Shown one piece after another: positions 1 to 37,883 of a stretch of 37,883 nucleotides of DNA. The stretch's first letter is position 1; each line of letters opens with the position of its first letter. The position numbers and the translations under genes were made by a program. The notes beneath the pieces were generated by a model. The model made no database searches. It was not told where the DNA came from and saw nothing but the letters and a program-made list of their open reading frames with translations. The stretch lies in the IMG/VR virus record IMGVR_UViG_3300032242_002588, positions 1 to 37,883 of that record; one strand, 5' to 3'. This DNA is from a virus.

Positions 1-6
1 CAGGAC

Positions 7-729
7 ATGCTCAAGCATGCCAGCAACATCGGCGAATCAAAACTTGTGCAACGATTCGTTGCAGATCCTGTTGCAGATCCTGTTGCAGATCCTGTTGCAG
101 ATCCTGTTGCAGATCCTGTTGCACTTACTAACCCTATCCCTAACCCTCCTCCCCAGCCTTCCGAGGATTGGCTGGCGGCGGTGGAATCAATCAGAAATTC
201 AGGAATCATTCGATGGGAACCGACAGCGTCCGCCTGTCGTGAGCACGGTCTGCGTCCGTCGGACGTGCTGGCTCTCATCGCATGGTGGCAGGACCGTTCC
301 TCTGGCTTCCATAGCCCGCACGGAGCGCTCAAATACGCCCTCTCGGAGGCTCGTCCGCAGCCTTCGACGGGCGGTCTTGCCAAGGATCTGGCGGAGTACT
401 TCCCGCCGCTGGATCCCGCATTGCTGCAACGCGTGAGAGACCGCCAGCAGTCTCAGCGCGAAGCGGAACTCGCCCTCCAGCGGCGACAGGAAGAGGAAAC
501 GAGGCTCGCACGTCTCAACGACCAGAAGCAACTGATGCTGCAATGGGAAGAAGACTTTGGCGAGCGATTGGATTCGATGGACGAGTCGGAACTGGCCAGC
601 CTGGTCAAGTCAGATCGCTTCATCCTGGATGCCTTGCGACGTCAGGGCCGCAAGAGTTTCGCGGTTCGTCCGGTCCTGCTCAAAGCGATGGCCGATTTCT
701 TCAAACAAACGAAAGGAACGAATGCTTAA
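7..729 (+). CDS. Unknown phage protein with VADP repeats, possibly 5'-truncated
   Basis: The frame is open to the left window edge, so the ATG at 7 may be internal and the gene may begin outside. The 240-residue product has three visible parts. Near residues 18-39 is a run of five VADP repeats followed by a Pro-rich linker. Residues about 50-115 form a compact, Trp-containing region. The C-terminal half is a charged, probably helical or coiled-coil segment rich in Gln, Glu and Arg. I do not recognise a family. It overlaps the next gene by 8 bases and lies upstream of a ParB-like gene, so it probably belongs to the early or replication block. The reading frame is well supported by coding-like codon use; the function is unknown. 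Confidence 0.75.
   Translation: MLKHASNIGESKLVQRFVADPVADPVADPVADPVADPVALTNPIPNPPPQPSEDWLAAVESIRNSGIIRWEPTASACREHGLRPSDVLALIAWWQDRSSGFHSPHGALKYALSEARPQPSTGGLAKDLAEYFPPLDPALLQRVRDRQQSQREAELALQRRQEEETRLARLNDQKQLMLQWEEDFGERLDSMDESELASLVKSDRFILDALRRQGRKSFAVRPVLLKAMADFFKQTKGTNA
58..123. repeat. Five tandem 12-bp units encoding VADP
   Basis: The 12-base unit GTTGCAGATCCT is repeated five times without a mismatch, followed by a half unit. Because the unit is a multiple of three, copy-number change keeps the frame. Perfect identity suggests recent expansion by slippage. Confidence 0.95.
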
Positions 730-964
730 AGCCGGATGGTTTAAACGCACGACCGCCAAGAGCGACTTGGACGTGGTATGGCACAGGGCTGATCAGGGAT
801 ATCGGTCGTTTTGTGGGGTCAATCTGATTGGCACTGCCGAGCATCGAATGCATTTTCGACCGTCCCTGGGGGCTTCGGAAAAGGCATGCGCTGTCTGCAA
901 ACGACTGACCATCGGAATGAAGGTGGGACAAAACGCGTGCAAAGACAAGGAATTAGTCCACTGA
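722..964 (+). CDS. Small Cys-containing unknown protein
   Basis: This 80-residue gene starts at an ATG overlapping the end of the previous gene by 8 bases, with a good AAAGGA ribosome-binding site at about 711-716. The product has a CAVC pair near residues 56-59 and two further cysteines (residues 31 and 73), so a metal site is possible. No family is recognised. Its stop overlaps a possible CTG start (CTGA) of the next coding stretch, suggesting translational coupling through this early block. Confidence 0.65.
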   Translation: MLKAGWFKRTTAKSDLDVVWHRADQGYRSFCGVNLIGTAEHRMHFRPSLGASEKACAVCKRLTIGMKVGQNACKDKELVH

Positions 965-1254
965 GCGACGCGTTCGAGGTCCCCAGGGTGAGTTCGCTCT
1001 TCGAATTGTCGTCGTTTTGCGAGTCACCCGAGGACGGCGAATTCTGGCAGTGCGTCACGATCGGGGCGGCTCGGGATCTTTGCGGGCCACAGACGGTTTA
1101 TCCGGGCGAACTGCCGATACGGGCCGCGTTTCGGGCGCTGCAGTCTCGGCGATACGACGACTGGAATGGGCCATTTAATTTCCCGAATGCCGAGGCAGCG
1201 ATCTGCGGTGAGATCAATTTGTATTTAGACAGACTTTTTAACGAAGGAGCTGAG
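961..1254 (+). other. Coding stretch fused in frame upstream of the ParB-like gene
   Basis: This stretch has clear coding-like codon use and is open in the same frame as the ParB-like gene, without an ATG. A CTG at 961 overlaps the preceding stop as CTGA and has AAGGA at 947-951; a GTG lies at 988. The stretch ends in a run of five T at 1235-1239. A one-base backward shift there would read TAA at 1239-1241, just before a strong ribosome-binding site and the ATG at 1255. It may therefore be a small separate gene fused by a one-base deletion, an N-terminal extension of ParB, or a gene ended by -1 frameshifting. Confidence 0.5.
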
Positions 1255-2886
1255 ATGGTGGTTGCCACGAAAACGAAACCGACGAAGCAAAAGATCGCCG
1301 ACAAATCTGCCGATCGAGCGGCCCAGCTGAAAGCGGCCGGCAAGAGTCGTCCGAAGCCCGATCCGACGGCGGAGGCCTCCGCGTCCGAGCTGCTCGCCTC
1401 GGTCGAAATCATTGAAGAGCGGGATGTTGAATACTCCGCGATCGTGCGATCGAAACAGAACCCTCGGCAGACGTTCGACGAGACTTTGATTGCCGAGATG
1501 CGGCCGAACATCGTCACGATTTGCCAGATGTCGCCGCTGACGATCCGGGAGGGAACGAACGAACTGATCGACGGCGAGACGCGTCACCGAGCGGCCGAGG
1601 GAGTGGCAAAATATCTGCGGTGCAAGATCGTGCGTTGTACCGATGAGCAAGCCGCATGCATCCGTTTGCAGACATCAATGCAACGGCGCGACTTGAACCC
1701 GATTGAAAAGGCTGTTGCGTTGCAGGCGATGCTGGACGGGTACGGTCTCACCCAGCGGCAACTCGCCCCGATCGTGAAGATGGAACAAGGCTCGATTAAC
1801 AATCTGACGAGACTTCTCAAACTGCCTGAGGAGTGGCGGAAGATGGTGATTTCTGGAGAAATCACAGGGACGGCGGCACGGGATTTGGTCCCCTGGGCGG
1901 AGGAACGGGGTGTGTTGGCCGGGGCTGAGAAGCAACTCAGGTCAGTCAAGAAAGAGGATCGTTCGCTCGCTTTGCCCGAAATCCTGGAAGATGCAATTCT
2001 GAGCGAATCGCGGCCACTGAAAGGCTATCACTGGACCGGGACACGGCAACTGCAGGCGGATCTGTCGCCGACGGATGAGCAACGCGACAAATTGCGAGTC
2101 CGAAAGATCAAGCTGCGTTTCAGTGACGAAGAGCGAGCCTTCAACATCGACTACTGGTATCAGTTGGTCGAGGAAGCCGAGGAGCTTCGCATCGCCAAAA
2201 TGGAGCGTCGGGAAGCCAATCTGCAAAAGAGCGTTGCCAGCGGAAAAGTCGATCCCAAGAAGGCGGCGGAGAATGCCAAGCGACAGGAAGAGATCTTGCA
2301 AAAGCGTCTGTATCGGTACAAAACCGGCTGGCTGCAGACTCAGTTGATCACATGCGTCGACGGTTTTTCATTTCCAACTCTGATGAAGTACGCGTTGTTC
2401 TTCGCTCGTCGGCATGGGTCGATGGATCGCTCGAATGAATTCCTGGCCATCGCGCACGGCCAAGATCGATTAAGGGCCGACAGCGACTATGGAGGGAAAT
2501 CCGACCTGCGCGCGATGCTCAATTGGAATGAGGTCCAAACCTGGTCCGCCGCTGCCAAGTTGCTGACTGCCTGGCTCGCGGAGCCGTTCGACATTTCCAG
2601 TCCGGCGATCACTCCAGAAATGTTTGAGATCCTCGCGGAGGATGCTGGCGTTGATCTCAAACTGGACTGGCCTGCCAGCTGCAAACGTGACGGCTCAACG
2701 TATCTGATCGATTACCTGGAGCTGTTGTCGAAAGATCAACTGATTGACCTGGTGGCGGAATGGAAATTGTCCGTGCCGGTAATCAACAAGAAACGCGCCG
2801 AACTGATCACCGGCATCGAACAGGTGGCCGCTGGCAAACCAGTCCCGAAGGCCCTCGCCTCGGTCAAACCCTGCAGTCTTTGTTGA
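1255..2886 (+). CDS. ParB/Spo0J-family phage protein
   Basis: The start at 1255 is chosen for the AAGGAG site at 1244-1249; the frame stays open upstream. The 543-residue product has a Lys-rich N-terminus and then a ParB/Srx-type domain at about residues 55-145, with NPRQTFDE near 69-76 and the nucleotide-binding ParB box GETRHRAA at 107-114. A DLNPIEKAVAL segment (146-156) and a helix-turn-helix around 165-190 follow, as in ParB/Noc proteins. The rest is helical and family-specific. ParB proteins bind DNA and, in chromosomal members, act as CTP switches; in phages they serve in plasmid partition, nuclease or transcription roles. No ParA partner is visible, so partition is uncertain and an early-gene DNA-binding role is as likely. 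Confidence 0.85.
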   Translation: MVVATKTKPTKQKIADKSADRAAQLKAAGKSRPKPDPTAEASASELLASVEIIEERDVEYSAIVRSKQNPRQTFDETLIAEMRPNIVTICQMSPLTIREGTNELIDGETRHRAAEGVAKYLRCKIVRCTDEQAACIRLQTSMQRRDLNPIEKAVALQAMLDGYGLTQRQLAPIVKMEQGSINNLTRLLKLPEEWRKMVISGEITGTAARDLVPWAEERGVLAGAEKQLRSVKKEDRSLALPEILEDAILSESRPLKGYHWTGTRQLQADLSPTDEQRDKLRVRKIKLRFSDEERAFNIDYWYQLVEEAEELRIAKMERREANLQKSVASGKVDPKKAAENAKRQEEILQKRLYRYKTGWLQTQLITCVDGFSFPTLMKYALFFARRHGSMDRSNEFLAIAHGQDRLRADSDYGGKSDLRAMLNWNEVQTWSAAAKLLTAWLAEPFDISSPAITPEMFEILAEDAGVDLKLDWPASCKRDGSTYLIDYLELLSKDQLIDLVAEWKLSVPVINKKRAELITGIEQVAAGKPVPKALASVKPCSLC

Positions 2887-2919
2887 TTGCGGATTCCCTT
2901 TACCTCAACGAGAGATTGA

Positions 2920-3120
2920 ATGCGAAGTTTATTGATGGTCGCGGGCTGCGTGCTGCTGGGCTGGTCGTTTGCCATGTTGTTTCGCAGTTGCCAGCTCACG
3001 GAGAAAGTGAGCCGCGATACAAAGCGAGACCTGGAATGGGGCGAACGAGTTCGCGGCCGCGTCGACGATTACATGCAGCAACAACAAGCACCAAAGGTTG
3101 CCGCACATGATGCACAGTAG
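2920..3120 (+). CDS. Small single-pass membrane protein
   Basis: The 66-residue product has one N-terminal hydrophobic segment (about residues 3-22) followed by a charged, Gln-rich tail (residues about 55-60), so it is probably anchored with the tail on one face of the membrane. The Cys in VAGC near residue 10 lacks an ideal lipobox. The ribosome-binding site is weak. It follows the ParB-like gene by 33 bases. No family is recognised. Confidence 0.6.
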   Translation: MRSLLMVAGCVLLGWSFAMLFRSCQLTEKVSRDTKRDLEWGERVRGRVDDYMQQQQAPKVAAHDAQ

Positions 3121-3149
3121 TTTCATTGCCGCAAAAAAAAGGATTCTCT

Positions 3150-3323
3150 ATGGAATACAATCTCGCATCGCAAATGCGTTTAAATAAGCATGGTTTCCAT
3201 CTTCGGCATGCAGTCGGTGGCTTAATTATTCAGCTGGCGTTTCGCTTTTATCGGCACCCATCGAAGAAGCCACCGAATAAGGTTTCGATCGGGGTGAAAA
3301 TGATCATGCATGAATGGAATTGA
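3150..3323 (+). CDS. Small unknown protein
   Basis: The 57-residue frame starts at ATG 3150 with AAAAGGA just upstream in an A-rich leader. The product is basic with a mildly hydrophobic centre (residues about 23-35). It has no recognised motif. Base composition is more AT-rich than in neighbouring head genes, as is usual for small early phage genes. The 108 bases after it hold no supported feature. Confidence 0.45.
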   Translation: MEYNLASQMRLNKHGFHLRHAVGGLIIQLAFRFYRHPSKKPPNKVSIGVKMIMHEWN

Positions 3324-3431
3324 ATCCATGGGCGTCACGGATCGTCGATCGCAAGGGGACTGTCGTCCCAAAGGTACCCGCTGACGGACAACGGGAATTG
3401 TTTTAAGACCGAATCATCGAAAGGAACCAGC

Positions 3432-3860
3432 GTGCCCGGAGAACTGACAAAGCTTTGGCAAGTCGAACATCCTTATTATTGCAATCAGGGCAATTACTAC
3501 TCGCAAGAATGCGGGTCGCATCATCCGAGGTGGCAAGACTTCCTTGAGTCTGAAGGCGATAGTGATTTGAATTACAATTTGCTTTTCCGATGGGACTGGG
3601 AGGCACCGCGAGACGAAGACGCGCCCGGGAGCCCAATTAAATGGGTCGGCGACGAGAATTATCGCGATTGCATTCTGCTTTTGTTCTTTATGGGGCAGAG
3701 AAAGGGGTTGTACCGATACGTCACCGTCGACGTCTGTCGCGCTGATGAACCCGCCGTCAGGTCCTTTCTCCAAACGCGGTGGGATCATCTTCAAATGCTA
3801 TGGTCGCCGTTCGTTGCAGGATGCCTGCCGCAGCCCGAGCAACCGGGAGAAACGCTGTGA
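3432..3860 (+). CDS. Conserved phage hypothetical protein
   Basis: A GTG start at 3432 with AAAGGA at about 3419-3424 gives 142 residues. The product is rich in aromatic residues and has the look of a compact enzyme-free phage accessory family: HPYYCNQGNYYS near residues 13-24, LLFRWDWE near 50-57, and MGQRKGLYRY near 87-96. Proteins with this pattern occur as unnamed early genes in proteobacterial phages, as far as I can recall; I know no function. Its TGA stop overlaps the next gene's GTG as GTGA, so the two are probably co-translated. Confidence 0.7.
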   Translation: MPGELTKLWQVEHPYYCNQGNYYSQECGSHHPRWQDFLESEGDSDLNYNLLFRWDWEAPRDEDAPGSPIKWVGDENYRDCILLLFFMGQRKGLYRYVTVDVCRADEPAVRSFLQTRWDHLQMLWSPFVAGCLPQPEQPGETL

Positions 3861-4168
3861 GCATGGAGGCTCTGCACCGATCGGCCAAGGCATTTATAAA
3901 TGCTGCTGCGAAATATTCGATAATGTTGGAATTGACGCTTCCGATAGGTCGGAAGGTCTTTTGTTTTGTGCGACACAAAAACGAAGTAGCATGGTTCGAT
4001 GGGACTGTTGCGGCACACGTTGCCGATTCAACCGAAGTATGCGTGAAGCCAAAAGATGAAATTGCCGGAATTGCACTTTCAGGATTGGTTAATTGGAATG
4101 CCACTTACAAATGGCTCAGAGTCGAGATTTTGGACATACATCTTCAACGTCATCCAAGGATGGATTAG
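3857..4168 (+). CDS. Unknown protein coupled to the preceding gene
   Basis: The GTG at 3857 overlaps the previous stop by four bases and is preceded by GGGAGA; an ATG at 3863 is the alternative start. The 103-residue product starts with a helical segment and continues with probable beta strands, including FCFVRHKNEVAWFDGTV around residues 35-51. No family is recognised. Its position places it in the early accessory block. Confidence 0.6.
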   Translation: MSMEALHRSAKAFINAAAKYSIMLELTLPIGRKVFCFVRHKNEVAWFDGTVAAHVADSTEVCVKPKDEIAGIALSGLVNWNATYKWLRVEILDIHLQRHPRMD

Positions 4169-4244
4169 CTGAACTGCTACCGTTTGACGTTCTTCGCCAG
4201 CCATCCAAAAACGATGAGCAATAACATGGCGATGGCGGTGTCGA

Positions 4245-4475
4245 TCATGTTCGTTTCTTTCGCTTCGCCGTCGCGGCTCGTTTCGGTTGTTCCTCATCCG
4301 GGTCGGTCAATTCAAGGTTGTCGATCCAGTCGATGGTCCGTTCTCTCAGTAGATCGTCGATGGTGCGTTTGTGGCGTTGCGCGTACTTGGCGAGCTTGTT
4401 GTGCCGGGCTGATTCCAGTTTGAAACTTGCCTGGCGGACGACGGCGTTCAATTCCTTGTCGAATCGGATTCCCAT
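4245..4475 (-). CDS. Ribbon-helix-helix-like small DNA-binding protein
   Basis: This is the only convincing leftward gene in the prophage. On the minus strand a GGGAG/AGGA purine tract directly precedes the ATG at 4475. The 76-residue product shows a short strand (VRQASFKLE, residues about 13-21), two helices separated by a turn, and a basic Lys/Arg tail. This is the pattern of Arc/MetJ-type regulators and antitoxins. It is divergent from the Gam-like gene, with a 195-base region containing dyads between them, so control of that region is plausible. An antitoxin role is less likely because no toxin gene is adjacent. Confidence 0.65.
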   Translation of the reverse strand: MGIRFDKELNAVVRQASFKLESARHNKLAKYAQRHKRTIDDLLRERTIDWIDNLELTDPDEEQPKRAATAKRKKRT

Positions 4476-4670
4476 TCCTACTCCCTTCGCCGAAGCTCCG
4501 CCTCGGCTTGACAGCCTCGATTGACGGACATTACCACGCGAATGTTGTCAGACATACGGGTTTGCCGCGAACAAGGATGTTCGCGGCAATTCTCGTTTAA
4601 ATGCCTCTGAAATTAAAGACGGAATCGCGGCGGCTGAAATCCACCGCTACCACTCATCAAGGATGATCAA
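4476..4670. promoter_or_regulatory. Divergent intergenic region with an 11-bp-arm hairpin
   Basis: The region separates the leftward RHH-like gene from the rightward Gam-like gene. It holds a perfect inverted repeat, TTGCCGCGAAC at 4562-4572 and its complement at 4579-4589 with a 6-base loop, and a TTGACA -35-like hexamer at 4508-4513 without a good -10. A half copy of the GCTGAAATCCACCGCTAC repeat lies near 4632-4649. Operator or terminator roles are both possible. Confidence 0.45.
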
Positions 4671-5297
4671 ATGGCTCGACCCGATGCTCTGGGGGTTTCG
4701 TTTCAGATTAAGTCTCTCGACGATGCCGATCTGGCCCTGGCGGAACTGTCCTGGCTGGAAAACCAGAATGCTTTGCTGACGGCAAAGACAAAACAAAAGG
4801 TCGACGCGATCAAAACCGAGATCGCCAGTCAGGCCGTTGTCGAGATCGAGGGGACTTTTGTCGTGATCAGCGACCGGATTGAGATCCTCGCCCAGGCCCT
4901 GGAGAAGTTCGTCTCCAAGCAGATCGAAAAGCACCTGCCGGACGGCAAACGGTCGATCGACCTGGCCCATGGGACGCTCGGCCTTCGCAAAACGCCCGCG
5001 ACCGTCGTGATTCCTGAAGGGGTGAAAGAGGCCGTGATCGTCGAAGCCATTGATGAGGCGACCTTCGGTCTCGTGGGCAAGTTGCGTGGATTTCTGACTC
5101 GCCTGGTCAAGCAGTGGAATGGCTCATTGCGGGATCTGATCACGGTCAAGATCACGCCCAATCTATCGTCAATCAAGACGTCTCTGGCTGAGAAGCGAAT
5201 CACGGCCGCACAGGTCGAATCGCTGGGGCTCGTGATCGTTCCCGAGTCTGACGTTCCCGTGGTCAAGCTGGCCGAGTGCAAGACCGCCTCGGAGTGA
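4671..5297 (+). CDS. gam: Mu Gam-like host-nuclease inhibitor
   Basis: The ATG at 4671 has AAGGA at about 4659-4663. The 208-residue protein matches the Mu Gam family: an N-terminal helical part beginning with DDADLALAELSWLENQ (residues about 17-32), a central basic coiled region, and the GTLGLRKTPA motif at about residues 100-109. Mu Gam, a relative of eukaryotic Ku, binds double-stranded DNA ends and protects them from exonucleases such as RecBCD. Here it would guard linear phage DNA in the cytoplasm. Mu-type phages carry it near the transposase genes, but no MuA or MuB is visible in this window. The stop codon forms the first three bases of an 18-bp palindrome. Confidence 0.88.
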   Translation: MARPDALGVSFQIKSLDDADLALAELSWLENQNALLTAKTKQKVDAIKTEIASQAVVEIEGTFVVISDRIEILAQALEKFVSKQIEKHLPDGKRSIDLAHGTLGLRKTPATVVIPEGVKEAVIVEAIDEATFGLVGKLRGFLTRLVKQWNGSLRDLITVKITPNLSSIKTSLAEKRITAAQVESLGLVIVPESDVPVVKLAECKTASE

Positions 5298-5312
5298 TTT
5301 CTTGAGAAATCA
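5295..5312. repeat. 18-bp palindrome starting on the gam stop codon (copy 1)
   Basis: The sequence TGATTTCTTGAGAAATCA has 8-base perfect arms around a TG centre. Its first three bases are the stop codon of gam. Copies with the same arms and a different centre occur at 20865, 26318 and 33571. Confidence 0.9.
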
Positions 5313-5320
5313 TTCCGCAT

Positions 5321-5495
5321 TTGGAAACACAGAGGCACAGAGGACACAGAGAAGAGGGAATCGGTAAACCGAGTTTTCAAGACGCCGTACGTAGCTGGAC
5401 GCTTGGCATGCAGGTAGCGGAATGCTTGAAGAACGTTCTGTCCTCCCAGGTCCACCCTGGACTTCTCTGTGCCCTCCGTGCCTCTGTGTTTCCAA
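5321..5495. repeat. Inverted-repeat element with CACAGAGGCAC termini, copy 1
   Basis: Perfect 18-base terminal inverted repeats (TTGGAAACACAGAGGCAC at 5321-5338; complement at 5478-5495) bound a 175-bp element. It resembles a short non-autonomous repeat common in planctomycete and other genomes. Small frames inside it (METQRHRGHRE type) are artefacts. A shorter copy lies at 18677-18783. Confidence 0.85.
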
Positions 5496-5530
5496 TCGTA
5501 TTTGCCTTTTGATGCCACCGGAGTCACTGG

Positions 5531-7714
5531 ATGGCGAAACAATTCAAAGACCCTGCCGACAAGGCTGAGGCCCATCGCCAGCGGATGGCGAGGCAATCCC
5601 GCGACAACTATGCGGCCGCGTCCGACATCGGGTCGATCCCGGAGGTGGTCAACCCGGAACGGCGTGAACGATGCCGACTGTCGCTCTACGAGGATCTCGT
5701 TACCTACTATCCGAACTCGACCGGCCTCAAGCCGTTCTCGGCCGCTCATCGCAAAGTGATTGACCGGATGCAGTGGTCCGTCCTCGAAGGCCAGGACGTT
5801 TGGAATTGCGTGTTTCGTGGATTTGCGAAAACCTCGATCGCGATCGGAACGGCCAGTTGGGCGCTCCGGAACGGACATCGCAAATTTATCCCGCTGCTCG
5901 CGGCGAATAAGAAATTCGCAGTCAACCTGCTGAGGATGCTCAAGAGCGGCCTGCAGACGAACGAGCTGCTCTATGAGGACTTCCCGGAGGTCTGCCATCC
6001 GATCCGCAAGCTGGAAGGGAAAAATCAACGTTGTGCCGCGCAGACGTGCGATGGACAGCCGACGCTGATTGTCTGGTCAAGCGACGAAATCATGCTGCCG
6101 ACGATTGAGGGGAGTGCCGCGAGCGGTGGTATCTGCCTCGCGTCGGGGATCATGGGGGCTCTGAATGGGCTTGTACGGACGTTAAACGATGGGCGAAACG
6201 TCCGTCCCGACTGGTGGCTGGCTGATGACCTGCAGACCCGGGCGACCGCTCGGAGTGCCACGCAGATCGAGAATCGACTCGACGCGTTGCAGCATTCCGT
6301 GATGATGCTCGGAGGCCACAACGACACGATTGGCGGATGCGTCAACGGCACGCTGTTTAAGCCGGACGACGTCATGCAGCAGTTGGCCAATCCAGAATTG
6401 TTTCCATCGTTCAGCGGCGAAGTCGTCCCGATGGTCGTCAAATGGCCCGACTCGCATGAATCGTTCTGGCTGGATCAGTATTCGAAGGTCCTGAGGGCCT
6501 TCGATCCCAAGATTCCCAACGATCGCAAGCGGGCCTTCAACGAGGCGACCGCGTTGTATGCGTCGCGACGAATGGAGGCCGATGCCGGGGCTGAAGTGAC
6601 CTGGGAACATTGCTACAAGGAAAAGCATGGCGAGCTGTCCGCACTGCAGCACGCATACAACATTCTGATCCTGCAGGGCGACGAAGTCTTTTCGACGGAG
6701 TGCCAGCAGAACGTCTACCTTGAGAGCGGTGAGACCGAGCAACTGGCGCTCACAGACATCAATTTGAAGTTGTCCGGATACAAACGACGGTTTGTCCCGC
6801 CAGACGTAACGAAGCTCACCGCGTTCGTCGACGTGCAAGAGTCGTCTCTGTGGTGGGGCGTGATTGGATTTAATCCGAGCTTCGGCGGGTACGTGATCGA
6901 CTACGGCGCGTGGCCTGACCAAGGGACGACAGACTGCAGCCGCAGTAACGTCCGCAAGTCGATCGCTCAGAAGTACAAAGCACTCGGGTCAAAGGAGGCT
7001 CGGATCCGGGCGGCGATCGCGGACCTGACGGCCGAGCTGCTCGGGACGCAGTGGGAGGGCGAAGGGGGACGCTCGCTGGAAGTATCGAGGATGGGAATCG
7101 ACGTCGGCGACGGCGATTTTGCCAAACCGATCCGATCATGGTGTTGCGACAAAGAGAATATTTACCGATCGCGGATCCAGCCGTGTATGGGGGTCGGTGT
7201 CCGGCCAACCGACGAACCGATGGCCCACCGCAAGAAAGGCAAAACCGAGATTGCTCGCGGTCTGAACTGGATCCTGATGCGCGACCCCGAATTTAAAAGT
7301 GGCACGATCCAATACACCGATGTGAATTGGTGGAAGTCGTTTGTTGCCGCCAGATGGCGATCGGCGAGTGCCCGGGCCAAGAACGATTCCGGTTGGCGAC
7401 CGAGCGAAGGGGGCGGCTATTACCTCTACGGCCTGGACCATCAAGTCCATACGGCGTTCGCCACGCAATTCCTCGCAGAACGGTGTGAAGAGGTCGAGAA
7501 CCGCACCAAGGGCCGCAAATGCGATGTCTGGACGCTGAAGAATAAGAACACACCGAACGAGTACCTGGACATCGTGACGACGGCCAGTGCCCTGGCTTCG
7601 CGCGAAGGGATCGAGCTGCGGGATGCTGGTTTGTCGTCGGCTGCGTCGAAGAAACGAAAGCGGTTGACCGCTGCCGATCTCCGTGCTCTGAAGGAGGCGA
7701 AGCGTGGCGGCTGA
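5531..7714 (+). CDS. Phage terminase large subunit
   Basis: The ATG at 5531 follows CGGAG by seven bases. The 727-residue protein is the DNA-packaging motor: its ATPase translocates DNA into the prohead and its nuclease cuts the concatemer. The Walker A-like motif is FRGFAKTS (Lys100, Thr101), the common R-G-x-A-K-T/S variant. The Walker B motif is WWLADD (Asp232/Asp233). The C-terminal nuclease domain starts near VDVQES (Asp434), with further acidic residues in MGIDVGDG (521-528) and EYLDIVT close to the C-terminus. The last 20 residues are Lys/Arg-rich. No small subunit is recognised. Its end overlaps the next gene by 11 bases. Confidence 0.93.
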   Translation: MAKQFKDPADKAEAHRQRMARQSRDNYAAASDIGSIPEVVNPERRERCRLSLYEDLVTYYPNSTGLKPFSAAHRKVIDRMQWSVLEGQDVWNCVFRGFAKTSIAIGTASWALRNGHRKFIPLLAANKKFAVNLLRMLKSGLQTNELLYEDFPEVCHPIRKLEGKNQRCAAQTCDGQPTLIVWSSDEIMLPTIEGSAASGGICLASGIMGALNGLVRTLNDGRNVRPDWWLADDLQTRATARSATQIENRLDALQHSVMMLGGHNDTIGGCVNGTLFKPDDVMQQLANPELFPSFSGEVVPMVVKWPDSHESFWLDQYSKVLRAFDPKIPNDRKRAFNEATALYASRRMEADAGAEVTWEHCYKEKHGELSALQHAYNILILQGDEVFSTECQQNVYLESGETEQLALTDINLKLSGYKRRFVPPDVTKLTAFVDVQESSLWWGVIGFNPSFGGYVIDYGAWPDQGTTDCSRSNVRKSIAQKYKALGSKEARIRAAIADLTAELLGTQWEGEGGRSLEVSRMGIDVGDGDFAKPIRSWCCDKENIYRSRIQPCMGVGVRPTDEPMAHRKKGKTEIARGLNWILMRDPEFKSGTIQYTDVNWWKSFVAARWRSASARAKNDSGWRPSEGGGYYLYGLDHQVHTAFATQFLAERCEEVENRTKGRKCDVWTLKNKNTPNEYLDIVTTASALASREGIELRDAGLSSAASKKRKRLTAADLRALKEAKRGG

Positions 7715-7877
7715 ACCGACTGACAAACCTGATACGGGTGTCCGCTGCCCAAAGTGCAACTGTGCGGTGAGCAAGGTGTATTACACCCGCGGCCGAGGCG
7801 GCGCGACCCGCCGCGTGAGGATCTGCGGCTACTGCGGCTGCCGGTATACGACGAAAGAGACGGTCACTGGTTCGTAG
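7704..7877 (+). CDS. NrdR-like zinc-ribbon protein
   Basis: A GTG at 7704 preceded by AAGGAGG (7691-7697) opens a 57-residue frame inside the end of the terminase gene. It encodes a zinc ribbon: CPKC at residues 15-18 and CGYC at 41-44, with TR..RRVRICGYCGCRYTTKE between and after, closely matching the pattern of the NrdR N-terminal zinc ribbon. There is no ATP-cone, so it is not NrdR. A small terminase-linked DNA-binding factor or late regulator of the Ogr type are guesses. The stop codon lies inside a repeat element. Confidence 0.75.
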   Translation: MAAEPTDKPDTGVRCPKCNCAVSKVYYTRGRGGATRRVRICGYCGCRYTTKETVTGS

Positions 7878-7944
7878 CGGTGGCTTCTCGCCGCCGCGTT
7901 CCTGCTCCTGGATGAAGACTGTGGCAGCTGGAATCCACCGCTAC
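7874..7944. repeat. GTAGCGGTGG inverted-repeat element, copy 1
   Basis: Fourteen-base arms (GTAGCGGTGGCTTC at 7874-7887 and GAATCCACCGCTAC at 7931-7944) pair with one mismatch. The zinc-ribbon stop codon TAG lies in the left arm. A related element, also supplying a TAG stop, is at 20187-20256. Confidence 0.8.
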
Positions 7945-7950
7945 GGGAAG

Positions 7951-7987
7951 AAAGTTCCACCGGTGGAACTTTGTCGGATTTTCCGAC
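7951..7987. repeat. 22-bp perfect palindrome followed by a second hairpin
   Basis: Positions 7951-7972 are perfectly palindromic (half site AAAGTTCCACC). Directly after, 7973-7987 is GTCGGA-TTT-TCCGAC. Both lie between the zinc-ribbon and gpW-position genes. No T-run follows, so an intrinsic terminator is not clear; a protein-binding site or RNA-processing hairpin is possible. Confidence 0.75.
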
Positions 7988-8044
7988 CTTCGTTGCGTTC
8001 CAAACTGGTTCGCGCGTTTTGCGACCGCAGCTAGCGTCGTGTCC

Positions 8045-8266
8045 ATGAGTGACGCGACCCCAACTCCGCTGGCTTCCGCTCTTACTGATGCTGCGGCTCT
8101 TCCGCAGGTGTCCACGGCCGATGGTACCTCGACAACCGAACGCCCGGCTGCCGACCTCATCGCGGCCGACCAGCATCTCGCTGGCAACCAGGCTCTCCGC
8201 AAACGCGGCTTCGGGATCCTTCGTCAGAAGATCTCTCGAGGTGACGCGCTCGGGGGGCATTACTGA
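8045..8266 (+). CDS. Small protein in the gpW (head-tail joining) position
   Basis: The 73-residue product sits between terminase and portal, where lambda-like phages encode the head-completion protein gpW. The N-terminal half is Ala/Thr-rich and looks disordered; the C-terminal part (QALRKRGFGILRQKISRGD) is probably helical and basic. I see no specific gpW signature, so only the position supports that role. No clear ribosome-binding site is present upstream of ATG 8045. Its stop overlaps the portal ATG by one base (TGATG), so the two are coupled. Confidence 0.65.
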   Translation: MSDATPTPLASALTDAAALPQVSTADGTSTTERPAADLIAADQHLAGNQALRKRGFGILRQKISRGDALGGHY

Positions 8267-9825
8267 TGGTCGCGTTGACCACAAAAGGTTGGTTGAACTA
8301 CGTCAAGTCGTTCAACCCGCTCAAGCCGAGCCAAGCGGAGCTTCGCACCAAAGCCGCTCGCAATCAGTTCGTCCGTCTTCGTGCCCGTTACGACGCTGCA
8401 CAAACGACATCTGAGAATGCTCAGCACTGGTTGCAGGCGGACGATCTATCGGGGACGGCGGCGAATTCGCTGCCCGTCCGCCGCACGTTGCGACGTCGTG
8501 CCAGGTACGAGGTCGCCAACAACTGTTATGCCTGCGGGATCCTGCTGACGATCGCCAACGATCTCGTTGGATCCGGGCCGCGACTGCAGATGACGACAGC
8601 CGACGCGGCCGCTAACAGAATCATCGAACGCAACTTCATGGCATGGTGCCGAGAGATCGGCCTGGCTCAGAAGCTACGAACGGCGGTCGTCACGAAAAAA
8701 AGAGATGGCGAAATCTTCGCCCGGTTCTTCACGAACCCGAATCATGAGACTCCCGTATGGCTGGATCTGGAGCTCCTGGAGCAGGACCAGGTGACGACTC
8801 CGACGCTGGTACCGACCGAGTATCAGATTGATGGCATTACGTTCGACCAGTATCAGAACCCGCAGACGTATCAGATCCTCCGTCAGCATCCCGGCGAACA
8901 AGTCGCGATCCGCAGCTGGGTCCCTGACAACGTCCCCGCCAGCCAGGTCTTGCACTGGTTCCGCGTCGATCGACCTGGCCAACGGCGTGGCGTCCCTGAG
9001 ATCACGCCTGCATTGCCATTATTTGCTCAGTTGAGACGCTTCACGCTGTCGGTCATCACGGCCGCTGAGACGGCTGCCGATCATGCCGCCGTGCTGGAAT
9101 CTACGGCTGCCGCCAATGCCGAAGACACGGATGGCGATATCGGTGCGTTGAACCCGATGGATGATGTCGCTTACACGCGGGGCATGCTGACGGCCGTTCC
9201 GTTCGGGTGGAAGCTGGCACAACTTAAAGCCGAGCAGCCGACCACGACTTATGGAATGTTTAAGCAGGAAATCCTGAACGAGATTGCCCGCTGCATCCAC
9301 GTTCCGTTCAACGTCGCTGCCGGAAATTCGGCGGGCTACAACTATTCGTCGGGTCGACTCGATCACAAGGGCTATTACGGTGCGATCGCGATCGAGCAAA
9401 GCGACCTCGAACAGATCTGGCTCGATCGAATCTTTAAGGCCTGGTACGCCGAAGCGCGGCTGATCACGCTGGCCGATGGCACGCCGTTCGTTCCCGATGT
9501 CGACCTGTCGTACCGACCATGGGCGTTCGCCTGGGATCCTCCAGCCGATATCGACCCGGTCAAGACGTCCAACGCTCAGATGATCGATCTGCAATGCGGT
9601 GCGACCACCTTCCGCGATATTTTCGCGTCGAAAGGTCAGGAACTGGAAGTCGCCCAGCAGCAGCAGGCCGACGCCCTGGGCTGCTCGCTGGATGAGTATC
9701 GAGCCTTGTTACGGCAAAAGCTGTTTGGGTCGATGGCGGCGGCTGCGCCTCCGGACCTTTCGGCGAAACGTAAGAAGAAGAAACGCGGATTGCTGAGGCG
9801 GTTTATTACCGGGGGGCGAACATGA
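8266..9825 (+). CDS. Portal protein, lambda family
   Basis: The 519-residue protein belongs to the lambda-type portal family. Supporting features are the N-terminal RYDAAQTT...HW segment (residues 44-57), which is typical of the family, the RRRARYEVANNCYACGIL region, the two strands around the central stem, the QEILNEIARCIHVPFNVAAG region, and a basic C-terminus. Portals form the dodecameric ring at one capsid vertex through which DNA enters and leaves and to which the tail attaches. It starts at the TGATG overlap with the previous gene and ends in an ATGA overlap with the capsid fusion, so the head genes form a translationally coupled chain. Confidence 0.92.
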   Translation: MVALTTKGWLNYVKSFNPLKPSQAELRTKAARNQFVRLRARYDAAQTTSENAQHWLQADDLSGTAANSLPVRRTLRRRARYEVANNCYACGILLTIANDLVGSGPRLQMTTADAAANRIIERNFMAWCREIGLAQKLRTAVVTKKRDGEIFARFFTNPNHETPVWLDLELLEQDQVTTPTLVPTEYQIDGITFDQYQNPQTYQILRQHPGEQVAIRSWVPDNVPASQVLHWFRVDRPGQRRGVPEITPALPLFAQLRRFTLSVITAAETAADHAAVLESTAAANAEDTDGDIGALNPMDDVAYTRGMLTAVPFGWKLAQLKAEQPTTTYGMFKQEILNEIARCIHVPFNVAAGNSAGYNYSSGRLDHKGYYGAIAIEQSDLEQIWLDRIFKAWYAEARLITLADGTPFVPDVDLSYRPWAFAWDPPADIDPVKTSNAQMIDLQCGATTFRDIFASKGQELEVAQQQQADALGCSLDEYRALLRQKLFGSMAAAAPPDLSAKRKKKKRGLLRRFITGGRT

Positions 9826-12179
9826 GTCGCAATTCGAAAACGAAGACCCCTCACCCTAACCCTCTCCCCGCAAGGCCGGGGCGAGGGAACATGACGGCCG
9901 CTCGGAAGTCGACTGTGGCCGTTGTGTGCTTTCGTTCGGATGCGATCAAGCTGGCCGCGTATGTCGCTGGGGCCGCGAATCGTTCATTTGAGGGTGTCGC
10001 CTACAACGGTGGGTTGATGTTCCCGACGCTGACGGTTGGCCGTGAGACGATCACGGGACCGGTTGTTGTGGACCTCGATTCGGTGCGGATCCCGAGTCAG
10101 AAGCGGCCGGTCCTGGACGAGCATGACGATTCCACGGATGGGCTGATCGGGTCGACGACATCGGTCGTTCGCGAGGGGAACACGCTGGCCGTGAAGGGAG
10201 TGATCTACTCCCAGAAGGATCGAGCCAAAAAGATTCTGTCCGCGACCGATGCCGGGCATTCCTGGCAACTGTCAGTCGGCATGGATGATTTCCGGATCGA
10301 ACGGGTGCCGACCGGTACCACCGTGCGGATCAACGGCCAGGACTTTCCCGGTCCGTTGACCGTTCTCAGAAACGCTTATTTCACTGACGTCAGTTTTGTG
10401 ACTGTCGGCGGTGACGACACGACTTGGGCCAGGATCGCGGCAAAGCGAGCGGCTCGTTCCAAAGCCCGGCGATCGGGTTCATTTCTGAAGGCTTCCAAGG
10501 AAGGAATTTCAAACATGAGTTTTGAAGATTGGATGAAAGCGAATCATCCCGACGTCGATCTGAGTGCTCTCTCGGCCACGGAAAAGGCCGAGTACCGGGA
10601 AATGTATCTCGGCACGCAAAATGACGACGAGGACGAAGACGAAACGGAAGAAGAAAACGACGAAGAACTGACCGAAGAGGAGAAAAAAGCCGCCGTCGAG
10701 GCTTACCGCAAGCGAAAGGCCAAGCTGGCAGCCGGTCGCAAGCGTCCACTCGGCGGTGACGGGGCTTCCCTCGACCAGATCGTCGAACGAGCGACCCAAG
10801 CGGCAATTCGTGCCACGCGACTCGAGGCGGCCCGGGTTGATCAGATTCGAGCCATGTCGAACGGTGATATTGAAGGGGCCGCGAAGGCGATTGCTGACGG
10901 CACGTCCGCCAAGGACTACGAGCTGGCCCAGTTACGAGCTGGTCGGACTCGTCACAGCGGCGCGGCCACAAAGACGGACGATAATGAACATCTCGTGATG
11001 GAAGCGGCGTTGCTGATCAACGGCGGGATGGATCCGAATCGTCTGGGCAAGTTCTTCGACGAACAGATCATGAATCGCGTCACGGCGAAGAAGTACCGAG
11101 GCTTCAGCCTGGTCGAATGCGGCGATCGCCTGATCCGTCTGGCCGGCGGCGGCTACGACGGTGCCCGAAACCAGGAGGCCCACATGCGGGCGGTCCGCTC
11201 GGCGAACTCGAAGCTGGAGGCGACCGGTTTCACGTCGATGACTCTTTCGAGCATCCTCGAAAACGCCGCCGACAAAGTTTTGATCGACGCGTATCAGGCC
11301 GTTGAGACCTCGTGGCAGTCGTTCTGTGCCGTGAGAAGTCTGAACGACTTCAAACAGCACAGCCAATACGCACTTGATCCGCTCAGCGTGTTCCAGAAGG
11401 TCGGCAGCCAGGGGGACTTCGCCAATCTGCAATTCGGCGATCGCAAGTACAGCCTGCAGGCTGACAGCTATGGAGTTCGATTCAAGATCGACTTCCAGAC
11501 CTGGAGAAACGATGACCTGGGGTCGATCAACAACCGCATCGCGTCGATCGGGATGCTGGGTGCCTCGACGATCGAGCAGGTTGTGCACGTCGTCCTGATG
11601 GCGGGGATCGGCAACACGGCGATGTTCCATGCGAACAATCGGAACTACGACGTCACGTCGGCTTGTGCGTTGTCGATCAACGGATTGACGTTTGCCGAAA
11701 CGCTGTGGGCCAATCAAATCCGCCAGAACGGAACGCCGTTGGGGGTTGCTCCTCAACAGTTGATGGTCGGTACCGCGAACAAGACTAACGCCGGGATCTT
11801 GTTCACGTCGGCCAAGTTGAACGAAGTCTTCACGACGGGCCAGACTCGCACGGGACCGGTCGCTCAGGACAACCCATTCGTGGGTAAGTACAAGCCGACC
11901 GTCAATCCGTATCTCAACAACACGTTGCTGAAGAATAACACGGGTCCAGCGGCCGTATCTCTGGCTCACCAGGATCCCGGTCTGTGGATGATGTTTGCTC
12001 GCATGGGCAACAACGCACCGTTCCACATCGGCTTCCTGGACGGTCAGCAAGGTCCGAAGGTTGAGACCATCAACAACCAGACGGAAATGATCGGCTTCGA
12101 ACTCGCAGCCGGGATGCACTTCGGGGTTGGGTATGGGGATCCGCTGCTGGCGATGTGCTTCAACCCAAATAACGCCTGA
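9822..12179 (+). CDS. Prohead protease/major capsid fusion protein
   Basis: The 785-residue product joins three parts. The N-terminal protease domain (residues about 30-215) resembles HK97-type prohead proteases: His101 in LDEHD and Ser151 in WQLSVG are the likely catalytic residues. A very acidic region (about 267-300) and helical stretch follow, like a scaffold or delta domain. The C-terminal part (about 395-785) is a Mu gpT-like major capsid domain with AYQAVETSWQSFCAVRS and the RNDDLG segment. ATG 9822 overlaps the portal stop (ATGA); a second in-frame ATG at 9891 lies after a repeat inserted near the N-terminus. An internal start at 10515 could make capsid without protease. Confidence 0.9.
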   Translation: MSRNSKTKTPHPNPLPARPGRGNMTAARKSTVAVVCFRSDAIKLAAYVAGAANRSFEGVAYNGGLMFPTLTVGRETITGPVVVDLDSVRIPSQKRPVLDEHDDSTDGLIGSTTSVVREGNTLAVKGVIYSQKDRAKKILSATDAGHSWQLSVGMDDFRIERVPTGTTVRINGQDFPGPLTVLRNAYFTDVSFVTVGGDDTTWARIAAKRAARSKARRSGSFLKASKEGISNMSFEDWMKANHPDVDLSALSATEKAEYREMYLGTQNDDEDEDETEEENDEELTEEEKKAAVEAYRKRKAKLAAGRKRPLGGDGASLDQIVERATQAAIRATRLEAARVDQIRAMSNGDIEGAAKAIADGTSAKDYELAQLRAGRTRHSGAATKTDDNEHLVMEAALLINGGMDPNRLGKFFDEQIMNRVTAKKYRGFSLVECGDRLIRLAGGGYDGARNQEAHMRAVRSANSKLEATGFTSMTLSSILENAADKVLIDAYQAVETSWQSFCAVRSLNDFKQHSQYALDPLSVFQKVGSQGDFANLQFGDRKYSLQADSYGVRFKIDFQTWRNDDLGSINNRIASIGMLGASTIEQVVHVVLMAGIGNTAMFHANNRNYDVTSACALSINGLTFAETLWANQIRQNGTPLGVAPQQLMVGTANKTNAGILFTSAKLNEVFTTGQTRTGPVAQDNPFVGKYKPTVNPYLNNTLLKNNTGPAAVSLAHQDPGLWMMFARMGNNAPFHIGFLDGQQGPKVETINNQTEMIGFELAAGMHFGVGYGDPLLAMCFNPNNA
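9842..9890. repeat. PHPNPLP-type repeat, copy 1, inside the capsid fusion gene
   Basis: A CCCTCACCCTAACCCTCTCC core with a downstream GGGGCGAGGG. It is read in frame as KTPHPNPLPARPGRG near the protein N-terminus. Other copies are at 19661, 20890 and 24914. Confidence 0.85.
10515..12179 (+). CDS. Nested in-frame product: scaffold plus major capsid without protease
   Basis: Within the fusion gene an ATG at 10515 (residue 232) is preceded by AAGGAAGGA at 10497-10505, a stronger ribosome-binding site than that of the full-length frame. It would give a 554-residue protein beginning with MSFEDWMKANHPD, containing the acidic scaffold-like segment and the complete capsid domain but no protease. Lambda C/Nu3 and Mu I/Z are known nested head genes; this arrangement would let the phage make capsid subunits in large excess over protease. 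The start signal is seen directly; its use is inference. Confidence 0.6.
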   Translation: MSFEDWMKANHPDVDLSALSATEKAEYREMYLGTQNDDEDEDETEEENDEELTEEEKKAAVEAYRKRKAKLAAGRKRPLGGDGASLDQIVERATQAAIRATRLEAARVDQIRAMSNGDIEGAAKAIADGTSAKDYELAQLRAGRTRHSGAATKTDDNEHLVMEAALLINGGMDPNRLGKFFDEQIMNRVTAKKYRGFSLVECGDRLIRLAGGGYDGARNQEAHMRAVRSANSKLEATGFTSMTLSSILENAADKVLIDAYQAVETSWQSFCAVRSLNDFKQHSQYALDPLSVFQKVGSQGDFANLQFGDRKYSLQADSYGVRFKIDFQTWRNDDLGSINNRIASIGMLGASTIEQVVHVVLMAGIGNTAMFHANNRNYDVTSACALSINGLTFAETLWANQIRQNGTPLGVAPQQLMVGTANKTNAGILFTSAKLNEVFTTGQTRTGPVAQDNPFVGKYKPTVNPYLNNTLLKNNTGPAAVSLAHQDPGLWMMFARMGNNAPFHIGFLDGQQGPKVETINNQTEMIGFELAAGMHFGVGYGDPLLAMCFNPNNA

Positions 12180-12181
12180 TC

Positions 12182-12258
12182 GTAGTAGGCACATTCCATG
12201 TGCCGCGACGTCTTAACGACGAGGAACACGCGGACGGCATTCTGAGAATGCCTGCTAC
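12182..12258. repeat. Two-hairpin GTAG...CTAC element, copy 1
   Basis: Directly after the capsid stop, two hairpins (GGCACA-loop-TGTGCC and GGCATTCT-G-AGAATGCC) are enclosed by outer arms GTAGTAGGC/GCCTGCTAC. The element at 25505-25584 contains the same two hairpins in the opposite order, and one at 17736 is related. Confidence 0.8.
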
Positions 12259-12287
12259 TTTTCACAATTTTCTCGGAGAGTTTTCAA

Positions 12288-12971
12288 ATGGCTCAGATGG
12301 CTCAATTGATTAAGGGTGGGTTCCCTAACTATGGGGACTTCACGCCTGCGTCGGACGTCAACGCGGGCGACGTCGTGCTCGACGGCGATTCGCTGGTGAT
12401 CTGCACCGGCGGTGCCAAACGGAACGGAGCAGGGGTCGGTATCACGGCCGGCGTGCTGGGTTCTGTTGTCGTTCGCGGCGGATACTTCCTTTGCCAGACG
12501 GACGGAGCAATCGGGACTCGGAAACGAGTCTATTGGAACGCATCGACTCAACAGATTACGTTGACTCGTGGGGCGAACCTTCAGTTCGGTTTCACGGGCG
12601 ACGTGGCGGCGACGGGAGCGAATCAGTATATCCCGGTCGAGTTCTCGCCTGGTCGCCCCGACGAGACGGTAACGGCGGTTGCTCCGACAGGCAGCACGAT
12701 CGCTGATGCAGCGGCCCTGCAGGACGGATTCAACATCGTCACGGGTGCTGACGGAACCAAGGGGGTTCTGCTGCCTCCGGCGTCGCCAGGTCGAATCGTG
12801 AAGGTCAAAAACGTCACGGCGGCGATTCTGAAGGTCTGGCCGAACGCCGCTGGTCAGGCGATCAATGCGCTGGGAGCAGGGAACGCCATTTCCATGGCGG
12901 CGAGCACCTCAGCTGACTTTGAGGCGAGCAGTGCCACGCAGTGGTACACAAACCCGACCGTCCCGAGCTGA
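12288..12971 (+). CDS. Capsid cement/decoration protein (DUF2190-like)
   Basis: The 227-residue product begins with a domain typical of DUF2190 capsid cement proteins: DFTPASDVNAGDVVLDGD (residues about 17-34), a Gly-rich strand region, and a VYWNASTQQITLT segment near 85-97. These proteins bind the capsid surface and stabilise it, replacing lambda gpD. The C-terminal half (about 130-227) adds a beta-rich domain with FNIVTGADGTKGVLLPPA, seen in many phage surface proteins. ATG 12288 follows GGAGAG; an in-frame ATG 9 bases later is an alternative. It lies directly downstream of the capsid gene, as expected. Confidence 0.82.
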   Translation: MAQMAQLIKGGFPNYGDFTPASDVNAGDVVLDGDSLVICTGGAKRNGAGVGITAGVLGSVVVRGGYFLCQTDGAIGTRKRVYWNASTQQITLTRGANLQFGFTGDVAATGANQYIPVEFSPGRPDETVTAVAPTGSTIADAAALQDGFNIVTGADGTKGVLLPPASPGRIVKVKNVTAAILKVWPNAAGQAINALGAGNAISMAASTSADFEASSATQWYTNPTVPS

Positions 12972-13067
12972 GGCGGCGGCGGATTTGATGGGTGAGAGTT
13001 GAGAGCGCAAGGCTTTTGACTCTCCCCCGTTCTTTTTTGTGGTCAACTTTTCTTCGCGGAGTGAATC

Positions 13068-13268
13068 ATGGACGAACAATTGAGGCCGTACTTCACGGCG
13101 GTCGAAGCGTCGAAAGCCCGCGTGGCGGCGGCGCGTCAAACGCAGAAAGCGGCGATCGATGCCGCCACTGCAGCAACGCAGCCGGAGCTGGACGCGGCCA
13201 TCGCTCAGAACAAATCAGACGGCGAAAACCTCGTGACGGCCGTGAAGACCGTTTACGAAGTTCAGTGA
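13068..13268 (+). CDS. Small Ala/Gln-rich helical protein
   Basis: The 66-residue product is almost entirely helix-forming (many Ala, Gln, Glu, Lys) and may form a coiled coil. GCGGAG lies 8 bases before the ATG. It sits between cement protein and fibre-like genes, so a minor virion role is possible. No family is recognised. The preceding 96-base gap has a weak GAGAG/CTCTC dyad and a T-run. Confidence 0.6.
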   Translation: MDEQLRPYFTAVEASKARVAAARQTQKAAIDAATAATQPELDAAIAQNKSDGENLVTAVKTVYEVQ

Positions 13269-13297
13269 TCGCCATCGGCTGAATCGAGGAATAGACC

Positions 13298-13687
13298 ATG
13301 CCCCCCAGTCGATGGATCCAAGATGGTGTGTCGCTGTTCTTACGTCTGTTGGACGTAGGCTTCGGCGTGCGTCTCTATGGGTCGACTTCAGGCCACGTGG
13401 GGGTGAAAGCCCCCGCCGTGGCGGGATCAATTGACTATACGTTGCCCAGCGCCTCGCCGACTGCGGCAAACATGATTCTTACGGGACAGCCTGACGGTTC
13501 GCTCTCCTGGAGCGCGGTTTCCGCTGTCGACTTCAGTTCTTTGCCGACCGTTGATCCCGGAATTTACGGACGGGTCTGGAGGAACGCGACGACTGGAGCG
13601 GTCCTGATGTCGCTCGGTGTTGCGTCATATTCTCCATCGCTCGACTTTCGTGATTCTCGCAACTCTCAATATCTGCCAGTTCTCTAA
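13298..13687 (+). CDS. Probable virion fibre or decoration protein, short
   Basis: The 129-residue product contains a pattern common in phage fibre proteins: GHVGVKAPAVAGSIDYTLPS (residues about 32-51) followed by a GQPDGSLSWSAV strand pair. Such segments repeat in tail- and head-fibre shafts. GAGGA precedes the ATG. The short length and position in the head module suggest a capsid-attached fibre or decoration rather than a tail fibre; this is inference. Confidence 0.6.
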   Translation: MPPSRWIQDGVSLFLRLLDVGFGVRLYGSTSGHVGVKAPAVAGSIDYTLPSASPTAANMILTGQPDGSLSWSAVSAVDFSSLPTVDPGIYGRVWRNATTGAVLMSLGVASYSPSLDFRDSRNSQYLPVL

Positions 13688-13699
13688 AGGGCTTGTTGA

Positions 13700-14941
13700 A
13701 TGTCGGACAACTATCAAATCAAGGACGGCAACGGCACCACTCTGGTCGTGTCCGCCAAGGACATCGGCGGCGGAGTGTTGAGTCCCAAAGTCACCGTGAT
13801 CACTGGTGGGGCTGAGACCTCGTCCACAAACGGACAGCCGGTCGACGCCGCGGGATTGCCAGTGTCCGCCGCATCCCTGGGCACAGGGGGCAGCGGCCTG
13901 CTGGGCTGGCTGACTCAGATCGCGCTGAATACGGCGACCAATGTGCTGTCGGCTGGGAATGCGATTATCGGCCGTGTGGGGATCGATCAGTCGACTCCGG
14001 GGACGACAAATAAGGTCTCGATCGGTACCGATGGGGCCGTCGTCCTGCAGGCTGGGACGGCGAAGGTCGGACAGTTCGCGATCGATCAGACGACGCCGGG
14101 AACGACGAACCTGGTTCAGATCGCAGCCGCCCAGGTGACCGCGCTAACTCCGCCCACGTCGGTCGGGCTCAATGCCGGTTCCGCATTGATCGGCAAAGTG
14201 GGGATTGACCAGACGACTCCGGGCACGACGAATCTCGTGCAGTTGCCAGCGTCGCAGATCACGGCACTGACCCCGCCCACAAGCGTTGGTTTGACCGCTG
14301 GTACGGCCAAGGTTGGACAGTTCGCAATTGATCAGACGACGCCCGGAACGACGAACCTAGTGCAGTTGCCGACGTCGCAGATCACGACATTGACTCCTCC
14401 GACAAGTGTCGGCCTGAACGCCGGCGAAAATCATTTGGGAGAAGTGGCTGGGCGAATTGCTATCGCGTCAGGTACGTTGACCAGACCAGCCAATACGACG
14501 GCCTATACCGCCAATACGATCATTGGCAACAACGTGACGGCCGGTTCCTGCGCGCCGACGTCCCTGACGGTCGCTCGATCGAATGACAAATCGTTTCTGA
14601 TCCGCAGACTGTCTCTCAAGGTCAACGACACCGCCTGGTTGAATGCCGTCGTCCGAGTCCACCTCTACCGTGATTCACCAACGTATGCGAATGGCGACGG
14701 AGCGGCCTGGATCAGCGGAACGAGCGAGTCCAACTACATCGGCTACTGCGACGTCATCCTGGACCGTCAGTTCAGCGATCCTTATGTCAAAGGGCACGGT
14801 GTCCCGAGCGTCGGCAGCGAGTGGAACTGTCTGCCGTCCGCCGGAACTCAAAATATTTTCGCGGTCTTGGAAACGCGATCGGCCGTCACCCCTGGGTCGG
14901 CCAAGGTCTTTTCTCTCACGGCCGAAGTCCACCAAAACTGA
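13700..14941 (+). CDS. Repeat-containing virion protein
   Basis: The 413-residue product has a beta-rich N-terminus, then four related repeats of about 36-44 residues (about residues 92-249) centred on IDQTTPGTTNLVQ and LTPPTSVGL, and a C-terminal globular domain (about 255-413) with probable beta sandwich character (FLIRRLSLKVNDTAW...HLYRDSP). This architecture suggests an extended repeat shaft or spacer capped by a head domain exposed on the virion. No enzymatic motif is seen. It lies just before the SGNH hydrolase gene, with which it may form a surface assembly. Confidence 0.65.
   Translation: MSDNYQIKDGNGTTLVVSAKDIGGGVLSPKVTVITGGAETSSTNGQPVDAAGLPVSAASLGTGGSGLLGWLTQIALNTATNVLSAGNAIIGRVGIDQSTPGTTNKVSIGTDGAVVLQAGTAKVGQFAIDQTTPGTTNLVQIAAAQVTALTPPTSVGLNAGSALIGKVGIDQTTPGTTNLVQLPASQITALTPPTSVGLTAGTAKVGQFAIDQTTPGTTNLVQLPTSQITTLTPPTSVGLNAGENHLGEVAGRIAIASGTLTRPANTTAYTANTIIGNNVTAGSCAPTSLTVARSNDKSFLIRRLSLKVNDTAWLNAVVRVHLYRDSPTYANGDGAAWISGTSESNYIGYCDVILDRQFSDPYVKGHGVPSVGSEWNCLPSAGTQNIFAVLETRSAVTPGSAKVFSLTAEVHQN
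13976..14446 (+). repeat. Four degenerate tandem repeats inside the virion protein gene
   Basis: Units share VGxxxIDQTTPGTTNLVQ and, in three of four, LTPPTSVGL. The 48-base stretches coding for QFAIDQTTPGTTNLVQ in units 2 and 4 differ only at synonymous positions, indicating duplication followed by purifying selection. Confidence 0.85.
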
Positions 14942-14949
14942 GTAAATCA

Positions 14950-17034
14950 ATGCTCACTCTTCCCACGTCAGCAGATCGATCGATGCTCAGTCGACAGGCG
15001 ACCCGCCAATTCGGCGTTGGTGCGTCCCTGTCGTGCATCTGCCTGGGCGATTCAATCACCGCCAATAGTGGGCCGAACTCGGTGTCTTCACCGACGTATT
15101 TGATGGGCTCGCAGTTATCCAACGGCATTTTTGGCGCGGCGATGGCCTGCATGAACAATTTGTTGGTCTATCCCGAGTACTGGAACTTTGGCGTTGGCAG
15201 TTGTTCTTCGTTGAGCTTGCTGAATCGATTGAACTCAACGCGGATTGATAATGGAACCAGTGGCGGGGCGAATCCTGCGTTCGCTGTCACCGCACTCGCC
15301 GGTGACAAGGCCTGGAACATCTCCAGCGATGGATCCAATTCGCCCCTCAGCTGCCCAGCACAGGTGGCAATCATCAACGTGGGGACGAACGATCCCGGCG
15401 CAACGAATCAGACCGCGTTGAGTTCGATGCAAAACATCGCGTCGATTCTTGATCAACTCGCCGCGAGCGGGAAAGAACTGATCGGGCTGTGCAATCTGCT
15501 GCCGCGCGGTGTGGCCTATGCCGCGTTGGAAATTCACGCGGTCGCAACAGGCGTCACGACGATCACGATGACCAACGCCGCAACCTTTTTGGCCGACGCA
15601 TCGGTCAACGGTGACATTGGCGTGCAGGACGCGGCTGGGAACGTGTTTACCAAAGTCGCCAGCGCTCCCGCAGCGGGTCAGTACTCGGTCAACAATGCGA
15701 CCGGCGTCTACACGATCTCGGCGGCTGATGCGACGACTTACAACGGTGCGTCGCTGTATTTCTCGTACACGTATTCGGCCAATTCGCGAACTGGCAGCGG
15801 TCTCACCTGGCACAAGGATCTCTCGTTGTGGTGCGGATCCTCAGCGCCGGTTTTTACGAGCTCCTTCAGCGGCACCACTTATCCAATCTCAGGCGCCTTG
15901 TATGGTCGGCCAAAAGTTGTCCCGCTCAACATCTGGGATCAGATTGCGGATCCGGCAACGGTGGGGACGACTGAGTTGAACGCGCCGCTGACGCTGGCGG
16001 ACGGTTTGCATCCGATGCCCGGGTCGGCCGTTAAAGTGGGAAAATACATTGCGACCAAGATGCTGGCCGCGCTGGGCTACCTCGGTCGAAACGACAAGCT
16101 CAGCGCCTACAACAATTGGAAAGTCGCGACCGCGAACGGCGCTCAAACGACGTTCACGGGGACTGCACCGGGGAAAATGAAGGGCATCTCTGCTCCCTCG
16201 ACTGGCGTCACGATTCGTGCCGGTTCCATCGTTGGAACGGATTCCGGTACCGGCACAATCACCGGCAGCGGAATCAGCGGCACTTACAATTACAGTTCGG
16301 GTGCACTGAGCGTCACGTTTACCACGCCCCCGGTCGTCAACACGATCGTCGTGATGAACCTGGACGACACGAATCTGTTGCGGAATGGCAATTGTGAGTA
16401 CGCACAGGGTAATGGTTCGGCCAATCCGGCCAACGTGTCTGGGACCGTACCGCTGGAGTGGTCTGTCTCGGTTGATTCGCCATCGGCGACGGCGCTCGCT
16501 TCGGGAGCGATGACACTCAGCACTGCGCAGGATAGCGGGCCTGGCGGAATCGGCGATGGAATCGTGTTCAACATCGCCAAACTGTGCGGCACCAACAACG
16601 CGCAGATTTTGCTGCAGCAACAACTGACGTCACTCGGTGCCTTGAATCGCTTGGTTGCGGGCCAGCTGGTGTACGCGGCCGGCGTGATCAAGATCGAGGC
16701 TGGCGCGAACGGTCACTTATCGGGACTCTGCGACGCGCACGTGCAAGTCAACGTGACGAGTAGTGCCGCCGTGACTCGTGCCGGTGTCGCCACGATCACG
16801 TCCATCACCAGTAAGGGGGTTGGCGGATCGGTCGGAAGTCAACTCAGCCTGAACGATCACGATCTCGCGAACGGTCCGATCCTGCTGCCGATGATGTCCG
16901 CTCCGTTCAGCATGGCCGGGATGGCTATCAATTTTGCGTTGTTCAACCTGCAGATCAAATTCGATGCGAATCGGCCGATCTCGTGCAAGATCACGGTCGG
17001 ACAATTGAAGCTCGCTGTTTTCGGGGGGCCGTGA
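14950..17034 (+). CDS. SGNH/GDSL hydrolase virion protein
   Basis: Start at ATG 14950, nine bases after the previous stop; 694 residues. The N-terminal part is an SGNH hydrolase: GDSI at residues 33-36 (nucleophile Ser35), NVGTND at 143-148 (block III), and DGLHP at 351-355 (catalytic Asp351 and His354). A beta-rich insertion of about 100 residues (about 190-290) splits the hydrolase fold. The C-terminal 250 residues are beta-rich, with NLLRNGNCEYAQG, a start pattern common in carbohydrate-binding jelly rolls. Phage SGNH proteins usually deacetylate or de-esterify surface polysaccharides. I infer a virion-attached enzyme acting on host surface glycans. Its stop overlaps the next ATG (TGATG). 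Confidence 0.8.
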   Translation: MLTLPTSADRSMLSRQATRQFGVGASLSCICLGDSITANSGPNSVSSPTYLMGSQLSNGIFGAAMACMNNLLVYPEYWNFGVGSCSSLSLLNRLNSTRIDNGTSGGANPAFAVTALAGDKAWNISSDGSNSPLSCPAQVAIINVGTNDPGATNQTALSSMQNIASILDQLAASGKELIGLCNLLPRGVAYAALEIHAVATGVTTITMTNAATFLADASVNGDIGVQDAAGNVFTKVASAPAAGQYSVNNATGVYTISAADATTYNGASLYFSYTYSANSRTGSGLTWHKDLSLWCGSSAPVFTSSFSGTTYPISGALYGRPKVVPLNIWDQIADPATVGTTELNAPLTLADGLHPMPGSAVKVGKYIATKMLAALGYLGRNDKLSAYNNWKVATANGAQTTFTGTAPGKMKGISAPSTGVTIRAGSIVGTDSGTGTITGSGISGTYNYSSGALSVTFTTPPVVNTIVVMNLDDTNLLRNGNCEYAQGNGSANPANVSGTVPLEWSVSVDSPSATALASGAMTLSTAQDSGPGGIGDGIVFNIAKLCGTNNAQILLQQQLTSLGALNRLVAGQLVYAAGVIKIEAGANGHLSGLCDAHVQVNVTSSAAVTRAGVATITSITSKGVGGSVGSQLSLNDHDLANGPILLPMMSAPFSMAGMAINFALFNLQIKFDANRPISCKITVGQLKLAVFGGP

Positions 17035-17732
17035 TGACTGTCGAGATTGATTACGCGCTGGGTTTGACTGGTCTTGCGATCGTGTGTCGTGCCTACCTGG
17101 CTGACAACGGCGATGCGTCTGGCCTGCTGATCACGTTGACCGAGGATGCGGTCCGGAAGGGTTACTATCGTGCCACAGGCATCGCGTTGGATCCTGGCAC
17201 TTATTGGGTCCAGATCAGCGCTAACGGCAGCCCCTTTGATTCGGGCTGGATCCTCGCCGATGGTTCGCCAACTCTATTGATCAGCACTGTGTCGGTCGCC
17301 AATGCGATTAGCCCTTCTGCGTTGCTCGCAATTCGGGCCAGTGTGACAGGCGTGGTCACCGTCAATCGGGGAGCCATGTTTTCGCCTGGCGGCGGACTGC
17401 AGATGAGTTTGACCACGGGTGACGATTACCTGCTGTCAGACAGTCGACAAATCGACATCGATCTGGATGGCACTGTGTTGCCCGATCTGACGGGAGCCAC
17501 GGTCTCATTGCGGCTGTCGTCGGGCGTGCGAATCCTTGTCCCTGGTGTCGTAGTGGTCGCGACCGGAGCAACACGCACCGTGCGATTCCAGCCAACGTCG
17601 ACTGATACGACGGGATTGGTACCGGCGGTGAATGGGCTGTTTGCGGTCTTGATCATCACTGCGACCGGCCACACGATCACGCCCGGCGATGGGCGTGGAA
17701 CGCTGATTGTGCTGCCCAGGGTGGCACCGTGA
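17034..17732 (+). CDS. Beta-rich virion protein, unknown
   Basis: ATG 17034 overlaps the hydrolase stop by one base. The 232-residue product has two beta-rich parts joined near residue 115: an N-terminal domain with GTYWVQISANG and a C-terminal one with SDSRQIDIDLDG...DLTGATVSLRL. The latter resembles small immunoglobulin-like or baseplate fibre modules, but I cannot assign a family. Coupling to the SGNH gene suggests a shared complex. Confidence 0.6.
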   Translation: MTVEIDYALGLTGLAIVCRAYLADNGDASGLLITLTEDAVRKGYYRATGIALDPGTYWVQISANGSPFDSGWILADGSPTLLISTVSVANAISPSALLAIRASVTGVVTVNRGAMFSPGGGLQMSLTTGDDYLLSDSRQIDIDLDGTVLPDLTGATVSLRLSSGVRILVPGVVVVATGATRTVRFQPTSTDTTGLVPAVNGLFAVLIITATGHTITPGDGRGTLIVLPRVAP

Positions 17733-17735
17733 TTG

Positions 17736-17818
17736 TTACAGGCACTGTCCGAGTGCCGTCCGCGTATTTGTCGGATTGTGGTGTTACTGACTAAGGCGAA
17801 GATGTTGCGGCACATCGA
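17736..17818. repeat. Two-hairpin element, related copy
   Basis: Immediately after the stop at 17730-17732: GGCACT-loop-AGTGCC, then a GTCCGC segment and a GCACAT-CGA-ATGTG hairpin near the end. The order matches the element at 25505. Confidence 0.65.
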
Positions 17819-17844
17819 ATGTGACTACGAAGAAAGGCTCTCGC

Positions 17845-18675
17845 ATGAACACTGTCATTAAGTTTCTGACCGGGATTCACACGCATCTCGCGATGATTGT
17901 CGCGGTGCTGACGTGCCTGGCGACGTTTTGCGGGATCTTTCCGTCCGCTCAGGGGCATGCCTTGGCGATCGGATTGCTGGCGGTCGCGACCAGCCTGCAG
18001 CGATTCAGCAATTCGTCGATCGAGGCTCAGCTCGAGGAGTTGCTCAAACAGAACAGCCAGCCTTCGCCCGGGCCGACGCTGTTGAAGTTTCCGACTGCGT
18101 CTCTGGCATTCCTGATTTGTTCTGCCGCGTCAATTTCATTTGCCCAGGAAGGCGGATACTCGCCACGGCTGAGAATCCAGCAAATGGATCTGCAAGCCCG
18201 GACGCGTTCGTTCTTTCGAAATCCGGACGGGAGCTGCGTTCAGTGTTCCATTGGCATGGCTGGAGCGCATTGCAATGACGCGAATGCCGCGTCGCTGCTG
18301 TGGGATACACCGTTCGGTCCGGCTGAGCGTGGTGGTTCGTGGCCGTCGCGGGTTGAGAAGTACTGCGACGCGCGAGGCATTCGGGCCTGGTCCGTTTCCG
18401 GCGCGTCCGTCGACGACACCTGGCCCTGGATTGAATGGGCCGCGAAGACGGGCCGGTTCGCTGCTTTGGGTGCTGGGGAAGCTCACTTTCAAACTTTGTA
18501 CGGCTACGACCCGGCCAAGAATGAATGGCTGATCTGCAACAACAATTCCACGGATCGAATCGACCGGTACAGCGAAGCTCAGATGAAATCGCTGCATCGG
18601 GTCTCGGGCCCGTGGGTCGTCATATTGGAAAAACCGTCGTCAGTTGCGCCCGTGCTGACCAAATGGTGGAAATGA
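17845..18675 (+). CDS. Holin-like membrane hairpin fused to a papain/C39-like peptidase
   Basis: ATG 17845 is chosen for AAAGG at about 17833; a GTG at 17821 is in frame. The 276-residue protein begins with two hydrophobic segments (about 12-32 and 38-52) and a short charged helix, like a small holin. A third hydrophobic stretch at 82-100 ending SFAQ resembles a signal peptide. The C-terminal domain (about 110-265) looks papain/C39-like: Cys134 in GSCVQCSIGMAG, His214 in GEAHFQTLYGYD and Asn232-234. Such a protein could permeabilise the membrane and cut peptidoglycan cross-links or a protein target outside. It opens the lysis/envelope block. The peptidase call rests on motif pattern only. Confidence 0.65.
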   Translation: MNTVIKFLTGIHTHLAMIVAVLTCLATFCGIFPSAQGHALAIGLLAVATSLQRFSNSSIEAQLEELLKQNSQPSPGPTLLKFPTASLAFLICSAASISFAQEGGYSPRLRIQQMDLQARTRSFFRNPDGSCVQCSIGMAGAHCNDANAASLLWDTPFGPAERGGSWPSRVEKYCDARGIRAWSVSGASVDDTWPWIEWAAKTGRFAALGAGEAHFQTLYGYDPAKNEWLICNNNSTDRIDRYSEAQMKSLHRVSGPWVVILEKPSSVAPVLTKWWK

Positions 18676-18676
18676 C

Positions 18677-18783
18677 TTCAAACACAGGGGCACACAGAAC
18701 ACAGAGTGAAGAGCCGGGATTTTCAACTTAAACAACACGTGCCCACACTCTGCCTCTGTGTCCTGTGTGCCTCTGTGTTTCAA
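18677..18783. repeat. CACAGAGGCAC-type inverted-repeat element, copy 2
   Basis: The 21-base arms at 18677-18697 and 18763-18783 pair with two mismatches. It begins two bases after the peptidase stop. It is a shorter relative of the element at 5321-5495. Confidence 0.8.
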
Positions 18784-18814
18784 GCTCCTCTCTTTTTTCT
18801 TCAAGGATGAAGAC

Positions 18815-20014
18815 GTGAAACGAATCTTGCTTCTGTTGGGTTTTGTGTGCTCCTGTTCAATGGCGTTTTGCCAGGCTCCGAAAGATGTCCCTGAGGTAGC
18901 TCAGTGGGAAATCCAACGGCGTGGCAATCATGTCGAGATGACTGGTACCTATCGCTCGGGCCTGATGGCGGCGGCACTCAGTCCGCCTGCGGACGACTCC
19001 GCAAAATGGTTCGTGACTCTGGTCTATCGACCTGGCGATGCTGCCTCCGAAAAGATGCGCAACATGATCGCGACCGACAAGGACATCCGCGCTTGGATCG
19101 ACGGGTCCAACGCGGCGAGCTCCTTCACTCACTATCACGAAAGGGTCTGGGATCTTAACGGGACGCAGGCGGATTGGCTGGCCGGTCTTGTTAAGCCCGT
19201 CAACCAATTTGGGTTGCCCGTGATCGTGCTGCAGCCGCCTCGGTCAGGTGCCTTTGGTAAACCGGAAACCATCGTCAAACTGCTGCATGGCGTTTCGACG
19301 GGCAAGGAATTGTCCGCGAAGCTGCGGAATGCCGTGGTTGCCTATATTCAGAATCTCGAAGATCCGTCGGCAAAGCTGGCCGGGATTCGTGATGATAAAA
19401 GCGTGATCGGTGCACCGCCGCCGTTCAACGTGCCGCCGCCGGTTCAGCCTCCCCAGGTGACGCCGCCGGCCGCAGTGCCGTTCGATTGGCCGCCCGTATC
19501 GCCTCAGATGACGATCGAGCAAGTTGAATCGATCTGCCCAGGGGCGGACCCCAAATTTGTCCTGGGTGTCGTGCAGGAAAAACTGACGTCCCCGGAGCTG
19601 GTTCGACTGCGGTGGAAAGTTTGGCAAATCGAAAACCCGAAGTTGCCGCTGGCCGAAGAGAAGACCCCTCACCCTAACCCTCTCCCCGGCGGCCGGAGCG
19701 AGGGGACTGCGGAGTGTGAACCGTCACACCCTTCCGAGCCATTGGCGATTCCTCCCCTGTTGCCGGTGGCCTATTTACTGACGGGGTGCGTGGTCGGATG
19801 GATCCTGGCGAGGGTGAAGACGAAATTGGCCGAAGGCCTCGCCGTCATCCGCGACGGGTACCTCGCGATCCAAACGGCCGGGAAGTCGACGAGGAGCGAC
19901 CAGGCCGCGACGGTCGCGCAGCCGATCCCCTTGTCCGCCCTGGTCCCGAGACAGCCCGTGATCGGCACGCCGAACGGGCAGCCCAACGTGCCGCTGAACG
20001 GGACGCCCGGCTGA
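18815..20014 (+). CDS. Secreted/membrane thioredoxin-fold-like protein without CxxC
   Basis: GTG 18815 with AAGGA at about 18803-18807 gives 399 residues and a clean N-terminal signal (LLLLGFVCSCSMAFCQA). The domain at about residues 50-190 looks thioredoxin-like: WFVTLVYRPGD at the position of the first strand-loop, then helix, a GLPVIVLQPP strand-cis-Pro-like segment, and a C-terminal helix. The usual CxxC is absent. A Pro-rich linker (about 205-230), a small helical domain (about 230-285), a repeat-derived KTPHPNPLP segment, and one transmembrane segment (about 311-331) follow. The topology suggests an envelope protein. Its 3' end may overlap another gene in a different frame. Confidence 0.6.
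   Translation: MKRILLLLGFVCSCSMAFCQAPKDVPEVAQWEIQRRGNHVEMTGTYRSGLMAAALSPPADDSAKWFVTLVYRPGDAASEKMRNMIATDKDIRAWIDGSNAASSFTHYHERVWDLNGTQADWLAGLVKPVNQFGLPVIVLQPPRSGAFGKPETIVKLLHGVSTGKELSAKLRNAVVAYIQNLEDPSAKLAGIRDDKSVIGAPPPFNVPPPVQPPQVTPPAAVPFDWPPVSPQMTIEQVESICPGADPKFVLGVVQEKLTSPELVRLRWKVWQIENPKLPLAEEKTPHPNPLPGGRSEGTAECEPSHPSEPLAIPPLLPVAYLLTGCVVGWILARVKTKLAEGLAVIRDGYLAIQTAGKSTRSDQAATVAQPIPLSALVPRQPVIGTPNGQPNVPLNGTPG
19661..19706. repeat. PHPNPLP-type repeat, copy 2, inside the thioredoxin-like gene
   Basis: Shares 27 bases (AGACCCCTCACC onwards) with copy 1 and is read in the same frame (KTPHPNPLPGGRSEG), here as a linker before the membrane segment. Confidence 0.85.
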
Positions 20015-20190
20015 AGCGTCGAGCCGAGCGACCGCATCCGATCGCCTCGTTCATTGGGGGGCTATTCGGTCCAGTGGTCGCCTGGTGGGGCTTCCTCGGA
20101 ATGGTCCCGACGCTGGTGTATGTCGTGATTGTGCTGATGTGCCTGATGGTACTGCTGCAGTTCTTGAGGTTGTTTCGTCGCGGGTCGTAG
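20011..20190 (+). CDS. Small two-segment membrane protein, start uncertain
   Basis: The frame encodes a basic stretch, two hydrophobic segments (around FIGGLFGPVVAWWGF and TLVYVVIVLMCLMVLLQF) and a basic end, a holin-like layout. It is open far upstream inside the preceding gene, where it codes an Arg-rich sequence. No ATG exists near the junction. A CTG at 20011 overlaps the preceding TGA (CTGA); GTG 20074 and ATG 20101 would cut the first hydrophobic segment; ATG 19798 gives a long overlap. Fusion by -1 frameshift is another option, but I see no slippery heptamer. The stop TAG lies in a repeat. Confidence 0.5.
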   Translation: MKRRAERPHPIASFIGGLFGPVVAWWGFLGMVPTLVYVVIVLMCLMVLLQFLRLFRRGS

Positions 20191-20256
20191 CGGTGGCTTC
20201 CAGCCGCCGATTCTTATCCCGAAGAAAAGGCCGCGGCGGACGGAAGCCACTGCTAC
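20187..20256. repeat. GTAGCGGTGG inverted-repeat element, copy 2
   Basis: Fifteen-base arms (20187-20201 and 20242-20256) pair with one mismatch. The left arm contains the TAG stop of the small membrane protein; the right end abuts the AAGGAGA ribosome-binding site of the next gene. Confidence 0.85.
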
Positions 20257-20268
20257 GAAGGAGAGACC

Positions 20269-20748
20269 ATGTCGATCATTCAAACAGCGAATCGCACGAT
20301 GGGTGATCTGGTGATTGCCTCGATTTTATTAACCGTGCTGGGCTTGATGGGGATCAATCGGCAGTCACTGACACCGACCGCATCACCCCCGGCGGTGAAT
20401 GTGCACGCCACGATCATTGGTAAGGCACAGGTCCCCGAGACGCAGGCGACGATCTATTCGCAACCGAATTGCCGTCCGTGCGAGATCTATATCGGCGGGA
20501 CGCCCCGCGACAAAAAAGGGATCCTCGATTTGATGCCGCTCGATGGATACGTGGTCAGGCAACATACGGATGCCGACGCGGCGACGGCTCACGTGATCAT
20601 TGATAAATCCGCGACGGAGCTTGAACGACTGAAGATTGATCTGGTGCCGTGCACGATCATCCGCCGCGCGGGGGTGGAAAAGAAACGAATCTACGGAATC
20701 CTGTCCTCCGAAAAGTTGGACAAACTGATCAACGAGGTGGCGAAGTGA
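20269..20748 (+). CDS. Membrane-anchored glutaredoxin/thioredoxin-like protein
   Basis: ATG 20269 has a strong AAGGAGA site. The 159-residue product has one N-terminal transmembrane segment (about 12-30), a linker, and a thioredoxin-fold domain from about residue 58. ATIYSQPNCRPC places a CRPC redox motif at 68-71 at the end of the first strand, and LVPCTII near 129-135 fits the cis-proline strand. This is a probable disulfide oxidoreductase facing outward. The neighbour 18815-20014 has the same fold without CxxC, so the two may act as a pair. Its stop overlaps the next start (GTGA). Confidence 0.75.
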   Translation: MSIIQTANRTMGDLVIASILLTVLGLMGINRQSLTPTASPPAVNVHATIIGKAQVPETQATIYSQPNCRPCEIYIGGTPRDKKGILDLMPLDGYVVRQHTDADAATAHVIIDKSATELERLKIDLVPCTIIRRAGVEKKRIYGILSSEKLDKLINEVAK

Positions 20749-20867
20749 TTCGATTTGTCCTGCAGGCCTGGGAAGTCGCGATGGCCCCGATTGAACGCTG
20801 GTGGCCGTTGCTGCTGGGGCTGTGGGGCATGGTGTATGTGATTGTCGCGGTGCAGAAGACGTTTTGA
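20745..20867 (+). CDS. Tiny membrane protein, 40 residues
   Basis: GTG 20745 overlaps the preceding stop as GTGA. The product has an N-terminal amphipathic stretch (FVLQAWEVAMAPIERWW) and one hydrophobic segment (LLLGLWGMVYVIVAV). It fits a small holin, antiholin or membrane partner of the thioredoxin-like protein. Its stop codon starts the second copy of the 18-bp palindrome. Confidence 0.55.
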   Translation: MIRFVLQAWEVAMAPIERWWPLLLGLWGMVYVIVAVQKTF

Positions 20868-20882
20868 TTTCTTGAGAAATCA
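20865..20882. repeat. 18-bp stop-codon palindrome, copy 2
   Basis: Identical to copy 1 (TGATTTCTTGAGAAATCA), beginning on the TGA stop of the 40-residue gene. Confidence 0.9.
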
Positions 20883-20889
20883 TGAAGAG

Positions 20890-20937
20890 CAGACCACTCA
20901 CCCTAGCCCTCTCCCCGGAAACCGGGGCGAGGGAAGA
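20890..20937. repeat. PHPNPLP-type repeat, copy 3
   Basis: A core of CACTCACCCTAGCCCTCTCC and GGGGCGAGGG, intergenic, ending at the purine-rich leader of the next gene. Confidence 0.8.
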
Positions 20938-20949
20938 AGAAAGCAAACC

Positions 20950-21129
20950 ATGCTGAAATTGATCGTTGCCTATCTTCTGTCGCGATCTCCGGCGGACCTG
21001 TTGGCTCTCGTGCAGCAGATCGTGAAACAGCTTTCGCCCGCTCATCGGGCCGAGGTCCTGGGGACGCTCAAACTGCTCGATCAGGCGGATGAACTGGGAA
21101 AGTCCTTGGAAAAGGCTATCGAGTCATGA
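20950..21129 (+). CDS. Small helical protein
   Basis: ATG 20950 gives 59 residues, almost wholly helical and amphipathic (PADLLALVQQIVKQL; LLDQADELGKSLEKA), after a short hydrophobic start. The upstream leader is purine-rich (AGGGAAGAAGAAAG). The TGA stop overlaps the next ATG (ATGA). The function is unknown; a connector-module accessory is possible from position. Confidence 0.55.
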   Translation: MLKLIVAYLLSRSPADLLALVQQIVKQLSPAHRAEVLGTLKLLDQADELGKSLEKAIES

Positions 21130-21506
21130 GGGATGCAGCGGCGATTGTGCGATCTCGGTTGCGGCAGACTCAGGGGCGGCCGGCAGTCATTTCACGCGGC
21201 CAGGATTCCTGCAACGTTACGGTGACCCTCGGACTGTCTGATCTTGTCGCCACCGCAAAAAATGAGTTCCGCATCCAGGGCGATGCGCAAGACATTTTCG
21301 TTCAGCGTAACGCGTATGCCCCGACCGGAGCGATTAGTGATCCGGCCAACATGGATCAGATCGTGGTGACGATGCTTGACGGATCGCTGGCGACGTTTGA
21401 GGTCCGACATCCCGCCCAGGGTCAGCAGTGCTTCCAGACGACTACGCATGGCACTGAGTTGCGAGTTCACTGCCGCAAGGTGAATTCAGTCCCGACCATC
21501 GTTTGA
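21126..21506 (+). CDS. Putative head-tail connector/stopper
   Basis: The 126-residue product starts at an ATGA overlap. It has a short N-terminal helix and a mainly beta domain, with VTVTLGLSDLVA and DIFVQRNAY segments and a FEVRHPAQGQQCF strand region. This layout, and the order connector - tail terminator - gp10-like - tail tube, fits a head-tail joining protein that seals the portal. Sequence similarity alone is weak. Confidence 0.5.
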   Translation: MRDAAAIVRSRLRQTQGRPAVISRGQDSCNVTVTLGLSDLVATAKNEFRIQGDAQDIFVQRNAYAPTGAISDPANMDQIVVTMLDGSLATFEVRHPAQGQQCFQTTTHGTELRVHCRKVNSVPTIV

Positions 21507-21520
21507 GGTTTTTGTGTGTC

Positions 21521-21979
21521 ATGACATCCGCCGTGCTCGTCGAAATCGCCGATTGCGTGTTGAACGATTTTCTAGCGGCCCACGCCGCTGGAAAATTGAG
21601 TCAGCCGATCGTCGGCAAGCGCGGATATGTCCCCGAGTTCACTCCGGGGAAGCAATCGCACGGCGTGTATCAGGTCTATGTCGCACACGACAAGGAAGAG
21701 ACCACGCGACTCGACCGCACGTCGATTTCCGTCGAGTACACGATTGAGATCGGAGTCTGCTGCCGGTTGCCGTCAGTCGATCCCGATACGGTCGACCCAG
21801 CAATGTATTTGATCCAGCAGATGGCAGACTTCTTTTTCGATTATGGACTGAGTCAGCCGTTGGCTCTGTGGGAAAAGAACGAAGTCTACTTCTGGGGTGA
21901 CAAGGAGCGGATCAAGTACGACGGGGCGTTCTTCGCGTTGTGGGATGCGACCTTCCGGGGGGCGAGGAACCGATTATGA
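21521..21979 (+). CDS. Putative tail terminator (gpU-like)
   Basis: ATG 21521 gives 152 residues; a TTG at 21503 is the alternative. The product has an N-terminal helix (SAVLVEIADCVLNDFLAA), then strands with YQVYVAHDKEETTRLDRTS and VEYTIEIGVCCRL, and a helix MYLIQQMADFFFDYG. This alpha/beta order matches phage tail terminator proteins, which cap the tail tube and join it to the head. The position directly before the gp10-like gene supports it. It ends in an ATGA overlap. Confidence 0.6.
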   Translation: MTSAVLVEIADCVLNDFLAAHAAGKLSQPIVGKRGYVPEFTPGKQSHGVYQVYVAHDKEETTRLDRTSISVEYTIEIGVCCRLPSVDPDTVDPAMYLIQQMADFFFDYGLSQPLALWEKNEVYFWGDKERIKYDGAFFALWDATFRGARNRL

Positions 21980-22512
21980 ACTCGCTGATGTCGATCTCCA
22001 TTAAGGATGCCAAGCGAGCGTTCTTCGATCGCCGCGCTGTGACCGGTGCGATGGACCGAAAACGTCGCAAAGTGCTGTCGAAGTTCGGCGCGTTCGTTCG
22101 GCAGCGGGCACGCAGTTCGATGCGCCCCGCTCGGCAAAAGTCGCTGAGCGAAATGTCACAAGCTGAGCTGATTGATTTTCAAGAATACAAGCGGCGAGCT
22201 GAGGCTCATGGTCTGAAGGCCAAGCGGCCGTTGGCTTCGTCGAAGCCAGGCGAACCACCTCGAGTGATTACCGGGCTGCTCAAGAAGTTCCTGTTCTTCG
22301 TGTTCGATGCGCAAAAGGGCTCGGTTGTGATCGGTCCGGCTGCATTAAATGCGAAGGATCGATCGGCCCCGGCAAATCTCGAATACGGCGGCTCGATCAT
22401 CAAGGGGGGTCACCGGTTTCAGGTCGAGGCACGTCCGTTCATGGCCCCGGCGTTCGAGGCTGAGCTGGGGGGGTTGCCTTCGTTGTGGGCCGGTGCTTTA
22501 GCGGGGAATTGA
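21976..22512 (+). CDS. HK97 gp10-like tail completion protein
   Basis: The 178-residue product starts at an ATGA overlap. It has the gp10 pattern: a basic N-terminal helix (MDRKRRKVLSKFGAFVRQRA), the PGEPPRVITGLLKKF segment near residues 93-107, VVIGPAA, NLEYGG, and an ending with ARPFMAPAFE. Proteins of this family take part in head-tail joining or tail completion. A family-typical insertion (about 50-90) is rich in charged residues. Confidence 0.78.
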   Translation: MNSLMSISIKDAKRAFFDRRAVTGAMDRKRRKVLSKFGAFVRQRARSSMRPARQKSLSEMSQAELIDFQEYKRRAEAHGLKAKRPLASSKPGEPPRVITGLLKKFLFFVFDAQKGSVVIGPAALNAKDRSAPANLEYGGSIIKGGHRFQVEARPFMAPAFEAELGGLPSLWAGALAGN

Positions 22513-22515
22513 CTG

Positions 22516-23988
22516 ATGGCCGTACAAGCTTGGCGAGTCATTGAGAAGAGCGTAACGGTCGGGACCGGTGCCCTGGCTCTGTTGGGAGCCGATGCGTCGT
22601 TTCAGCGGTTCCGCGATCGCTGTGCCAACGGAGCCATCGTCAGCGTCGTGTGCGTCAATCCCGGCAAAAACGAGGCGGAAGAATTTCTGGGGACGTTCGC
22701 GACGGGAGCTCCGGACACAATCACCAGGCTGAAGACGATCAGCTCGACGAACGCGGATGCGGCGGTCAGTTGGACCGGTGGATCGAAGATCGTAATGCTC
22801 ACGCTCCCAAGCTATGCCTGCTCGGCCATGGCGTTGCTCAAACCGGCGGTCCGGGCCGCGACAAAGGCCAATGTGACGCTGGCCTCCGTGGTGGCTGGCT
22901 ATTCCCTGGACGGGGTAACTCTATCAGTTGGTGATAGAGTTCTTTTGGCCGGTCAAACGACTGCCAGCCAGAACGGGATTTACATCGTCGCCGCTTCGGC
23001 CGCTCCTTCGCGGGCGTTGGATTGTTACACGGGAGACACGATTGCCGGGGCGACGGTCCCCGTCCTGCAGGGGACGGCGAATTCCGGTCAATGGTTTGTG
23101 TGCACGTCGGTCGCTGGTTCGGACATTGTGGGAACGTCCTCCCTGAGCTGGGCGAACTCGCAAGGGGCGACCGGGGCAACCGGACCGGCCAACACATTGG
23201 CGATCGGCACCGTGACGACGCTGACTGCTGGATCCAGCGCGACGGCGACGATCACGGGGACGGCACCGACTCAGACACTGAACCTCGGCATTCCTAAAGG
23301 GGCTGACGGGACGACTGGGGCGGGGACTGTCACGAGCGTGAATGCCAGCGGGACCAATGGTCTATCCGTCAGCGGCGGACCGGTGACCTCGGTTGGTTCG
23401 TTGACGATCGGCCTGACGCTGGCTGGCGACGCGGTGGTCGATGCAGCGGGTAACGTGACGGTCAGCAAGACCGGCGGAGTCGCGTTCGCCGCGAGCGCCA
23501 CAACTGACGCGACAAACGCCGCAAACCTATCGAGCGGAGTGCTGGCCGCAGCTCGTGGCGGAGCAGGCACGAATACGGGGCTGTTGAAAGCCAACGGCTC
23601 AGGCGTCGTTTCATCCGCCACGGCTGGATCTGACTATGTCTCGCCAGGCACCGCGACAACGTTCACCAAGCAACAGGCGTTCGGAACGGCAACACTGACC
23701 GACGCGGCCACGATCGCATGGGACGTCAGCGGGGCTCAGGTGGCCAAGGTGACTCTCGGAGGAAATCGGACGCTGGGAGCTCCGACGAATTTGATTGACG
23801 GCGCGACTTATGTTCTCCGCGTGAAGCAAGACGCGACCGGTTCGCGCACCCTCGCCTATAACTCTGTGTTCAAATGGCCGGGGGGGACTGCTCCAGTGCT
23901 ATCGACGGCGGCGAATGCCCTGGACATTCTGACGTTCGTTAGTGACGGAACCTATCTTTATGGCGTGTGCCAGAAGGCGTTCTCATGA
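22516..23988 (+). CDS. Tail fibre protein
   Basis: The 490-residue product has an N-terminal domain unlike common fibres (1-110), a TKANVTLASVVAGYSLDGV...GDRVLLAGQTTASQNGIY module (about 113-160), a short collagen-like GATGATGPA segment (about 216-225), a Gly/Thr/Ser-rich shaft with LLKANGSGVV and a C-terminal domain with NALDILTFVSDGTYLYGV, all typical of long phage fibres. Low aromatic content and many Ala/Thr/Ser residues fit a trimeric beta shaft. It ends in an ATGA overlap with the Gly-rich adhesin gene, suggesting the adhesin caps the fibre. Confidence 0.8.
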   Translation: MAVQAWRVIEKSVTVGTGALALLGADASFQRFRDRCANGAIVSVVCVNPGKNEAEEFLGTFATGAPDTITRLKTISSTNADAAVSWTGGSKIVMLTLPSYACSAMALLKPAVRAATKANVTLASVVAGYSLDGVTLSVGDRVLLAGQTTASQNGIYIVAASAAPSRALDCYTGDTIAGATVPVLQGTANSGQWFVCTSVAGSDIVGTSSLSWANSQGATGATGPANTLAIGTVTTLTAGSSATATITGTAPTQTLNLGIPKGADGTTGAGTVTSVNASGTNGLSVSGGPVTSVGSLTIGLTLAGDAVVDAAGNVTVSKTGGVAFAASATTDATNAANLSSGVLAAARGGAGTNTGLLKANGSGVVSSATAGSDYVSPGTATTFTKQQAFGTATLTDAATIAWDVSGAQVAKVTLGGNRTLGAPTNLIDGATYVLRVKQDATGSRTLAYNSVFKWPGGTAPVLSTAANALDILTFVSDGTYLYGVCQKAFS

Positions 23989-24701
23989 ATTTGATGACAC
24001 GCCCGAGGCCCGGATCCGTTCGTTGGCGCGTCCCTCGTGGACTGCGTGCGATGCTGGTCTTTCCCGTGTCGTTGTGGGGGACCGCGTCAGGGGGCGGCTA
24101 TGTCCCTGGTTCTCAGACCTATTCCACCGGCTCGGGGACGTTCACCGTTCCCGCCGGGGTGACGACGCTCAGAATTCAGATTTGGGGCGGCGGTGGTGGA
24201 GGCGGTGCAGGGGACGTCGGCGGATCAAATGTGGGGGGGGCTGGCGGCGGCGGCGGAGCATTTATCGACGTGCCCTATTTCAGCGTCACGCCCGGGCAAA
24301 CGATTAGTTACAGCTTCACGAGTAATACAGGGGCCGGGGATGCTTTAACAGGGTCAGGACAAGGCCAATCTGGGACCAGTGTCAGCGTCAACAGCGCAAT
24401 GTTCATCGTGGGAGGCGGCGTGGGTGGGCTTTCCTGGGGCACTGGTGGATCGGCCTCAGGCGGGACATGGTCCAGCTCGTATGGCGGGGCAATGACGACC
24501 GCGAATGGTTCATCCGGTTCGCCGAATTCCGGAAACAATGGCGGGGCTGGTGGTGCCTCGGGAAGCGGATCGTCGGGGGGGGCCGCTGATACCGGGTCAG
24601 GTTCGAATGCCGGAACCACTCCGGGCGGTGGTGGTGGCGGTGGGTTCAAAAATCATGCCGGGGCCAATGGTGGGGCAGCTCGGTTGGTCTTTACCTGGTG
24701 A
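23985..24701 (+). CDS. Gly-rich tail fibre tip/adhesin
   Basis: The 238-residue product has a basic N-terminus with one hydrophobic stretch (about 20-35), then a beta module FTVPAGVTTLRIQIWGGGGGGG, after which Gly-rich islands (GGAGGGGGAF, GGAGGASGSG, GGGGGGGFKN) alternate with variable strands up to LVFTW. This resembles Gly-rich receptor-binding tips such as T2/S16 gp38, whose Gly-rich motifs pack as polyglycine helices and carry variable recognition loops. Coupled to the fibre gene by ATGA. A host-range determinant is likely. Confidence 0.72.
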   Translation: MNLMTRPRPGSVRWRVPRGLRAMLVFPVSLWGTASGGGYVPGSQTYSTGSGTFTVPAGVTTLRIQIWGGGGGGGAGDVGGSNVGGAGGGGGAFIDVPYFSVTPGQTISYSFTSNTGAGDALTGSGQGQSGTSVSVNSAMFIVGGGVGGLSWGTGGSASGGTWSSSYGGAMTTANGSSGSPNSGNNGGAGGASGSGSSGGAADTGSGSNAGTTPGGGGGGGFKNHAGANGGAARLVFTW

Positions 24702-24907
24702 AAGGCGCGGCGGCTACTCGGCACCGCGACGGGGGCAGAATGATTAGTGGGTGTCATGCTTGCGGGCAGTTTCCAAATCAGGCACTGGCGTTGCCTGTTT
24801 CCGTGCGTTCCCAGGATGTGACGGTGAAAGTGATGCCGAAGTTTTCGGTGAGATCATCGACTCAGCCCAAGTTTTCGCCAAATGTGAAACGGTTGCCGAA
24901 GGTGTAA
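24698..24907 (+). CDS. Small unknown protein
   Basis: GTG 24698 overlaps the adhesin stop as GTGA; ATG 24740 is an alternative start. The 69-residue product (or 55) has a GCHACG pair and is otherwise basic with short strands. No family is recognised. It might complete the fibre tip, or be a chance frame. Confidence 0.4.
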   Translation: MKGAAATRHRDGGRMISGCHACGQFPNQALALPVSVRSQDVTVKVMPKFSVRSSTQPKFSPNVKRLPKV

Positions 24908-24913
24908 GAAGAC

Positions 24914-24960
24914 TAGACCCCTCACCCTAGCACTGTCTCCGGAAGCCGGGGCGAGGTCAA
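24914..24960. repeat. PHPNPLP-type repeat, copy 4
   Basis: A degenerated copy (CCCTCACCCTAGCACTGTCTCC core and GGGGCGAGG) in the gap after the stop at 24905-24907. Confidence 0.75.
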
Positions 24961-24971
24961 CGGAGCGGGCA

Positions 24972-25502
24972 ATGAGCATTACGAATGACTGGATCATCGG
25001 AAACGCGAATACCATCGTCCTCGATAACTTCCGGGACTCCTGGACGGGCACCGTTGAGAGCGATGTTACGCCTTATGCGTCACTCTGCCTGAATGCGTCA
25101 AAGCCGATTACGAACGCGACGAATACGTCGCCTATCGTTGTGACTTCTGCCGGGCACGGGCTATCGACGGGAGACACGATCACGATTGTAGACGTCGGAG
25201 GAAATGGGGCGGCGAAAGGCACATTTGTTGTCACCGTGACTGATGCGAACACGTTCTCATTGAACGGATCAACTGGCGACGGGGGCTACACCGGCGGCGG
25301 TGAATTCTATGTCTGTGTGACGAATGCCGGCGGATTGGCTCTGGCGTTGGTCTCGGCCGGGACATATCTGATCGATGTCAGCGGGACGCTTCCTTTGACT
25401 CCGCTGACGAATTATGTGCTGATCATTTACTGCCTGGGGGCCTATCGGGATTTGTACAACGAAATGATTCGCGTCGTGGCGAGGCGGCGTGGGCTGGACT
25501 GA
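24972..25502 (+). CDS. Virion protein with FCCH-like beta module
   Basis: GGAG precedes ATG 24972. The 176-residue product contains, at about residues 45-115, a pattern ITNATNTSPIVVTSAGHGL...GDTITI...GNGAAKGTF..V...TFSLNGS, seen in many phage tail proteins and named after the FCCH domain of ubiquitin-activating enzyme; it is a small beta barrel. The C-terminal part is beta/alpha with LPLTPLTNYVLIIYCLGAYRD. Position between fibre and tail-tube genes supports a tail or fibre accessory role. Confidence 0.6.
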   Translation: MSITNDWIIGNANTIVLDNFRDSWTGTVESDVTPYASLCLNASKPITNATNTSPIVVTSAGHGLSTGDTITIVDVGGNGAAKGTFVVTVTDANTFSLNGSTGDGGYTGGGEFYVCVTNAGGLALALVSAGTYLIDVSGTLPLTPLTNYVLIIYCLGAYRDLYNEMIRVVARRRGLD

Positions 25503-25504
25503 TG

Positions 25505-25584
25505 GTAGCAGGCATTCTCCGAATGCCGTCCGCATCTTTCGGGGTTGAGTGAATTGGTTACGGCACAGGGAATGTGCTGGCTAC
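25505..25584. repeat. Two-hairpin GTAG...CTAC element, opposite orientation
   Basis: GGCATTC-loop-GAATGCC followed by a GCACA-loop-TGTGC hairpin between outer GTAGCAGGC and GCTGGCTAC arms, starting two bases after a stop. It is the reverse arrangement of 12182-12258. Confidence 0.8.
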
Positions 25585-25600
25585 TTTTGGAAGGGATCTC

Positions 25601-26029
25601 ATGGCGATTATTGATACCCATGTCCTAGGGATTGCGGGCAAGTGCTACGTCGGGGCGGCCGGTTCGACGCCGACCGTACTACTGAATGACGAGCAGGAAG
25701 TGTCTCTGAAGGTCACAAACACGATTGCCAAGCGGGCCACTCGTGGTAGCCCCCGAAAGTCCGGGAGACCGTCCACCCAGGAAATTTCCGCCGACCTGAC
25801 GATCGCCAAAGATCCTGCCAACGCCAGTTACATCCTGTTGCGAGCGGCGGCGATCGCCGCACCTGGCACCGCGATCGCTGTGAAGTTCTTAGATGCCGTG
25901 TCGGGTACGGGTTACGACGGTGACTGGTACGTTGAGTCCTGGGAAGAATCGCAGCCGCTCGATGATTGGGACGGGACGAAAGTGACGCTGGCTTACACGG
26001 CCGACTATCGCACACTGACGGTCATCTGA
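25601..26029 (+). CDS. Tail tube (major tail) protein
   Basis: GGAAGGG precedes ATG 25601. The 142-residue product has the tail-tube pattern: an N-terminal strand (THVLGIAGKCYVG), a VSLKVTN strand, a variable loop, a helix with NASYILLRAAAIA, then WYVESWEESQPLDDWDGTKVTLAYTA as paired strands. Such subunits stack as hexamers around the tape measure. Size and position just before the chaperones and tape measure agree. A perfect hairpin follows the stop. Confidence 0.75.
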   Translation: MAIIDTHVLGIAGKCYVGAAGSTPTVLLNDEQEVSLKVTNTIAKRATRGSPRKSGRPSTQEISADLTIAKDPANASYILLRAAAIAAPGTAIAVKFLDAVSGTGYDGDWYVESWEESQPLDDWDGTKVTLAYTADYRTLTVI

Positions 26030-26030
26030 T

Positions 26031-26057
26031 TCGTTGTAAGATCACGTCTTACAACGA
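26031..26057. repeat. Perfect 11-bp-arm hairpin after the tail-tube stop
   Basis: TCGTTGTAAGA at 26031-26041 and its complement at 26047-26057 with a 5-base loop, one base after the stop. No T-run follows. It could limit read-through or protect the abundant tail-tube mRNA. Confidence 0.85.
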
Positions 26058-26092
26058 CTGTTTCATAAAGCCTTATGTTGGGAGATTCGATC

Positions 26093-26320
26093 GTGGATCA
26101 GTTTGAATTTGATCATCCGTGCGATGTTGACGGCGTCCGGTACCAAACTGGCGACCGCGTCAACATCGACGTCCTGCCTGCGGATTGGGTGGATGGGGCG
26201 TCAAAGGCCAAGTTTGGTCGTCGGGTAAAGGCCGTGGAAGTTCCTTCGCCGAAACCACCAGTCGCGGGCAGCATTCCTCCGGAAGTCGATGCCGCCGTAA
26301 AGGCCGCTCTGGGATCGTGA
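26093..26320 (+). CDS. Small tail-module protein
   Basis: GTG 26093 is chosen because GGGAG lies 8 bases upstream; ATG 26075 is in frame. The 75-residue product has beta-type segments (VDGVRYQTGDRVNIDVLP) and a Lys/Pro-rich middle. It has no recognised family, but small proteins at this site are common between the tail tube and chaperone genes. Its stop starts a copy of the 18-bp palindrome. Confidence 0.6.
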   Translation: MDQFEFDHPCDVDGVRYQTGDRVNIDVLPADWVDGASKAKFGRRVKAVEVPSPKPPVAGSIPPEVDAAVKAALGS

Positions 26321-26335
26321 TTTCTGAAGAAATCA
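26318..26335. repeat. 18-bp stop-codon palindrome, copy 3
   Basis: TGATTTCTGAAGAAATCA: same arms as copies 1 and 2 with centre GA, again starting on a TGA stop. Confidence 0.9.
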
Positions 26336-26348
26336 GGACTTCGCTCAG

Positions 26349-26378
26349 GACAGGGCCTATAGATCTATAGGCCCTGTC
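26349..26378. repeat. 30-bp perfect palindrome
   Basis: Positions 26349-26363 are the exact reverse complement of 26364-26378 (half site GACAGGGCCTATAGA). It lies 34 bases before the chaperone ATG. There is no loop in the DNA; in RNA the central bases would form a loop. Operator, cruciform or structured leader are possible. Confidence 0.9.
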
Positions 26379-26412
26379 AGATCGGTTGTTCGCAATCAGA
26401 CAAGGGACTGTC

Positions 26413-26919
26413 ATGCGGGTTTTTAAAGATCAATCGAATGTTGACTGGACGCTTGACCTGAGTGTCGCGTGCATTCGTCGCGTCAAGGCGTTGCTGAACA
26501 TCGACCTGACATTGCCTCAGGCGAGCGATTCCGAACACGGGACCTTGTCTCAACGGCTGGTGGTGGATGTCTGGCTGCTGGTCGACGTACTGTGGTGCGT
26601 CTGCAAGCCCCAGGCCGAAGCGATCGGGATTACCGATGAACAGTTCGCGGAGCGGCTCGGGGGCGATGTCCTCGGTGTTGCTCGGGGACTGTTACTCGAG
26701 GAGTGGTCGGATTTTTTCCGGAGCCTCGGCCGGGCGGACCTCGCAGCGGCCGTGGCGAAGACGAACGCAATGGTCCGCGCAGTCGGAAACGAAGCCGTGA
26801 CACAGATGGACAAGCTGGAGAAGGCGTTGATCCATCAAGCGGCCGAGACAATGGAAGTGGGGGGCAAGAAAGCCCTGGCCGAAGCGAAGCTGACGATGCA
26901 ATCCGCGTCTGGAGGATGA
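26413..26919 (+). CDS. Putative tail assembly chaperone
   Basis: AAGGGA precedes ATG 26413. The 168-residue product is mainly helical with LVVDVWLLVDVLWCVCKPQAEAIG and DEQFAERL...DVLGVARGLLLEEWSDFF, a pattern seen in phage tail chaperones that load the tape measure. Position before a small overlapping gene and the tape measure matches lambda G/GT. Here the second product starts at its own ATG in an ATGA overlap rather than by frameshift. Confidence 0.65.
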   Translation: MRVFKDQSNVDWTLDLSVACIRRVKALLNIDLTLPQASDSEHGTLSQRLVVDVWLLVDVLWCVCKPQAEAIGITDEQFAERLGGDVLGVARGLLLEEWSDFFRSLGRADLAAAVAKTNAMVRAVGNEAVTQMDKLEKALIHQAAETMEVGGKKALAEAKLTMQSASGG

Positions 26920-27206
26920 TTGACGAGCTGGCAGGGATCGCCAGTTGCGATCCCGAGCCTCTCACGTTGCGTCGGTTGCTCTGGCGGGCCGAAGCCGTTC
27001 AGCGATCGGCCTGGGGCCAGACCGCTCCGGTGTTGTCGATGCTGGAGGCCTGCAGGCAACAGAATGTCGCATTCGATCCGAACAAATGGAACCCGTATGC
27101 AATCCAGAAAGAAAAGACACCGGGTCGGAGTACTCCGGAAGAGCGACGTGCGTTTGCGGCGGCTTTGAAGGCGGGGGAGAACGTGCGGGTCGGGGCGAGT
27201 CGGTAA
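26916..27206 (+). CDS. Second tail chaperone-like protein
   Basis: ATG 26916 overlaps the previous stop (ATGA) and has GGAGG adjacent. The 96-residue product is helical (LTLRRLLWRAEAVQRSAWG) with a DPNKWNPYA motif. It takes the place of the T product in G/GT-type pairs; no slippery sequence is visible at the junction, so reinitiation is likelier than frameshifting. Confidence 0.6.
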   Translation: MIDELAGIASCDPEPLTLRRLLWRAEAVQRSAWGQTAPVLSMLEACRQQNVAFDPNKWNPYAIQKEKTPGRSTPEERRAFAAALKAGENVRVGASR

Positions 27207-27236
27207 CGAGAACAGATCGCGGAAAGGGGTTTCAAT

Positions 27237-29240
27237 ATGGCATCCGCTGGTGGCATTCGAGCGGGCAAAGCCTACGTCGAGCTGTACGGCGACGACTCCG
27301 CGCTGCAACGAACCTTGCTCCAATCGGAGAAGCGATTGAAATCGTGGGGCAAAGGCCTGATGTCAATCGGTCAGACCACGGCGATCGCCGCCACGGCCAT
27401 GACGGCACCGTTGATCGGTGCCGTGAACGCGTGGCAAGAGATGGGGTCCCAGATTGACGACATCTCGCAACGGACCGGTGTGAGCTCCGAATCGTTATCA
27501 ACGTTGGGATACGCCGCGAAACAATCTGGAACCGACATCGAGTCTCTGGAGAAGTCGCTTCGGAAGATGGAGCAGAATCTCGCCGAGGCTTATCGCGGAA
27601 ACGATCAGGCGCAGGAGAGTTTCTCGCGGCTCGGCCTGACGTTCGAGCAACTCAAAGGACAAACGCCGGATCAGCAACTTCGTCTGATCGGCGATCGGCT
27701 GAACAGAATTAAGGATCCAGCCCTCAAGACAGCGACGGCCATGGACATCTTTGGCAAGTCTGGGACCGCATTGTTGCCAATGTTCGCTGACGGTGCAGCG
27801 GGGTTGGAAGCGATGGAAGCCAAGGCCCGCGAGCTCGGGCTCGAGCTGAAGGGGGACGACGTCGCGGCCGCAGCTGCATTCGGCGACCAGCTCGACACGT
27901 TGTGGGACGTCTGCAAGCGGGGCGTGTTCGCGGTCGGTGCCGCGCTGGGCCCCGCGTTGACCGACCTGGTGAATCTGGTTACGGACTACACGTCGAAGGC
28001 GGCGAAGTGGATCGACCAGAATCGCGGGCTGATCGTATCCGCGGCGAAGCTTCTGGCGGGGTTACTCGCCGTCGGCGTGGCGATCATGGCGGCTGGAGCG
28101 GCAATGACAGTGCTCGGGACGGCACTGGGCATCGGTGCCAGTGTTGTCGGTGCCATCGTCGCGGGGATTGGCGTGTTGGGATCGGTCCTGGCATTCCTGA
28201 TGACACCGATCGGCATGGTGATCGGCGGTGTTGCGGCAGCGACGGCGGCGTTTTTGTATTTCACCGGCTACGGCGGGCAGCTCGTCGACTGGCTGCAGGC
28301 CAAGTTTGGTGAGATGGCTTCGATTTTCGGAAAGGCATGGGGAGGCATCGTCTCGGCCGTGGCGAAGGGCGACCTGGGCAAAGCGGCCGAGATCGCGTGG
28401 CTCACGTTTCAGGTCGCGTTCTATACGGCTACGGCAGAGATCTCCGCAGGCTGGTCGCGGTTCTGCAAAGGATTTCTGGACGCGTGGGACACAGTCACGT
28501 TTAACCTGGCTCGGCTGTTCGCGGATCCCTGGAACACGATTCAAAACTGGTGGGTGACAGGTACCTCCGCGATGCTCGACGCGTGGGACGTGATCATGGC
28601 CGGGATCATCAATTCATTCTCGTCAGCAACCGGCTTTCTCAAGAAGGGGATCGCGGCATTATTGAATCTCTTAAGCGGCGAATCGATCACACTGGGATTT
28701 GAGGAGATCGACAAGCAAACCCAGGACGAGCAGAACAAAACCAATTCAAAGCGAGACGAGAGCATCAACAACCGAGCCAAGGCGACGAATGAAGAACTCA
28801 AACGATTGGACGCCGACCGGAACGATGCAGCGAAGTTCCTGGATGAGGCTCTCGAAAAGCAACGATTGAAGCGAGCGGAAGAGCTCAATACATCGTTGAA
28901 CGGAAGCAAGGAACGCCTGGCAAAACTCCGAGACGAATGGGATGCCACTATTGAAGAGGCGAAGAAGACATCAGAAGCAACGATTGGCGGAAAAGGACCG
29001 CGTAAGGGACCTCAGCTGCCAGAACTCGACGGCCTTCAGGCAGCAGAAAAAGTGACGCTGGGAGGAACGTTTAACGCGGCAGCCGTTCGAGGACTAGGGG
29101 CAGGAATGGCAACAGGCGTTTTAGAACGCATCGCCAAATCATCTGAACAGACAGCCAGAAATACTTCCAACATTCCTGAAGGCCCGGCAAAGGTCGTAGT
29201 AGCGGGTATCCAGGTACAAAAGTTCGGGCCAGGTGCCTGA
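27237..29240 (+). CDS. Tail tape measure protein
   Basis: GAAAGGGG precedes ATG 27237. The 667-residue product starts with AGKAYVELYGDDSALQRTL, then a coiled region and IDDISQRTGVSSESLSTLGYAA, the common tape-measure signature. Hydrophobic segments at about 262-345 could insert in the host membrane at DNA entry. The C-terminal third is charged coiled coil (about 480-600). Such proteins set tail length at about 1.5 angstrom per residue, implying a tail of about 100 nm, which indicates a long non-contractile tail given the absence of sheath genes. Confidence 0.9.
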   Translation: MASAGGIRAGKAYVELYGDDSALQRTLLQSEKRLKSWGKGLMSIGQTTAIAATAMTAPLIGAVNAWQEMGSQIDDISQRTGVSSESLSTLGYAAKQSGTDIESLEKSLRKMEQNLAEAYRGNDQAQESFSRLGLTFEQLKGQTPDQQLRLIGDRLNRIKDPALKTATAMDIFGKSGTALLPMFADGAAGLEAMEAKARELGLELKGDDVAAAAAFGDQLDTLWDVCKRGVFAVGAALGPALTDLVNLVTDYTSKAAKWIDQNRGLIVSAAKLLAGLLAVGVAIMAAGAAMTVLGTALGIGASVVGAIVAGIGVLGSVLAFLMTPIGMVIGGVAAATAAFLYFTGYGGQLVDWLQAKFGEMASIFGKAWGGIVSAVAKGDLGKAAEIAWLTFQVAFYTATAEISAGWSRFCKGFLDAWDTVTFNLARLFADPWNTIQNWWVTGTSAMLDAWDVIMAGIINSFSSATGFLKKGIAALLNLLSGESITLGFEEIDKQTQDEQNKTNSKRDESINNRAKATNEELKRLDADRNDAAKFLDEALEKQRLKRAEELNTSLNGSKERLAKLRDEWDATIEEAKKTSEATIGGKGPRKGPQLPELDGLQAAEKVTLGGTFNAAAVRGLGAGMATGVLERIAKSSEQTARNTSNIPEGPAKVVVAGIQVQKFGPGA

Positions 29241-29252
29241 TCGGAGCATCAA

Positions 29253-30047
29253 ATGGGCTTTGCGAAACTGGATTATGTTGGACCTAGCGCTAGCGGCGGC
29301 GATTCTTCGACCGTCGAGTCTCGCTGGTGGGTTGACAACTGTTCTGATTATTCGGACGCGGTGAATTCCCTCTTGTCGGCAGCGCCAGTGCGGCTTGGAC
29401 AAATGGTAATTACTGGATATCGGGTCGATCCCGAAACCGACACGCTCTACCTAGGGTCCGTCACTTACGGCACAAAACAACTGGATGAATCGACTTATTC
29501 GTTTGAGATCGGGACATCGCCAACCAAGATCACTCAGAGCCTGCAAACTGTCGGTAGTTATGCCAGGCCAGGAAACACTCCGAGCAATTTTGGCGGTGCA
29601 ATTGGAGTGACGAAAGAAGGCGTCGAGGGGACAGACATTTCCGTCCCGACTTTCAGCTGGACGGAGACTCATTATCTTGTCAAGCAAAGGGTCAACAAGG
29701 CTTTCTTTTTCGTATTGTTCAACTTGACCGGCCAAATGAATGCTGGCACGTTTCGAGACTTCGATCGCGGTGAAGTACTTTTGATTGGGGTGAATGGGTC
29801 AGCGAGCCGCCTTGTCCCGAAATTCGAACTGCAATTCAAATTTCTAGCCCTTCCCAATTCTCCAGGTGGCTCAATAAACGATATCCCGATCGGTCCCAAG
29901 TTGGGGCACGATTACTTGTGGGTCAGATATCGAGATCGCAAAGACGCTGCCTCCAATTCGATGGTCAAGATTCCCTATGAGGTCTTCATCGAACGTGTCT
30001 ATCAGTTCGGCGATTATGACCAACTAAGTCTTCCAGAGCCGTTTTGA
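29253..30047 (+). CDS. Distal tail protein, unknown
   Basis: GGAG precedes ATG 29253. The 264-residue product is beta-rich with many Tyr/Phe/Trp and contains ITGYRVDPETDTLYLGSVTYG and FRDFDRGEVLLIGVNG. It follows the tape measure, where distal tail or baseplate hub proteins are encoded, but I see no specific hub motif. Codon use is slightly more AT-rich than in the head genes. Confidence 0.6.
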   Translation: MGFAKLDYVGPSASGGDSSTVESRWWVDNCSDYSDAVNSLLSAAPVRLGQMVITGYRVDPETDTLYLGSVTYGTKQLDESTYSFEIGTSPTKITQSLQTVGSYARPGNTPSNFGGAIGVTKEGVEGTDISVPTFSWTETHYLVKQRVNKAFFFVLFNLTGQMNAGTFRDFDRGEVLLIGVNGSASRLVPKFELQFKFLALPNSPGGSINDIPIGPKLGHDYLWVRYRDRKDAASNSMVKIPYEVFIERVYQFGDYDQLSLPEPF

Positions 30048-30055
30048 GGTATCCA

Positions 30056-30568
30056 ATGTCTACGCGAAGAGTCCATGCTGGCGAGTCTCTTCAAATCGCG
30101 GCCCGTACATGGAACGCGATGCTGGCGAAGCTCGAAGAACGAGACAGCGTCGGCATGTCTCATTTGCCTGATCATGATGAGGCGACCACGTGCCTGATCC
30201 GAAATGACACGGGCGACGATCTGCCCTGGCGTGGCGTCGTGGGGCTGGGACCGCCGTTAATCCTGCCGACCGACGACGAGGACGAGTACCTGTCGGGGTT
30301 CGTCTTTGTTGGCACGCTGGCGACGACTCCCAGCTATTCGGCCAAGTGGGGCCTAACGCTCGAACCGATCGCGTCCGGTGACGTCGGTCTGGTACGGATT
30401 TCCGGCATCGCTCATTGCTACATCGATTTGTCGCCCGATCACGTCATCCAGTTCGCTGGCCCGGACTCGTCGGGAACGGTCGGAGCGCTCGTTTCGGCCA
30501 ACTGTGGTGCACGGGTCATTTATCGGGCGCCGGGGACAGGTCCTCAATATGGAATTGTCGTTCTATGA
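30056..30568 (+). CDS. Tail-tip-module protein, unknown
   Basis: ATG 30056 gives 170 residues: a helical N-terminus (SLQIAARTWNAMLAKLEE) and a beta domain with DTGDDLPWRGVVGLGPPLI and SGDVGLVRISGIAHCYIDL. This pattern resembles proteins that bind fibre or baseplate parts, but no family is assigned. Ends in an ATGA overlap with the Cys-rich gene. Confidence 0.55.
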   Translation: MSTRRVHAGESLQIAARTWNAMLAKLEERDSVGMSHLPDHDEATTCLIRNDTGDDLPWRGVVGLGPPLILPTDDEDEYLSGFVFVGTLATTPSYSAKWGLTLEPIASGDVGLVRISGIAHCYIDLSPDHVIQFAGPDSSGTVGALVSANCGARVIYRAPGTGPQYGIVVL

Positions 30569-32415
30569 GCTGGTGGAACTGCTGCTGTTTCTGCACGACG
30601 ATCTACCGGCTGAACCTGAATGGCAGCACGCGGTGGAAAGCCAACTATTACTTCGACAGTGACACTTCCGTCACAACCGCGAACAGCGGCCGCGTCGGTC
30701 AATGCGACATCGACTCGCTCGGGAACGTGTATCAGGTCGGCTGGCGAACGCAGACGCTGCAGAATGTTTCCGCGTTGCCTCAGACGGTTCCGATGTACAC
30801 GCTGAGGTCATGGGATTCGACTGGTGAACTTCGCTGGAGCTGGTCAGAGAAACCCTATGGCGCGGTCGTTTCCACGAATCGATCAGGTCCGACCCCATTG
30901 TTGAGCGTTCGCGCAACTATGATCGGTTCCAAACCGATTGTCGTCGTGGGCGACAACTGGAACCTGAACGTCGGGTCCAGCGGTTGGAATACCGGCAACA
31001 CGGACGGTATGGTCAATGCCACGGCGATCGATATCGACGGCAATCAACTCTGGCGGGTGAAACTGGAAGCGGGCGCTCAACTCGTCGCGGCCGGGACAAC
31101 TCGCACGCTCTGGTCGCGATCGGGCGGCGGGTGGATCGTGCTGAGGAATACAGACGGAGCCCGAATGTCGCTGATGGCTCCTACGGTGTCATTCTATGTT
31201 TATCCCGATTCCTACATCACGAACGGAATCGTCGTGGCGACGATGGATGCCGACGATTCGATCTTCGCAGTCTTATCCAAGGCGGTCGCGACGTCTGCTC
31301 TGGGACTGGAAACGCATTATGCTGTCGGCAAGTTTGAGTCTGACAGCCTGATTCCTTCGGCGGTTGTCACGTCTCAAAACTTTTACTCGTACACGGCACC
31401 ATACACCGCAAACTGCTTTAAGAAGCTGGGCGTTCCCAACGCGATTGAATCGGCGAGCGATGCCGTTATTGTAGCGTCGTCACTGGGAATCGAAACGTTC
31501 ACAAAGTCGACGCTGGTTGCGGCTTCAATGAAGTGCATGCCGGTGTCAAAGCTGCTATATGCCGATGCGGCTCGCATTGGAATGTATGACACGTTCGGAA
31601 ACGGATTTATCCCTCCGTCGATTCACAAGCGTGATTACACGCGATGGCTGAACTGGGACGTTCAAAATACTGACACGTGGCCGCATCCGGCTCAAGCGAC
31701 GCCGTTCCGTGATGCTCGCAAGTGTTCGGACGGCGGCTCACTGTGGTCGCAGGACTTCACGTGCTACATCCACGAAATCGAAGCCGATACGCGAGCGGCT
31801 CCTGGTCCGTGTGCCGAGGTCTGCTGCGAGAACTGCTTTCAGTCGGACTTCCCAACGTCCTACACCAGTCTGCACGGTGCCGTTTATTCGTTGGACGATC
31901 AGTTCAACAAGCTGAACTTCATAACGCTCGCTGGATTCTGCAAAGGATTGGGAAGCTGTCGTTGGCAATCGGGGAATGTTGGCCTTTTTATCTCCGCGGG
32001 GCAAACGCTGATTCAAGACGCGACCGGTACCGGGGCATCATTGAATGTATTCATCTCATGCTGCACTGAGACGGTCGGCGCAAATCTGTACTTCGACATC
32101 TACAACCAGGCGAGCTATCGGTGTGGTGCGTTCGACTGCTCGGGTGGCACGTTCACGAAAATCAGTGATGGACCGAACGCAAATTCCAGCGGCTTCCCAT
32201 CAACCGTGACAATCACGCCGATGAACTGCAGCACCCCCGCAGACGGTCATACCGACTGCGGGGGCGTCGGGGCGTTCATCAGTATTCCAGACGGCGCGGG
32301 TGGCTTCACATGGGTGGCCGATGGTGCCGATAGCTGCACCCAGGATTGCTCCCGCGTGGCACCGTCGTTCATGCCCACTGCGGCAAACCAGCGAACCACT
32401 GTGGGGTGTGCATGA
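30565..32415 (+). CDS. Large Cys-rich tail protein with possible beta-propeller
   Basis: ATG 30565 overlaps the previous stop. The 616-residue product starts with a cysteine cluster (NCCCFC, residues 5-10) and holds 24 cysteines in all, many in the last third (PCAEVCCENC, FCKGLGSC, DSCTQDC). The central part (about 50-400) has repeated DIDSLGNVYQVGW and DIDGNQLWRVKL blades, suggesting a beta-propeller. The product probably forms the tail tip or receptor-contact structure, stabilised by disulfides or metal. It is coupled by ATGA to a second Cys-rich gene. Confidence 0.65.
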   Translation: MSWWNCCCFCTTIYRLNLNGSTRWKANYYFDSDTSVTTANSGRVGQCDIDSLGNVYQVGWRTQTLQNVSALPQTVPMYTLRSWDSTGELRWSWSEKPYGAVVSTNRSGPTPLLSVRATMIGSKPIVVVGDNWNLNVGSSGWNTGNTDGMVNATAIDIDGNQLWRVKLEAGAQLVAAGTTRTLWSRSGGGWIVLRNTDGARMSLMAPTVSFYVYPDSYITNGIVVATMDADDSIFAVLSKAVATSALGLETHYAVGKFESDSLIPSAVVTSQNFYSYTAPYTANCFKKLGVPNAIESASDAVIVASSLGIETFTKSTLVAASMKCMPVSKLLYADAARIGMYDTFGNGFIPPSIHKRDYTRWLNWDVQNTDTWPHPAQATPFRDARKCSDGGSLWSQDFTCYIHEIEADTRAAPGPCAEVCCENCFQSDFPTSYTSLHGAVYSLDDQFNKLNFITLAGFCKGLGSCRWQSGNVGLFISAGQTLIQDATGTGASLNVFISCCTETVGANLYFDIYNQASYRCGAFDCSGGTFTKISDGPNANSSGFPSTVTITPMNCSTPADGHTDCGGVGAFISIPDGAGGFTWVADGADSCTQDCSRVAPSFMPTAANQRTTVGCA

Positions 32416-32852
32416 CGACTCCGTGCCAGTTTTTGGGCAAACTCCATGCGACAGGGTCGCATCATCCCGACGTGTACCACTGTCTGGCGGGCAGAGTCAT
32501 CTGTACGCTCGAGCAGTCCGAGCTGCGAACCGCGTCCGGCCCGGTTGCTTCCTGCGATCGGTGCGAATCGTTTTTTGTGCCCGGCCAAATTGATCCTGAC
32601 AGGCTGCTCGATCCGGATCTGAAGTATCTGGTTTGCCCCTATCGTGAGAAACCAACCGGCGAACAATTGAACGCGTCAGGCTGCGGCTGCGATCGCCAGA
32701 TTTACCATTGTGAACTGAAAGGGCGATGCGTCAAACGTCTGCCACCAGGTCGACGCGTAGAATCTTTCGGCGAACAACTGACGGGCGTGACAATCTGCAA
32801 AGACTGCGAAGTTCCGAACGAGTCGAAACCGAATACCGAAAAGACAACCTGA
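32412..32852 (+). CDS. Cys-rich protein, 12 cysteines in 146 residues
   Basis: ATG 32412 overlaps the previous stop. Cysteines occur as pairs (SCDRC, GCGCD, ICKDC) and single sites, spaced like multiple small zinc knuckles or a disulfide-rich fold. Short YHC segments recur (residues about 22-24 and 98-100), suggesting internal duplication. Similar Cys-rich proteins with YHC/CxxC patterns accompany other planctomycete gene clusters, as far as I recall. I infer partnership with the upstream 616-residue tail protein. A perfect hairpin follows the stop. Confidence 0.6.
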   Translation: MTTPCQFLGKLHATGSHHPDVYHCLAGRVICTLEQSELRTASGPVASCDRCESFFVPGQIDPDRLLDPDLKYLVCPYREKPTGEQLNASGCGCDRQIYHCELKGRCVKRLPPGRRVESFGEQLTGVTICKDCEVPNESKPNTEKTT

Positions 32853-32853
32853 G

Positions 32854-32877
32854 TACCGCTATTAGACAATAGCGGTA
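32854..32877. repeat. Perfect 10-bp-arm hairpin after a stop codon
   Basis: TACCGCTATT at 32854-32863 pairs with AATAGCGGTA at 32868-32877 across a 4-base loop, one base after the stop of the Cys-rich gene. Confidence 0.85.
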
Positions 32878-32901
32878 GTCACGTCCAAGGAAGGACAAAA
32901 C

Positions 32902-33033
32902 ATGCGACCGTTTCTCGTTTTCGTCGTGGGTGTCGTGACCAGTTATTACGGGTGGGCGGCGCTGCTTGCCCATTATGCCGCGTCGTCCGATATCACCTGC
33001 GGGGCGCAATCTTCTGGCTCGGTGGAATGGTGA
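32902..33033 (+). CDS. Tiny membrane protein, 43 residues
   Basis: AAGGAAGGA precedes ATG 32902. The product has a hydrophobic segment (residues about 4-27, FLVFVVGVVTSYYGWAALLA) and a short polar tail with one Cys. It starts a chain of three overlapping tiny genes at the end of the tail module, where holin-type proteins are often found. Confidence 0.6.
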   Translation: MRPFLVFVVGVVTSYYGWAALLAHYAASSDITCGAQSSGSVEW

Positions 33034-33140
33034 TGCCGATCGTCGTCCTTGTCGGGGGCCTGGTCGCTTTGCTCGCCGAATGCCTGTATGAGCGGTACTT
33101 GGAACGCCGCGGATCGCTCAAGTCCGGACTGCGGCCATGA
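33033..33140 (+). CDS. Tiny membrane protein, 35 residues
   Basis: ATG 33033 overlaps the previous stop by one base (TGATG) with GGTGGA at 33021-33026; ATG 33027 is in frame. The product is a hydrophobic segment (PIVVLVGGLVALLAECL) with a basic tail. Its stop overlaps the next ATG. Confidence 0.5.
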   Translation: MPIVVLVGGLVALLAECLYERYLERRGSLKSGLRP

Positions 33141-33292
33141 AGGACGAACGGCGAATTGAATACAACTTCTTCTCCGTCCTTTACCGGCACGCCCTCTGCC
33201 TTTTGGCATGGTACTCGAGTAGCGAAGTGAGGTCGCTTCGAAATGACATCGAAGCTCAGGTCGGACGAACGTGGAATTGTGCTCGACGGTAG
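33137..33292 (+). CDS. Tiny unknown protein, 51 residues
   Basis: ATG 33137 overlaps the previous stop (ATGA). The product is basic at the N-terminus with a weak hydrophobic middle (LYRHALCLLAWYSSS) and a charged end. No family is recognised; coupling to the two upstream genes is the main support. Confidence 0.45.
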   Translation: MKDERRIEYNFFSVLYRHALCLLAWYSSSEVRSLRNDIEAQVGRTWNCARR

Positions 33293-33318
33293 TTTTTGTA
33301 GCCACAGGAAATTGAATC

Positions 33319-33573
33319 ATGGCGAAACAATCGAAGGAAGAAATGACGGCCGATCTCCAGAAGCGGATCGATGAGTCCTATGCGTCGACGGTTCCCCAAC
33401 TCGCGCAGGCAACTGGCATCGCTTATATCACCATCAAAGTAGAAGTCGGGGAAGAGTCGCATAGTATGCGACTGACCGCACGCAAGGGCGATGATGACCA
33501 GACCTCGATGAAACTCCGCGAGGCTGTCCGCATCATCAATAATTGGTTGGAAGAGGGATTTAGAAAGGCGTGA
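33319..33573 (+). CDS. Small unknown protein before integrase
   Basis: The 84-residue product has a charged helical start, a strand pair (AYITIKVEVG, HSMRLTARKG) and a C-terminal helix (LREAVRIINNWLEEG). The compact alpha/beta layout could be a small DNA-binding or excision factor, given the integrase next door, but no motif proves it. Its stop begins the fourth 18-bp palindrome. Confidence 0.6.
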   Translation: MAKQSKEEMTADLQKRIDESYASTVPQLAQATGIAYITIKVEVGEESHSMRLTARKGDDDQTSMKLREAVRIINNWLEEGFRKA

Positions 33574-33588
33574 TTTCTCAAGAAATCA
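33571..33588. repeat. 18-bp stop-codon palindrome, copy 4
   Basis: TGATTTCTCAAGAAATCA is the exact reverse complement of copies 1 and 2, again with its first three bases forming a TGA stop. It ends 21 bases before the integrase start. Confidence 0.9.
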
Positions 33589-33609
33589 AACTCGAAAGGA
33601 CGGCCACGG

Positions 33610-34512
33610 ATGGCCAGCAAATACAAGCCGTCGACCGTGATCACGGCGAATGGACACACGAAGACTTTGAATGAGTTCGCGTCCGATCTTGGCTGTCCGG
33701 TGCAAACGCTTATCGGGCGCCTCGATCGCGGCCAATCGGAAGAGCAAGCGGTCACGACCCCGATCAGCTCGATGGGCGGATCCAATCGCGGAAAGAAGCT
33801 CGCTGCCGAGGTGCTCACGCCCGAAGAGCTGCAGCTCGTCCTGGCAGCCAACAACAAAGGATTAACCGGCGATCGCAACCGGGCACTGATCGTGATTGGA
33901 TGGCGTGCAGGCCTGCGAATCAGCGAAGCATTGGCACTCAAGCTGACCGATCTCAATGCACAGCAGCAGACGCTGCGGGTGTTGCACGGCAAAGGCAACA
34001 AGGCCAGAACGGTTGGGCTCGACGGTGCAGCCTGGGCAGTCCTGCACCAATGGATCGCCCGCAGAGATGCGGCAGGTCTGCCGGCGACGTCGCCGCTGTT
34101 CTGCACAGAGACCGGCGGTCAATTGTCAGACCGATACGTGCGAGACCTCCTCCCCAGGCTGGCCCGCGCGGCAAAGATCGACAAACGATGTCACTTCCAC
34201 GGGCTACGTCACACGATGGCGTTCGAACTCGCGAGCGAAGGCGTGCCCATGCACGTCATCCAACAGCAGCTCGGCCACAGCAACCTGGCCGTGACAAGTC
34301 GATATATCAATCACCTCAACCCGGCCGAGACGATCGCAAGAATGAAGGCGAGGGCATGGGGAAGTAACCCTGTAACCAATCCGGTTGCATCGGCACTACC
34401 ATCGCCCGACTGGCTCGACCGACTCAGGGCCGACATCGGTGAGCGACTCATTTCGTTCACCGATCTGAGGACCGATCCGAACCAATTCCGTGCGTTGGTC
34501 ACTTTGATTTGA
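33610..34512 (+). CDS. int: Tyrosine recombinase (phage integrase) with unusual N-terminus
   Basis: The 300-residue protein carries a complete tyrosine recombinase catalytic domain: Arg103 (GLRISEAL), Lys128 (HGKGNK), His197/Arg200 (HGLRH), His223 (LGH) and nucleophile Tyr232 (SRY). The first 55 residues are not a normal SAM-like core-binding domain; GHTKTLNEFASDLGCPVQTL with RLDRGQSEEQAV resembles the small helix-turn-helix found on phage homing endonucleases. A roughly 60-residue C-terminal extension follows the Tyr. It would integrate the phage, presumably at the tRNA-Phe site (35874-35915). GAAAGGA precedes the ATG. Confidence 0.9.
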   Translation: MASKYKPSTVITANGHTKTLNEFASDLGCPVQTLIGRLDRGQSEEQAVTTPISSMGGSNRGKKLAAEVLTPEELQLVLAANNKGLTGDRNRALIVIGWRAGLRISEALALKLTDLNAQQQTLRVLHGKGNKARTVGLDGAAWAVLHQWIARRDAAGLPATSPLFCTETGGQLSDRYVRDLLPRLARAAKIDKRCHFHGLRHTMAFELASEGVPMHVIQQQLGHSNLAVTSRYINHLNPAETIARMKARAWGSNPVTNPVASALPSPDWLDRLRADIGERLISFTDLRTDPNQFRALVTLI

Positions 34513-34524
34513 AACCGAATTACA

Positions 34525-34584
34525 GAATTACGTAATTGCGTAATTCGCAAACGACCGGCCGAAGACTCCAATCTTCGACCGGTC
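34525..34584. repeat. Two hairpins after the integrase stop
   Basis: GAATTACG/CGTAATTC at 34525-34546 (6-base loop), then 13-base arms 34553-34565 and 34572-34584 with one mismatch and a 6-base loop. No T-run follows directly. Confidence 0.75.
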
Positions 34585-34590
34585 TTACAC

Positions 34591-34676
34591 GTCGACCTGG
34601 TTGGACAGGACGACATGCACGACCCCGAAGGGCCGATGTCATGTCCTGCGCAAACCTAGGTCGACTTTTCTTTTTG
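34591..34676 (+). terminator. Candidate long terminator-like structure
   Basis: Outer arms GTCGACCT (34591-34598) and AGGTCGAC (34658-34665) enclose an inner imperfect stem (AGGACGACAT with ATGTCATGTCCT), and a T-rich tract (TTTTCTTTTT) follows. It may end integrase transcription. The stem has bulges, so confidence is modest. Confidence 0.45.
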
Positions 34677-34774
34677 GCGCGCGGTCCTCAGCTTGAGTCT
34701 TCTGCTTTTGACGATTCTCTGGCTACGCGGCACGACTCTGCGGCCTTTAACGATTCCAACAGCAAGGATTCGCG

Positions 34775-35584
34775 ATGAAAGACTTCGACAAGAAATGCAA
34801 ACCGAATAAACCGACCAGGCCCGTTCTTCGATACCACGGCGGCAAGTGGCGAATCGCTCCCTGGGTGATCAGCTTCTTCCCCGAACACGAGACCTATGTG
34901 GAATCGTTCGGTGGGGGTGGATCCGTTCTATTGCGAAAGCCTGAATCCAGAAACGAGGTCTACAACGACCTCGACGAAGAATTGTGCAACCTCTTCAAAG
35001 TGCTCCGAGGCCGAGGTCCGCAATTGGTCAAGCTTCTAAAGCTGACACCGTTCTCAAGAACCGAATTCGAAAGATGCTTCGAACGGGGTGGCAGTGACAT
35101 TGAACGAGCGAGGAAATCAGTTTTCCGATCAATCTGTGGGTTTGGCACCGCAGGCTATTTCCGAAAGACCGGGTTCTCGACCTCAATCAAAGGGGGCAAC
35201 TGCAGAAGCCACGAATGGGCGAACTACCCAGGGGCTCTCTCAGCAGTGGTTGAACGCTTCAGGCGTGTCGTGGTTGAGAACCGGCCCGCGGTCGACGTGA
35301 TGACCCGAAACGACTCACCCTCGACGCTGCATTACGTTGATCCGCCCTACGTTTCTGAAACACGGTCGTCGCCTAAGGACTACCATCATGAGCTGACAGA
35401 CGAGCAGCACGTCGAACTTGCCGACTGCCTGCATTCATTGAAAGGCACCGTCGTCCTGAGTGGATATCCGTCGAAGTTGTATACAAGGCTCTTTAAGTCC
35501 TGGCGTACACATGATCGGTTGACGACCACCCAGACGAACGAGCAACGCACCGAGCGACTCTGGATCAAACCAGCTCGCTCATAG
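34775..35584 (+). CDS. D12-class adenine-N6 DNA methyltransferase
   Basis: AAGGA precedes ATG 34775. The 269-residue product is a Dam-like enzyme: RYHGGKWRIAPW (residues 19-30), FGGGGSVLL (45-53, AdoMet-binding), EVYNDLDEEL (61-70), and the catalytic DPPY at 189-192. The C-terminal LSGYPSKLY is typical of the D12 family. It transfers methyl groups from AdoMet to adenine in a short DNA target (GATC for Dam itself; target unknown here). No cognate restriction gene is present, so it is an orphan that may protect phage DNA or regulate. Its stop codon lies in an inverted repeat. Confidence 0.9.
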   Translation: MKDFDKKCKPNKPTRPVLRYHGGKWRIAPWVISFFPEHETYVESFGGGGSVLLRKPESRNEVYNDLDEELCNLFKVLRGRGPQLVKLLKLTPFSRTEFERCFERGGSDIERARKSVFRSICGFGTAGYFRKTGFSTSIKGGNCRSHEWANYPGALSAVVERFRRVVVENRPAVDVMTRNDSPSTLHYVDPPYVSETRSSPKDYHHELTDEQHVELADCLHSLKGTVVLSGYPSKLYTRLFKSWRTHDRLTTTQTNEQRTERLWIKPARS

Positions 35585-35656
35585 GCTCGACAACCCCACA
35601 GCGGCTGTATGCTCGTCGAGCCTACAGCCGCTGTATACGGGGACGGCATACAGCGG
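35582..35656. repeat. Interleaved inverted repeats at the methyltransferase stop
   Basis: Arms A: TAGGCTCGAC (35582-35591) and GTCGAGCCTA (35615-35624). Arms B: ACAGCGGCTGTA (35598-35609) and TACAGCCGCTGT (35623-35634). Arms C: CCGCTGTAT (35628-35636) and ATACAGCGG (35648-35656). A and B are perfect and interleaved, and B and C share bases, so the structures compete. From 35657 to 35873 I see no supported gene. Confidence 0.85.
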
Positions 35657-35873
35657 AGCCGGACGGAAATCCCGGACGATCGATGGGTCCTTCCTGGCCC
35701 GCTTCGCGGGATGCCCCGTAGGGAACAACATCTAATCGCGACTGCCTTTCTTTATTTTGCTGGTCAACTCAAAAGTCGAAATTTCCTTCACTTACGGCAC
35801 GGAACTTCTGAATTCTACCTATTCGCCCACGCCACCGGATCCCATCAATGACAGCTCCTATGCAGCACTGCGG

Positions 35874-35915
35874 CTGAAAATCCTGGTGTCGGCGGTTCGA
35901 TCCCGCCCCCAGCCA
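35874..35915 (+). other. 3' half of tRNA-Phe(GAA): probable prophage attachment site
   Basis: The stretch reads as the 3' half of a tRNA: anticodon loop CTGAAAA (anticodon GAA), stem strand TCCTG, variable loop GTGTC, T-arm GGCGG-TTCGATC-CCGCC, acceptor strand CCCAGCC and discriminator A. The 5' half is missing: bases before it (TGCGG) cannot pair with TCCTG, and no GGCTGGG acceptor strand lies at the right distance. Such a fragment is the usual mark of integration into a tRNA gene. It lies 1.4 kb from the integrase gene; the intact gene should be beyond the left window edge. Confidence 0.78.
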
Positions 35916-35958
35916 TTTCTTCTGGCAACTTACCGTTCCCGTTACTTGGCGGTGCGGC

Positions 35959-36507
35959 ATGAAAAGGATTTTCCTCACCCTGGCGGCCCTTCTTTTCACG
36001 GATGTGGCATTTGCCGCCGACACGCCAACGAAGCCTCTGACAAAAGAGGAGCAGGCCGCAGTCTCAGCATATGACGGGCTTGAAGATGAATGGCGTGATA
36101 AGGCCATCGCTGACTGGAAGGCTGGTTACAAGTCTGCAAGAAACGGTCGAGCGAAGAAGATGTTCCTGAAAAACGACCCGGTCTTTTATCGAGCCATTTT
36201 TGATTCCAGCCAATCGCTTCGGAGTGACAGTTGGGGTCGCCTGCTTAGCTACGACACAGACGGAACGCCTCATGGCGTTGAAGTCTTCCAGATCGTGAGC
36301 AAAAGCAAGGCCCTCTGCAAACGCGATGACGATCTGTTTTTCGTCGAAGGCATCGACACGTCCAACATCGTCGATGGAAAGCGATACCTTTTCGACGAAG
36401 CGTTCTACGTCGCGGGAAATGCCACCTACAAAACTGCACTTGGCACCTCGAAGACGGTTTATGTGCTTAAGCCGCTTCCTGAAAAACCGGCTGCCAAATC
36501 CAAATGA
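35959..36507 (+). CDS. Secreted protein of unknown function
   Basis: The 182-residue product has a clear signal peptide (FLTLAALLFTDVAFAAD, cleavage near residue 20). The mature part begins with a charged helix, followed by strands with YLFDEAFYVAG and TKTVYVLKPLP-like segments. No lipobox is seen. Proteins of this kind are common in planctomycetes without assigned function. It lies just outside the tRNA fragment and is probably host or neighbouring-element DNA. Confidence 0.6.
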   Translation: MKRIFLTLAALLFTDVAFAADTPTKPLTKEEQAAVSAYDGLEDEWRDKAIADWKAGYKSARNGRAKKMFLKNDPVFYRAIFDSSQSLRSDSWGRLLSYDTDGTPHGVEVFQIVSKSKALCKRDDDLFFVEGIDTSNIVDGKRYLFDEAFYVAGNATYKTALGTSKTVYVLKPLPEKPAAKSK

Positions 36508-36536
36508 TTGCCTCCTATATCCGTTTAGCGTATAAC
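36508..36536 (+). promoter_or_regulatory. Candidate promoter of the XRE gene
   Basis: TTGCCT (36508-36513) and TATAAC (36531-36536) are 17 bases apart. A TAGCGTAT site at 36526-36533 overlaps the -10 and resembles the downstream AAGCGTAT operator halves, suggesting self-repression. Confidence 0.5.
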
Positions 36537-36545
36537 TGAAGGACC

Positions 36546-36806
36546 ATGCAAGTGACAAAAGCAGAACTGAGATCAACCATCGGGTCCAACATTCGGACGC
36601 GCCGGACTGAGCTCGGCTTGTCGCAACAGTCGGTCGCCGACGCCGTGGAACTCTCCCAGGCACAGATTAACCGCATCGAAAAAGGGGTTTCCTCATTCCC
36701 GGCTGACTTGTTCGCTTCCCTCGGTGAAGTGCTCCACGTCGATCCGTTGTTTTTCTTGACCCCTCAACGCTCCGAAACAAATTCGAGTCATACGCTTGAC
36801 GTATGA
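36546..36806 (+). CDS. XRE-family repressor
   Basis: GAAGGA precedes ATG 36546. The 86-residue product is a compact Cro/C1-type regulator: helix-turn-helix SQQSVADAVELSQAQINRIEKG at about residues 26-47 and a dimerisation-type tail with LGEVLHVDPLFFL. Repeats matching its own promoter and a downstream promoter suggest negative control. It could belong to a neighbouring mobile element, since a recombinase-like gene follows. Confidence 0.82.
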   Translation: MQVTKAELRSTIGSNIRTRRTELGLSQQSVADAVELSQAQINRIEKGVSSFPADLFASLGEVLHVDPLFFLTPQRSETNSSHTLDV

Positions 36807-36823
36807 TACATGAAGCGTATACT
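36790..36823 (+). promoter_or_regulatory. Promoter overlapped by paired operator halves
   Basis: TTGACG (36796-36801) and TATACT (36818-36823) are spaced by 16 bases. ATACGCTT (36790-36797) and its reverse complement AAGCGTAT (36813-36820) overlap the two hexamers. A second dyad, CATACG/CGTATG, lies at 36789-36805. This is the layout of a repressor-controlled promoter. Confidence 0.6.
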
Positions 36824-36829
36824 TCCCGC

Positions 36830-36908
36830 CGTCGAACTGACGCGCGGTTGATTGAACCTAATTCAATTTCAGACGCCCGCCTGTTCGACAGGTCGGGCGT
36901 TTTTCTTT
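36830..36908 (+). ncRNA. Candidate short RNA between promoter and terminator
   Basis: A transcript from the 36796-36823 promoter would begin near 36830 and end at the strong terminator near 36908, giving about 75-80 bases. No ribosome-binding site with a short frame is evident. It could be a regulatory RNA or a terminated leader of the downstream gene. Confidence 0.35.
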
Positions 36909-36910
36909 TC
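36873..36910 (+). terminator. Rho-independent terminator
   Basis: ACGCCCG-CCTG-TTCGA-CAGG-T-CGGGCGT forms a GC-rich stem with one bulge, followed by TTTTTCTTTT. It lies 66 bases after the XRE stop. Positions 36911-37166 contain only CGTCGC/GCGACG dyads and no supported gene. Confidence 0.85.
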
Positions 36911-37166
36911 TCAGCTTCAGAAGACGCCGGTCCTTTCGTTCAGCTCTGGGTGGCGCGTCGCTCGCGACGTGCGTCCCAGGGTTTAGGAAGTTGAACTTTT
37001 GCAACGTCACTGAATAACCGTCGCGACCATTGCGACGTGGGCCAATTGTGAGACGCCGTACGAAAAAGACGCGTTGTGTTTTGAATGTCTTTTGGTTCAG
37101 TGGGCAGCTCACGGATTGGAAGTAACAGCACGGATGCGACGGGTCACTTTTGTGAAGGTCGCTGCA

Positions 37167-37883
37167 ATGGAACGTAACGGGTCAAATTGGAACTCTAAGA
37201 CAATGCCAGTTGTTGCTCACTCCGCCGAACTCTCGACCAAGGCTTTCGGGCCGACGTTAAGAATCTGGTCACCGGAAGCGACGGAAGGCACCGTTCATCG
37301 CAATTCATTTTCGTTTTCGGTCGAGGACCAGTCGCCACTCGCGGCGGCAGCCGAGCACAGGATTAAATATCCTGTGCAGCGCAGAACTCGAAAGAAACGT
37401 GATGCCGATGGTCAGAAAGAGATTTGGCCGACGTCCCCGATTGATCCCGCCGTAACGGCTGAAGCCGACCGGCTTACTCAGCGTTTTTCTTCCCCGAAGA
37501 TTTCTGAGGAAAAGCGGATCTGGTTGCGGTCGAACTTGTCGCTTCGTGATTTTTATTTTGACTGGATGCTTCCGGATCGCGAACGCCGGGCCGCTCTTGG
37601 CCAGTTGGCGACGACAACCCTCGAAAAGGATATGCAGGCGATCAATCGGTGGGAGCGCGTCACTACCCCTGATGGTTGGCCTGAGGATCGGCACTGGCCC
37701 GGGATCCCAATTGGATCGGCGACAGGCCCCATCGTCAGCCACTTCTTCGAGAAGATGAAGTCAGCTGGCTACGCGGATGGGACGATCGTTTCGACGAAGA
37801 CTCATCTGGCGACAATCCTACATTGTGCCGAGCGACTGAGGCTGGTCGATCCGATTGTGTTGGAGCCTTTGGTCATCACGCGC
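37167..37883 (+). CDS. N-terminal part of a possible site-specific recombinase, cut by the window edge
   Basis: ATG 37167 has GAAGG about 8 bases upstream; ATG 37203 is an alternative. The frame stays open for 239 codons to the right edge. After a variable N-terminus with a basic stretch (RRTRKKRDADG, about 82-92) comes a helical region: LSLRDFYFDWMLPDRE, TTLEKDMQAINRWE, IVSHFFEKMKSAGYADGT and STKTHLATILHCAERL, the order expected of the SAM-like core-binding domain of tyrosine recombinases. The catalytic part would lie outside. If correct, a second mobile element adjoins the prophage. Confidence 0.55.
   Translation, partial: MERNGSNWNSKTMPVVAHSAELSTKAFGPTLRIWSPEATEGTVHRNSFSFSVEDQSPLAAAAEHRIKYPVQRRTRKKRDADGQKEIWPTSPIDPAVTAEADRLTQRFSSPKISEEKRIWLRSNLSLRDFYFDWMLPDRERRAALGQLATTTLEKDMQAINRWERVTTPDGWPEDRHWPGIPIGSATGPIVSHFFEKMKSAGYADGTIVSTKTHLATILHCAERLRLVDPIVLEPLVITR

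Follow-up and report, generated by a model that had tools for sequence, protein, structure and literature searches.

A tRNA-Phe(GAA) 3' half between two tyrosine recombinase genes as the probable attP core of a planctomycete phage

Does the orphan 3' half of a tRNA gene near the right end of a virus record mark the border of an integrated prophage, or does the phage run on through it? We addressed this question for a 37,883-base IMG/VR virus record (G000; this whole stretch is called the window below), which comes without a host contig and encodes ParB-like, Gam-like, terminase, portal, head, tail and tape-measure proteins, followed by a tyrosine recombinase (integrase A) and the genes beyond it. 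The preliminary description had taken the fragment at 35874-35915 for the attachment duplicate at the right border of a prophage, with host DNA to its right. In the Islander collection (PMC4383910), islands that target tRNAs have an attP with part of the target gene in it, and anticodon-centred sites account for 2083 of the 3919 islands. That source and a paper on archaeal tyrosine recombinases (PMC8371274) describe tyrosine integrases as often exchanging strands around the 7-base anticodon loop, and integration as restoring the tRNA and moving its original fragment to the opposite end.

The tRNA-Phe(GAA) fragment

The sequence of 35874-35915 (plus strand), read from the letters, is CTGAAAATCCTGGTGTCGGCGGTTCGATCCCGCCCCCAGCCA. 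It consists of the anticodon loop CTGAAAA (anticodon GAA), the 3' strand of the anticodon stem (TCCTG), the variable loop (GTGTC), the T-arm (GGCGG-TTCGATC-CCGCC), the acceptor strand (CCCAGCC) and the discriminator A, the 3' half of tRNA-Phe(GAA) that had been recognized beforehand, and corresponds to nucleotides 32-73 of the gene. All 42 bases are identical to the intact tRNA-Phe genes of three Schlesneria (Planctomycetota) MAGs (L010, L029 and L051), and we read the fragment as the attP core. In each comparison the identical stretch opens with the anticodon loop, its first base being 35874, and ends at 35918, 35917 and 35915, respectively. With a per-site probability of about 10^-24.9 for 42 exact bases, a chance origin of the match is excluded. 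A 34-base part of the core was found in 51 stretches of bacterial genome contigs, mostly from Planctomycetota, and in 21 stretches of virus contigs, most of them intact tRNA-Phe genes. When 174 tRNA genes from the fetched loci were compared with the window, essentially all matches fell at 35874-35915.

ARAGORN found no tRNA anywhere in the window, neither an intact gene at this site, the outcome that the preliminary description had named as contradicting its reading, nor one elsewhere, and the best match in the window to the 5' half of tRNA-Phe had 12 mismatches in 31 positions; the fragment does lack its 5' half. Joining the 5' half of each of the three Schlesneria genes in silico to the window core gave in every case a tRNA-Phe(GAA) that ARAGORN accepted.

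Orphan 3' fragments also occur in other planctomycete genomes (L020, L021, L024, L031), and the one in the window might be a tRNA relic, an old scar unrelated to the present phage. It shows no decay, however, with 42 of 42 bases identical, and it lies between recombinase genes exactly as in relatives that hold different tRNAs there (see below), and we find this explanation scarcely credible.

Genes on either side of the core

The left part of the window starts with genes at 7-729 and a ParB-like gene at 811-2886 (phrog_4715, E 3.9e-20); the terminase large subunit gene (5531-7714; phrog_38, E 4.8e-25), with homologues in G157, G149 and G179, belongs to the late region of the same phage. Integrase A (P0001, 300 aa; 33610-34512; PF00589, E 1e-36) and a D12-class, Dam-like N6-adenine DNA methyltransferase (34775-35584; PF02086, E 3.6e-20) precede the core, which starts 1.36 kb after integrase A and therefore does lie beyond both genes, as first described. 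All window genes named here and below are on the plus strand. The methyltransferase has an 81% identical homologue in the same place in contig G006:C220.

To find relatives we searched with an alignment of integrase A, which yielded 65 loci; locus searches using P0001 alone, or the terminase, returned nothing. The true integrase A relatives are at five genomic loci of one planctomycete family. Identities are 65, 64, 48 and 44% in planctomycete genomes and 66% in a second virus record, G179, and the catalytic residues R-K-H-R-H-Y (R103, K128, H197, R200, H223, Y232) are invariant across the family. The part of integrase A matched by Pfam is the catalytic domain only; about 65 residues precede it, with no Pfam SAM-like core-binding domain, and the resemblance of residues 6-55 to part of phrog_3377, an HNH endonuclease family, hints that the DNA-binding domain may have been exchanged.

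The window also contains several kinds of repeats. An 18-bp palindrome, TGATTTCTnnAGAAATCA, occurs five times (at 1847, 5295, 20865, 26318 and 33571). G154:C88 has three copies and G006:C220 a single one, close to where integrase A starts; none was found in G179, G157 or G149. A 50-nt repeat beginning CCCCTCACCCTAACCCTCTCCCCGG has four copies (at 9837, 19655, 20884 and 24908), and several inverted repeats, such as GAAACACAGAGGCACAGAGG, are scattered through the window.

Directly to the right of the core follow a small ORF, an XRE-family gene, a two-hairpin element and a second tyrosine recombinase gene (rec2). The small ORF (P0004, 182 aa; 35959-36507), first gene of this module, has a signal-peptide-like N-terminus; a weak homologue lies between tRNA-Phe and a recombinase gene in G032, and a secreted-type ORF occupies the same place in G179. 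The helix-turn-helix regulator (P0005; 36546-36806; PF01381, E 3.3e-10), with XRE genes in equivalent positions in G157, G149:C20, G149:C23, G179 and G002, is probably the lysogeny repressor. A promoter-like pair, TTGACG (36796-36801) and TATACT (36818-36823) separated by 16 nt, can be read at 36790-36823, where an inverted repeat, ATACGCTT...AAGCGTAT, overlaps it and resembles an operator; both assignments are predictions from the letters. The two-hairpin element (36826-36902) comprises a hairpin at 36826-36847 and an intrinsic-terminator hairpin at 36871-36902 followed by a T run (RNAfold, -37.9 kcal/mol). Rec2 (P0002; 37203-37883) is cut by the end of the window after its N-terminal 227 aa; its full-length homologues match phage integrases in Pfam, PHROGs and NCBIfam scans (PF00589/phrog_1).

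The two-hairpin element had no match in Rfam. Copies of it, a short GC hairpin and then a terminator downstream of an XRE gene, stand near the left ends of several planctomycete prophages (G002:C32:25034, G001:C88:8007, L158 at about 7420, L134 at about 2784, G149:C20:2552803 (L171) and L183 at about 9200), with a structurally similar element in G157, and it is a candidate for a repressor-controlled phage small RNA.

Integrated relatives and a permuted virus record

Both attL and attR are seen in the prophages of contigs G157:C1 and G149:C20. These resemble the window in their terminase and structural genes, which are homologous, in an integrase A family member at the right end, in a P0002-like recombinase with XRE gene and two-hairpin element at the left, and in a tRNA fragment 1.4-1.9 kb after integrase A; unlike the window phage they are integrated, and their target is tRNA-Asp(GTC). 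An intact tRNA-Asp(GTC) stands at the left and identical 3' copies of 48 and 56 nt stand at the right, 38.6 kb (G157:C1) and 37.5 kb (G149:C20) from the tRNA and 1.45 and 1.89 kb after integrase A. In both, the intact tRNA is followed by a small ORF, an XRE gene, promoter-like hexamers, a hairpin, a terminator and a recombinase of the P0002 superfamily (29210-30280 in G157, profile E 5.5e-21; 23023-24129 in G149:C20, profile E 2.5e-17), and both ends belong to one phage with two recombinases.

A third prophage, in G006, is split over two contigs, and we tested its left end for a second recombinase and ParB. Contig C220 carries integrase A (64%), the Dam homologue (81%) and then a 3' half of tRNA-Pro(CGG), while an intact tRNA-Pro that has 43 nt in common with this half is found on contig C123, immediately followed by recombinases and ParB, for which reason we read C123 as the left end of the same prophage. 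From the three layouts, the right end of this phage type consists of integrase A and a tRNA-borne core. In G154, L184 and L185, a scan for complete T-stems beyond integrase A turned up no tRNA fragment; such a scan can miss short fragments and had passed over the tRNA-Lys fragment of G179, which was later found by hand.

By its position, 1.36 kb after integrase A, the exact tRNA-Phe 3' half of the window is where G157, G149 and G006 have their attR, and P0004 resembles an ordinary secreted protein; on these points the fragment could be the attR at which an integrated prophage gives way, from 35916 on, to ancestral host DNA. The 2 kb to its right, however, are the left-end module that follows attL in G157 and G149:C20, including a second phage-type recombinase, and we dropped this explanation once that match was seen. 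No synteny with the region downstream of Schlesneria tRNA-Phe was found in the right flank beyond the fragment itself and the phage-associated two-hairpin element, and nothing in the window has been shown to be host DNA. Contradicted by these prophages and by the record described next, a host flank is very improbable, and the proposed right border of a prophage at the fragment is not supported.

In the virus record G179 (L183; IMGVR_UViG_3300034121_002068, 39,646 bases), the genes for Gam (628), terminase (1443), portal, head and tail run collinear with those of the window and are followed by integrase A (28811-29719; 66%), a tRNA-Lys(CTT) 3' end (31070), a secreted ORF, an XRE gene, hairpins and a second recombinase (32235-33410). 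The similarity to the window extends over this whole order; the differences are the tRNA fragment, a tRNA-Lys(CTT) 3' end of T-arm type (about 21-25 nt), the family of rec2 and the point at which the circle is cut. The second recombinase gene is followed by an exonuclease-like gene, which from its translation we take to encode a 5'-3' exonuclease, by homologues of window genes 7-729 and ParB, and by the end of the record; tblastn placed the two homologues at 36321-36878 and 36994-38610. Past the G179 fragment, the same order thus leads via replication genes to homologues of the left-end genes of the window, and the phage therefore continues across the fragment. Because homologues of the left-edge genes of the window lie to the right of the G179 fragment, the two records share a single gene order, circularly permuted between them. 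ParB and Gam are 1.8 kb apart in the window and 1.7 kb apart across the ends of G179, which places G179 close to a full circle. Estimated from G179, the window would lack about 3 kb of a circle of about 41 kb. No terminal repeat or end overlap was found in the window record, and we infer the circular state of its genome from gene order relative to G179.

With the right end of the phage on one side of the core (integrase A and Dam) and its left end on the other, phage DNA flanks the core on both sides, and the fragment is either an attP or the junction of two tandem prophages. In the second case a first prophage (window 1-35873) and a second one, starting at 35916 with the P0002 integrase, would occupy one tRNA-Phe, and the fragment would serve the first as attR and the second as attL. 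P0002-type elements without integrase A do exist at tRNA-Phe in G032 and G165, and the right flank could come from such a different phage: they have 47-nt and 57-nt fragments 46 and 47 kb downstream of the tRNA, respectively, and the G032 element carries terminase, portal and tape-measure genes. Several nearby fragments are also seen in planctomycetes (for instance G006:C220 and G021:C108), and Islander (PMC4383910) lists 125 tandems, each member having its own integrase and tRNA fragment; within the window there are two recombinases and one tRNA fragment. Two different prophages in tandem had been a candidate of ours, as P0002 homologues follow tRNA-Phe in G032, G165 and G149:C23; it was demoted by the dual recombinases of the G157 and G149:C20 prophages, whose ends belong to one phage, and by G179, which has the same junction and then homologues of the left-end genes of the window, in a nearly closed gene circle. 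We prefer attP, since two independent virus records share the arrangement, no duplicated gene was seen in either one and the gene order comes full circle, and regard a tandem, the main rival, as unlikely.

Further tRNA fragments were observed in the fetched genomes. G092:C26 (reverse strand, 28661-28704 of the fetched 60 kb) has an orphan tRNA-Phe 5' part (about nucleotides 1-44) that passes into non-tRNA DNA; an XRE gene and a P0002-type recombinase, the closest homologue of P0002, lie about 0.6 kb downstream. The site apparently stems from an integration that left the tRNA unrestored, or is a decayed attL. At G001:C88:7588, G149:C20:1362204, G002:C118:1492 and G157:C1:807859 there are orphan tRNA-Lys(CTT) 3' ends of T-arm type, about 21-25 nt long, which are apparently attachment scars of further planctomycete elements. 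The MAG L005, which carries the label Gammaproteobacteria, has an orphan tRNA-Phe 3' half on contig MGYJ01000013.1; the sequence before it, GGTTGCGGGTTCGAGCCCCGGAGTC, resembles part of the 3' end of another tRNA.

Attachment and the choice of tRNA target

The fragment is most likely the attP core of a temperate phage that is siphovirus-like, has a Schlesneria-like planctomycete as its host and is seen here with its genome non-integrated or circularly permuted. Such a phage would carry nucleotides 32-73 of tRNA-Phe(GAA), and strand exchange by a tyrosine recombinase would take place within the anticodon arm of the tRNA-Phe gene of the host. The 5' half of that gene would then join the phage-borne 3' half, rebuilding the tRNA at attL, while the 3' half of the host would be displaced to attR at the far end. 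The window would be one linear cut of the circle of about 41 kb, with the right end of the phage joined to its left end through the core, from a genome that would be circular, concatemeric or circularly permuted. The free state of the genome and the crossover point are what we infer here; an exchange in the anticodon arm is consistent with the boundary at nucleotide 32 in the window and with the 5' part in G092, which ends at about nucleotide 44. Of the attachment duplicate claimed in the preliminary description, a tRNA-Phe attachment core starting at the anticodon loop stands, by exact identity and by the in-silico rebuilding of the tRNA, whereas the displaced host copy (attR) does not.

The site resembles the tRNA-embedded sites that phages and islands with tyrosine integrases use for attachment, namely the anticodon-loop class A of Islander (Williams 2002, as cited in PMC4383910), in having a 3' fragment with identity from the anticodon loop, integrase genes beside it and a tRNA that is restored on integration, and differs in that it is read here as an attP inside a phage record, between two tyrosine recombinase genes, integrase A on its left and P0002 on its right. 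A literature search covering abstracts and passages turned up nothing on this group of phages, nor on one of two integrases determining the target.

Which recombinase sets the target can be approached by comparing phages at different tRNAs. Integrase A is 61-66% identical among the phages at tRNA-Phe (window), tRNA-Pro (G006) and tRNA-Lys (G179), and so does not track the target, while the rec2 proteins of the window and G179 belong to different families. In G032, G165 and G149:C23 a P0002 homologue stands immediately downstream of tRNA-Phe, and in G092 one stands downstream of the tRNA-Phe 5' part, with no integrase A of the window family in the fetched surroundings of these four, and P0002 is likely a tRNA-Phe-specific integrase. 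A rec2 of the G179 type is also found near a tRNA-Lys 3' end in G001:C88. In the two tRNA-Asp phages (G157, G149:C20) rec2 is 60% alike, and integrase A is also 62% alike. That the target tRNA tracks rec2 (37203 to the end of the window) and not the integrase at 33610-34512 is, with few cases from related genomes, a lead and not a result. We propose tentatively, with slightly less than even confidence, that rec2 sets the tRNA target and is exchanged along with the core as one cassette, integrase A staying much alike; integrase A would then have another job, for example in excision or dimer resolution.

The analysis corrects the end of this phage: cutting at the tRNA fragment would discard the probable repressor and the probable target-setting integrase. 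It predicts a precise attB, the anticodon arm of tRNA-Phe, for an uncultured phage and points to a Schlesneria-like group as its likely hosts. It also exposes a two-recombinase layout in which the target-specificity cassette appears to be exchanged between related phages.
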